Source of the DNA: Meloidogyne chitwoodi
Lineage: Eukaryota; Nematoda; Chromadorea; Rhabditida; Meloidogynidae
Assembly: GCA_015183035.1 (NCBI GenBank)
Contig: JACZZP010000001.1
Coordinates: forward strand, 1,984,001-2,048,000
DNA: 64,000 bases
Direction: 5' to 3'
The position numbers were made by a program, and so were the translations under genes. Under the pieces are notes generated by a model. That model saw nothing but the letters and a program-made list of their open reading frames with translations, did no database searches and had not been told where the DNA came from. Positions 1 to 64,000 of this stretch are shown piece after piece (position 1 is the first letter of the stretch; each line of letters starts with the position of its first letter).

Positions 1-2
1 AT

Positions 3-3000
3 TTAACAACTGGTGATCTCACTTTGTCTCAAGTTACATATAAAAGCAAAACTATCACCTGTAAGGTTATTATAAAAGTTATTGTATTTCTCTAGTTGCA
101 GTTCACGTCCGCCTAAAATAGTTAACGTTTGTTCTTTCGGAATTGCTAAAATAGATTTTGAAAAATTGTTTTTATTGTTAATAATTTATTAAAATTAACT
201 TAATCATCAACCTCTAGTTTTTATGCATGGGCTTGTGCTAATTCCATCAGTTTGATTAATTTCCTCAACGTTTGGAAAATTAAATCCTCTGTCATTTATG
301 TTTTCATTAAATTGTGTATGCTCGCAGAAATTAGGAGATTGAATAGAACGTCCCAAGAAAGGCACTATATTTTGTGGATTCTTGTAATTATAAGGAAAAA
401 GAGACGTTTCAATACTTCCACAACTCCACTGTTTTCCATCGCCATCTAATCCATCAACACTACAAATGAAATATTTATATATTAAAAACTAAAGTAATAT
501 AAACCCCGATTCATCGTCAACAAATAATTCTAATTCTGTATCTGCTGGAGTATCCAATCCACTATTAAGATTATATTTCTCGTATTTAGGCCCAGGCAAT
601 TTTTGATCAAAAATTTCATTGCAATGGATAATTAAATTTTTAATGACTTCATTGACAGAGTTTTGATAAATTACCTAAATTAAAAAAAAATTATGGTTAG
701 AAAAATAACAGATTCTCACTTGGTCTTTCCCCTCTGGGATTGGTAAAAGAGTCGGACCAAAACATATTGCCAAATTATAAGTATCCTTTGAAATAAAAAT
801 TATAAAAATAAAAAACTTATACCATCATATTTTCATCACTGAATTCACTCAAATGCTTAAGGAATGCAAAAAGAAAACGAAGAAGAATATAGGAAGAGTG
901 AGGCAATTTTCTTATTAATGGTCTAATCTGGGCAATAAACTCTGATATTTTATGATATTTTGCACAATCTAAGTTAAAAGTTAATGTTAGAATAAATAAC
1001 AAATTTTGTTAACACCTGTTAACAAGTTAAATAAGTAGAAAGGAAATAATGGCTCTTTAAGCTCTCGAAAATATAATTTCAATAAACCAGAAATGCTGTT
1101 AGCATCAGTCGCATTTTTGACATCTTTTAAAGGATTTTCACCTAAATTGAGAAAAAAAGTATTTATTAGCTAGTTGAAAATTTACCATTTTCAAAAGCCT
1201 CACGCATTCGATTAATTTCTAAAATTTTAATTATTTAACATTTGTAAAATTAAAACAAACCAATCTGAGATCCGCTAATTCGAAATATACCCTGATGTTG
1301 CAAGGCAAAAAGTGAAAGAGCTCGAATGCAGCTTACAACAACAATAGGAATTTGTTCACAAGTACCATCTAGAATTTAGGAAAATTAAAAAAACAAATAA
1401 AAACCAGTATATTCCTCCAAACTGCCCCCAAATAATCGTGGACGTGATGTCCAATGAGAAGAAAATTGGCATTCGGTTGAAGTCTGTGACCCGATTCTTC
1501 TTTTCGGTTTTTGATGAATTGAGGATTCAATTTCAGATCCGTCAGTATCAGACCTTTTCTCGTTAAAAGAACAGCCTGAAAATAATTTAAATAACGAAAT
1601 TTACTACTGACAATGAGACAATAACCATTTAATTTTTCACCATCGGAAGAGTTTCGTTTTAGAGACAAAGAAGCATTTTTATTTTTACATTTTAGCCCAT
1701 AATTAATTCCATTAGCTCTAGCTTCTAATCGAGAAATCAAATTTGCATTGAGAAGAAAGAAAGTAAATGACTGAATTTTTTAATTTAGTAAAAAACATTA
1801 TTAGGTAAAAAATTAAAAAATATTAGAAATAAAATGGCTAACTACATAAAAAATATTTACTTGTAAATAAGATTCAAAAATGTTGCAAAGTTCATTTTCA
1901 ACCAATTCAGTAGATGGCCTTTTATCAGAAATTCCAAATTCATTTACTTCAACAATTGTTGATACAGCAAGAAGTTCTATTTTATTTTTATTTTAAAATA
2001 TATAAAAAAAAATTTTAAAAAAACCTTGAATTTTCTTTTCCATTTCAACAAGTTTTTGCCAGCTTGCTTCAGATTCCATTCGCAAAATTTCCAAACGCTT
2101 TCTTATTTGATTATGCCGCTGTTTAAATTCTTCTCGCAAATCGTTTGTTGAGATTTCAAAAATTGTTTCGCTAGGATCACATCTAAAAGACCTTAAATTA
2201 TAAAAAATTTTTAAAAACCTGAAATCGAATCGTTTTGGTAACATAAATGTTTGATTACTGCTTTCAAAAAAACGCTGTTTATCATCACCAGATTGTAAAG
2301 AGTCACGAAAACCACTCAAATTAGCTAGTGCTATTATAGTAATTATTTAATAAGCTTCGGCATAAATTTAAAAAATAAATAATCAAACCATTCATTTCCG
2401 ATTGACAAGCTGATTTCCTTGCTGCGATCAGATTTTGAAGGATCATACGAAGCCAACAATCTAATCCCAAATCCTCACACTAAAAATAAAAAAGATTAAC
2501 ATTATTCTATGATCACTCAGAAAGAGATCCAATTAATATTAACATACATCGATAATGTTAGAGACATCGTCAGCAAAATATTTGTAAAGAGATGAATTTG
2601 CAGCATCAATACAAAGAAGGTACTTAAAATTTTTATTAAAGATAAAATTTAATATTTTAAAAACCTCATTACGAGCCCGCATACATTTTTGTTTAGCTAT
2701 TTCGTGTTTTTCATTTCTCTTAATTTCAAATTTAGTAATTTAAAAGTGAATAAAAATACTTTTTCATAAGTCTTTTGAATTGAATTTTGCTTTCGTAATG
2801 AACTGTTTGCCTCCATTATTTTCCTTTTTTGTTCTACAGCATGATTAAGTTTGGCACTCAAACTAGAAAATTCATTGTAGCAAATCTTAAATTATACAAT
2901 GAATTTTAAATAAATCAAAAACTTACGTGATATGTTTTCATAGCCAATGCAAGCCTAAAAAGTAGTTTTATTTTAACTAATACATTAAATTACTCGCTGA

Positions 3001-3614
3001 GAACACGCATAACTTCACCAGCCGCAAGAAGAGCTATATCCCGACACTAAAATTATATTAATTAAATATTAATCATAAAAAACTTTTTTAGAAGTTTTTT
3101 GCAGAGAACTACATTTGTTTGTAATTCCTGGAACAATATAATTCGCACAAACCTAGAAAAGAAAACAAACAATTCAGAATGAAATTAAAAAAAAAAGTTA
3201 CTTCAGCAATTATAGATCGTTGTTTAGCTTCGTCTTTTGCATCATCAACAATTTGTTGCCATAAATTACAAATTGAATAAAGAGACCAATTCGGTCGCCT
3301 TAAGTGTTTCACTTTTGAGTAAATGGAAAAAGAAATAACCTTTGTCTTTCAGTTTTGTGTCTAATCATAACTGATTTAACTAATTTATCAAGCTCCTTTG
3401 AATATTGAAAGTCAAGTTCTGCACGCTTTTTTAAGAAATCATTAATTTCTTGAAATATTGCTATTTTGTCATTTGATCTTTGCTCCATACATTTTATTTG
3501 TTCAAAAAGTTGTGAACGTATTTCTATAAAAAATTTAAAAATTAAAAATAATAAACTGAAAAAACCTCTAGATTGATGTTGTAAATCCTGTTGTGAAACT
3601 TTTCGGTAGGTCAT
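3..3614 (-). CDS. srGAP-like F-BAR / RhoGAP protein (3' end at or beyond window edge)
   Basis: Rho-family GTPase-activating protein of the SLIT-ROBO srGAP class, expected at the plasma membrane where an F-BAR dimer bends membrane and the GAP domain switches off Rho/Rac. The start at 3614 (MTYRKVS) is followed by a classic F-BAR opening, EIRSQLFEQIKCMEQ and FLKKRAELDFQYSKELDKL, in the exon ending near 3340. The exon at about 2030-2319 carries the srGAP-type QTFMLPKRFDF segment and a coiled coil. RhoGAP exons lie at about 1370-1260 (IPIVVVSCI, then HQGIFRISGSQ, holding the expected arginine after GIF), 1030-1210 (GLLKLYFRELKEPLFP) and 720-1000 (PHSSYILLRFLFAFLKHL, NLAICFGPTLLP). At least a dozen short introns split it. 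In frame the last exon hits a stop at positions 5-3, but a possible donor near position 50 means an SH3 exon could lie outside the window. No SH3 domain is visible here. Confidence 0.88.
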
Positions 3615-3985
3615 AAGTCGTTTTGTATTATAATTAGGTAGTTAATTTATTTAAAAATTAATAAAATTTTAAATAAAACGTAATATTTGTTAAATTGCTA
3701 ACAAATATACGAAAATAAGAAAAAGTATTTCTGCCTCAAATTCTCTAACAATTTTGTTTTCAATCAAATTTTTCTTATTGCTTCTCCATTTATTTATTTA
3801 TCTCTTTCATTAACATATTTTTATTCATCGCCTTTTGATCGCCAAACAAAATACTGTTGATTACAGTACCCATTGAATAAGCAAAAATAAATGAAAGTTT
3901 AAATTAAAATTCAATGAATCAAAAATTTAGGTAAAATAAACAGTATAAAAATATCTAACATTCCCTTTTCAAATCACATTAATTC
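3615..3985. promoter_or_regulatory. Bidirectional intergenic spacer
   Basis: This 371-bp AT-rich spacer separates two divergently transcribed genes, the srGAP gene (-) and the RNase H/RS gene (+). It presumably holds both promoters. I see no TATA box, repeat or RNA gene that can be assigned with confidence. Confidence 0.4.
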
Positions 3986-5207
3986 GTGATTACTCATCCA
4001 CATATCTCGTGTTGTTCCAAGTTTATTAAGTCTCAGACGTCTTCTATGGTTAATGACAGAATATTAATCATGCAGCGCTCAGTATCAGCACCTCCACCCT
4101 CTAATCGTATCAATTCTTCAGCCACCTCTCAAATTAGGAGGTCGGCCTCTGGCACTAGGATAAACGAGAGAGTGTTGTTTTTTGAGAGACCTTCAATATA
4201 TGCCAATGGTACACAACCTATACAAGTAAACATTTTTTGCTTATCAATAATCATGAATATCAATTTTATAGGTCTTCACTGATGCTTCTACTGATCAAGA
4301 CAGAGGATCCGGCATTGGAATGTTTTATGGTCGAGGTCACCCTTTAAACCAAGGCATAAGTCTTAGAAATGTGGTCAATAGCGGACTAGCTGAATTGATT
4401 GCTGCAAGAACGGGGCTGAATAATTTATTAAGATGGCCATCGTATAAGTAATATTATTATTATATAGTTTATATAATTTACGAATTTAGTGGTGAAAATG
4501 TTGATTTAAACACTGATTATGAACAGACAATTCGTGGGTTGCAGTCCAACAGTACGAATAGAGTTTTTTCTGGGGATTATCAACGACTGAGAGATGTGGC
4601 AGAACAATTTCCCTGTGGTGTTTTATTCCGATGGGTCCCCGGCCACGAGGGAATTGAAGGCAATGAAGCGGTTTTTATGATCCATTTCTAACTCATTCCT
4701 AATTATTTAAATTTTAGGCTGATTCCTTGGCTTGGCAAGCACGCAGAAGCGAAGACTCTGATGAACAACGCGGAAGGAGTCGTGAACGAGGCAGACATAA
4801 TAGAACGTCTGAATCACAATCTCCTAGAAGCCTATCATCTATAACTATATCTACTAATTCATCTTTATCTGTTTCTTCTAACATTACGGAAGGCTCACGT
4901 AAGTGTTAAATATTCATTTTTCAATATTAATTTGTGTAAATATAGCTACAGAATTAAATAATTTACAGAAAATGAGCAACATGGAAGGAGTCGTGAACGA
5001 GGCAGACATAGAAGTAGAAGTCGATCAAGGAGGAGAAGCAGAAGTGGGCGCAGAAACAGAAGTGGACGAAGTAGTAGACGAAGGAGTGGGCGAAGAAGTA
5101 GACGAAGGAGTAGAACTAGAAGCAGAAGTCGAGGAAATAACAGATCAAATTCTTCCGCGAGAAGTGATGATCTTCCACGCTCAGTATTCATTCCTCCGAG
5201 AACATAA
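3986..5207 (+). CDS. RNase H-domain protein with C-terminal arginine/serine-rich tail
   Basis: Five exons (3986-4225, 4272-4447, 4490-4670, 4718-4898, 4969-5207) join in frame to 338 residues. A shorter start at 4070 (MQRSVSAPPP) would give 310 and is equally plausible. Residues 81-205 match the RNase HI fold with all expected catalytic positions present: Asp84 (FTDAST), Glu121 (LAELIAA), Asp148 (TDYEQT), His191 (VPGHEGIEGNEA) and Asp201 (ADSLA). Such enzymes cut RNA in RNA:DNA hybrids. After residue 205 the protein becomes an RS domain. Exon 5 is almost pure Arg/Ser/Gly dipeptides, typical of splicing-factor tails that target nuclear speckles and are phosphorylated by SR kinases. A 28-bp unit encoding GRSRERGRH occurs in frame in both exon 4 (from about 4771) and exon 5 (from about 4984), so the tail grew by internal duplication. 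The fusion is seen directly; the nuclear role is inferred. An origin from a retroelement RNase H is possible. Confidence 0.82.
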
Positions 5208-5866
5208 AAGAATGATGAGAAATTATAAAACTAACAATATATAAATAAAATTGTATATATAATAAATTGATTATTATTTTTGTATATATATATTATATAA
5301 TTATAATTAAATTTGTTAAATTATTTCAAACAATAATGATTATATTTACCTAATTTTAAAATTAACAAAAATTATTCTTAGGAATTTTTCATTATAAAAA
5401 AAGGAATAAAAATAATTTCTAAATAAAATGAACTTAAAAATGAAGAAAGCAGCCATAAAATATAAATATTAATTTTAATCATTTTATAATTCTTAATTTG
5501 TAAATTAAATTTATAAGATTTCAATATTTTTATAAAGTTTAATACTTAAATTTTTTTATTTAAAAGCATAACTTAACGCGTAATAATATTATTTAAAATT
5601 AATAAAATTTATTCTATTTTTATCTAAATTATGTTCGTTTCCATAGAGGCGCATTTTTATTACGACATGCGTAAAAATGAACGCGTGAAAATTTTTAATA
5701 TTCTAATAATTCTATAAATTATAAAAATCAAAAGGAATTGTTTAATAAAAAATTAAAATAAGCATTATTATTATTATTATTCTCTTAAAGGAGTTATTAT
5801 TTAATAATTATATATTTTTATTATTACAAAATAATAAAAAATTTAAAACTTTTTTTCTTAAAATAA
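5208..5866. other. AT-rich intergenic spacer
   Basis: Simple A/T-rich DNA between two (+)-strand genes. I see no ORF, RNA gene or inverted repeat worth naming. Confidence 0.6.
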
Positions 5867-8503
5867 ATGCGTAAATATTTATGGATGATTGATGGAATTT
5901 TTGCTCCAATAATTGGGATATTAATTTATTTTTTAGTTTTATTTTGGAGATATAAATTTGGAGTAACATTTCCTTATCATTTTGTAAGTCTTTATAAAAA
6001 AAATATATTTATTTAAATATTTTATTTTTCACAGATGTTAACAATTTTTGTAATTTTATCAATTTTATTTTTAATAATTTTTATTTATAAATTACAATTT
6101 ATTCAACGATTGGATGGTCCTTCTTATGATATTCCATGGCCAAGTTTTATTTGTATGATTGTAATGGGTGCACTTGTATCAATTGGATATTCCTTTCATT
6201 TTGTTAATTTTTTAAAAATTAAATAAAATATTTAAATTTATTTAAAGCTGTTTAAATTGGCTTTTCGTGACTGTCCACATGTTAGTGATGGAGATATTAT
6301 TACATTAATTATTCAATCAACACAACGTGCTGGACTAGTTGTATTTACAATACTTTCTGTATTTTATCTTATTAGAAGGTAGTTATTTTATTATTTAAAA
6401 ATATTTTTATATTTAAAATTATTTAAAAATTAGTTTCTGAGTATTTTTAATTTTTTTAAATCAAAATTTATTATGAAATAATTATAAAATAAATTTAAGG
6501 GCTAATTTTGGATCACTAAACACTTCTTTTGATACATTAACACGTACAATATTTAACTCAACATTAGTTTTATTTCGTCTTGATTTAATAGGTTCAAAGG
6601 TTTATGGAACAATTGAGGCATATTTTATTAATTTTAATTATTTATTTTATTTTTAGGAATTATGTCAAGATGAGAGTGTACAAATGGCTTTGGAAATATT
6701 TTGTCCAGAGGAGACACATAATACCAATTTAGGCGATATGTAAAATTTTAAATTTGTTAAAAAAAATTTTAAATCTTTTTTAAAGGAATTATTGCAATAT
6801 TTCAACAGAAAAAGAACTTATTTGGGTTGGATTAAGTAAAAATCTTCTTTATCCAGCAATTGTGAGTTTAGCAACAGAATTTATTCCTGTTCTTCTTGTT
6901 GTTCACTGGTTAATTTTAAAACATTTTTAACATCTAATAATAATATTAATTTAAGGCTTGTTTGTGGTTATGGTGAGAAAAGAGCTGAATTTTTGGCAAA
7001 ACGAAAAATGGTAAATTATTTATAAAATTATTTATATACCTATTTTTTAATTTTTATAAAATTTTAATTATTTTAATGATTTATTATTCCAAAAATTTTT
7101 TCTATATTTAGTTAACATCTGCCTTGAAAATGCCAGGTTTTGTGTTCAATATGGCATTACCCGAGGTTTTTTAATTTATCAAATTATATTACCGTATTTC
7201 CTTGATTAATTACCCTCTCCAGCAACAGGTTGAAACAATAATTACTCATTTGTCAGGGTAATTAATCGAGGAAATACGGTAATTAATATTTTTAATTAAA
7301 ATTTATTTTAATTTTAAATAAATTTAAAAAAATATTATTTATATATTTTTAAAATAAATTGTCAAATAAATATTTTTTAAATTATATTCTATTTTAGGGA
7401 AGTATTCGCCATCCAACAAAACATCCAAATGCTCCACCTATCACTAAATGGACTGAACATATAATTAAAAATTTATCAAAAATATTGCTTTGTACAGGAT
7501 TTTTAATTTGGCTTCTTTCTTTTTATTTATATTTGAGAATGCATAATGTTAAAGATGGAATACCTATATTACAATCTCCTTCAGATATTTTAGTTAATGA
7601 ATTAGTTTCTATTATTAAATTAATTGTTTCCATAATGCAAATTATTCTACGAATTTTGGTATTTAATTTTATAATATTTTAATAATTTCTTTTTTTAGTT
7701 ATATAAATGGACAAGAAGAATTCCTTGTGAGACATTAGATGTTATATATCGGGCAGACTCTTTTGTTGATAAATTAATGATGTTTACAACATTACCATTT
7801 ATGGTTCCAGCTTCTTTAGCACAATTTTTGGAACGTATTTATTTCTTTAGAAATTATGGAAGTGGTACATCTTTATTAAAGGCTATTGGTCTTCTTAATT
7901 TACCAATTTTGTTAAATATTGTATGTTATTTATATTTTTATTAATTTAATTTTTTAAAGAGATAAATCTCTATAATTAAATAAAAAATAATTTAATTTAA
8001 TTATAAAAAAAGATATCAAAATGGTTAGAAGCATTTTCTTTATGTACATTAATTTCTTTACCAAAAACAATACTTCATCAACATAAAGGACTTTTTCAAT
8101 ATTTAATTATTTCATCAATTGGTTTAAATTTTTTTGATTTTTTTTCTACATATTTTTCACTTGATGAAATAATGCATCATCTTGATTATTTTATTGTTTC
8201 ATTTAGAGAAAAAGGAAATAATACTTTTGATGAAGTTTTTACAATTATTGGTGTTTTAGCTAAATTATTAACATTTTCTAATTTTCTTTTTACTTTTACT
8301 TGTGCCTTAGCATGGTGTGAACTTTTTTTAAGGTATTTTATTTAATTATTTTATTTAAAAAATATATATTTTTAAGATATCGTAAACAAAAATCAATTTA
8401 TAAAGCAGTTAAAGTTGAAAAATTAGAAGGAATATCTACAAGATTAAATCGAGATTCTCTTATTAATAATGATGTTCCAGAAAATACATCAAGACAATAT
8501 TAA
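5867..8503 (+). CDS. Multipass membrane protein, possibly otopetrin-like
   Basis: Twelve exons join in frame from the ATG at 5867 to the TAA at 8501-8503 and give 586 residues: 5867-5983, 6035-6202, 6248-6378, 6500-6599, 6657-6739, 6786-6908, 6956-7010, 7112-7165, 7398-7658, 7699-7920, 8013-8332, 8377-8503. All donors are GT and all acceptors AG. The protein holds about ten or more hydrophobic helices, beginning with IDGIFAPIIGILIYFLVLFW and LTIFVILSILFLIIFIY. A Cys-rich extracellular-type loop (ELCQDES, EIFCPEETH, MNYCNIS) is followed by a helix starting LLYPAIVSLATEFIPVLL. Size, helix count and the Cys loop before an LYP helix recall otopetrin proton channels, which nematodes have in several copies, but the C-terminal third does not match what I recall of that family. 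The gene itself is secure; the family call is weak. Confidence 0.7.
7188..7283. repeat. Foldback (MITE-like) hairpin inside an intron
   Basis: Two 29-bp arms, 7188-7216 (starting ATTACCGTATTTCC) and 7255-7283, are reverse complements with one mismatch and enclose a 38-bp loop. The element sits in intron 8 of the multipass membrane protein gene. No convincing target-site duplication flanks it. Confidence 0.8.
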
Positions 8504-9440
8504 TAAATATATTTATTTATTTAAAAGAATATAATTTACTTAGTTAGGTATTTTTTAATAAATTAAATTTATAATTTGCACATAGTATATATTTTTATTT
8601 AATAATAATAATTAAATATTTACTAATTAAATGTTTATATATTTTTTTAGTTTATTTGGTTAAACTTAAAATTTTTATTTAAAATCTTTCTTATTATATT
8701 TAATTATTAGTAATTTTGTAATTATTAAAACTTTTTTTTAATTTTTCAAGTAAAAATAATTATTGAATAAATGACAATTATTTTGTTCAGTTTGGCTATT
8801 ATTTATATTTTTTGATATTTTTTTATGTTATTTTAGTATTATTATAATTTTATTGCCTCACTTTGCGCTAAAAAGAATTAAATATAATTGAAGAGAAAAA
8901 TTGCTGTTTTAGGTTATTTGAGTGAAAATTGTTGAGCAAATTTATAAAATAAATTTGTACAGCCGAAAGTGGTGAGGGAAAAAAAGAATATTATTTAGTA
9001 GTTAGTTGAAGTATTTTAATCGATTTATAAAGAATTTAATTTAAAATTTTAACAAATCCCTCAATTTATTCATGTCCAGACATATTAATTTTTCAAATAA
9101 ATAAATAAATTATTGAATTTACAAAAAAAATAATATTTTTTTAAGAATATTTAATTTAAACTTCCATGGAAACATTTATCAATATTATTTAATAAATAAA
9201 TAATAATAATATTGTCATAGACGGCACTCAAAGGCTAAGGACTTATATTTATTTTAGAAACATAAGACAATAATATTTATTGATTTTAGTGAAAAAGCAT
9301 TGCTTATTTTATTTTTTTGAAAAAAGGCATCTGAATATTCTTAAATATAATTTTATCCCATTATTTTATTAAAATATATTTATTAAAAATAAAAAATTAT
9401 ATCATTTATTTAAAAAATATTTACTAATTTATTTATAGAA
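8504..9440. other. AT-rich intergenic spacer
   Basis: A/T-rich DNA with no supported gene. A slightly less AT-rich stretch at about 8855-8990 has no open frame or clear fold that I can identify. Confidence 0.55.
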
Positions 9441-10057
9441 ATGCCAGATTTAATTGAATTTAATGTAGGTGGGCAATATTTTGCCTCAACTTATGAAACA
9501 ATTGCTTTTGATAAAAATTGTATTCTTTATTCGGTAAAATTATTTATTTATTTTATAATTAAATTAAACTTTTAATTATTTTAGTGGTATATTGAACGTA
9601 AAGGGCAATCTCATTTAATTATGGATAGAAAAGGTTATAATTTAAATAAATAGTTTTTAGTATTTCTCTTTAATTTTAATAAGTCTGAAATATTATTATT
9701 TTTTAATTTAAAGGACGACTCTTCATCGACAGGGACCCAAACAGTTTTGGAATAATTCTTAATTATTTGAGACTTCAAGTAAATAAACAATTATGGGAAG
9801 TTTGTTTACCTAAAGATCCAGACAGGTAATTTATTAATTAATTTAAAAATTAAATTTTAATTTATATAAATAGATTAGCTTTATTAACACAAGAAGCTGA
9901 ATATTTTTGTTTACCAAAATTGCGAGACCAAGCAATTTCTCTTTTACGTAAATGCACAAATATAGAAAATGGAGAATATGTAGATGAATATGTTAATGAA
10001 TTGGGAAAATCAAGAATAAAAGAAAAAGAAGAATTTAAAAGAAAAGAAAATAATTAA
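9441..10057 (+). CDS. KCTD-type BTB/T1 domain protein
   Basis: Four exons (9441-9533, 9585-9633, 9714-9825, 9874-10057) join to 145 residues. The N-terminus is a potassium-channel-tetramerisation (T1/BTB) domain: IEFNVGGQYFASTYETI at residues 5-21, then LFIDRDPNSFGIILNYLR at about 49-66, the LDRDP-x-F-x-x-xLN-x-LR block of KCTD proteins. A QEAEYFCLPKL segment follows and a charged C-terminal tail ends the protein. KCTD proteins form oligomers and often act as adaptors for Cullin-3 ubiquitin ligases. This one is short and has no second domain, so the partner cannot be guessed. The start follows an AG-rich acceptor-like sequence and is the first ATG of the domain. Confidence 0.85.
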
Positions 10058-10224
10058 ATAAATAATTAAATATTACCTTTTTAAAAAATTAAATATTTTT
10101 TAAATTTTATTCTTTTTAAAAAATAATTTTTACATTTATTTTAATGACTTTATTTATTTATTATTTTCATAAGTAATATTCTTATTAAAGCACTTTTTGA
10201 TTCATAAAATAATTTTGTCATTTA

Positions 10225-10693
10225 TTAATTTTCTTTTTTTGTTTTAGGTTGACGAACCTTAAAATTATTTTTATTAAATTAAATTAAATATATTTACAGG
10301 TATTCCCATTTCTTTAAGTTTTGCTTCTTTGACTGATTGTGGTTGATGAGCACAAATTAATGAACAATACCATCGAGGCCCATAACGATTATAAAGAGAA
10401 AGTTCCATTGCACAAAATCCAACTTGGAGTCTTGTACCACAAAGAGCACATTTAAAACAGTCTTTATGAACTAAAAATATTAAATGTTTTTAAATTAAAA
10501 AAAAATAAATTTTTAATAGAATTATAAGGAATTTTTAATATTAAAAACTCCCCCCCCCCCCCCCCCCCCCTAATTTTGTAAATTATTTAATCTTACTTAT
10601 TTCTTTTTCAACTACAAATTTATCAGTATGATCAATTCTTTTCTCACAAATTGCACAATCAACAATAGCTGGATCTTGTGCTGTTCCAAACAT
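10225..10693 (-). CDS. Small single LIM-domain protein
   Basis: Three exons on the minus strand (10693-10597, 10470-10298, 10257-10225) give 100 residues. The zinc ligands follow LIM spacing: C13-x2-C16, H34-x2-C37, C40-x2-C43, then C68-x3-C72 (DCAICEKR, HKDCFKCALC, WYCSLIC). The last interval (24 residues) is a little long. LIM domains bind protein partners, often cytoskeletal or transcriptional. Nothing else is in the protein except a short basic tail ending PKTKKEN. The first intron contains an uninterrupted 21-base cytosine run at 10550-10570. Confidence 0.8.
10550..10570. repeat. Poly(C) tract, 21 bases
   Basis: A 21-base cytosine homopolymer lies in intron 1 of the LIM gene. On the coding strand this is a poly(G) run. 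Confidence 0.95.
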
Positions 10694-11947
10694 TTTATAT
10701 TTTTACAAATAATTATAGTTTTAAATATTAAAAAAGATAAAATAAATTGTTAAATAAATAAATGATAAAATTAAATAAATATTTATTTGATAGAAAAGAA
10801 CGGGATTCCACTAAAAATAATTTGGAACAGATGTTCACTTTTATTTAAAATTTAAGCATCAATTTTTGAAAATAATCTTCGAATGAACGCCCACATTTAT
10901 TTTAAAGAAACAGTTGTAAGTATTTAATAAAAAACGTTTAATATATTTAGAACAATAAATTAATTTTATTTTTATTACTTTAAAACTGTAATCTAAAGTT
11001 AATATTAAAATAAAATATAAATACCTAAATGGACTTTAAAAATTTTTTTTATTTTTATAAATTAAGTCAAAAATTAATTAATATTAATAAAAGTTATGTG
11101 TATTAAGTATATTTTTTTTGTGGTTAAGAGCCTTCTTTAAAAGGATATGACAACAAAGCTAAACAGTTAAAAAATTATATAATTTCTAAATTATTAAAAA
11201 AATTAAGTTCTTATATTTCGCTAATCCTTTTTATGTTATAAAATGCAATCAATCTCTTTATTAGTCATAAAATTATTGTTGAAATGTTAGTTATGGAAAG
11301 TAACGGTATCTTTATTTCGATTGGAGTAGTTAATTATTTTTTAGTTACATTTATTAATCGTTATCAATTAAAAAAATAATTGTGGATTGTAGTATTTTGT
11401 TTTATTTTTTAATTAAAAATATTCAAAAAATTTTAAATTTTTGGAATATAGTAATCTTAATAACAGCTCTGATTGGAGGCGTTGGGTCCTGAGAGTTTGA
11501 GAACCAAATCTCGGGACGCGCCTTTTTAATACCTTTTTTAAAAGAAAAACTCCCAATAAAGTTTATCACAATTTAAATAAAATAATAAAGGTATGAAGTT
11601 TTAAAGGAGAGGGAGAACCAGCTTAATCGGTTTGTGGATTAATTAAAGACTGAAGTTAATTTGCTGATTTCCCCTTCCCTTATATTAGCAAAAAAGATGG
11701 GCGAGGATTTCTAAGACTATGACAAGTAATTCTAATAAATATCTGTACATGTTTTAATAACTAAAAAAAATTAAAAATCCCAATACATTTTTGTCAATAA
11801 TGATCAATAAAGGAATTAAAATCTCAGTAACGATTTTGGTTTTGATTACGATAACCCTCTTTTCTAAATAAAATATTTTAAAAATAAATAAAAAATTATA
11901 TCTTTTAAAAAAATAAATTAATTCTCAATTCTCTTCTCTCTTAAACT
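10694..11947. other. Intergenic region with one GC-rich hairpin
   Basis: Mostly A/T-rich spacer. At 11478-11522 a strong hairpin pairs GTCCTGAGA with TCTCGGGAC and GGCG with CGCC. It is preceded at 11435-11445 by AAATTTTTGGA, which resembles an Sm-binding site, and followed by T5. The rest holds nothing I can support. Confidence 0.4.
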
Positions 11948-14900
11948 TTAATAAATTTCTTCAGTCATTTCATTTAAATAAAAAGCTTTAATTATAATAA
12001 CATCTTTATTGTTTGGAATTTTATTGTTTTCTTTTTCAGCATACTTTTTTAAATCTTTTTCTTTTGATATAATTTTATTCATTAATGATTTCTTTATTTC
12101 ATCTTCGGAATTATTTTCAGGATTTATTTTAAAACCAATAATCCAACTAATACATATCCAATCCTTTTAATTAAAAATAATAATAATAAATTTAAAAAAT
12201 AATAATTAAATTTACCTTCATATTTACATTTGGATCTTTTGAAAGATAATCAGGGCATTCTTTTCTTTTAAATAATGGCTTTGGATTTATATGAAAATAT
12301 TCCATAAATTTAAACATTTCAAATTTTTTAATCATAATAAATCTTAATTGACTTTCAATAGAATCACAAAATGAAGGACCAACCAAACTTTGCTTTGAAT
12401 AAGCACAAACAATATGTGAAAAATGTTTATACTATTTATTAATAAAATATTAAATTATTATAATTTAAATTAATTAAATATATCTAACCATTTCTGAAAA
12501 TTTATTTCCAATTAACCATTCATTTAATTTTTTATTAATTTCATTTTCATCTTTCTCATTTTCAATATTTTTTAATTGTTTTATTGCTAAAATTAATTAA
12601 TTTAATTTATTTAATATTTAATAAATATTTATTTATTACCATTTTCTATTTTTTCTTTAATTATTTGTTGAGTATAAGCATTAATTGTATAAATAACATT
12701 TTTTGGTGGAATATTATTGTCAATTATTGCCCAATTAATTTTAAAATTATCTGATCCTTTTATGCTTTCAAAACCTTTTTTCTCTAATTCATTTTGAATT
12801 TTTTTATAATTTTCTTCAAAACTCCAATCATTAATTTCTTTTTCATTTTTATCTTCAATTCTAATAACTTTATTTGATTCACTTAATTTAAAAAAATTAA
12901 ATTATGAGTAATATATTTAAATATAAAATTATACATTTGTTCATTTAATGTTGAAAATATTTTTTCAATTAAAATTATAATTAAATTTTGATTTTTATTT
13001 TCCTCAATTATTTTATGAATTAATATATAAATTGCTTTATCATTTAAAAAACCAAATATTTCTCCATAAATTGAATTATCTATTTTAATTAATTTTAAAT
13101 TTAAAAATTAATTTAAATAACATACTTATAGCCCAAGAACGAATAATTAAAAATATTTTTAAAAATTTATCATTTTGCAAATTTAGTAACATTTGTAAAT
13201 TTGCTCGATTTTCTAAATTTTTTTAAAATAAAATTTTAATTATTTTATTAAAAATTACCATAAATTAATGATAATATTTTATTTTTATTTTTTTCATTAA
13301 TTTTTGCATCATTAATTTCATTTATTGCTTTTTCAATACTTTCGATTTTTTTTCTTGTATTTCCAATAATTATTTTATCAAATGCTTTTGTTAATAATTT
13401 TTCTTCTTTTTTTTGGACTTTTAATGGAATTAAAATTAAATTAAAATTAAATTCTTTATAATTAATTTTAATTAAAGGATGAGAATGTTCATCTTCTTCT
13501 TCAATTTTGTTAATAAATTTAATTTCTTTATTCTAAAAAAATATTTAAAATTATTATTTATAATTAAATTATATAAAATATTTTTTAATTTTTTTACCTT
13601 ACAAATAATACAAAATAATGATTTATTATCATTTTCACATTCATTATTTCCTTCAAATGTACATTTTTTAACATTACCAAAAAATTCATTTTTATCAAAA
13701 TCTTTTGTTAAAATAATTATTTCAATTAATTCCTCTTCTTTATTTAAATCTTTTATTTTAAATAAATATGAATTTGTTATATATAAATTAGCAACCTTTT
13801 TAAAATAAAAAAAATAAATAATTTAATAAAATTTAATTTTACTTTATTTTCATTTTCTTCACTCCATTTATTTATAAAATTATCTTTTATTGAATTTAAT
13901 ATTTCTTCTTCATTTGTATTATTATAATTAATATTATTTATTTTATTTTCAATTATTTTTGACAACTAAAATTAATTTATTTTTTAATATTTAATTAAAA
14001 ATAATTATTTTTACCAATTTTGATAATTTTTCTTTATTTTTATTAATTTTTAAATCTTCTTTTATTTCCAAAATATCTCCTTTTCCTTTTCCTTTTCCTT
14101 TTCCTTTTCCTTTTTCTTCTTCTTTTTTATTTTTTTCTATTTCCTTCTCTTTTTTTTCTTTTTTTATTTTTTCTTCTTCTTCTTCTTTATTTATTTCTTC
14201 TTCTATTTTATCAAATTCTTCTTTTATTTCTTTTAAAAATATTTTTTCATTTTCATTTAATAATTCTTTTTTATTTTTAGTAATTAATTTATTTTTTAAA
14301 TTAATAATTATTTTATTTAAATTATTTAAATTAATTAAATCTTCTAATTTCTTTCTACTTTCAGATTTTGATAATTCTAAATTTTTAATAAATTAATTTA
14401 ATTAATAAAATTTAATTTTTTACCATTAATCATAAATTCATAAAATTTTTTTCTTTCTTCTTTTTCTTCATTTTTTAAATTTTCTTCTTCCCAATTAATT
14501 TCTTCTTCAAATATTTTTTTCTTTTCTTCATTTAAAAAATTATAAAAATCATTACTAATTATTAATTCTTTATTATTATATTCTCCTTTTTCAATATTTT
14601 TCCATTCTTTTTCCAAATTTTTATTAATAAATTTATCTTTTTGTTCCCTATTTTCATTTAAAAATTTCCAAAGGTCAAATTGAATTTTAATCATTAAATT
14701 CCTTTTTTCATTTAATTTATCTTCAGATAATTCAAAAAATTCATCATATTTACTAAAAAAATATCCTCTTCTATATATCCACATTTTTTGAAAATATTTC
14801 ATTGCAAAATTATTTTCTTTAATTTTATTAAATTGTTTTTGGACCCAAAATGCCCAAACTATAAAATCTAATCCAAATTTACATGCTAATTTTATATCAT

Positions 14901-17900
14901 AAAAATCATCAATTATCCATGTCATAAAATGTGACCTAACTCTTTTTTTATCTGAATAAACTTTAAAAAAAAATAATTATTATTTTTAATATTAATTTAA
15001 AAAAAAAAACCTTCTTCATCATTTATTATAAAACTAAACATTTTTAAATTAGGTATTAATTCTTCTAATCTACTTTTAACTCCAAAAATTATACTAATTT
15101 TTGAAAATTTTCTTTCCCACTCTTCTTTAATTAATTTTAAATGTTCATTATTAATTAAAGCTCTTTGTTTAATAAATATAATATTTTGTTCATTTTTATT
15201 TTCACATTCTTCTTCTAAATTCCATTCTTTAATATTTTCTATTTTTATTTTATTATTAATTAATAATAATTCTTTTTTAATTTCAATTTTATTTAAATTA
15301 TTAAAATTTTTATTTATAATTGAAATATCTTTATTTTTATTATAAATTGTAGTAATTAAAAAACTTTGAAATTTAATAAGTAAACAAATATTTTTTAATG
15401 AATTAATTTCTTTATTTGATAAAAATATTGTTGTTTTTAACCAATTTAATTTAATTATAAATTCTTTTATTAAATCTTCAATATCTGGATCTATTTTATC
15501 AGTATTTGAATTTTTATTTTTTATTAATACTTTTAATAATTCAATCTCAATATTTTTTAAATTATTTAAAATAATAGCAAAAGATATATGTAATTCATTA
15601 TTAATTGTATTTAAATTGTCTTTTTTAAACAAAAGAAAATTTTGATATAAAGTTATCTTTGTTGCTATATGCATTATTTCTTTAAAAAATAATAATATTT
15701 TAATTATTTAATTAATTTATTAAGTACTCTTATACATATATCTCTCTGTTTTCTCTACCTATAAATACCCTTATTTTTAAATTTATTAATTTCTAATTAA
15801 ATGGAAAAAGAAAAATATTTAATAAAAATTAAAATTTGTTTTTTTTACCAATTTTAAATAAATCTGGATATGTTTGTTCCAAAATAATTGAATTTTCTAT
15901 GCCTACAAGTCTAATAAGATCTGCTTTTAAATTCATTATATCAACATTTAAATGTTCTTTTAATTCTCCTTTTTTGCAAAGAAATTGTCGATATGTTTTT
16001 GAATTTTTAATTAAAAAATTTATATATAAATAATATATTTTTTTAATTTTATCATTAATTTCTTTATCTTTTTCCTCTTCATTTACATTCTTTGAAAAAA
16101 TATATTTTTTAATAATTATAAATTAAAATATTTTAAATTTATTTAAAATTAAATATTTAAAAATAATAATTAATTATCACTCTTTAATTATTAAAATACC
16201 TCATGATTAATTAATTTAATTATTTCATTAATCCATTCAGGATTATTTAAACTTTGATTATTATTAACATTTTCTTCTTCTAAAACTTCATTTAATTTAT
16301 TTATATATTCTTTTTTATTATTAAAATTAATTCTTTTATATTTTGAAAAATTATTAGTACTTATATTTTGTTCATAAAATAAAATAGCTGCTCTTAAATA
16401 AATTTTTTCAAATTTTGTTTGTTCAAATTCTTTATGTAAAGGTTCAATTAAATTAAAATATTCTTTATAATAATCATAACTTTTTGAAACTAAAAATTTA
16501 AATTATTTTTATTTAATTTTGTTAAATTTAAAATTTAATTTTAAAATAATTAATATTTATTTAAAATTAAATTATAACTTTATTTTTATTAAAAATATAC
16601 CTTCATCATCAATATTATTTTCACATAAATAATTTAACTAAATAAATAATATTATTTTAATTAATTATATATTTATAATTATTTTATTAAAAAAAAACCT
16701 TTTCAAAATGTTCAGTATTTTCTCCAATTAATAAATTCATTTTTATTTTTTCATATTCTTTTAAATCTTTAAATAATAATAACTTTATTTAAAAATATTT
16801 AATTAAAAAATACTTTCAATTTTTTTATCAAATAATTTATCCTCTAAACGTAATTTATTAATCATTTCTTTATGTAAATTAATTAATTCTGATTCTTCTG
16901 GTTTTATAATATCTTGTGACAATATTTTATTAATGTTAATTTTTTTAATATTTTCATCTATATTTTCTTCAAAAATTTCTTTAATTTTAATAAATTTATA
17001 AATAATATTTAAAAAAAATTCTCCAGAACTATTTAAATAATGTTCATAAACTAAAATTTCTTCTAAAAAGAAAAGAATTCTTTTACGATAATTTAACCAG
17101 TATTTAAATTTATTTAATGTTTTATCCAAAAATAAAATATAAACAATTATATCTGCTGTATATTTTGATTTATTATATTTAATATTATTATTATTTTTAT
17201 CAAAATTTGTAAATATTTCCAAATAGTTATTTGATAATCTTTTATATAATACTTTATCACTTATATCTAAAATAGTAAATTAATTTATTTTGTTTTTATA
17301 AAATATTATTAAAATTATTTATTTATTTATTTAATATGTATACCAATTGGTAAAATATTTTTTAATGTATCTTCATCAAAACCATTGCCTATTATGTTAT
17401 TAATCATATGATTTGCTCTTGCAAATGCCCCAGGTGTTTCATCAAAAAATTCTTTTAATTCACTCCAATTTGAATTATTATTTATTTTTTCAATATCTTT
17501 TTCAACTTTTTCTTTAATTTTACTTGAAATTAATTCAAAATCATTTATATTGTATTTTTTTCTTTTATTAATTTTATTCATAATTTCTATTATTCTTTCT
17601 CTATCATTGATAACTTCTTTTATATTATTCTGTTCCCATATTTTATCAATATTTTCTTTTATTTTTTTCTTATTTTGGTTATCTTCATTTAAATAATTTT
17701 TAAAGAATTCTGTAAAAATATCTCCATGACCAATACGTCTTGCTTCAGAAAAATATGTTGGGTATGAATAAAGTAATTTATATCTATTAATTTGCATTTT
17801 ATCAGTAATAAAACCTTTAAATTAAAAAAATATTTTAAATTTATTTTAGTTAAAATAATTAACCAATTCTAAATAAAATTGGATATTTAAATTCCATTTC

Positions 17901-18802
17901 TTTAAATAATTCATCTCCAATTATTAACCATATTTTTTCTTTAATTTTAACAAATTCATCATCATTTTTAATTTCATTTAATTTTGAATTAAATTTATTT
18001 ATAAATTTATTTAATCTAAAATATTAAATATTAAATATTTATTTTATAAAATATTTTTTACATTTCATAATTCATTAATTTAATATTTAATTTATTTGAA
18101 ATTTTCTCTAATTTTTCTTCAATTTTTTCTTCACTTAAATTTTCTTCATTTATTTCAATTTTATCTTTATTAAATGTTTCTTCAATTATTTTTAACATTT
18201 TATCATCAATTAAATTTTTTTCAATTAATTTTTTTTCATTTACTAATTCTTCATAAAATAATTCAAATATTTTATTAAATTTCATTAAATTTAAAATTAA
18301 ATTAAAATTAATTTTTTTATTAGAATTTAATTCATTTTTATAAAATATTTTAAATTCATCTAATTTTATTTCAATTTTATTTAAATATTCTTTTTTTGAT
18401 TCTATAATTGCCCATTCATTTTCAAATTTTTCAACAGGAATATTATTTCCAATTTTAAAATTAAAAATATTTTGTTTTTCTTTTTTTAATTCATTTTCAA
18501 TTTTATTTTTCTTTTCTTTAATATTTTCACAAAAAAGAAAAGCATTTATTTTTTCTTTTATTAATTTTGGTTCTTTTAATTCATTTTCAAAAATTAATTT
18601 ATTATAAAGATTTTCAATATTAACATTGCAAATATCTTCTATTAATAAATTAAAATTAATTAAATTAATTTTTAAAATTAATTTAAAAATTACCAGATAT
18701 TTCTTTGCCTTTTTCTTTTCCTTTGCCTTTTCCTTTTGGAGGACAAAAACAAAAAGGTAAAAATAATATTAAGATAAAAAATAATAAATTAATTATTTTC
18801 AT
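11948..18802 (-). CDS. Very large secreted Lys/Glu/Asn-rich protein with internal repeats
   Basis: The start at 18802 encodes a clear signal peptide, MKIINLLFFILILFLPFCFC, followed by a Lys-Gly tract (KGKGKGKEKGKE). About 20 exons run leftward to the TAA at 11948, roughly 1,700 residues. Exons supported by frame-consistent junctions include 18802-18694, about 18645-18059, 17797-17330, 17222-16810, 15674-15010, 14925-14400 and 12390-12215. The body is helical, charged and low in complexity, with a second (KG)6 tract encoded near 14085-14115. At least two or three exons end in a shared motif of the form Y-P-x-LF-x-IG (EFKYPILFRIG, EQTYPDLFKIG), each followed by a phase-1 intron, so modules of about 250-300 residues seem to have been duplicated. 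The C-terminus has NVIYTINAY and FSHIVCAYS segments that recall the pseudo-phosphatase genes at 20.9 and 36.5 kb. No enzyme motif is intact. It could be one gene or two fused by my exon linking. Confidence 0.6.
14085..14115. repeat. CCTTTT hexanucleotide repeat coding for Lys-Gly
   Basis: Tandem CCTTTT units in the large secreted gene read on the minus strand as a (KG)n tract, echoing the KGKGKGKEKGKE just after its signal peptide. Confidence 0.75.
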
Positions 18803-18941
18803 CTATTTAAAAAATTAAATTATTTATTTTTTAAATAAATAAAAAGAACTCAAAATGTCTTTATTTTTTAAAATAAAATTAATTGCTTTGAATAACATTT
18901 AAATTAAACAAAAAAGTCAAAAAAAGAATGGCCGACTTTTG

Positions 18942-19152
18942 CGGCTGAGACATTTGCGGTTCCGACATTTGCGGTCAGGAATTTTAAATTTTTTCTGGAA
19001 CAGTTGTGCTTGAAGACCCATATTCCGAGCTTGACAATATATGTCTTTCGAAAGAGCTCATCGATCTGAGTCGAATTATACAAAAAACAACTTCCTGTCT
19101 CAATCGAACAAGGAGTGAGCCGCAAATGTCGGGACCGCAAATGTCTCAGCCG
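18942..19152. mobile_element. Foldback element A, 211 bp
   Basis: Arms 18942-18974 and 19120-19152 are 33-bp inverted repeats with one mismatch, built from a repeated ACATTTGCGG unit. The core at 19048-19080 (GAAAGAGCTCATCGATCTGA and onward) matches the core of element B at 26480-26691. No clear target duplication is visible. Confidence 0.8.
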
Positions 19153-19614
19153 AAATTGTTGCACCACCAAAAAAACATTCAAATAAAATGGGAATATAAA
19201 ACAATTAGCTAATCAAATGAAGAAAAATGGGCATCTAACTGCTTAATTATATATTAAATTTATTTGAACAATTATTATAAATTAAAAATGAGTGGGTTTT
19301 GTCAAGTGATTCCCCTAAATCCATTGTTCTTTTTTTAGTAAAATTTATTTTGTCCTTTAACAATGGAATATAATTTCCCTCTCATTAGAGGAGAGAGCAA
19401 ATAATCAAATTTAAATTAAATTCCTTTGTTTAATTGAGAATTGAGTTTTAATGCCTTATTTGTCAAATGATTTTTTACTCCTGACAGTCATGCCTGACAG
19501 AGTCAAGTGATTCTATACCTCTAACAGTCAATGCCTAATGTTCACTCACAGTCAATTTGCCATTCATTTATACATACATGTTGTATAAATGTTGTTAGTT
19601 TTTAAATTATTTTA

Positions 19615-19630
19615 GGGGGGGGGGGGGGGG
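19615..19630. repeat. Poly(G) tract, 16 bases
   Basis: A 16-base guanine homopolymer in intergenic DNA. Confidence 0.95.
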
Positions 19631-20940
19631 CATATTGATAGATGATAATTCTTTTTTCTCAACAACTATAATAAAACCTAGATTGTTGAGAAAGTTTATG
19701 GAAATGTTTTATGGAATAATATGGGATATATATAAAAAATATATTCCTTTTATCTTTTAAGAAAAAACAGGAAAAGTTGAGGAACAATAAGGGATGTTAA
19801 TGGGAAAAGGTTATTGGAGGACAAAACATCCCAGTTTATCTACATAGGTATACTTCTTTTGTTCTCTAACATTGTTTTAAATTTCGAATTTTTAATGTTT
19901 ATTTTTAGTTTCGATATAAAGACTAATATTCAACAGGATTTTGATTTATAGAGTCAATCTCTTCTTTTTCATTTATTATTTAGACTGGAAGCCATGGCAC
20001 GATAAAATTGCTTTTAGGCAATAAAAAGATTATTTATAAAGTGAATAAAGAAAAACGGTATGAGAGGATCTTTTCTTTTCTCAATTAAATAAAAGTTTTT
20101 ATTTTCTTTAAAACCATCTATTTTGAATTTTATTTAATTTTAAAAGATTTGGCAATAACATTGATTTTTTAGAGTCTATTAAATTGTACTTTTTTAAGAG
20201 ATAACCTTTTGCTTGTCTATATACATATAATAATTTGCTGTGCGTAATTGAGTTTTATTTTTATTAATTATTTAACCATTGAAGAAAAATAAATTAAATA
20301 AAAATTTAAATTATTATTTATGTTTATTTTTTGTTTTTATTAGTTTTGTTTATAACAAATCGAAAATGTAATTTATACTCTTTTTTGAATCCACTAAATG
20401 GTCTAATAATATTCAAATATTTGGAATTACAAAGGAGAAAATGTCAATATTTTTTTATTTATAATTACCTATTATAAAATTAATAAAATAAAAAGTAGCA
20501 AAATTTATTTTTAATAATTTAATTTTTTAAATATAAAAAAATATTATTTTTTAAAGTTAAAATAATTTTCTTGCGCACAACTTTTTAAAATTTATTAAAT
20601 AAAAATATTGGCGGCATTTTACTATTAAAAAAGAAATATTTTTTGTGTTTTGATTGAGTAAAAGTGCATTCTCGTGAATGAAAGGGCATTTACTTATTCC
20701 CTTTTTATCTCTGATTCACATGAAAATTAATTTATTATTTTTTGAAAATCCCGCCTTTATTTTTTTATTTAAATATAATATTTTACAACTATAATTAATT
20801 CATTTTACTTTTTTTTTTAATTTAAATAAAATAATTTATTTATTTAATAAATAAATAAATATTATTAAATTTATTTAAATTAGATAAAATTCAATTTAAA
20901 AAAAATATTAAAAAAAAGAAAATTAAGAAGAGACAATTTA

Positions 20941-23100
20941 ATGTCCTTAACTTTTCTTTTAATTTTTTTTCATTTTGGTTAGTTTTTATTTAAATATATT
21001 TAAATGTGACATTTTTAATTAATGTCTTCTTTTTATATAAAAATTCAGGTATTGTCATTGCAAGTAATCAAAATATAAAAATTCACTCAAATAGTGTAGC
21101 TATATTAGCATCTTGTCATTTAAATTTTCTAAAAGAAGGAACACTTGGGGATATTAATGAAAGTGGTATATTATTTTTAAAAAGATTATTTTTTATAGAA
21201 AATTAATAAACAAAATTATTATATTTTTTTTTTAATTTTTAGATATTGATCCCTACATTAAAATCCAAAAAACAATTTCATCCTGTCTTGAGAAGGTAAA
21301 AACTTTGATTTTATATTTAATTTTTTTAAAATATTTTTCTTAGAATCTTAAAAACATTGAAGAAATTAATAAATTAAAAATAAATTTTTACAACTTTATT
21401 GATAAAGAACTTGACAAAGGGGAATTTCAAAAATTAAAAATAAGTGAGAATAAAATAGAAATAATGTATTTTGGTTGGATTGTACAAATGCTTTATTATA
21501 CTATTGCTGATAAACTTCTTGAAAAATTATTAAAGTCTCATGATTTTGAAAGAGCAGTAGTACTTTATTCTACTTTAACTGTATATAATAATATATTAAT
21601 TAAATATATATACTTTAATTTTAGAAAATAAAAATTGCTATAAGTAGTTATAAAGATTTTCGAAAAAATCATTTAAATCGAATTATTGAAAATTTTGATA
21701 ATTTACTTGAAATACGAAATAAAACTATTTATGAACATTTTAAAAATTTAAAAAATGAATTGGAATCTAAATTAAAAGAATGTACAATTGATGTACATAA
21801 TATTGATTTTCAACAAAATTATTGGTGGTTAAAATCAGATACAAATCAAAAAAGAAGCGCTTTTGGTTTAATTTTTACACCAAGATCATGTAAACATTTT
21901 TTAAAAAATATTTAGGAATTTTTTGAATAATAAAAAATTAATAATGTTTTGTTAATTTAAAAAATGCCTTTTAATTTTTTAAGCAACAACATCAATTCAA
22001 ACACCACCATTATCACCAAATAAAATAAATAATACTGACGAAATTGATATGAATGAAATTAGATTATACGAAAAATTAAATTCTTTGCCAGTTGTTAAAC
22101 GAGTTATTTTATTAGTTAATGGTTTAGATAACAATAAAATGACAGAAAAAGGTTTTGCTAAGAAATTGAAAAATTTGTAAGATTTTTTAATATTTTTAAA
22201 TATATTAATACTTTTAAGGATTAAATCAATGCCAATCTCACATATTATCTCATCTACGGAAACTTTAGAAACTGCAAAACAAATTGGCTCTACATTTAAA
22301 AAAATAAATATTAAATATGATCAAAACCTTAATAAGGTTAATAAAATATAAATAAATACTAAAAAATTAATTTTATTTTAAATTTTCATAATTTAAGTAA
22401 TGCTAAACTAAAAAAATAAGTACTAAATCAAAAATTAATTTATATATTTAATTTAAGTATAAAAGTTTAAAACAAATTACTTTAATATATATAATAATGT
22501 ATTTTAGTTTATTTAATTAATTTAATAATTAAGATAAATGAAAATGAAGATAATATTAAATTGATAAGTAATTTATTAAATAATATACTATTAAAATATA
22601 ATAACGAAGAGAAAGATTTTAACAAAAAAAAAGATACATCTGATGAATTTTTAGAAAAAAATGACAAAAATAATATAGGTTTTATTTAAATTACAAAAAA
22701 TATTTTATTAAAATTTAATAAAATAAATCATTTGTTATATTATTTTTAATCTTTTCTTTTTTAAATATTTAATATATTTTTTTAATTTAGCTTATTTGGT
22801 GGTTATTACAAATAGTGATGTAATTGGTGTTATGCATGAATTAATTACTGGACAATGGGCTAATATTGAACCTGTAATTTTAAAATTAAAATATTTTATA
22901 AAATAATATTTATTATTAATTAAAATAAAAATATTTAGGGGTCAATTAGCAAATTTGTTGAATTTGAAGAATCTAATAAAAATGTTGAAAATGAAAAAGA
23001 AATAACGTTTAAAAACTTACGCCTTATTAGAAGCAATGATGTTAAACATATGGGTATTTATCGTTTACCCGAAAATCACTTACTACCTGGAGGACTTTAA
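20941..23100 (+). CDS. Secreted histidine-phosphatase-like pseudoenzyme, paralogue 1
   Basis: Ten exons (20941-20977, 21049-21165, 21243-21295, 21344-21580, 21625-21889, 21984-22176, 22219-22336, 22534-22678, 22791-22873, 22939-23100) join in frame to 469 residues. A signal peptide (MSLTFLLIFFHFGIVIA) starts it. A helical Cys domain follows (SNSVAILASCHLNF, then SSCLEK), then a YWW pair near residue 220. From about residue 275 the order of the histidine-phosphatase fold is recognisable: KRVILLVNG in place of the RHG strand, MTEKGFAKKLKNL like the usual LTExGxxQA helix, SHIISSTETLETA like SSPLxRAxQTA, and LVVITNSDVIGVMHELITG like the VVxHGxxI strand. The catalytic Arg-His, the second Arg and the second His are all absent, so it should not catalyse phosphoryl transfer. 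Its closest relative in the window is the gene at 36462-38975, sharing intron positions near the N-terminus. Role unknown; secretion is predicted. Confidence 0.78.
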
Positions 23101-23864
23101 AAAGAGAAATATTTGAAAATGAGGAAAAAGAATTTTTATTAAATGTTTTTTAAAATTATTATTTTTTTAAATATGTATATAATCTTTTAGTTAATTAGTC
23201 AATTTATTTTATTTTTCAAATAGTAGCTTTAATTTTTAATTTTAAAAGTATTATTTAGAATATCCATAAAATACTCAATTACTATTAATCAAAAAACCTG
23301 TTTCTAGTTTTTTTCTCTTACCTCTAAAAATTATTTTAAAAATTTTTCTTATATAAAAGAACCGTAGATATGTTTTTTTATAAAAATGTATAAATTATAC
23401 GACTAGAATTTTTGAAATTTTTTTAGTTAGATTACATAAATATTATAATATTATTATTAAATAGATACAAGATTAGATTATAATTTAGATACAAAACAAT
23501 AATATATTATATTTCATTTAAAATTTAAATTATTTAATTTTCTGATTGATAAAATTTTTTAGGTAATTATTATATGTGTCTTAAATTTATGTAATTAACT
23601 ATTTATTTATTAATATAAAATATTGCTAAGATTTTAAATTTATTTTTATTATTGTTTTTGGTAAAATAGAAAAAAACTTTTAATATTATTAAATAATTAA
23701 AAATAAATATATACATATATTTATATAAAGATTGTTTTTGGTGTAAAAAAGGCTTTAGAAATGGCTGAATATTGTGAGGAATTAAATTTTAAGTAGAAAA
23801 AGTGAAAAGAATTTTTTTATTAATTAAAGAAATTAAAAAATAATATTATTTTTTTCTCATTTAT
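23101..23864. other. Convergent intergenic spacer
   Basis: A/T-rich DNA between two genes that converge from opposite strands. Nothing else is supported. Confidence 0.6.
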
Positions 23865-26115
23865 TTACAAAATTGCACAACATCGACAAATACCCCTTCG
23901 AGCAGGTGGTGCCTTAAAATTAGAAAAGAATAATAATTTTTATTTTATTAAATAATTACTTGTGGTGGTGGTGTAGCAGGAGCAAAGTAAGCATGTACTT
24001 CCACATCTGGTCGACTTTGCTAAAATAAAGTTATTTATATTTTATAATATTATTTTTTTAATAAAAAAAGGATAATTTTATAAATTTTCATTTTGTGTTG
24101 ACTAAAAATTAAATTTTCATTTAATAAAAAACCTTAAATTTTTTAATTGCATCTTTAGTAATCATTTGACAATCATATAAATCAATTCTTTCCAAAACTT
24201 GTAACATTTTCATTGATTCAAGTGTATTATCTGTTATATTTGGACAATTATCTAATTCTAATACTTGTAATTTATCTTTATGAGAGGCTAAAATTTTAAA
24301 AATTATTTTTAAATTAAAATATAAAAATAACCACAAAGTTCAGCCAAACCAATATCAGTTAAATTTTCGCAATGAGAAAGTGAAAGACTTAATAAATTGG
24401 GACATCCATTATTTAAATTTGAAAGAGTAATATCTTTAAAATAAATTAATTAATTTAAAAAGAATATTAAATAATAACCAGTAATAAGTAAACATTCTTC
24501 CAAATCCATCCTTTCTAATTCATGACAATTTTTTGAAAGTTGAATAAATCCAGAATCTGTTAAATTTAAACAACCAGCCAATTCAATATCTCTATAAAAA
24601 ATAAATTTATTAATTTAATATGTTAAAAATATTAAATTGTTAACAAATTATTTTAATATTTTTAAATTATAGTAAATAAAAGAATATTTAATCTTTAAAA
24701 AATTAAAAAAATACTTAAGCCGAAGACATCCCTGAGATATTGAAATAAGAGAAAGGTCAGTAATTTCTTTGCAATTTGATAATGAAAGAAATTCAAGACT
24801 AGGAAAATATTTAGCAATATCATTAATTGTTTCATCTAATATATTCTTTAAAAATATATAAATTTCAATATATATTTTTTATTTAAATATTTACAGGGCA
24901 AGAATGTAGACTTAATCTTTTTAATTCTGCCATTCCAAATTTAGCAAAACAATTGGATGAAATCTTTAAAAATAATTTTAATTTAATTTTTAAAAATATT
25001 AAAAAAAACATTATCAAGTCCTTTACAAAAAAGTGTTCGTAAATTATTACAACTTTTAGCAATATAAAAAAGCCCCAAATCTGTAATTTGTTCACACCAA
25101 CTAATATTAAGTTCTTCCAGACGTTTACATCCCTCACTAAAATATTTTAATTAATTAAAAGTTACATATAATATTTATTTATTAAAAATAAATATTTTAA
25201 GATAAATAAAACCCAATTAAATATAAACTTATTTAAATATTTTTTTATTAAAAAAATTATTTCTTAATTATTTTTAAAAATAATTCCTAACATAAGAACA
25301 ACTAGGTATGTAACTATTATTATAAAACTCTAAAGAAAGGAAAAGTTTATACAAAACAAATAATTTTCAAATTTATTAATTACCCAATAAATTTTATGGC
25401 AACATCTGTTATTAATGTACAATTTTCTAAATCAATCATTACAATTTTATTACAATATCTTCCAATATATTCACATGTTCTGAAATTAAATAAATATTAA
25501 AATATATATTAACTACTTACGCGTCAGTAATTAATTTACATTTAGTTAGAGTTAATCTTTCAATATTTGGACATTTTGTAGTAAATGACCTCATTGCATT
25601 ATCTTGAACATTTTCACAACCTTTTAGTGAAAGAATTTTAAGAAAATTGCCACAACGTTTGGCTAAACTTTCAACAACAGATGTCTAATATTTAATTTTA
25701 TTCTTTTAATTTATTATATTTATATACTTTGACTTCTCGTTGAAATAAAAACAAATCAACATCCATCCAATTACTTCCATCCATCGATAATTTATTCCAG
25801 CTTCTACAGATTTGTGCACATCGGCAAAGTGAAGTGATATCCAAATAAGAGAAAACCCTTTAAAAAATAAAATTAATTTAAAGTATATTTAAAAAAATAT
25901 ATAACGTATGTCCCCTCTCCAAGTCAAAAATAGGTATCAAATATTCTACTAACAATAATATTTATATTTAACCGTAATATAAGTTCAGTAGGAAGCATTC
26001 GATTAATAAGTGCAGGGGGAACATGATGGTTGTGTTTTTGTTGTTGCTGAGAGGTTAAATAATTATGCCCGTTTTGTTGAGAAGTACCAGGAAGCATTGT
26101 TGTTATCAAATACAT
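23865..26115 (-). CDS. F-box/LRR protein of the FBXL2/FBXL20 family
   Basis: Substrate receptor of an SCF ubiquitin ligase. Twelve exons (26115-25973, 25857-25728, 25684-25521, 25479-25384, 25136-25010, 24963-24895, 24845-24715, 24591-24479, 24433-24332, 24287-24133, 24019-23960, 23912-23865) give 445 residues. The F-box (LPTELILRVFSYLDITSLCRC) starts near residue 40, and about eleven cysteine-containing leucine-rich repeats follow (for example LNISWCEQITD, MDLEECLLITD, LSLSHCENLTD, LELDNCPNITD). The C-terminus EVHAYFAPATPPP and CRCCAIL matches vertebrate FBXL2/FBXL20, including a terminal CAAX box for prenylation and membrane anchoring. The N-terminus before the F-box is a His/Gln-rich extension. 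The ATG at 26115 is directly preceded by an AG acceptor, so an upstream exon (see 30407-30487) may be spliced to it in phase 0. Confidence 0.93.
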
Positions 26116-26479
26116 CTTAAATATAAATTTAAAAAAATAAAATATAGATAAATAATTTATATAAATAAATATAAAAATAACAATTTGTTAAATCAATAAT
26201 TAAAATATTATGTAATAAATTAAAAAGAAAAATCAATTAAAATATTCTGATGAAATAAAATTAAATATTATATTAATATTTCCAAAAATGGATATATAAA
26301 TATGTAGTTGATATTTAAATATAAAGAATTATAAGTATTAGAGCTATAAATTTCAATCTTAAAAATTAAAATAAATAAAATCATTTTCTAGCAAAATAAC
26401 ATTTTAAGTATATTCTAGAAATAATTAAGATGTATTTAAAATAAAAAGAAAATAAAATTAAGAAGCGGTTCAGTTGAGA

Positions 26480-26691
26480 CAGCACGATTGAGTCAGGCAC
26501 GGTTGAGTCACCGTCTAAAATAGTTCACCCAAGTTTTTTCTAGATAAAAATACGAATGATAGCTCATTTGAAAGAGCTCTTCGAGCTAAGTCGAATAAGA
26601 CCAAAATGAACGAATTAGTAGGCTTCAAACGAAGTTAGGAGAAACGGTGACCCAATGTGATGACTCAACAGTGCCTGACTCAATCGTGCTG
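26480..26691. mobile_element. Foldback element B, 212 bp
   Basis: The left arm 26480-26514 and right arm 26644-26691 are inverted repeats (CAGCACGATTGAGTCAGGCA outermost) built from GATTGAGTCAGGCAC-like units; the right arm carries about 13 extra bases. Length and core (TTGAAAGAGCTCTTCGAGCT at about 26568) match element A at 18942-19152. No target duplication is evident. Confidence 0.8.
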
Positions 26692-26722
26692 ACGAGGTGT
26701 ACCATACAAGTTATGTAAGAAG

Positions 26723-26974
26723 TTAAAATAAAAAAGAAATTACCACCTCAGACTTTTGACTTTTATTTGATATTTGAACACCTCCTTTTTTCCTATTTTT
26801 GTTTAAAATCCTTCTTATTTTGCAAATTGCCTTTTTTGGCCAAAAAACAGTTGATTTAATTGTTGAAGAATCATCTACTAAATTCTCTAATCTCCAATCC
26901 CATAGAATTCCATCATTTTGTACTGAACAATCAAAATGAATTAATGGATCCATTCTATAAAAAGCACGTAACAT
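26723..26974 (-). CDS. Unassigned ORF, 83 residues
   Basis: An open frame whose composition is more protein-like than neighbouring A/T frames (DGILWDWRLENLVDD, then a basic segment KKAICKIRRILNKNRKK). I do not recognise it. It may be an isolated exon or an alternative 5' exon of the F-box gene, or simply chance. Confidence 0.25.
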   Translation of the reverse strand: MLRAFYRMDPLIHFDCSVQNDGILWDWRLENLVDDSSTIKSTVFWPKKAICKIRRILNKNRKKGGVQISNKSQKSEVVISFLF

Positions 26975-29900
26975 AATAAAATCTCCTTTTTATTTGAATA
27001 TTCCTCAAAATCTTTTGAATTACTTAAAAGTAATAGGTAAAGTAAAGTCGAAGAAAATTTTATTTTTAAAACGAGGCAACATTTGGGTGAATAATTTCTT
27101 GTAAAATAATATTATTTTATAAATTTGAAGAAAATAATAATTAAATATTAAATTTTTTTTGATATATTTTAAATTAAAATAACTGATTAATATCAATAAA
27201 AAAATTAGTTTTTATAGAAATTGAAGAATAAAAAAATACTAATAAAAAAATAAATAATATAGTAAATACTGACTATAAATTCTTGATTCCGCATGAGTGA
27301 TGAGACAACGCATAATATACCTATTATATTATATTTATTTACTATTTTACTTAATTCGCCTCAAAGCACTCATTCAGCATCGCTAAAAAAAAGTAAATAT
27401 GAGAAGTTATTGCTCAAGCAAATATTTGCAATTTGGATTGTTTTTTTAATGAATATTTTTTTAATTTAATAATAATTGAAAATAAATTTTAAAAAAATAA
27501 AATATTGAAAAATATTGTTGAAATTAAAAAACGTTAGTTTAGTGCTTAGAAAAGTTCATAAAGAGAAGAATACCTAAAATTTTTAAATATTTTCCATAAT
27601 TTCAAATATAATTTTATTTGATAGTTTAGTCAAAAAACAAAATAGAAACAACCAAAATGATATTTTGTTTTCTTAATGCATTAAGCAAAAATTATAAAAT
27701 TTCTGAAAGGTTTAAAAAAATATAGTTTTTGCCAATTTTATAAATAATTGCCAAATGACCTTACGAAGAAGAGGTCAACGAAAATGAAATGAATAAAATG
27801 GATATACATATATTTATTCTAATATATATATACATATATTATAGAGAGGATTGGTTAAGGCTAGAGACGACAAGTAACACAACAGGACACAACAAACAAT
27901 ATAAAAATATTATAAGTCATAAAAAAGCAAACCCTCAACCTCTTTTTTTATTTTTTCATTCAAAATTTAATGTGGTTATTGGTCAATGTCCGATATTTTG
28001 TTTGATATTTAAAGAAATTGTTTTGCACCTTTTTTGGGTGAATGAAGGGAATAAATCTTTAACTATCCGTACCTTTCATTTTTGATTAAAAATAAATATA
28101 ATTTAATTTTTTCAAATATAAAATAATAAATTGTCTACAAATCCATTAGTGTCCATTAATTTACAAAATCTTTGTTAAAAGCAAATTTCTAAATTATTCA
28201 CTTATTTATTAATTCAATGATTTTCACACGTTTATTAGCAAAACATTATAATTTTTTGAGAAAAATAAAAAAAATAGATTTTTAAATCTATTTATATGTA
28301 TTTGATTTTATACTAATAAATATATTTATTATTATGAAATTCAAAACTAAAAAAGAACACAAAATTAAAGAAAAAAGAATATATTTATAAAAAATAAATT
28401 TAATAATAATTTAATTTTTTTATTAAGAGTTGAATAAAAATTATTTTGATATCTTTTCTGAATTAAAAACCTCAAACATTTTTAAAAAATAAATGGAAGA
28501 GTAAAGAACTGTGTGACCCGAATCTTACACAATAAAAAAGCTTTAATATAAGGGAGGAGAATTAACAATGAATGCGCGAAGGACAATTAAGAAAAAGAGA
28601 AGGACAGAAATGGAATAAAAATTGAAAAGGATTTTTTAAACATTTTTAAACTAAAAACAGCTTTAATAAAACTAAAAAAAATTAAAATTTATATTTATTT
28701 TTATTGTTATTAAGGCCAAAAGTTATCAATGCATAAAATGGGTATAACAATTTAAATATTTTAGATACATAGCCTTAAATAGAATTATTTATTTAAATAA
28801 ATAATTTATTGTAAAAGAATGATTGCCTTCATTAATATAAAATAATGACAGATGTTTGTTTTATTTTATTTTAATTATTTGAAGGTTAAAGAAGAGAAAA
28901 GAGTATTTTTTAAATTTAATAGTGGTTAGTAGTATTTAAATATTTGTAAATTTATTTCTTAAAATTTATTGTTTTTGGCGCGAATTTTTGTTTAAAAAAA
29001 GGCTGATATATGGATAAATATAAATTTAAAAGAGAAAAAAAAGTAAAAAAAGAAATAAAAATGTTTAATTTTAATTAATTTCTAAATTAAATATTTTTAT
29101 TTGTCCTTAATAATATAATTATATATAAACAATTGAAATAATTTTCTTTAATGAGGATTTCTTTATGAGGTAATAATATAATGTTACATTATTAGTTTAG
29201 AAAATAAATTAATATGAGGAAAAAACTAGTTGGAAAATAATAATGAACCGGTTGGCATATTTTCTTTATTAATAATATTTTTATTACTATAAGAATAGGA
29301 ACTGGATATAAATAAATAAAATATATAATTTTATAATGAGGAATATTAGTTTGGCCCAAAACAATATTACAAAGAAAACTTAAATGGTTGAGACAGATGC
29401 GCAAAAATAGATAATAATAATAATAATAGTAATAATAATATAAATTTAACATAAAAATCAAAAATTTAATTTTAAAAAATATATAATGAAAAGCAAAATG
29501 ACAAAAAAATAAAACAATTAAACTAACCTTTCTCAATAATAAAATAGTTTTTTATAAATAAATTAGCTGTATTGTTGTTAAATATATTTAAAAATATTTT
29601 TTTATATAAATTAATAAATAAAAATAAAGAAAATTTAAAAAAGAAATTTGAAAATTTTAAAATAAAAATTATTTTTACTGCAAAAATAAAGGAAATAAAT
29701 AAATTAGAGTAAAAATGTTGACTGTTATTTTTTTAAATATATTATTATAACTAGGTAGTAGGCGGTGATGACTTTGATGAGGGAAGATGAAAAAAAAAGT
29801 TATTTAGGATGGCGAGAGATGGATGAGAGCCTATTTGACCATTTGATAGATTAACTTTAAAAATTGTGAAAGGAAGAGGTTAAAAATAAAATATAAATGA

Positions 29901-30406
29901 AAAATAAAATAAAAATAATTAATATTAAAATTAATTTTAAATATTATTCAATTAGATTATTATAATCTCTAGTCTAATTTTAAATATTTATTTTATTATA
30001 TATATTTTATTATATAATATATATATTCATAATTGTAATATACATATATTTATCATATTATTAGCGCAATACTTATTATTTAAAAAATGACCTGAATTCG
30101 TTAGTCAGATATTCTTAACAATTCACTTTACAACAATTATTGTATTATTTTTACATTTTTTAAACAAATTAGAAAATGATAATTTTAATAATATTTGAAA
30201 AAAGAATTATAAGCATCAGAATATTTAATTTTATCTCAAAATATACAAGTAAAAACTAAAATAATTTAATAAGAAGGTCAGATAATTATTAATATATAAA
30301 TTAAATAAATATAAAAATAAATTACAAATTATTTTAAATTTTAAAATAAAAATAATTAAAAACTTATATAAAAAAATTAATAAAAAATATATTAAATAAT
30401 TATTAC

Positions 30407-30487
30407 CTGATTATGTTTGGCCTGTACTCTTTTTCCACTAGGCATTGTTGAAGTAGTTGAAAATCCTGTTGTATCATAACTACTCAT
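30407..30487 (-). CDS. Candidate upstream exon of the F-box gene
   Basis: An 81-bp open exon bounded by an acceptor (TTTCAG, just before ATGAGTAGT) and a GT donor, encoding 27 residues (MSSYDTTGFSTTSTMPSGKR and onward). It is phase 0 at both ends and would join in frame to the F-box exon at 26115 across a 4.3-kb intron. The ATG could be a trans-spliced start. No cDNA evidence is available here. Confidence 0.45.
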
Positions 30488-30713
30488 CTGAAATAATTAT
30501 TTAAAATAAATATAAATTTTTGTCAATTTATTTAATAAATTTATTTTTTGATAATAAAATAAAAAAATTTATCAGAAATACATATTTCCCGAATTTATAA
30601 ATATATATTAATTAAATTGATATTTCAAAGAATAAATGTTATTATCAAAAATTGTTAAAAAATCCTTCAAAATAAAAAAAACAAAAATAAATAATATTTA
30701 TATAAAAATAAAC

Positions 30714-30992
30714 ATTCGCACGAACCGGTGCCACCGAAGTGCTTTTCCGTCCATTGCCTCCAATACCACCACCATCATTTCCCAATGGGCGCATTTCGCC
30801 AGCTTTTTGCCGTCGCTTTTTGCTGCTGCACCTTTTTGATTCCGATAGTAGTGAAGAAGGATGATAAGATGAAAAAGGTAAAGAGGAAGAAGCAATGGAT
30901 GTTGGGGAGGAAGAAGAGGTAGAGGCCGTTGGTAGTTGAAAAGCTGCCCTTGTTGTCGTAGCAGTCAATGAATATGGAGAAATAGAAGGTCG
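30714..30992 (-). CDS. Candidate Ser/Thr-rich upstream exon
   Basis: An open exon of locally higher GC with an acceptor at 30993-30995 and two possible phase-0 donors (30714 or 30726). It encodes a Ser/Thr/Pro-rich low-complexity segment with a basic patch (SSKKRRQKAG). It would splice in frame to the exon at 30407-30487, so it may be the disordered N-terminus of the F-box gene product or belong to a separate gene. No start codon is certain; a TTG or ATG further upstream (about 31046) would be needed. Confidence 0.4.
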
Positions 30993-31049
30993 CTGTAAAA
31001 AGTTAAAAAAAAGTCCGACTGTCAATAAGAGAGAAAATAAAATCAATGT

Positions 31050-31434
31050 GTTCTCGTCATTAGTAAGAGAAAAAAGGGAATTACTTTCTTGTTAGATAAG
31101 AAGAGGTGAAGAGAATGAGAGGAGGAAATGAGGATTGGAAATGACGAGATATTTTATTTATTATATAAAAATGAAAAAAACAAAAAGTACTAACTACTAT
31201 TATTTAGTACAAATATTCTTGAAGTATATATTATACATATAAGTAAATAAACATAATTAGTAATATATGTAATATTTGGATATATTTATTTATTTATAAA
31301 TTGGTTGCCTTGGAAGTTTTTTTTTAAATTTAATAATTTATTTTTAATTTAATATTCTCTTCTAAAATATATTTAAAAATTGGATTTCTAATCCACTTAA
31401 ATATTAACTCTTAAAAATAAATTAATTAATTGTT
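31050..31434. other. AT-rich spacer
   Basis: Nothing supported beyond A/T-rich sequence. Confidence 0.5.
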
Positions 31435-32506
31435 AGTTTACATTTTTACACTGCTTTTTTGTCTGTACAACTTCTTCATTTTCATCAATAAATTTTCGTT
31501 GTTTATTTGAAGAAATTAAACTTTTAAGTGAATTAGATGATGAAATAACATTTCTAACAGGCAATAATTCATCTTCATTTAAAGCAATATCATTTTCTAT
31601 ATTTTTATATTTATTTAATGGAAATTCTGATCGAACAGAATAATTTTTATTCTTCAACAAAACAATTTTCTCTTCATCTTCATATTTTATATTTTCTTCC
31701 TGATCAATATCAGCATCACAAAAAGTAGGATTATATTCATTTCCTGACTAAAAATTTTTATTATAAATATTAAGGTAGTAGTAATATTTGAGATAATTCT
31801 CTGTGATAATATCAAAATAATTAACTAATAATAAGAATTTTTTATTTAATAATTTTACATCTTTTATTATTAATTCTGATGCTGTTTTATTTGTTTTAGT
31901 AATTTCATCCAGTAATTGTCCATCGAAAGTATTATAATTAATATTACATGAACAACTAGTACAACTCTTATCATCTATGGAAGAATCTCTTAAAGGCTTA
32001 AAAACTGTCAAATAATATTGTAAAAAATTTAATAATAAAACTAAATACTAAGAAATATTAAACTGATAAATAATTAAAAATATATTAATTTCAAAGAATA
32101 AATTAAACCTTTTTTATGGCTGTAAAAACATCAATTTTTCGAGTATGTTGATAAAATTGACTTTCTATATAAATTTTCAATTATATTAGAATAATTTAGA
32201 CAATTTAACCTTGTTTTTCAGGTTTACATAAAAGAGTAGAAGAACCATATGATTCGTTTAAACTTGGAGTAGAAGAAGCTACTTGTAATGAAATTCTCTC
32301 ATTGGCTAGAATTTATTATTTTAAAAATTATTTTTCCAAAAAATCAAATATTTAAAAAACGAAAAGTAGAAAAAAATTTTACCCTTATCAGCTGAAGCAG
32401 TTCTTAAAGTTAAGCTTAGTCTTCGTCCAAGTTTTTGTTCACAACGACGTCCAATTTCATCATCTTTTTCATCAAAGGTTTCGCCTAGCAATAATGATTT
32501 AGACAT
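31435..32506 (-). CDS. Unrecognised protein, about 290 residues, probably nuclear or cytoplasmic
   Basis: The start at 32506 (MSKSLLLGETFDEKDDEIGR) leads into at least five exons: about 32506-32383, 32308-32212, 32168-32110, 32007-31830 and 31747-31435. Content is polar and Ser/Asp/Glu/Lys-rich with no signal peptide or membrane helix. Recognisable pieces are LGRRLSLTLRTASADKG near the start, a Cys cluster (CTSCSC) in the middle and a basic end (TKKQCKNVN). Most junctions keep frame, but the junction between the third and fourth exons does not resolve to a clean GT-AG pair in frame, so the model is incomplete there. I do not recognise the family. It lies just upstream of the candidate 5' exons of the F-box gene on the same strand. 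Confidence 0.5.
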
Positions 32507-33930
32507 TTAAATAAAAAGAAGACAAAAATTAATAAATTGTAATTATAAATTAAAATGGAATATAAAACAAAACTAAAATAATTAATTAATTAAAATATTA
32601 AAAAACAGATAAAAATTTAAAAAGAAGTTGAGAGGTACATCTTAATTTAAAAAAATAAATAAAACGTCATTTTAATTTAATTAAAGAAAATTTGGAGATA
32701 AAAGTCAATTTAATAAGATTATTTAAATATATGTATGTCTATTAAAACTTTCTATAAAAAATTAATTATTTATAAAATTAAACATTAAATGTTGTTGGAA
32801 TTAAAAAAAATATTAAAATGTTGAACAACTCTAAAATAAATATAATTAAAAACAAATATAAATATTTAAATATTATTTTTTAGCAAATAAGTAAAAATAA
32901 AAATATATGTAGTTTAATTTTGGAATATCAGCTGATTCTACTGTCAGCTTTTTAGTAAAAAATAGTAACAAGAGTTATAAACATATGTAGTAAAGAGTAT
33001 TGGGACAGATGACTGAAAAATAAAAAAAAAGGCGAGAGTCTAGGCCTTTGTGTAAATGTTAGAGAAAATTAAAGAGAATAATACTAAATAATAATATTGA
33101 TGTTTTTAGATAAATTGAACAAAATTTGCAGACAAAATTTGCGGATTTTAAGGAATTATTAAAAAGCAATTATTTATATGTAACAATTAATACAAAAAAT
33201 TTAAAAAGTTGATTTATAAAAAATATAATTATAATGAAAAGTTTAAACAAATGCCTTATTTTTGTACTTAATATTATTAATTAATTTATAAAATATTTTT
33301 TTGGCTTAAAATAATATTTTTGAATTAAAAAAATAATTATTTCCAAACCTTGAAATTTTAGTTTTTAGCATATATTTATTTTTAAAAAAGCTATGAGGAT
33401 AAAATGCAAAAAAAACAGAGGAACAAAATGAAAATGACTGCCCTGCGGGCGACAAAACTACTACCAGAACAATCTTTCAAAAATGAAGAGAAAAAATAGC
33501 ATATGAAGAAGAGATTGACAGTGACAAGGACCGCATGCCTGTCACAATGGATTGACATTCGGCTGCAAAAAAAAATAATTTAAGGATCAATTTTTATATC
33601 AATCACCAAATATGTAATATGAGAATAATAATAAGAACGATAAAGTGAAAAAATAAAATATTTTAAAATATTTCGAATATTAAATTGTCCTTTAAATATT
33701 ACGGAATTTATGTAAATTTAAATTTTTAAAAATGTTGCTTCTAATTTCTGACTATATGTTAGGTTCGTAGAATAACAGTAAAGCTAGCGACAGCGCTTTA
33801 TCATAAAAGTAGATAGTAACAATGGTAGCGAAGGATTGGATTTCGGTCACTGGTCTTGGTGCTGCTGTCAGGGGACAGGGACTAAGCCAGGTCTTAGTAT
33901 GTGCTTGCTTGACTAACTGTTAGACTGGCT
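32507..33930. other. Intergenic region with a GC-richer island
   Basis: A/T-rich spacer, with islands of ordinary base composition at about 33420-33570 and from 33760 into the phosphatase promoter. The first island contains a small GCCCTGCGGGC hairpin and no long ORF. A 33-codon ORF at 33822-33923 (MVAKDWISVTGLGAA and onward) lies upstream of the phosphatase but has no support as a gene. Confidence 0.4.
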
Positions 33931-33935
33931 TTTAT

Positions 33936-33963
33936 ACTATATAAGCCTGACGGCTTATATAGT
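33936..33963. promoter_or_regulatory. Perfect 12-bp hairpin upstream of the phosphatase gene
   Basis: ACTATATAAGCC and GGCTTATATAGT are perfect inverted repeats around a TGAC loop. Each arm contains a TATATAAG-like box, so it may be a duplicated TATA element, a dyad-symmetric regulator site, or chance. Confidence 0.5.
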
Positions 33964-33992
33964 AACACTTCACCAGTACACATATCCAACAC

Positions 33993-34000
33993 TATATAAA
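33993..34000 (+). promoter_or_regulatory. TATA box of the PP1-like gene
   Basis: TATATAAA lies 89 bp before the ATG at 34089, a sensible spacing for a core promoter with a short 5' leader. Confidence 0.5.
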
Positions 34001-34088
34001 CGAAGTTTTAAGATACAAGTTAAACTGTCATCATCATAACAACGTTAGCTCAAAGAAGTTCTTCAAAACAATATCTACACTTCGTTCA

Positions 34089-35370
34089 ATGTCAAGGAGA
34101 GCCCGTATCGATATCAGCCGTTTCTTCGACGACTTCTTCGCTGGTGTGCTGGATGGCCGCATAGAGAACAAGATCAGCAGGAAGGTAAAATAATATTCTT
34201 TTAATTTTTAAATAAATTATTATTTCATTCTTTTTTTTTCAGGATATCCGCGAGCTCTTGTATACTGTTCGGCGTATATTCTTATCACAGCCTATCTTCC
34301 TTCGTCTGGAGACGCCTATGGTTAATTTTTTCTTTTAATTAATTAATTTATTTATTAAAAATATTATTTGTATAGGTTATTTGCGGTGATCTGCATGGCC
34401 AACTCAATGATGTTATGCGAATCTTCGATACTGAGGGTTTTCCACATGTGCGAAATTATTTGTTTCTCGGAGACTATATAGATCGTGGCCAGCAGTCCGT
34501 CGAATTGATACTCTTTATGTTTGCGTGCAAGGCAAGCATATTTTACCATTAATTAATTTTTTAAAGTAATTTTTATTTTTACAGATTCGTTATCCAAAGA
34601 ACTTCTTCATGCTTCGAGGCAATCATGAGACATCATCAGTTAACAAGCACTACGGTTTCTATAAGAATGTGATGAACAAATATCGTAGCGAAGCACTCTA
34701 CGAACTCTTTCAAAGGGTTTTCGACTGTATGCCGCTTTGTGCTCTCATCTCCGATAGAATCTTATGCATGCACGGTGGATTGAGTCCTCGGCTTCTGGAA
34801 GCGAAATCGCTAGATGTTCTTGATAACATCAGTCGTCCATTAGCTGTGAGTTGAATTTTTATAAAAATATAGATTTTCACCTTTTCCTTTTTTAGGACTC
34901 TAAAATATCCGAGAATGGGAATCAGTTGGCCGTTGACTTACTCTGGGCGGACCCAGATATCAATGTTCAACTCTTCAGTTCCAACCGTCGGGGCATTGGT
35001 CGCACATTTGGTCAAGAAGTCATCGATCGTGTTCGTCAGCGTTTTGGCATTGATCTCATAATTCGCGCACATCAGGTAAATAATTGTCCACTTTTTTTTA
35101 ATTTTATAAATTTTGAGGTCGTTCTGGACGGGCATGAATTCTTCAATGACGATCCGAGTTCGGGATTGGTCACATTGTTCTCAGCACCTCATTATTGTGG
35201 CCAGTAAGTTTACAATTAATTTTGACAAATTTTTTCCAAAATTTCTTTCATTTAGATATGACAACTCTGGAGCAATTATGCGTGTTGATAAGAATATGGG
35301 CGTCTCCTTCAAAGTGTTCAAACCTCAACTTCAAAACAACTCGTCTCGACATTCTAATAGGACAGAATAA
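34089..35370 (+). CDS. PP1-like serine/threonine protein phosphatase
   Basis: Metal-dependent Ser/Thr phosphatase of the PPP family, nearest to PP1. Seven exons (34089-34184, 34243-34320, 34376-34531, 34585-34845, 34896-35075, 35118-35203, 35256-35370) give 323 residues, close to the usual PP1 length of about 330. The metal and catalytic motifs are intact: GDLHGQ at 62-67, GDYIDRG at 90-96, RGNHE at 121-125, CMHGGLSP and RAHQVV. The C-terminal signature is SAPHYCGQYDN where PP1 normally has SAPNYCGEFDN, so it is a divergent member like the many germline PP1 copies of nematodes. Intron 3 uses a GC donor (AAG|GCAAGC...ACAG). The exons have far more balanced base and codon use than neighbouring genes. 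The start is the first ATG in frame. Function in sperm or germline is inference from family habit. Confidence 0.93.
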
Positions 35371-36461
35371 TATGGAGAGAAGTACTATATGGAAGTAGGA
35401 AGAATATAATATATATATAATGATATAAAATTCATTTTTTGTTGTAATTGTTCGTATATATATGTAAATAAATATATTTGTCTGTTTAGTATGAAAAAAA
35501 ATTTTGTTGATAAGTAAGAATGTTTGAAAAATTTAAAAATAAGATATGTATTTATTAAAGAGTTAAAAACGAATTTTGGACGGACAATGTCCAAATAATA
35601 AATTTGGGGAAAACTTTTAGTTAAATAATATAATATGTTTATTTATCCCCAAGAATTGTTTCCCTGAATTTTTATCAGAATTAATTTAAAATTTAGAGTG
35701 CATATAAGTATAATAAAATTTGTATGATGAAACTCTTAAAGTTTATTTTTCCCATAATAAAAAAAAAAGTTCCTTAAATTAAAAATATAAAGTGCAAAAT
35801 TTTAAATCTCAAACCTTTTTGTTTATTATAAAGAAATAAAAAATTAAATTTTTTTGAGAATTGCCAATAAATTAAAATAAACAGACATGACGAAATCTAC
35901 TATTTCATTGCAATAAATAAATATACACAAATAATTTTTTCTTTAAAAAATATGTTTATTAATTTTATGAGAATGAAAAGTTTTAATAATAAATTATGTA
36001 AAATGCCTGGCCATTTGTGTTTCTAATTTTCTGAATATTTTAATTTTAATAAATAATAAATTATTCTTTATTAAAATTTTTCTTTAATTTCAATTAAAGT
36101 TTGGAATTTAATTTCTTTTAATACATATTTCTTTTAATATTTCTTTTAATTTTTTTAAATTAAATTTTTAGCAAAATAAATAAAATTAAAAGTTTATTAG
36201 CACTATTTATTTATTTTGTAATAAAATTTATTTAGAAATCTTATTTTTAAAGATTTTGTCTTTGTAAATAAATATTACAAAATAAAAATAGTTTGTAAGC
36301 TGTCTGTCTGTTATTTTTATTTAAATTTATTTATATTCACTTCCGACTGATATTATTATTATTACCTTAAATATTATTATTTATTAACAAGTAAAATACT
36401 TTTCTTTTTCATTTTTAAATTATTTTTAAATTAATTTTTAAATTTTATTTTTAAAATTAAA
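35371..36461. other. AT-rich intergenic spacer
   Basis: Nothing supported; simple A/T-rich DNA. Confidence 0.6.
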
Positions 36462-38975
36462 ATGAATATTATTACATTTCTAATTTTGGCATTTTTTATT
36501 TTTATTGGTTAGATTTATAAAATATTTTAATATTAAATAACAATTAATTTTAGGATTAACATATGCCAAAATAACTTCAAATGGAATTGCTGCATTAACT
36601 TATTGTCAAGAAAATTTTATTCTTCAAGGCACTTTATATCAAGAAAAAAGTATATATTATTTATTTAAAAAAAATTAATATTTTTATTTAATTTTTATAG
36701 CTATCCTTGAATGTCTGAAGAATTTCAAAGTATGCATTTTTAAATTAAAAAAAAAAAAATTTAATTTAAAAGTTGATATAAAATAAAATTTATGTTCAAA
36801 TTAATATTTTAATATTAATAATTCTATTCTTTAAAAATTTAATTTTTTAGTCTCTTACATCTAAAAATCTTCAAGATGATTTAAAAATATTTGCGGAAAT
36901 ATTTAATAAAATCTTAAACGAATTAAAAGGAAATTTAGATATTTTAAATAAAAATAAAATATCTTCACCACTTTATAATTGGATATTAAAATCATTTCAT
37001 TATTTAATTGGACAATTATTTTTAGAAAAATTTTCAAAATGGAGTGGTGATTCTGACAGGCAATATATTTATGAAAGAATTAAAGTATTTATTATTATTA
37101 TTTAATTTTTCTTAAATAATCTAAAATTAATAAATTCTCTTATAAAAATACTGAAAATTAATTTATTTTATTCTTAAATTATTATTTTTTCTTCAGGGAT
37201 ACAAAATAGATTTAAAAAGATATAAAGCTTTTCAAAAATATTTAAAAGAAACATCAGAAAATTTGGATGATTTGCTTTATTTAAAATTAGGCAATAAAGA
37301 TTATAAAAAAATTTCTGAGTTAAAATCATTTATTAAAAATAAAATAATAGATGACAAATTAGATGATAAAAATGGTGGTCCAAATGCTGAATTATTCTTT
37401 TGGTGGATTAGACCTAATAATAGAGAAGAATTATTAGCTGCTTCTCAATCAAGACAATGTAAAAATATTTTTATAATAAATATATATATTTAAAAAAAAT
37501 TAAAACAGCTATAACAAATGATCCTTCTTTACTTACTAAAAGTAAATCAGAAGAAGAAAAAAGATTATCTAATCCAATTCCAATTATTTCAAAATCACCA
37601 TCTTCAAGAAGTTCTAAATCATCAATTTGGATTAATGAAATTAGTAAAACAAGGCCTTCATTTACACAAAATTATTTAAATAATTCAAAAATATATAATG
37701 GAGAGACAACACCTAGTAGATTATCTTTTGAGGAAGTAAAAGAATCTTCAGAAATAATAAATAATAATAATAATTTTGGAATAAGAAAATGGTCACCTAA
37801 AGTTAGAAATGTTATTTATTTAGTTAATAGTGAAATAAAAGAAGAAGAAAAACAAAAACAAAAACAAAATACTAAACAATCAAAACAAAATAAATATTTA
37901 ACAGAAACAAAAAAAGATAAAATAAAAAAATTAAATAAAATGTAATTAAATAAAATATATTTTATTGGATTATATATTATTTACTAAATAAAATTAATTT
38001 TCCTTATAGTTTAAATTACCTATATTTAAATTTATTTTTTTAAAGTTTTCGTTCTGTACCTATTACAAATTTATTTTCATCACCAGAAGATCAATCTATT
38101 GAAGTAGCAATTGGCTTAAATATTTTAAAAACTTTAAAAGTTAATTATGAACCTGGTTTTTACAAGGTTATTTATAATAAAATAATTAAATAATAATTAT
38201 TTTAATAGTTTATTAAAGGAAAATCTCCATTATATTCTAATTGTGAAACAATTAAACAAAATAATAAAGGACAAATTAATTGTGATTATTTTAATGAACG
38301 AAATAATGAGGGAAATGATTGTTATAATATTTTAAATCCAAAAAAGGTAATTAATTAAATTAATTTTAAAAAATAATTAATTTTATTATTTTATTATAGG
38401 AAATTAATGAAAAATATTTTACTGAAAGAATTGAAAAAGTTATTAATTGTGTTTTAAATTATTGTTTAAATAAAAGTAAAATTCAAGATAAATCTAATGG
38501 ATTATTACGAAAAGTTTATAAAAATTTAAAAAAAATATTTGGTTCTGATGATTTAAAGTGGTGGATTGGAGAAGATAAAGCAGGTTATTTATTTATTTTT
38601 AATAATTTTATAAGTATTCTGTTATTTTATCGGTTTTGATTATAAATTTTAATTAAAATAATTATTTTATTTAGAACATATTGTAATTGTGGCAAATAGT
38701 GAAGTAATTGGTATTATTCATAAATTAATAACAGATCAATGGATTGATGTTGAACCTGTATTTAAATTACTAAATATTAATAATTATTTTTTTATTTATT
38801 TATTTAGTTTTCAATAACCAAATTTATTGAATTTGAAACAAATGAAGCTAGCACATCTGGACCTTTTTATAAAAAATTTAAAATAATTCAAGAAAGTAAT
38901 ATTAAACATTTGGGTCCAATTAGAGAAGAATTAAATGTAATAAACAATTCAAATAATATTCGATGGGGAATTTAA
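36462..38975 (+). CDS. Secreted histidine-phosphatase-like pseudoenzyme, paralogue 2
   Basis: Eleven exons (36462-36507, 36554-36649, 36701-36729, 36851-37084, 37197-37458, 37509-37941, 38046-38166, 38209-38346, 38400-38583, 38675-38757, 38808-38975) join in frame to 597 residues. A signal peptide (MNIITFLILAFFIFIGLTYA) precedes a Cys-containing helical domain (SNGIAALTYCQENF, ILECLK) and a FFWW pair. Exon 6 inserts about 140 Ser/Lys/Asn/Gln-rich residues. The phosphatase-like part reads RNVIYLVNSE near residue 320 instead of RHGE, YLTETKKDKIKKL, FSSPEDQSIEVAIGL, and IVIVANSEVIGIIHKLIT near 518, so the nucleophile His, both Arg and the second His are lost. The C-terminal block (DQWIDVEP, TKFIEFE, NIKHLG) matches paralogue 1 (GQWANIEP, SKFVEFE, DVKHMG) almost residue for residue. 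The product is predicted to be exported; what it binds is unknown. Confidence 0.8.
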
Positions 38976-40584
38976 GAATAAAATTATATTTATTTTAAAT
39001 ATGAAAAGATAAATTTAATAAATTTTTTTTTATTCTTTAATAATTAATTGTTAAATAAAATATATTATAATATATTAATAAAATATTTAAAATAAAATTA
39101 AACTAATATAATGAATTCCGAAATAAAAAAGATTGTAAAACTTTGGATAAAATTATTTAAATTCTAGTCAAAATTTAGTAAATATATATTTATTAGAGAT
39201 CAGGATTTTCCCAAAATCAAATTCAAATCAAAGAATTTGATATTTGAAATTATTTGATTTCTCAAAAATAAATCCAATCAAATTCAAATCAAACAATTTG
39301 AAAAATATTTGATTTCAAATAATTTGACCAAAAAATTTCAAATATTTGAATTTGGCCGATCTCTAATATTTACCTATATGTATGAATAAGATTAGAAATA
39401 ATATAAAATTAAAATTTAATTTTTAAAAATTTTGTTAACTATCTCTAGCTTAATATAAGTATATTACTATAACATTTATAAAGTTTTTCTAAATTAAATT
39501 TATAAAAATAAAATAATAAATAAATTTTTTAATAAATATTTAAGAATAAAAAATTTCATTAATTAATTTTTCTTTAATTTTATTCTTTTTATTTGCGGAC
39601 TTAATTAATTATTGTAATTGTAAGGCCGGCTAAGTTTACTTTCAATCTAGCTAATAAAGGAAAAAAGAAAGCCTTTGATCGACGGTGGGATGGTTGAATG
39701 GATTACAGCCCTGCTTCCTTCAGGATCAATCTCTCCAAATGTTTTGCTATTTTCAAGGATGGGACAAATGCTTTACTTTAAGTATTATGATAATATTCTT
39801 CACGACAGGGTTGCCGTCTTTTAGTTATTTCGGGAAGTATGTCTCTTCAAACTTCTTGTGTTTAGGGATGCGTAAAATTTCGATTTTCGGTATTTTAACT
39901 GTTTTTAAAGAATAATTAAAATTATTTATACCTACAAAATAAATTTTTCAAAATTAATATAAGTAATTTAAAATGTATATTTGAGAAATATACCTAGTTA
40001 CCTATTATCATTTCTAGTAAAGTTTATGTTTTATTTTTATAAACTTTTAGTCAATTAATTATAATAAATTCTAAAATTAGAACAAATAATTCTGAAAATA
40101 GTAAAATATTAATTAAATTTTTAAATTAAAGGTAAGAATGTTATTTTAAACTGACAATTAATATAATTAATTATTCGAGGAGTAAAACCCAGAAACATTA
40201 AAACACTAGACATATATTATTAAAACTTTATTGTCTAATTTTTTAAATTTAGCATAGTAAAAGAATTGAAATTTTAAGGTAAGAAGAATGAGAAAAAAAA
40301 AGAATTATAAAAGAATATATATTGGATTTATTTGAAATTTAAATTTCTTTTAATTAAAAAAAAATAAAATACCAAAAATTAATAATTTAAATAAATTTTT
40401 TTCGTTAAAATTAAAATTAATAAATCAATTAAAATATCTTTAAATTATTTATTTTCTAAATATATTCTACTAATAAAAATTAATAATTAAATATTGAAAA
40501 TATTTCTATTTAAAAAGGAAAGGTTTAAAATAGTTTTAAGAAAATTTAAAAAAGTTTTCCTTTAATTTGTTATTTTTATTTTAA
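38976..40584. other. Convergent intergenic region
   Basis: A/T-rich spacer containing one hAT-like MITE (39194-39365). A stretch of ordinary composition at about 39620-39900 has an ORF of 76 residues (39685-39915) that I cannot assign; it may be a decayed insertion. Confidence 0.5.
39194..39365. mobile_element. hAT-like MITE, 172 bp
   Basis: The ends TAGAGATCAG and CGATCTCTA are inverted repeats. The 8 bp on each side are ATATTTAT and ATATTTAC, a 7/8 match as expected for a hAT target-site duplication. The interior is a series of overlapping palindromes made of CAAATCAAATTTG-like units. Confidence 0.75.
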
Positions 40585-43500
40585 TTAAAAAGTTAAACTA
40601 CAAAGTTGTTTAAATTCTTCCTTTTCTGTTTTGTCCAATTCTTCATTAAATTCATTTTGATCATCAAATTCTTTTTCTTAAATTTTTTTAAAATTAATAT
40701 TTATTAATTAAAATAATAATATTTTAATTTTAATTAATTAATAAGAGAATAATTTAATTTTATTTAATTATTTATTAATTTCTAACCTTCTATAAAACGT
40801 TCACAAATATCCTTCTTTTTTTCATTTAAAACATTTTCAAGTTTTTTTAAACATTCAATTGCTTTAAAATTGTTATAATAGTATTGGCTCTCATTATTTT
40901 CTTCTTTACTGCTTGCTTCAATAATTTTTTCATAAAATTGATCAATTCTTTGTTCCGATTCAAATTTATTGTTTTTTCCTTCATTACATTTATTTACTTC
41001 ATTAACACAAGAAATATCCTCAATTAATAATTTAATATTTTTAATTAATTCTAAAGCATTGTCCTTTTCTATATTTTTACACCACCACCAGTTAATTGAA
41101 CTTAAATCCAAAAATTTATAAATTCCACAAACATTATTAATATTTAAACAATTTTGTTGTTGATTACTATTTTCTTTTTCATTTTTTAATTGTTCTTTGC
41201 CATAATTTTTAAAATTTTCATTAGTAAAACCAATTTGTTCAATATCACGTTTCATTCGATGCCATTGTGCTCCATTTCGATTATTATTTCCTCCAGTAAA
41301 TGGATGGTGAGAAAATCCATTAAATATTTTTGTATGAATTCTTACTGACCCATCAGGACGAAATTCATGTTTAATACTGAACAGGGAAGGACCTTTATGG
41401 GGAAAAGGGCCATTAAAATGATTCCATTGTGATGAATGTTGTCCTTGTTGATTATTTTGTTGATTTTGATTGCCATTTTGAGATTGATGTTGAGGAATAT
41501 TATTTCTTCCTTGTCCGCCCAAATGTGGATTATTTTGATTGTTAGAATGATTTTGTGAGTTTGAAGAAATATTCGTTTCATTTGGAGATTTGTTATGTTT
41601 TGGAATATTTTTCAAAGCAAAGGGAATAATTGCCTTTGATTTTATTTGTTCTTCTTGTTCATTATTCTAAATATAAATTAATTTTAAAATATTAAAATCT
41701 TCAATATATTTCTACCAAAAATATAATATAAATATATACCCATTACTTTATATTTAATTTATTTTGGTAATAAAAAGAGGAATAATCTATGCCTATTTAT
41801 TAATTAATTAGGTTATATTAAATATTAATTTTATTAATATTTTTTACTTTAATTGGTTTCTTTTGATTATTTAAATTTTCTGGAGTTGATTGTAATGCCT
41901 CCTTTATTTCCTCTTTTAATAAAGGTTTTTTATTAGAATTTTTTATTTTATTTTTATTTCTTCGCCTTTTCTTTTGTTTACGTTTTTGAGAAGGTTTACC
42001 TCCTCTTCTTTTTTTATTTTTATTTATTTTTTTATTATTTTTCTTTTTATTTTTTGGTTTATTTAAAACTTTATTTAATAATTTTTTATTTAAATGTTTT
42101 TTATTTCTTTTATTTAATTTTTTTGGATTTATTTTATTTTCTTTTTGTTTTTGTAAAGGTGGTAGTTTTATTTCATTTTTTATTTCTTTTTGATTATTTA
42201 ATAATAAAACTTTTTCTTTATTATTATTTTTATTTTCTAATTTATTAATTCTTTCTTTTATTGACAATGGTTGTTTTATTTTATTTTCTTTAATTGGTAA
42301 TTCTTTATTATTATTTATTTTTTCAATATTTTTATTTTCAATGGATGATTTATTATTATTATTAAATATTTGTTCATTTAATTTAAAAATATTCTCTTCT
42401 TCTTCTTTTTCTTTTTTTGGATTAATTTCTTCTAATTTTTGTTCTTTCAATAAAGGAATTTCTACAGATTTTTTAACATTATTAATTGTTTGATTTTTTC
42501 TTTCATTTTCCAAAATTGGTATTTTATTTATTTTTTCAGTTTCTTCTCTTTTTGAATTATTTTCATTATTTTCTTTATCATTTTTTATTTTTATTTCTTT
42601 ACTTTTTGATGTATTATTTGTTGATTTATCAGTTTTAATTTCATGAGAAAAATTGACTGTAACTTGTCTACTTTTATTTATTTTTATTGAAAATCTTGAA
42701 CGAGTTCTTAAACGTTTAGGATATTCTTCTTCTTCTTCTTCTTCTTCTTCTTCTTCAATTTTTGGTAATTTTATTTGTTCTTTATAAGGAATAATTGCTT
42801 TAGAATAATCATAAATATTTTCTTCTAATTTTTTATCATTTTCTTTTAAAGAATATTTTTCTTCATTTTCTCCTAAATAATTTTCTCTTTCATTTATTTC
42901 ATTTAATATATTTTCTGGTATTTCAATATTCCAATCATTTCCCTAAAAATAAAAATATATTATTATTATTATTTTTCTTACCAATTTTTTTGCTTCTTTT
43001 CCCAAATTAATTGAATAATTCAAAATACATTGTGGTTCCATTTTTTCAAATAATTTTTTTTCCAAATTTTCCATTTCATCGTTACCATTTACAATTTCTT
43101 GTATTATTTCATTATCAAAATGTTGGCAATTTATTGGAGGTTTCATTTCAATGCCTAATTGATTTATTGCTCTTTCCCAAATTATTTTAGAAAATTCTAT
43201 AATTTTTAAAATTGCCTCATTTTTATTATTTTCTGGCATTTGAATTTCTTTTTTCTTAAAATTAAAAAAATAATTTAAAAAAATCCTTTTATTTTACCTC
43301 TTTTTCTTTAAATTCCTCTTCTGATTTTTCTTCATCAATTTGGCATTTATCCATCATTTTTTCCATAATTTCTTTTCTGTTAGCAAATTGTGGTTCTTCC
43401 ATATGTTTTGGATCAAAAACTTGTTTTTCAATATTTTTTAATTTTTCTGTTGATTCACAAATAAAATTAGCTTCATTTTCTAATTTATTTTTTATTTGTT

Positions 43501-46253
43501 CAAGACAAGCATTTATTTCCTTATTTTTTATTAATAAAGGAAATTCATCTAAAATAAATTAATTAAAAATTAAAAAAAAATAATAACCATTAATTTTATC
43601 AATTTCTATTTTCTTTGTTTCATTTAATATTTCATCACATTTTTCTCCATTTATTTTCTCAAATGATTTATTTACAATTTTTATTAAATTTATTTTTGAA
43701 ATAATTTTAAATAACCATTCCAATTGTTTTTCAGCATTTAATCCATTGTCCATTTCATATAAATCATTTTCATCATTCCAATAAATATTTTGTGTATACT
43801 GTATTAATTAAATATATTTTATTAAATTATTTTCTAAGTTTCCTATTATTTTATTTATAATTTTTTAAAAAAATCAAAATTAATTAAATTAAAAATTACC
43901 AAATTTAATTCATTACACTTTTTTTCTAAATTTTTTAAATATTCTTCTTCTTTTTCTTTTTCAATTTTATTATTTTTTATTAAATTAAATGTTTCTTCAC
44001 ATATTTTATTTCCTTCATTTAAAAAACTTTCTTTTGCTATTTGATCACAAAAACCATTTTTATCAAAAGTTTTTCTCCAATTTTTTATTGGTTCTTTTAT
44101 ATCATTTTTCCAATCATATTTTTCACGAGAACGAATTGTTTCAATAAATTTTTGACATTTTTCTATTTCTTCAGAATTTTGATTATTTTCTTTTTTATTA
44201 TTATTATTTTGTTGTTTTGAATAAAGTTTTTGATATTCTCGTAAAATTATTGAATTCCATTCTAATAATTTATAAACCTTTTTCATTCTTTTTTCCTTAA
44301 AATAATAATTTTAAATAAATAAATAAATTAATTTTACCATTAATTTAGAACACATAAAATCTAATCTTTTTAAATTTATTCTTTTTTGTTGAATTATTTC
44401 TTTTCTTTTTTCAATTATTTTTTCTTCAATTCCATTTCCTAAATTTGCCAATTCATCAACAGAAATTTCTTTTACAATTTTACAAATTTCCCAACTTTTA
44501 TTAGCTAAAATAGAATTATAATTGTCATTTTCTAAAAAATCTTCTAATGCTAATTTTGCTGGGAAAGGTTTATTATTTTCTTCATCAATAAATAAATAAC
44601 ATTTACATTCATCTTTTTGATCAAAATAAAGCTTTAAAAAATAATTTAAAATATTATTATTTATTTTTAAAATTACCTTTGGTTGTTTCTTTTCATTACT
44701 TTTGCCAGAAGAAGAAAATAATCTTACAACCTTTGAAAATATTCCTTCTTTTTTATTATTATTAATTTCTTCTTCTTTTTTCTCTTTTTCTTTAAAAAAA
44801 TTAAATTTTTATTTTAATTAATTAATTAATAATTAACCTTTACTTTCTTCATCTAATTTCCAAGTAACTGAACGTTCTGATTTATTTAAATATTTATTTT
44901 TTTCTGCTTCTGATTTGTTTAATGAATTGTTTTTGCTTTTTACTTCTTCACTTTTCAATAAATTTTTCTTAAAATTTTATAAAAATTATTTAATTAATAA
45001 AATTTAATTAAACTTTATTATTTTCTTCATCATTTTCAAAAGAATTATTTTTTACTTCTTCCCATAATGATTCATCTGATTCTAACTGTAAAATAAAATA
45101 ATATTATTATTTTATTTTATTTTTTAATTAAACCTTTTCCTCTCCATTTAATATTTCTTTTTCATCTTCAACACTTTCCTTTGAATTTATAAATTAATTT
45201 TTTTTTAAATTAAAAAAAATAACCTCATCATCATCTTCTACTGAATTCTCATTTTCAGTAGATTTTGTTTTGTCAGTTTTCTTTAAAAAAATAAAAATAT
45301 ATTTTATTATTTTAAATAAATAAAAATGTCTTAAATTTAATTTAAATATTTTACTTCAATTTTATCAATTTTTTCACATATTATAATTAAATTATTAATT
45401 CTTTCATTAATTCCTTCTTTCCATTTTTCAATTAAATTTTTATCTTCTCTTTCATTAATATTTTTAAATTCTTCTTCAAATTGGTTTTTATATTTTTTTA
45501 AATTTTTATTACAAAATTTATCAGTTTCATCCCCAATAACTAAAATTAAACAAATAAAATCATTTGTTAATTCATTTGGTTTATTTGTATCATAATTTTC
45601 TTGAATATATTCAGAAATTAATTTAGAATAATAATTTAATAAATTAATTTCTTTTTTTGATTTTCCATAAATATTTTTTTGAAAATATTTTCTCCAATAA
45701 GAAATATCTTCTTCACATTCTTTTGGTTTTTCTTTTATTAAATTTTTACCAAATTTTAAATGTTTAACTATTAATTCCAATAAATTGGTTAATTTCTCAA
45801 TTTTATCTTAAAATTATTAAATTATTAAAAAAATAATTTTCTTTAATTTTTATATAAACCCTAAAAAATAATTTTACTACTCTGTTAGTTTATTTAAATT
45901 ATTTTAATTTTTTACGTTTTTTTTCTTCAATTTTATTTAAATTTAATTCCCATTTATTTTCTTTTTCTGTATTAATATAACACATTTTTTTATTTTCTTT
46001 TTTTTCTTCATTATTTTCAAAAATTTGTGAAAGAATAGAAATATAAGCAAAATTAAAAAGTTTAATTTCTGTATTTAATCCTCCCAACATTTTTAATCCA
46101 ATACCAATATTTAAATCATTATTTATTTTTTTAAATGGAGATTCATTATTTTTTTGTTTCTTTTTATTATTTTCATTTTCTTTTCCATATTCTGATAATA
46201 TTTCAGTGCAATTATTATCAAGATGAATTGCCAAAAAATTTATTATTCCTTTA
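40585..46253 (-). CDS. Very large charged, low-complexity protein (start not found)
   Basis: A chain of frame-consistent exons runs from an acceptor at 46253 to a TAA at 40585, roughly 1,500 residues. It includes exons 46253-45918, 45808-45349, several short acidic ones at 45280-44820, 44286-43900, 43753-43590, 43239-42960, 42940-41843 and 41667-40787. Parts are strikingly biased: a run of ten Glu at 42727-42756, a Lys/Arg/Asn-rich block at 41940-42150 and an Asn/Gln/His/Gly-rich block at 41350-41600. The C-terminal part has KFLDLSSINWWWCKN, whose Trp cluster recalls the WW pair in the pseudo-phosphatase genes, and HRMKRDIEQIG. I find no ATG or signal peptide upstream of 46253, so it is 5'-truncated, uses an undetected first exon, or is two genes. 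The link across 41843-41667 is phase 0 but unproven. No function is assigned. Confidence 0.5.
42727..42756. repeat. TTC triplet repeat coding for poly-Glu
   Basis: About ten TTC units, read on the minus strand as ten consecutive glutamates in the large charged protein. Confidence 0.9.
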
Positions 46254-46511
46254 AATTTATTTTAATTTTTTGATTAATTATTTGCTCAAATTTTGGTTTT
46301 TTCTATACTAATTATTTAAATTTAGGTATTTTTTTAATCATTTTTTCTAAAGCCCATAATTTAGCCCATGTTAATTAATTAAACTTAGAGTTAAAGTCCA
46401 GTATTTTTAAAAATTCTAAGAATATTAAATAAATATATTTAAATCTCAATAAGAATTATTTTTTAATTTAGACTATTTTCTCTAAAAAAAACTCTTTTTA
46501 CTAATTATTTT

Positions 46512-48349
46512 TTATTTTTTAAATTTAATTAAAATGCCTTCATAATTTCTATTTTCATGATTTTTCTTCAATGATTGTCTTATTTCTCTATTATAATAAA
46601 TATTCCCTGCCAATCCTGAAATTTTAAGAATTTTTGCCAATTCCTCCAAATATGATTTTCTAAAAAATAATAATTTAAATATATTTTATTAAATTAACTT
46701 TTCATTTAATTGTTTAATTATTTTCTCTTTTGCTTGAAAAATTTCTTCTGAAGTTTTTGTTGTCCCATCTTGATTCTTTTTTATTTTGGCAAGACGAGTA
46801 TCAATTATTTTCTTTTGTGGAAGAGTATAATTTAAAAATCCAGGACAAAATTTAAGAATTTCTTCAGAAAATCTTTTTGAAATTTCTGAATTATTTTCAA
46901 AATAAATGATAAGTTTTTTGAGAATTTTTCTTGCAAAATTTTCATATTCAAGAAGAATTCTCTCATTTACATCAAGTTCATCCTCAATTTCAGCATCACT
47001 TGGTTGTGTTTTGCACATATCAACAACTTGATCAACCAACTTTAAAATATTTTTTAAATTTTAAATATTAAAAAATTATTTTCCCCATTTAATGTCCCTT
47101 AGCTTTAAAGTCTCAAAATGTTTATTTTGTATAAATCAAAATAAAATAACTTAAAAATAACCTTTTCAATATCAAAATCATTATAATCAATTTGATTATC
47201 AATTACTTCTACTCTTCTTTTAAGAAGTTTATAAATTTGTTGAATACCTTGATCACGCTCTTTTTCACTTTTTATTATTAAATGTACAATAAGAGTTGAA
47301 AAAGATTCAGGTTTTAATTTAAATCCTTCATTTACTCCTGATATATCAGATTTATTTTCTGAAGTAGCAGAATTTATATTTATTTTATTTTCTGACAATC
47401 TCTGACGAGTTTCCTCAATTATTTTTTTGCCAAAAGTTTTTTCAATATTTGTCTCAAATTTATTGTAATATTCAATCATTTTTAGAATTTTAACTTTTGG
47501 TTGAGAAAAGAGTATTTCATAAATTGTTTTTAGATCAGGTTGAAAATCTAAAATTATAAAATAAATTTTTTGATTATTTAATAAATACAAATATTCTCAG
47601 GGAAAGAACAAATCTTTAATTACTTTTAATAGATTTTATTAATTTTAAAAATATTTTTTACTTCCCTATTTGGACAATAATAAATTTTAAATTAGTCTTC
47701 TTTACCCAACAATTCCCAATAATAATAATAATATAATTAATTAATTAAAATAAATTAAAATATTAATTAATTAATAATTTACTTTCTAAAATCACAAAAA
47801 GTCGTTCTCCCAAAGCTTCTTCTTTTGGGACAATCATTAATTCAAAAATCTTTGCTATATTATCATATGATTTGTGGACAAGACCAGGTAAGAATCCAGT
47901 ATTTCTTAATGATTTGACCGAAGCATTTTGATGCCAAAACATTTTATGAATACATTCCTAAATATTTATTTTTAAATTTTAAATATTATATTTTTACATC
48001 TTGTGGATATCCAACACGTTTGCAATATTCCTCAGTAATTTCTTTACGTCTCCATTGTGGCATTGGAACGTAAAATGCTGCCAATTGTTTCCATGCCATT
48101 TGGCGACTATCCAACTGATCTGTTTTGAGTAGATCAGAATTTAAATGATTAATTATGTGATTCAATTTCTCCCATGCATTTGAACCTTCATAGTTTCGAG
48201 AACATTTATCCACAATTTCATTTGTTAATCCATTTACTGAATTTTAAAAAATAAAAATAATAATTTAATAAATAAATATTACCTTTAAAGCCACAAATAA
48301 TTAGAATGAAGAAAATTAAATCAAAAAACAAAAATCGTTTGAATTTCAT
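46512..48349 (-). CDS. Secreted orphan protein, 451 residues
   Basis: Six exons (48349-48283, 48236-47998, 47957-47783, 47547-47162, 47039-46699, 46659-46512) join with correct phases to 451 residues. The first 20 residues, MKFKRFLFFDLIFFILIICG, form a signal peptide. The mature protein is mostly helical and charged, less biased in composition than its neighbours, with Cys at several positions (DKCSRNYEG, EEYCKRVGYP, KECIHKMFWH, DMCKTQPSD, LKFCPGFLNY) that could form disulphides. I recognise no domain. It lies directly downstream of the RNase P RNA and upstream of the large charged gene, all on the minus strand, in a run of predicted secreted proteins. The last exon contains no GT dinucleotide, so it must be terminal. 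Confidence 0.75.
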
Positions 48350-48885
48350 TTATTTTTAAATTTAATTATTTATTAAATTCCATTTAAATTTTCTTTTAGT
48401 TATTTTTAAAATTTTATTTAATTAAAATGAATGAGAAGCAATTACTGAAAGATTTTATATGGAAAATACTCTAAATATTTCCTAATATTTTTTATAAATT
48501 TGTCATTTGATAATATAATATGATGTAAACATAAATATTTTTAATTTAAAATTTCTTAATTAAAATTTCACAAATTCTTCTTTTATCTTTTATTCGAAAT
48601 TAATCTTTCATAATTTTTTAAAAGTCCATGAAGTAAAAAAATAATACAAAAAAAAGAAGAAAAAAATAAAAGACAAAAATAAAAGAAAAAATAAAATTAT
48701 CTCGTGTTAAATTGAGACGCCAAAAAAAAAGCGAGTAATATGTATTATATCATAGTACATTTAAATTAATTTAAAAAAATTTAAATGCACTTTCATTAAT
48801 AAAATTTTAAATTTATTTTAAATTTATATAATAATTATTTTATATTTTTAATTATATAATAAATTATTTCCTAATTAATATTTTC
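48350..48885. other. AT-rich spacer
   Basis: Nothing supported between the secreted orphan gene and the RNase P RNA terminator. Confidence 0.6.
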
Positions 48886-48894
48886 AAAAAAAAA
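48886..48894 (-). terminator. RNA polymerase III terminator
   Basis: Nine consecutive T on the minus strand, six bases past the P1 helix of the RNase P RNA, the standard Pol III stop. Confidence 0.75.
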
Positions 48895-49214
48895 TGTTTA
48901 TCTTGGCTGGAGAGTAGTCTGAATTGTGTTTGGAACATGGATCATCGCACTAAATAAATGCTAGCACCAACACTGTTTCCCAATGTTAATTAAGTAATGG
49001 ATCAATCCTTTTTAAAGAGGATATCTTTTCCAATATTACAAAATCAACAGTAGCTGACCGATAGCCTTTCTAGTACAGTGCCAGTCTCAACTTAAGACTT
49101 CCCCTTCTCGGAGATATTAATTAGGGCCATTTCTCAGACCTTCCCAAGAGCATTCATTTTTAAGCAATTATTTTGCTTTTAAGTGGCTCCTATGATCCTC
49201 ATTCAGCCAAGAAT
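48895..49214 (-). ncRNA. rpr-1: RNase P RNA
   Basis: Catalytic RNA that trims the 5' leader of pre-tRNA. On the minus strand the conserved region CR-I, CTTGGGAAGGTCTGAGA (about 49151-49135), and the 3' conserved region CR-V, CAATTCAGACTACTCTCC (about 48926-48909), match metazoan RNase P RNA nearly base for base. They pair to form helix P4. The ends close as P1: TCTTGGCTG (49212-49204) with CAGCCAAGA (48909-48901). The sequence after P1 (GAATGAGGATCATAGGAGCC) also parallels human H1 RNA. Length about 315 nt is normal. A TATAAA box upstream and T9 downstream fit Pol III transcription. The symbol follows the C. elegans name. The exact ends are estimates. Confidence 0.92.
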
Positions 49215-49237
49215 TACTTTTCTTCTTCTTCTTTTCC

Positions 49238-49243
49238 TTTATA
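49238..49243 (-). promoter_or_regulatory. TATA box for the RNase P RNA
   Basis: TATAAA on the minus strand lies about 25-30 bp upstream of the inferred RNA start, as in type 3 Pol III promoters. I could not place a proximal sequence element. Confidence 0.55.
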
Positions 49244-49487
49244 TCTCTACCACCTTTTTCTTTTCTTTTATTTTCGATGGGTTGTAAACAACAAACTGAA
49301 GAGAATTTATTTTATATTTCTTTCATTTCTTTTTACAAAAATTAATAAATTTAATATTTTATTTAATTATAAAATTTAAAATATAATAAAAAATAAATTA
49401 AATTATTATTTTTTAATTTCTTTCGACAATAATTTCTTTTATTTTTGGTATTTTTATAAAAAAGATATTATTTATTATTAATTTCTT

Positions 49488-52211
49488 TTAATCTGTAATT
49501 GATGTATTGTGTATTAAAGCTAATAAATTTTCCATTCTTTCATCTTTTTCGAGTATCTTAAAAAATAACAAATATTTTAAAATTAATTAATTATTTGCCT
49601 GATTTATATTAAAAGATTTTTGTTTAGAAAGAGAAGATTTTGTTGATTCAAATGGATTTCTAAAATAAAATAAAAATATTTTAATTATAAAAATATTAAT
49701 AAATAAATACAATTTTGTGTCAACAGGAAATGTTGTTGCAGAATTTTTTCTTTGAAGAGAAAATTGTTCATTAATTTCATTTGAAGGATAATTGTAAAAA
49801 AGTGGTGGTTTTTGTTGTAATCTTAAAGGTTTTTTATTATTATTTTCAATTTCAAATTCTGTTGTTGTATTAAGTTGACTATTTTTTAAATTAAAAATTA
49901 ATTTTAAAAAATAAAAAAAAATAAAAACTTTTTCCAATTATTTCCTTTTTTTAATGCTCTTCTGTCTAAACTTGAAGAAGAATAAAATGAAGGAAATAAA
50001 CATGATTGTTGTGGACTTATTTTATGAAAACGAGTTAATACAGAAGAAGAAATTGATGAATTAAAACGTTGTTGAGCTTTTTGCTGAAAATATAAAATTT
50101 AAAAAAAATATAAATTTATTTTTTAATAATTTTTACATTATCAGAAATACTCGTTGTTGGCATAATATTATTATTATTTGAGCAATAATTATTAGGTAAT
50201 ATATTTTTTTGAGTATTTAAAAGTGTTGGAAAATTAGATTGACGATAAGCACTTTTATAAGGAACAGAAGATGTATAGCCAATATTTGCATATCTAAATA
50301 AATATAAATTAATTTATTTAATTAATTTAAAAAACAAATGTGATGATTTATTTATTTCTTCTTTATTATTATTATTAGACACTTCTTTTATTTGTTGTTG
50401 TGTTACTAATATTTTAGATAAATTATTATTATTTTTATTATTTCCAATTGATGATCGTCTACAAGGAACTTTAAAAAATAAAAAAATTAAATTTATTATT
50501 ATTAATTTATTAATTAATTACTAGGTGGTGGTGGTGTTATTAAATTAGTAGAAGAGGCAGATGCTAATGAAGTACTCATACTTGCAGAAATACCACTACT
50601 TGAGCTAATTGTGGCTGAAACTGTTCCTTTATTTTTTTGTCCTTTTATTGATGATGGTGGTAGTCCATTTAATGAAAGAGAAGAAGAATAAGAAGATGTT
50701 GAAGATGATGATGAAGAAGAAAATGAAAGAGTTAATTTATTAGAAGGAGAACTTTTTTTATTATTTTTTTGATTATTATTAAAAGTTTGTTGTTGTAATA
50801 GTTTTTGTTGTTCTTCTTTTCTGTTAAAAAATAAATAAAATATTTATAAAATATTTTCAACAGAGTTTATGTCTGTTAAAAATTAATTTTTAATTAATTT
50901 ATTTTTTAATTTAATTTAAAAATAAAAAACTTTATCAGATTATGTAAATTTTTAGCATTTGTTGGTGTTTGTTTAGATTTTTTCTTTTCTTTTTTAATTA
51001 ATTGTTGATTAGAAGAAATATTTGGAGTTACTATTTCATTTAAATCAAATATTGATCCATGTGGAGTAGAAGGACATGATTTACTTGAATTATTATTATT
51101 ATTACTCCAACGAATATTATTATAAAAATTAGGCCAATTCTCTAAAATTAATTAAAATAAATATTTAAAAATAAATATTAAATCATTACTTAAACTATTT
51201 AAAGAAAAGCCACTTCCTGCCTGTTTACTAGGTCGATGCATTCCTTGAATTTCTTCTTCTGTCACGCTAGACACATCTGGTTTTGAATTAGAAAGTCGCA
51301 TTCTTCTATTTAAATCTAAAAAAGAAATTTAAATATATTATTTAATTATTTAAAATATTTTAAAAAATTATATTAAATTCTTAATTAAACTAAGATATTT
51401 AATACAAGTCTAAAAAAATTAAGAAAAAAAGGAATAGTAATTAAATATCAAAAAATAAATAATATTAATTTATTTCTCAATTAAATCCTTTCATTTAAAA
51501 AATAACCTTTTTCCAATGTTCTAAGTTTTAATGTTGCTGTTTGAAGGTCACGACGTCTTTTTCTTCTTAAACCCTTATTTGCACTCCAATCAGTTGCTAA
51601 TCTCTCAGCAGCAGCTACAATACGTTTATTTAATACAATTTCTGTTTCTAATTTCCCCAATTCGTCTAACTTAATATTTTAATAATTAATTAAAATTAAA
51701 TTAAAATACTAATTACTTTATTATCATTTAATAATAATTTATTTGGATATTTAAATGCTGTCCCAATTCTTCGTTTTATAATAGGTTCTGGTTCTTCAGG
51801 TAAAAGAGTTTTATAAATTTCTTTAGGTAATTGGCCTGTTAATTCCTTTAAAAATAAAATATTAATTTAATTAATATTTAATAATAATCTAACCGCTTCT
51901 TCAATACAAATTTGTTTTAATTCTTCTAAACATTTTATTAAATTTTCTTCCAATAATTCTGCTTGAATTTTTAAAACATTACTAATTTCAAGATTTTTAT
52001 TTATTTCATCATTTAATTCCTCAGATTTTACTAAAATAATAAATAAATAATTATTTAATTAAATTATTAAAAATTATTATTATTTACTTTTATTTGTTAT
52101 TTTATTAATTTTTAAATTTTCAGATGTTATTTCATTATTATTATTAATATTATAAGTCAATTTTTCATGTTGTTGTCTAATCCCAATATTTTGAATTGAT
52201 GGCGATGCCAT
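49488..52211 (-). CDS. CUPID-domain protein (FRMD4/INAVA/CCDC120-like)
   Basis: The start at 52211 (MASPSIQNIGIRQQHEKL) begins about twelve exons ending at TAA 49488, roughly 600 residues. Exons between about 52030 and 51520 encode the CUPID (DUF3338) domain that binds cytohesins: a coiled coil (EENLIKCLEELKQICIEEA), ELTGQLPKEIYKTLLPEEPE, KRRIGTAFKYPNKL, LDELGKLETEIVLNKRIVAA, and KGLRRKRRRDLQTATLKLR. In FRMD4A/B, INAVA and CCDC120 this domain links Arf exchange factors to epithelial junctions. No FERM domain precedes it, so the layout is closer to CCDC120/INAVA. The remaining two thirds is Ser/Asn/Pro-rich and disordered (TPHGSIFDLNEI, STNLITPPPP). The terminal exon encodes LEKDERMENLLALIHNTSITD. 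Confidence 0.85.
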
Positions 52212-55200
52212 TTTTGAAAATTAGAATTTTTATGTCACAATATGGCAGATAAATATATTTTTATTTGTTTTTATTGTCTAAAAGTAGTGGTTAGTTTTTG
52301 TTGTCGGTAGAAATAAAAAGAGGAGGGAAAAAGGAATAAAATATTTAAAATATGGAATGCGCAACGGTCTATGGTGAACGGTCTTTGTGACTCTCGAGAA
52401 ATAAATTATTTTAAAGATTAAATATTTTGATGGCAGAAAGTCTGACTATTTTAAAATATTTAAATTTGCATGAAATATTTAAAATTGATGATATTTTTGA
52501 AAATTAATGACATTTAAAAATGTGGCTATTTTTGGAACAAAATTCATAATAAAAATATAAAAAAAGATATAGAAGGATTAATTTGTTTTTTCTTATTTAT
52601 TATTTTTATTAAAATAATATTTTTATTTAAAATATATAATTTATTTTAAAATATTGAAAAAAAGTAAATATAAAAAATCTTAAATAAAATATTAAAAAAA
52701 AACAAAAAAATAAATAAAAAATAATAATAAATAAATTCTTTGCATAAAAAGAATAAAAGTGTTTAAATTAAAAAACAGAAAAAATAAAATTTAATTTATT
52801 CAAATTATAATCTTGGCTAAATCTGAATCTGACACCTTTATATTACAAAGGAGGTCATTCCAATCTGTAAATCTGAGGATTCAAAAAATATATTTCCTAC
52901 GATTAAAGGACATATATCCTCTCAACAGATCTTTTTTTATAATTCCAATTGGTGTTTTTATAATAAACATGAATTTCCATTTTTTCAGACGCTTATAAAT
53001 ATAAAAAAAGTTACATTTTTTTCTTTTGTATAAAAATTAAAAACAGCAGGAAGTAAAAAAATAACAAATATTAAATATATTTATAACATGTAAATATATA
53101 TAATACATTCATTTAAAAAAAAAGTACACAAACAATTAAAAAATCATTCAACATTCCGTTTAAACATATGTAAATATATAAATAAAAATAAATCTAAAAA
53201 TATCCTAAATATGTACCTTGAATTAATTGCGATTAAAGCCGAAAATAGGGAAAAGGAAATTGCTGACAATTTGGCGTAAAAGCGCATCATTGCTTTTCAA
53301 CAAAAACAGAAATTGGGCGCGCAACATTGATTGTATTTATACAAAATAAAATAATATAATTTAATGTTTTATATATTATTTTTGGCAAATTAAAAAAAAT
53401 TATGTGGCAAATATTTAAAGTATTCCTCTACTAAATAAAGTAAAAATAATTAAAAATTTAAATTAGTAAATAAAAGATTTATAAAACAATTATTTTCATT
53501 AAAAAAAGTCTATTATAATTTGTTAATGTATTATTCATTAATCTTTCGGTTAAAAACAAAAAAATACTTTTGGAGTAAAAAGAAGGTCAACCTCATTAGA
53601 AAGGGCAGCAATTCAAGGCCAAAGCTAATAAAAAATAAAAGAAAGAAGGAAATGAAAGAGTAAAAAATATCATCAATCTCCAGGGATCAGATTTTGCGCA
53701 GCGACGCTTTTTTTGTAAAATTTAAAAAAATGCAAGAGATTTTTTGTAGAATAAGCTTTGTTTGAAAAATATTAACTATAATTTAATTTAAAATAAATTT
53801 AATTAAAATTATAATTTTAATTTAATTATAAATAAAAAAAATATTTTTGCACAAATAAAAGGATAAATGAGATATTTTAACAAAAATAATATAAATATAT
53901 ATTTATTATTATTATAATTAAAAAGTCAAGTGACAATAAAAATGGATTTTATTTCGTACAATTAGTTTTACAAATAAATAAATTTGAAGAGATCACCCTG
54001 ATATTTATTTATTTAATAAAAGTTTATCCATTTTAGATTTATTAAATAAAAAAGTTTAATTTTAGATTTAATAAAAGAAAACAATTAATGATCAAATAAG
54101 TTAGGTATTTATTTTTGTATGTTCTTATCTAAAAGTTTAATAAAAAATTCTAAATTTAATGACCAAACAATTTAAAATTCCAATTTTAAATATTTAAAAA
54201 ATAATATAAAAATTATTTTTTCTTTTTTAAAAATTTATTTAATGTGTAAAAAAAGATTAATCTTTGTTTAAAAACAAAGAAAAAGAGGATATATGTAAGC
54301 GCAAGTCAAAAGAATAAAAAAAAGAAATTATGAGAATATTATTATTTAAAATGACTCAATGGACATTAAAATGTGTGGGCTACTATGTTTATATTTATTT
54401 ATAATAAAATAAAGGAAAGGAAAGGAAGAGAATTGTTGTCGGCAATTTTTCTTTGTTTATTATTATTTTGTTGAGGATTTAAATGAAAATGAGGAGAACA
54501 TTGAAGAGAAAAATAGAAAAAATAAAATAAAACCTCCTCTCCTATTGTTATGGCCTTGAGCTTCTCTTCTTTTCCATTTAATTTTTGATTTGTGTTCTTC
54601 TCTTTTATAAATAAAAATACAATTATAACTTTAAAAATAAAATTTATAAATAAACAGAAAATATATATTTTTAATTTTATTAATTAAATAAAATAAAATA
54701 AAATTATTATTAAATATTAAATTACCGAAAAAAAATAAAATTTTTAAAAGAGATGAAAATATAACAAAATAATTTTAAAATATTTTTAAATAATAAAAAT
54801 ATTTTTTATTTAATTTGCAAAGAGATTAACACTAGAAAAATAAGAGATAAAGCAAATAAAAAAAGGATATATTTATTATTATTAGATAAAGTTTATATTT
54901 TTTAAAAAAGGTTTATAATAATGATTGATTCTTAAGTAAATAAATAATATATTTATTATAATTTTATATTTGTCCTTGTAGTTAATGATTTGTTTTTAAA
55001 AAAAAATAGAGTAAATATAATAATAATTTAATTATTTTTTAAAATTATATTTATTAGAAAAAATTAAAAAAAATTTTTGGATGCAAAATTTAAATAAAAA
55101 AATATTTATTTATTTAAAAAGATTTTAATTGAAGGAAATGCTTAAAAATAGAAAATAAATAACAATGGATATATTTATTTTCTTGCAGTGTCGTATTTCT

Positions 55201-57051
55201 ATTAGCAACGTAAGTAAATAATTAGGTAAACGTAAAATTTTTTTTAAATTAATTAATGTTTTTATTATTTTATTTAAAATTAAAAGGTTTTTTTTAATTT
55301 AAAAAATTTAAAATTTATTTTTACTAAAAAGTTATTTTTATTTTATTTAAATATTTATTAATCATTAATAAATACTACAAAAATGAAAGAATGTGATAGG
55401 AAAATAAATGAATAATTTTAAAAGCTATTTTTTATCGGGAATGAAAGTGTAAAAAATATTTTTTATTTTTTTAAAATAATTAAAATAAATATTTATAAGG
55501 AAATGATGAAATTTATATTTTGATCAACATTAGTTTTGCACTCGAACGGAGTCTCAAGTAAGAAAATAATAAAAAAGGATAAGTGCTCAAGAAGAAGTGG
55601 TTGGACAAATATTAATAAGAAGAAAAAGAAGAAAAAAAGGTGTTGGAAGAACATTTTTTGTAACGATTAATCCCCTCCCTTTTCTTTTATTTTTACCAAA
55701 TTTTGTTCATTTTCTCAAAATTTATTCACTCTCTTTCTCACTCAAAATCTAAAAACCAAACAATATATTTCTTAGATAAAAACTTTATTCTTTTCTCAAT
55801 TTTGAGGACAAAAATAAGAAAAATTATTAATATAAATGATATATTTATATTTAAATTATTTAAGAATTATAAATTAAATTGTGTAATTTAACAAATATTT
55901 TTTTATTAAAATATTATAAAATTATAATAAATTTATAAATAACATGTTTGACATAATAACGATTATTCATCTTTTTTTATTTCAGTTTTGTAAAAATATT
56001 AGTAAAAAGAGGGGGGAAGTGCTAACCCGTATGTACATATTAATCATTCAATATAACACTGTTTCTTCTTTCTATTTTACACACCTCAGTGTCAGGAAGA
56101 AGAAAATTATAAATTTATAATATTTTTACGTTTTTATGATTGTTTTTCTTTGATTGAATAATATGGAATTTATATAAAATAAATTTTTAATTTTTAAAAA
56201 AATAAATTCCCATATAATTATTAAATGAAATAAACAAAAAACTTATGAGGATTCCTATTTGAAATAAATTTAAAATCTTTTAGTTTAATAATTATATATA
56301 TTCAACAAAAGATTTAAACATAAGTATGAAGTACAAAATTATAATAAATTTTAATATAATATGATGTGATTATTTTTACTTTATTCTAAAGTAATTATGA
56401 TTCATAGAAAAAACAAAAAAAAAAATGCCAATTAAATTTTCCAGTAATAAAATAAAATTTATGATAATTTAAAATTATATACAATTTATTTTCTTTCATT
56501 TATCAGATAATTTATTCTTAAAAATAGTTATAAGTCGTTTAATCTGGAATACTGTAATGTGATTCCAAGAAACATTTTGCCTCATGATAGTATTAAGAAG
56601 AATTGATCCTTAGATTGTATTTATTTAATAAATAATATTTTAAAAATTAAAATTAAGAATTTTTATGATATTTAACTTTTATATAAATTAATAAAATCCA
56701 AAAGTTATTTTCACAATTATAAAGATGATAAGAAGCAAATTTAAATTCATACGAATTTTTAACTTTGAGTTTATAAATAGTAGTATATACTTATGCAGTT
56801 TTACAATAAAATTGAATAGATGAAAAATCTTCGTCAAAAAACTAAATTAATTATTTCTGAATTGAAAATAAATTTATCAAATATTGTTGTGGTAAATAAG
56901 TAAATCAAAACAAAAATTTATTTTTAATTATTTATTCTTATATAAAACTATTTAAAGCTAAATTATTTTCATTATCATTTATTCTCTTAATATATTCAAT
57001 AGGTTGGTTTTTTCAAAGATTTAAATAAAATATTGTAATTATTTTAAAGCA
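52212..57051. other. Long AT-rich intergenic region
   Basis: Nearly 5 kb of A/T-rich DNA without a supported gene. Small islands of ordinary composition at about 53220-53330 and 53580-53710 have no long ORF. The segment 56222-56853 is repeated directly at 63372-64000. Confidence 0.55.
56222..56853. repeat. Segmental repeat, copy 1
   Basis: About 630 bp that recurs in the same orientation at 63372-64000. The last 250 bases are nearly identical and the first half has small indels. It forms the region just upstream of the MSP-domain gene. Confidence 0.9.
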
Positions 57052-58139
57052 ATGGATAACTCTGCAACACCATCATCAAATAAAGCTACAACAATTCCTT
57101 CAATTGAAGCAACAAAAACTGCAGTCTCTACTTCAACTCGGACTGTTCTTGGAGATAATACTTCTATATTTTTCAAACATTTTGGCAGCCAATTTGGAAA
57201 ATTGCGTCTCTCATTGCTAAACATCTCTAATAGTATTCTTCATTTTAAATTCAAAAAGTCAAGTGGAACTAAACTTGCGGTTAAATTAAATATTTTTTAT
57301 TAAAAAAAAAAGACAAAATTTTAGATAGAGCCACAAGCCAATGGAATAATTGGAAAACGTTCAGAAACAATTATAACTATTACATGGGATGTCACCGTTT
57401 CTGAGTCAGTAACTCCAGATGGTTGGCCTTATGTTAAAATGGTTTTATTTCTGGCGATAGATGGAAAATTTGATGATTTGGATAATTGTTCATTAACAAG
57501 AGTTGTTGGATATCTTCAACCAAATGCAGAAATATTTAATGAGAATGCAGATGCTGATGTGCTTGTTGTTGATATTCCTAATAGGTTGAACAGTCTTCGA
57601 CAACAATTGAGTAGAACAAGAGCAAATAGTCCTAAACGAGGGATTTCCTCTATTTCTCGTCAAACTAGTTCTCTTCAACAAGACGTACCTTCTAGACAAT
57701 CTAGGTATTTTAAATATTTTTTAAAATTAATTTTGATCTTGTAAGATATTTCTTATTAACAAAATGGATTTTTAGTTTTTATTTTTAAGTTTGTTAAATA
57801 TTAAAAAATAAAAGTCTTACAAATATTATTATTTTTTTAATTTTATTTTTTAGCAAAGTTCAAAATACTTCCTCAGTTCAAACTGTTTCGACTGAACTTC
57901 GAACTCTTCATCATACACTATCCAAATTAGAATTGCTTGAACGACAACAATTTACTCGTTGGCTGCTTCTATATTTCTTGTTAATCATGTAATTTATTTA
58001 TATATTTACCTATTTATTTTAATATTTTATTTTCTTAAAGTGTTGCTGGATTGCTTTTCTATATCTATCGTGTTGAAACTACTCAATTAATGGTAGGAAT
58101 TAAATTAGATTTTAAAAATATTTTTCTTTTTTTTAGTAA
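57052..58139 (+). CDS. MSP/VAP-like tail-anchored protein
   Basis: Exons 57052-57279, 57325-57704, 57854-57988, 58041-58092 and a final stop at 58137-58139 give 265 residues. Without the last splice, read-through would add about 29 residues. The N-terminal half has the Major Sperm Protein/VAP immunoglobulin-like pattern: KLRLSLLNISNSILHFKFK, SSGTKLAIEPQANGII, ETIITITWDV, DGWPYVKMVLFLA. A Ser/Arg/Gln-rich linker and short coiled coil (LRTLHHTLSKLELLERQQ) lead to a single C-terminal membrane helix (WLLLYFLLIIVAGLLFYIY) with a short tail. This is the VAP layout: an MSP domain in the cytosol on an ER tail anchor, where VAPs bind FFAT motifs. The key basic FFAT-binding residues are not clear, so it may be a divergent nematode MSP-domain protein. 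Confidence 0.8.
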
Positions 58140-58477
58140 AACAGAATTAAATAAAGAAATGGGAATAAGTGTAATTAATTAATTAATGTGATAATTATTT
58201 TGTGAATATTTCTATAATATTATATTTATGTAATTAATAATATATTTTGTATATTTTCAATAAATTATTAATCTAATTATATAATTGAGTATGTTTGTCT
58301 GTTTGTTTGTCCGGTTTTTATAGCAAATGATTAGTGGAAGTAAAAATGTGAGTTTTTATAGTAAGGTTTGAAACTTGAAAATAAACTTGGATTTGAACTT
58401 GAAAATAAACTTAAACTTAAAACTTTAAAATAAACTTGAACTTGAAAATAAACTTGAACTTGGATACTATATAAACC
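58140..58477. repeat. Spacer with short AACTTGAA-type repeats
   Basis: A/T-rich spacer. At about 58370-58462 an imperfect repeat of TTGAACTTGAAAATAAAC runs up to the Mutator-like element. Confidence 0.6.
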
Positions 58478-58582
58478 GGATACAGTCCGATTAGTCGCCG
58501 ACCGACTTGTCGCGACTTATTAGTCGCAGGCCGATTAGTCGCGTCGATTAGTCGCCGGCCGACTCGCCGCGACTGCCTATAT

Positions 58583-58738
58583 TTATGCAAACTTAATTCT
58601 ACCAACAAAAACATTAATTTTCGGTCCCGAAAATTCGGTCCGGAAGTTTCGGCCTGCCAGCCAAGCGTCAAAATCATTGTCGCTCAATTTCAATTTTTCA
58701 CAAAGATCAATTATTGTGAAATTTTTAAGTTGTTCCAT
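58583..58738 (-). pseudogene. Short ORF inside the MULE
   Basis: 51 residues (MEQLKNFTIIDLCEKLKLSD and onward, containing AWLAGRNFR) ending at the inner edge of the left arm. The family is not recognised; it may be an exon of the former element-encoded protein. Confidence 0.4.
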
Positions 58739-58891
58739 ATTTTTTAATAATTTAGAAAATAACGTTTTCCTACATATAACCCATTCCCATTTTATACACT
58801 CGAAAGATTAAAAAAGGCAGTTGATTATTGCTCAAGGGAAAATAAAAAGAAATAAGGAAAAATAAAAAAATGCGGCCCACCAAATTCAATA

Positions 58892-59116
58892 TTAGCAAGA
58901 CCTATTTTCCAAGATGTTGCCAAATCCTTCCCTTTTTTCATCACATCGCCAAAAAATTCGGTCACCATCAAAGCTTCCTTTATCTTTAACGTAACAATAG
59001 CCCATTATGAGAATATTTTTCTCAATTCCTTTCTGAGTTATGAAGAGGCATTTTGTTGTAGGTAAAAAATTTTTAAAACTCAAAATGTGGTAGTCAGTAG
59101 AGACCGGAAAAATCAC
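58892..59116 (-). pseudogene. FLYWCH-like transposon protein remnant
   Basis: The open frame contains LIMGYCYVKDKGSFDGDRIF then WRCDEKRE, the aromatic/WxC pattern of a FLYWCH zinc finger. The expected following Cys and His residues are missing, suggesting a frameshift or decay. The left hAT MITE at 59098 interrupts its 5' end. Confidence 0.5.
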
Positions 59117-59251
59117 ATTACATGATCCTGTTACATGATTAGGTTTTGAAAATTTTACAGGACAGGACTAATCCTGTAAATCATAAAAATAACAGGATTT
59201 TAGTACAGGATCCTGTAAAATCTGATCAGGATCCGGTCCTGCCGTACACTA
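59098..59251. mobile_element. hAT-like MITE, 154 bp, nested in the MULE
   Basis: Perfect 8-bp duplications GTAGTCAG flank it (59090-59097 and 59252-59259). The ends TAGAGACCGG and, reversed, TAGTGTACGG match at 7 of 10 positions. The interior repeats ACAGGATCCTGT-like palindromes. Confidence 0.75.
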
Positions 59252-59777
59252 GTAGTCAGTAACTTTTTAAAACTAAAAATAACGCGTCGCGCCTGCTGTG
59301 GAATGGTGCTGGCTAGGGCCTCTTCTACTGGGGTATTTAGATGGACATTATCATAGGAACCCAAATCCTATTCAGCAGCGCCAAGGGTTGATCAAGTCCT
59401 TGGGCATGCCGAAGCATAGATCTAATACACAAAGATGTTAAATGCCTTTATTCATAGGGAAAATGTTACATAGCATATTGCACAATAATATAAGATTAGA
59501 ACCACACTAACTGAAAACCTTTGACTAACCTTTCAGACTGACATTCTGACTGACATAATATAACGGGGAAATGTGCGATTAAATATGAGAATGAACTGGG
59601 CGGATAAATATATGCTGGTAAAGCGAAATAGTGTATATTGGAATATATCGGACATTGCTCTTTATCCTTAGGTGACTAATTCCCTCTTACATAAACAAGG
59701 ATTCATGTTGTAAAAATATAGAATGAATTACAAAGATAAAAAAAAATTTAAGAATATTTACATTTAGTAGTTTCTAT
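59252..59777. other. MULE interior of ordinary base composition
   Basis: About 500 bp, GC-richer than its surroundings, with no long ORF. It may be untranslated remains of the MULE or of an older insertion. Confidence 0.35.
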
Positions 59778-60611
59778 TAGGGTGCAGCCCCGTCCCCGTG
59801 CCCCCGACCCCGAACCCCGACATTTTTGAAGGTTTTCCCTGACCCGAACCCCGACATGCTGCCCCCGACGTCCCCCGTCCCCGTCCCCGAAAGATTTGCT
59901 TTCCCCCGACCCGATCCCCGAAGGTCTCCCCCGACGTTTTCGGGGATGACAAGCACCCCTGATGATTGAGTTATTGAAAAATATTTTTAAAAATTTTGAC
60001 AATTATTATGGAAAAAGTGAATTTTTGGCAACTAGAGTTCAATTAATTTCAAAAATTTTCGCCTGCGGCGCTGAAAAAATGAATTATTCCTTATTTGCGT
60101 ATTTTTAACCGTACATATCTTTTACGTTCAAATTACATTTTTTAAGATTTTCTGACAACCTTACTCTTAACCTATATGTGGTTCGATTCCTAGGAACATG
60201 GTATTGTTACCAGTGTTTTCCTTCCAATTTTTTCAGTCACCAAAGATGACCTGAACATGGCCGGCATCTTCGGTCAGGTCAATCCGGTCATGTCTGGTAA
60301 CATGTGGTCATGACCGAAACTTGGTCAGGTGAAAAGAAGAATTTTTGGCAACTAGAGAAAAATAAATTTTCAAAATTTCGCCTGCGGCGCTAAAGAGGAG
60401 AATATTTAGCATTTATAGTTAGCAGAGAGTTTGATTTCCCTGTTTGAGTTATATAAATTTTTTAAATAAAAAATTTGCTTTGAAAAATTAATTTTTGGTT
60501 ACCCCGACCCGACCCCGAACCTCCACACCCCGACCCGAACCCCGACGTACTTCCCCCGACGATCCCCGTCCCCCGAAATTTCCGCCCCCGATGGGTCGGG
60601 GCTGCACCCTA
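59778..60611. mobile_element. hAT-type non-autonomous element, 834 bp, nested in the MULE
   Basis: Perfect 8-bp duplications GTTTCTAT flank it (59770-59777 and 60612-60619). The terminal inverted repeats TAGGGTGCAGCCCCG are perfect over 15 bp. Subterminal blocks at about 59793-59945 and 60503-60595 are made of CCCCGACCCGAACCCCGAC-like units, and both read in the same orientation rather than inverted. Two internal direct repeats (GAATTTTTGGCAACTAGAG at about 60019 and 60339, each followed by CGCCTGCGGCGCT) flank a palindromic GGTCATGACC region. Confidence 0.85.
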
Positions 60612-60663
60612 GTTTCTATAATGGAATGAGAAAAAAGTTTAAAAATAGGCAGTCGCGGCGAGT

Positions 60664-61479
60664 CGGCCTCGCGACTAATCGGCCTCGCGACTAATCGGCC
60701 TCGCGACTAATCGGCCTCGCGACTAATCGGCCTCGCGACTAATCGGCCTCGCGACTAATCGGCCTCGCGACTAATCGGCCTCGCGACTAATCGGCCTCGC
60801 GACTAATCGGCCTCGCGACTAATCGGCCTCGCGACTAATCGGCCTCGCGACTAATCGGCCTCGCGACTAATCGGCCTCGCGACTAATCGGCCTCGCGACT
60901 AATCGGCCTCGCGACTAATCGGCCTCGCGACTAATCGGCCTCGCGACTAATCGGCCTCGCGACTAATCGGCCTCGCGACTAATCGGCCTCGCGACTAATC
61001 GGCCTCGCGACTAATCGGCCTCGCGACTAATCGGCCTCGCGACTAATCGGCCTCGCGACTAATCGGCCTCGCGACTAATCGGCCTCGCGACTAATCGGCC
61101 TCGCGACTAATCGGCCTCGCGACTAATCGGCCTCGCGACTAATCGGCCTCGCGACTAATCGGCCTCGCGACTAATCGGCCTCGCGACTAATCGGCCTCGC
61201 GACTAATCGGCCTCGCGACTAATCGGCCTCGCGACTAATCGGCCTCGCGACTAATCGGCCTCGCGACTAATCGGCCTCGCGACTAATCGGCCTCGCGACT
61301 AATCGGCCTCGCGACTAATCGGCCTCGCGACTAATCGGCCTCGCGACTAATCGGCCTCGCGACTAATCGGCCTCGCGACTAATCGGCCTCGCGACTAATC
61401 GGCCTCGCGACTAATCGGCCTCGCGACTAATCGGCCTCGCGACTAATCGGCCTCGCGACTAATCGGCCTCGCGACTAAT
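60664..61479. repeat. 16-bp tandem array, 51 copies
   Basis: CGGCCTCGCGACTAAT repeated about 51 times with almost no variation, inside the right arm of the MULE. The left arm has only one or two degenerate copies, so the array expanded recently in one arm, or was partly collapsed or extended by assembly. Confidence 0.95.
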
Positions 61480-61659
61480 AAGTCGCGACAAGTAGGTCGC
61501 GACAAGTCGGCCGGCAGCTAATCGGGCGTTTCCCATATAAACCCTGTATTTTGATCAGTCTTTAACGCGACTACATTTCAACAATACAACGTAAACAACG
61601 CTCTTTGCTGCATTTGCTTCAATATGGACGCCGACGAACCCTGCTGCTTCAGTGACGCC

Positions 61660-62130
61660 ATAAGAAAAGAAGCGTGCTGAGGAGTCTGACTCAGAGACGC
61701 TTTAGTCAGAGAAGCTTTAGTCAGAGATGCTTTAGTCAGAGACGCTTGAGTTAGAGACGTTTGAGGAGCCAGAGACGTTTGAGGAGTCAGAGTCGCTTGA
61801 AGAGTCAGAGACGCTTGAAGAGTCAGAGATGCTTGAGGAGTCAGAAAACTTGAGGAGTCAGAAACGCTTGAGGAGTCAGAAACGTTTGAGGAGTAAGAAA
61901 CGCTTGAGTCTGCGTAAAAGGCAATGATGCTTAGTCGAAGACACTTAAGACTGAGAAACTTGAGTAAGAGACACGTGAGTTTGAGTAAGATACAGTTGAG
62001 TCTGAGTAAGAGACGCTTAAGTAAGACATTTGAGCCTGAGTGAGAGATATTTGATTCTTAGTAGGAGACACTCGAGCATGGACGTTTGATTTTGTATAAA
62101 AGACACTTGAGTCAGAAACATTTGAGTCTC
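61660..62130. repeat. Degenerate ~18-bp minisatellite
   Basis: Imperfect tandem copies of GAGTCAGAGACGCTTGAG and variants (ACGTTTGAG, ACACTTGAG), decaying rightward. Read in one frame it would give Glu-Ser-Glu-Thr-Leu repeats, but stops interrupt every frame over the full array. Confidence 0.85.
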
Positions 62131-62213
62131 TGTATTTTTTTTTGTTCTTTTAAAACGTTTGTAAGTGTAAATGTTTTTATTGTTCAGGTTATTTCAAGTT
62201 TATTGTATTTTTG

Positions 62214-62254
62214 CTAGCGGAGAAGGTCGCACGAAGGGCGACAAACTCCGCTAG
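62214..62254. repeat. GC-rich perfect hairpin
   Basis: CTAGCGGAG pairs with CTCCGCTAG, and the inner GTCGC pairs with GCGAC around a short loop, followed by TTTTA. It sits just after the minisatellite and may be the end of a structured repeat unit or a small RNA. Confidence 0.7.
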
Positions 62255-62693
62255 TTTTATAAATAATAAAAGAATATTTTTAATTTATTTATAATTCATA
62301 AAAATAATTAAATAAAAAGTAATCATTATTTCTTTTTATTTTAATTCTCAATAACTTTCCCTTTTGTATATTTTAAAATAATTTTAGAATCATCAGAAAG
62401 ATCAACAGAGAAACAGGGAAAAGATTCAGTCATTTGAACAGCTCTGGATTTTACTAAAAATATTTTAATAAAAAAAGAAAAATATTTTTATTTATCTAAA
62501 TCTGCGCAGTAAATCATATGCAATGTACCTAAAATAAAATTTAGAATTTGTTTTTACCAAAATTCATTCATAAAATAAGAGAAATCCAGGCATAGTCTTA
62601 TCTTGCAATACTATATTACTTTATGGATTATCTGGACCAAACACTGAACATTCATAAAATTAAAAAAATTGGATTTATTTAAAAAATTAGGGT

Positions 62694-63088
62694 CTAAATC
62701 TGTAAATTTTTATTTAAATTAAAATAAATACAGTTTATTTATGATAATAAAAGTATATAATTAAATTAATTTAAATATATAAAATCGTTAAAATGGACTA
62801 AATCTGTAAATTTTTATTTAAATTAAAATAAATACAGTTTATTTATGATAATAAAAGTATATAATTAAATTAATTTAAATATATAAAATCGTTAAAATGG
62901 ACTAATCTGTAAATTTTTATTTAAATTAAAATAAATACAGTTTATTTATGATAATAAAAGTATATAATTAAATTAATTTAAATATATAAAATCGTTAAAA
63001 TGGACTAAATCTGTAAATTTTTATTTAAATTAAAATAAATACAGTTTATTTATGATAATAAAAGTATATAATTAAATTAATTTAAATA
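62694..63088. repeat. 104-bp tandem repeat, about 3.8 copies
   Basis: Units begin CTAAATCTGTAAATTTTT at 62694, 62798, 62902 (103 bp, one base lost) and 63005. The last copy is cut off at 63088 by a new sequence starting CAGTATTTCTC. Confidence 0.93.
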
Positions 63089-63200
63089 CAGTATTTCTCT
63101 AATAGAACGACATTCGTTCTATTTTTCAACACCCTCTAAAGGTGTCGTTTTACTGGAGTGTTGTTCTACTAGAGAGTGTCGTTCTATTCTTCAACCCACA
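63089..63200. mobile_element. Possible pogo/Tigger-type transposon end
   Basis: CAGTATTTCTCTAATAGAAC starts right after a TA and interrupts the fourth 104-bp repeat. CAGTA ends with TA targets are typical of pogo/Tigger elements. An internal GTTCTATTYTTCAA motif repeats at about 63116 and 63183. No matching right end is seen. Confidence 0.35.
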
Positions 63201-63224
63201 AAATTCAAATGAATATTGTAAAAT

Positions 63225-63392
63225 AAATAAATTTATCCAATTAAAAATCGGGCAACATAAAATAAATTCAAGCGAACAATCACTAGCATATCCATTTTCA
63301 CCATCTTGAATAACTATCTCCTCCAATAATTGTGATAATTTATTATCAACGCGCGCCTGTCGTAACAAAATTCTCCCATTTGGTACAACATT
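63225..63392 (-). CDS. Unassigned exon-like ORF
   Basis: An open minus-strand frame with protein-like composition (VPNGRILLRQARVDNKLSQL, then EEIVIQDGENGYASDCSLEF). The family is not recognised. It may be an isolated exon or a transposon-carried gene piece. Confidence 0.25.
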
Positions 63393-64000
63393 AAATAAAC
63401 AAAAAACTATATTGAGATTCCTATTTGATTAGTTTAATAATATAGGTATGTATTCAACAAAAGATTTAAACATATGTAGTAAAAAATTAAAAAAATCAGC
63501 AAATTATAATAAATTTTAATAAAAATACATCATTACTCTATTTTAATGTACTATGATTCATAGAAAAAACAAAAAACATCAATTAAATTTCCAGTAATAT
63601 TTAGAATAAAATTTATGATAATTTAAATAATTTATTTGCTTTAATTTATCAATAATTTATTTTAAAAAATGCTTGTCGTTTAATATGGTATATTTTAATG
63701 TGATTCGAAGAAACATTTTGCCTCATGATATTTATTAAGAATTGAATACTTAGATTGTATTTATTAATAAATAATATTTTAAAAATTTTAATAATATTGA
63801 AAAATTAAAATTAAGAATTTTTATGATATTTAACTTTTATATAAATTAATAAAATCCAAAAGTTATTTTCACAATTATAAAGATGATAAGAAGCAAATTT
63901 AAATTCATACGAATTTTTAACTTTGAGTTTATAAATAGTAGTATATACTTATGCAGTTTTACAATAAAATTGAATAGATGAAAAATCTTCGTCAAAAAAC
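63372..64000. repeat. Segmental repeat, copy 2 (runs off the window)
   Basis: Direct repeat of 56222-56853, still matching at the last base of the window. A second copy of the MSP-domain gene may therefore follow just outside. Confidence 0.9.

What the first reader, a model, noticed from the sequence alone, without database searches (positions are those of the whole stretch)
20941..38975. Local family of secreted, catalytically dead histidine-phosphatase-like proteins
Two (+)-strand genes (20941-23100 and 36462-38975) share signal peptides, N-terminal Cys/helical domains with the same first intron phases, a WW pair and a C-terminal domain. That domain keeps the order of motifs of the histidine-phosphatase fold (RHG strand, LTExGxxQA helix, SSPxxRAxxTA, VVxHGxxI) while every catalytic residue is replaced: VNG/VNS for RHG, no Arg after SS, N for the second His. 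Loss of all active-site residues in both copies, with the C-terminal block conserved, suggests selection on a binding role. Nematode secreted pseudoenzymes of this type are not known to me.
Basis: partly seen in the sequence, partly recalled or inferred. Interest (0 to 1): 0.8.

Follow-up and report, generated by a model that had tools for sequence, protein, structure and literature searches.

The report
Secreted dead histidine-phosphatase-like nematode proteins
Two neighbouring genes of a root-knot nematode encode apparently secreted proteins whose C-terminal half is a histidine phosphatase with every catalytic residue replaced, kept for a long time alongside active-looking secreted relatives, which suggests the worm uses this enzyme fold to bind something rather than to remove phosphate.

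The parts
20941..23100 (+). g1: gene of 10 exons (20941-20977, 21049-21165, 21243-21295, 21344-21580, 21625-21889, 21984-22176, 22219-22336, 22534-22678, 22791-22873, 22939-23100), 469 aa: apparent signal peptide, helical Cys domain, pseudo-HP domain
   Evidence: relatives P0001-P0003
36462..38975 (+). g2: gene of 11 exons (36462-36507, 36554-36649, 36701-36729, 36851-37084, 37197-37458, 37509-37941, 38046-38166, 38209-38346, 38400-38583, 38675-38757, 38808-38975), 597 aa, same architecture
   Evidence: relatives P0004, P0005 (only the part of P0005 after about residue 195 belongs)
21344..21889 (+). g1 exons 4-5, core of the N-terminal helical domain, with the WW pair near its end
   Evidence: orthologue P0002 residues about 1-187 predicted all-helical, blocks of pLDDT 57-92
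36851..37458 (+). g2 exons 4-5, same domain, with the WW pair near its end
22118..22123 (+). g1 Asn282-Gly283 in place of the catalytic Arg-His of the HP RH motif
22811..22813 (+). g1 Asn396 in place of the second catalytic His
37826..37831 (+). g2 Asn-Ser in place of the catalytic Arg-His
38695..38697 (+). g2 Asn522 in place of the second catalytic His
22791..23100 (+). g1 C-terminal block (former second-His strand and last strands); residues 389-455 are 75% identical to the M. graminicola and 52% to the M. hapla orthologue
38675..38975 (+). g2 C-terminal block; residues 515-581 are 69-70% identical to P0004/P0005
20662..20688 (-). two Mel-DOG (TGCMCTT) motifs starting 279 and 259 bases before the g1 start codon
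   Evidence: motif from PMC8158474
35790..35796 (-). one Mel-DOG motif 672 bases before the g2 start codon

Best explanation
g1 and g2 are intact, probably secreted pseudo-histidine-phosphatases of a root-knot nematode. Shown by computation: the C-terminal domain has HP ancestry and, in an orthologue, a predicted HP fold; all four catalytic positions are replaced or deleted; the loss is shared by one old Meloidogyne lineage; the same genome keeps two genes of the same layout with complete catalytic residues. Inferred: a cytosolic-type HP gene gained a signal peptide and a helical N-terminal domain, that secreted gene duplicated, and one branch lost catalysis before the g1/g2 duplication. Inferred mechanism: the domain now binds through its surface, above all through the conserved C-terminal block, near the region that mediates dimerisation in TULA proteins. 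The partner could be an active secreted relative or a host protein. Because both phosphate-holding Arg are gone, trapping of phospho-ligands is less likely than phosphate-independent binding. g1 is a fair candidate for dorsal-gland expression.
Against: No activity, binding, secretion or expression data, and no dedicated signal-peptide predictor. The relative P0003 has no 19-mer above the hydropathy cut-off. The first structure job (P0002) gave a poor HP half, pLDDT mostly 25-58, and its Foldseek search found nothing; the useful second model has mean pLDDT 56.5 and pTM 0.44. A PDB profile search with the dead domain found no HP, and in Pfam P0002 has a below-cut-off match to another family (DUF5064, E 8e-4, residues 295-348) while PF00300 appears only for P0003 at E 0.1. 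Similarity of the N-terminal domain to that of C25A/B is not detectable by sequence (hhalign E 0.2, inside the shuffled range), so common descent there rests on intron phases and Cys placement. The first HP half is less conserved than the C-terminal block, and g1 is shorter in the middle, so part of the domain may be eroding. Mel-DOG is absent before C25A/B, only one copy lies before g2, and these copies are on the minus strand; words for orientation do not occur in the paper's text.
Confidence: 0.55

Rival explanations
1. The HP domain is a relic: the helical Cys domain is the working part and the C-terminal half is drifting.
For: The middle of the HP domain is shorter in g1 and varies in length between genes; the N-terminal domain is 52-62% identical to the three g1 relatives; exon 5 is 72% identical to P0001 over the columns aligned.
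Against: The C-terminal block is the best conserved part in g1-P0001 (75%), g2-P0004 (69%) and g2-P0005 (70%), and equal to the N-terminal domain in g1-P0002 (52% each); P0003 lacks it. The HP core is still recovered in prediction.
Confidence: 0.2
2. Worm-internal secreted protein (cuticle, eggshell, reproductive tract or lumen), not an effector.
For: A signal peptide alone does not mean delivery to the plant; the C25 relatives lack the Mel-DOG motif.
Against: Two Mel-DOG motifs 20 bases apart in the favoured -350 to -150 interval before g1 (first-order Markov chance of two or more in 1 kb 0.0035). Relatives found only in Meloidogyne in three database searches.
Confidence: 0.4
3. Prozyme-like regulator: the dead proteins pair with the active-looking secreted paralogues and set their activity.
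For: Active-looking secreted relatives in the same genome; C-terminal dimerisation region in TULA proteins; precedent of a dead paralogue activating its partner in trypanosomes (PMC5201418, start of abstract seen).
Against: No co-expression or interaction data; promoter motifs differ between the pairs; divergence is large (26-39% identity in the main stretches aligned).
Confidence: 0.15
4. Catalysis persists through other residues (migrated active site).
For: Asn is conserved at the former Arg position in 5 of 5 sequences that cover it, so the pocket is not random.
Against: All four canonical positions changed at once, including both phosphate-binding Arg and both His.
Confidence: 0.07
5. Decaying pseudogenes.
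For: Fast divergence; g1 is shorter in the middle of the HP domain.
Against: Open frames over 10 and 11 exons in DNA of 17-19% G+C, codon-position composition, orthologues of each copy in other species.
Confidence: 0.03

Closest known systems
TULA/UBASH3/Sts histidine phosphatases (HP branch 1)
   Different: Apparent signal peptide and helical Cys domain in place of UBA-SH3; all catalytic residues lost. TULA proteins are intracellular (recalled).
Roundworm TULA-like genes noted in the 2023 TULA review (PMC10253181)
   Same: Dissimilar N-terminal part and incompletely conserved catalytic His are described there (section 10.1).
   Different: That section names no Meloidogyne genes and leaves open that the anomalies are prediction errors; here genomic DNA, introns and orthologues show real losses in one genus.
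C25A/C25B HP genes of the same genome
   Same: Same order of hydrophobic N-terminus, Cys in exons 2 and 3, long middle region and HP domain; same first six intron phases; shared intron columns 75, 262 and 289.
   Different: Complete R, H, R, H; N-terminal sequence similarity not detectable.
Pseudophosphatases of the PTP/DUSP kind (STYX, MK-STYX, PTPRU)
   Same: Catalytically dead phosphatase domains kept for regulation or binding (starts of abstracts seen).
   Different: Unrelated fold and Cys-based chemistry (recalled); not secreted nematode proteins.
Secreted helminth histidine phosphatases: Haemonchus HAP (PMC9356432, start of abstract), Nippostrongylus excretory-secretory proteins with PF00328 (PMC9453252, passages), Anisakis pharynx transcripts (PMC5763927, one passage)
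   Same: Same superfamily at large, nematode, secreted or likely so.
   Different: PF00328 is branch 2 (recalled), not the branch found here; nothing in what I saw calls them catalytically dead.

Membership tests
Histidine phosphatase superfamily, branch 1 (by fold and descent) | alpha/beta HP core | tested here: met
Histidine phosphatase superfamily, branch 1 (by fold and descent) | Sequence homology to accepted members | tested here: met
   hhalign E 1.3e-16 and 2.2e-20 to intact HP genes that pass the Pfam cut-off. Direct Pfam and PDB sequence searches negative (P0003 reaches PF00300 only at E 0.1).
Histidine phosphatase superfamily, branch 1 (as an enzyme) | RH motif with nucleophilic His | tested here: not met
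   N and G/S in 5 of 5 sequences that cover it; 2 of 7 gene models lack the region.
Histidine phosphatase superfamily, branch 1 (as an enzyme) | Second phosphate-binding Arg (SPxxR) | tested here: not met
   Q in 4, S in 1, K in 1, deleted in g1, of 7.
Histidine phosphatase superfamily, branch 1 (as an enzyme) | Second catalytic His | tested here: not met
   N in 5, D in 1, of 6 that cover it, 7 examined.
TULA/UBASH3 | N-terminal UBA and SH3 domains | tested here: not met
   No such Pfam match in g1 or g2 or in C25A/B.
Pseudoenzyme | Loss of catalytic residues with retained fold | tested here: met
   (fold by prediction in an orthologue)
Pseudoenzyme | No catalytic activity | not testable with these tools
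   needs protein
Root-knot nematode effector | N-terminal signal peptide without further membrane span | tested here: met
   Single 19-mer above 1.4, at the N-terminus, in g1 and g2; hydropathy only, no dedicated predictor.
Root-knot nematode effector | Expression in pharyngeal glands and delivery to the plant | not testable with these tools
   Only a promoter hint.
C25-type secreted HP family (N-terminal domain) | Homologous N-terminal domain | tested here: inconclusive
   First five intron phases 1,1,0,0,1 equal in 4 of 4 genes, but hhalign E 0.2, inside 30 shuffles.

The most novel reading that the evidence does not exclude
Root-knot nematodes deploy gland-secreted, catalytically dead histidine phosphatases, kept as two old gene copies in the genus, as non-catalytic binding effectors; they arose from secreted active HPs that the worm still encodes, and the dead and active forms may work as partners at the plant interface.
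Probability: 0.3. Interest if true: 0.8.

Novelty: new variant of a known kind. Interest (0 to 1): 0.6.

Why it matters
No secreted pseudo-histidine-phosphatase of a nematode appeared in the listings of the paper searches made here (open-licence papers only, so absence from print is not shown). The genome offers the comparison that pseudoenzyme work needs: active-looking and dead paralogues of one layout in one species, with orthologues of each dead copy in other species of the genus. It also bears on the question left open in the TULA review, whether the missing catalytic His in roundworms is real or an annotation fault: in these Meloidogyne genes it is real.
Full report
What is there. The window is C1:1984001-2048000 of a 47.48 Mb, 30-contig assembly. 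The database relatives of the two proteins are from Meloidogyne, so I take it to be a root-knot nematode; the species is not given by any search. At the stated places are two genes on the + strand. g1 (20941-23100) has 10 exons and 469 codons; g2 (36462-38975) has 11 exons and 597 codons. Both are open throughout although a tenth of shuffled codons would be stops, and G+C differs by codon position (0.34/0.23/0.13 in g1, 0.30/0.28/0.07 in g2; introns about 0.08). Each starts with a hydrophobic stretch of signal-peptide type and has no other above the same cut-off. No dedicated predictor was run.

The pair. g1 and g2 are similar at both ends and share the order of intron phases 1,1,0,0,1,2,0,1,0, with one extra phase-0 intron in g2. 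A Cys in exon 2 and one in exon 3 recur, and a WW pair near the end of exon 5 is present in g1, g2, P0003 and P0004 but not in P0002, nor in P0001, which lacks that stretch. So this is an old duplication.

What the C-terminal domain is. Pfam does not name it, and PDB sequence searches with g1 and with a profile of the domain found nothing significant. But a whole-genome search with g1 returned, apart from g1, only one g2 exon and one place on contig C7 (E 0.0019), and that place lies beside a His_Phos_1 match; the search with g2 likewise ended at a g1 exon and C7 (E 0.032). The C7 gene is an intact single-domain histidine phosphatase of 221 aa with matches to CobC, UBASH3A and ecdysteroid-phosphate phosphatase structures. 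It matches all seven members of the dead family set by blastp with E from 2.7e-10 to 9e-5 in that small set. A profile of five dead domains against three intact ones gives E 1.3e-16. In a rerun with controls the score was 138.7 (E 2.2e-20), against 19.3 for the best of 60 column shuffles and 12.6 for the reversed profile; each half of the domain matches alone (1.9e-9 and 2.8e-12).

Introns. In an alignment made without knowledge of introns, a phase-2 intron (column 75) and a phase-1 intron (column 262) coincide in 5 of 5 genes; a phase-0 intron (column 135) coincides in g1, g2 and the C7 gene; and a phase-0 intron (column 289) coincides in g1, g2, C25A and C25B but is absent in C7. A further phase-0 intron of g2 (column 184) lies within five columns of one in C25A (179) and C25B (181), in a region with gaps.

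Death of the active site. Against the C7 gene, the catalytic Arg and His of the RH motif are N and G/S in 5 of 5 sequences that cover it (two gene models lack the region); the second Arg is Q in four, S in one, K in one and deleted in g1; the second His is N in five and D in one of six.

A larger family. The same genome has a tandem pair on contig C25: C25A (625 aa) and C25B (632 aa, one intron with a GC donor). They have a hydrophobic N-terminus, a Cys in exon 2 and one in exon 3, a long middle region and an HP domain over the Pfam cut-off, with R, H, R and H all kept. Intron phases are 1,1,0,0,1,2,0,1,0 in C25B, as in g1; C25A adds one at the end. Their N-terminal sequence cannot be matched to that of g1/g2 above shuffled controls, so shared origin of that part is likely but not shown. 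Two more HP genes, whose frames begin at the HP motif, lie on C7 and on C1 near 2.81 Mb, and a further His_Phos_1 place lies on C9. Counts are lower bounds, since the genome search works exon by exon.

History. In an unrooted tree of 10 HP domains the six dead ones are one side of a branch (100/100). Inside it, g1 goes with M. graminicola and M. hapla, and g2 with M. floridensis and M. javanica. The simplest reading is that the loss came before the g1/g2 duplication, and the duplication before this species parted from those. The M. enterolobii protein P0003 was found with g1 and not with g2 but lacks the C-terminus and was left out. Three searches of 5.8 billion proteins (each scoring about 8,000 candidates) found relatives in Meloidogyne only.

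How it may work. The C-terminal block is the best conserved stretch between orthologues in three of the four pairs that cover it (g1 with M. graminicola 75%, g2 with its two relatives 69-70%) and ties with the front domain in the fourth (g1 with M. hapla, 52%). In TULA proteins the C-terminal-most region mediates dimerisation (PMC10253181, passages seen). With both phosphate-holding Arg gone, I think surface binding more likely than trapping of phosphorylated ligands. Upstream of g1 are two Mel-DOG motifs at -279 and -259, inside the interval where the motif peaks in known dorsal-gland effector genes of M. incognita (PMC8158474, passages seen); g2 has one at -672 and C25A/B none within 1.5 kb. 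The chance of two or more in 1 kb under a first-order Markov model is 0.0035; 0.9% of 500-base windows in 101 kb of held sequence have two or more, this site included. This is a hint, not proof, of gland expression.

What is known. Searches for nematode or Meloidogyne with histidine phosphatase, phosphoglycerate mutase, pseudophosphatase or pseudoenzyme brought no report of such proteins in their listings (starts of abstracts seen). Secreted nematode proteins of the superfamily at large are in print: proteins with PF00328 in Nippostrongylus excretory-secretory products (PMC9453252, passages), a Haemonchus acid phosphatase (PMC9356432, start of abstract) and Anisakis pharynx transcripts (PMC5763927, one passage); PF00328 is the other branch (recalled). 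The TULA review's section 10.1, read in full, says that several roundworm TULA-like genes have a dissimilar N-terminal part and that the key His is not fully conserved, and allows that this may be a prediction failure. The present genes show it is real in Meloidogyne. I therefore call this a new variant of a known kind: a secreted, dead branch of a known superfamily.

Noticed in passing
window 12629-18768 (-) and 40782-47596 (-): Two stretches of long reading frames; in the eight frames tested no Pfam match passes a cut-off (one frame has Suf at E 0.003). Their coding strands are C-poor (G+C skew of the + strand down to -0.52). No link to each other or to g1/g2 in the searches made.
   Followed up: partly
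window 24124-25684 (-): Several frames similar to one another, leucine-rich-repeat-like by eye, tail to tail with g1. The over-long end of the M. graminicola orthologue model reads nine residues (TCGGGVAGA) also readable here on the + strand near 23960, a hint of conserved gene order that tblastn did not list.
   Followed up: partly
window 34570-35207 (+): Frames of a PP1-like Ser/Thr phosphatase (Metallophos match in 34896-35207) upstream of g2.
   Followed up: no
window 60663-61479: 51 perfect copies of a 16-base unit in a G+C-rich island (0.51 over 60001-62000). M. hapla is reported to carry a 16-nucleotide tandem repeat at chromosome ends (PMC12643312, passages); the two units were not compared.
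   Followed up: no
window 56642-56842 and 63800-64000: Exact repeat of at least 201 bases, 7,158 bases apart, running into the end of the window.
   Followed up: partly
L032 1-3500, minus strand: Long array of a 15-base repeat (readable as ETLES or RHLSQ) upstream of C25A.
   Followed up: no
P0005 (M. javanica database protein): Chimeric gene model: the front 195 or so residues match P0006 and P0007, an unrelated family.
   Followed up: yes
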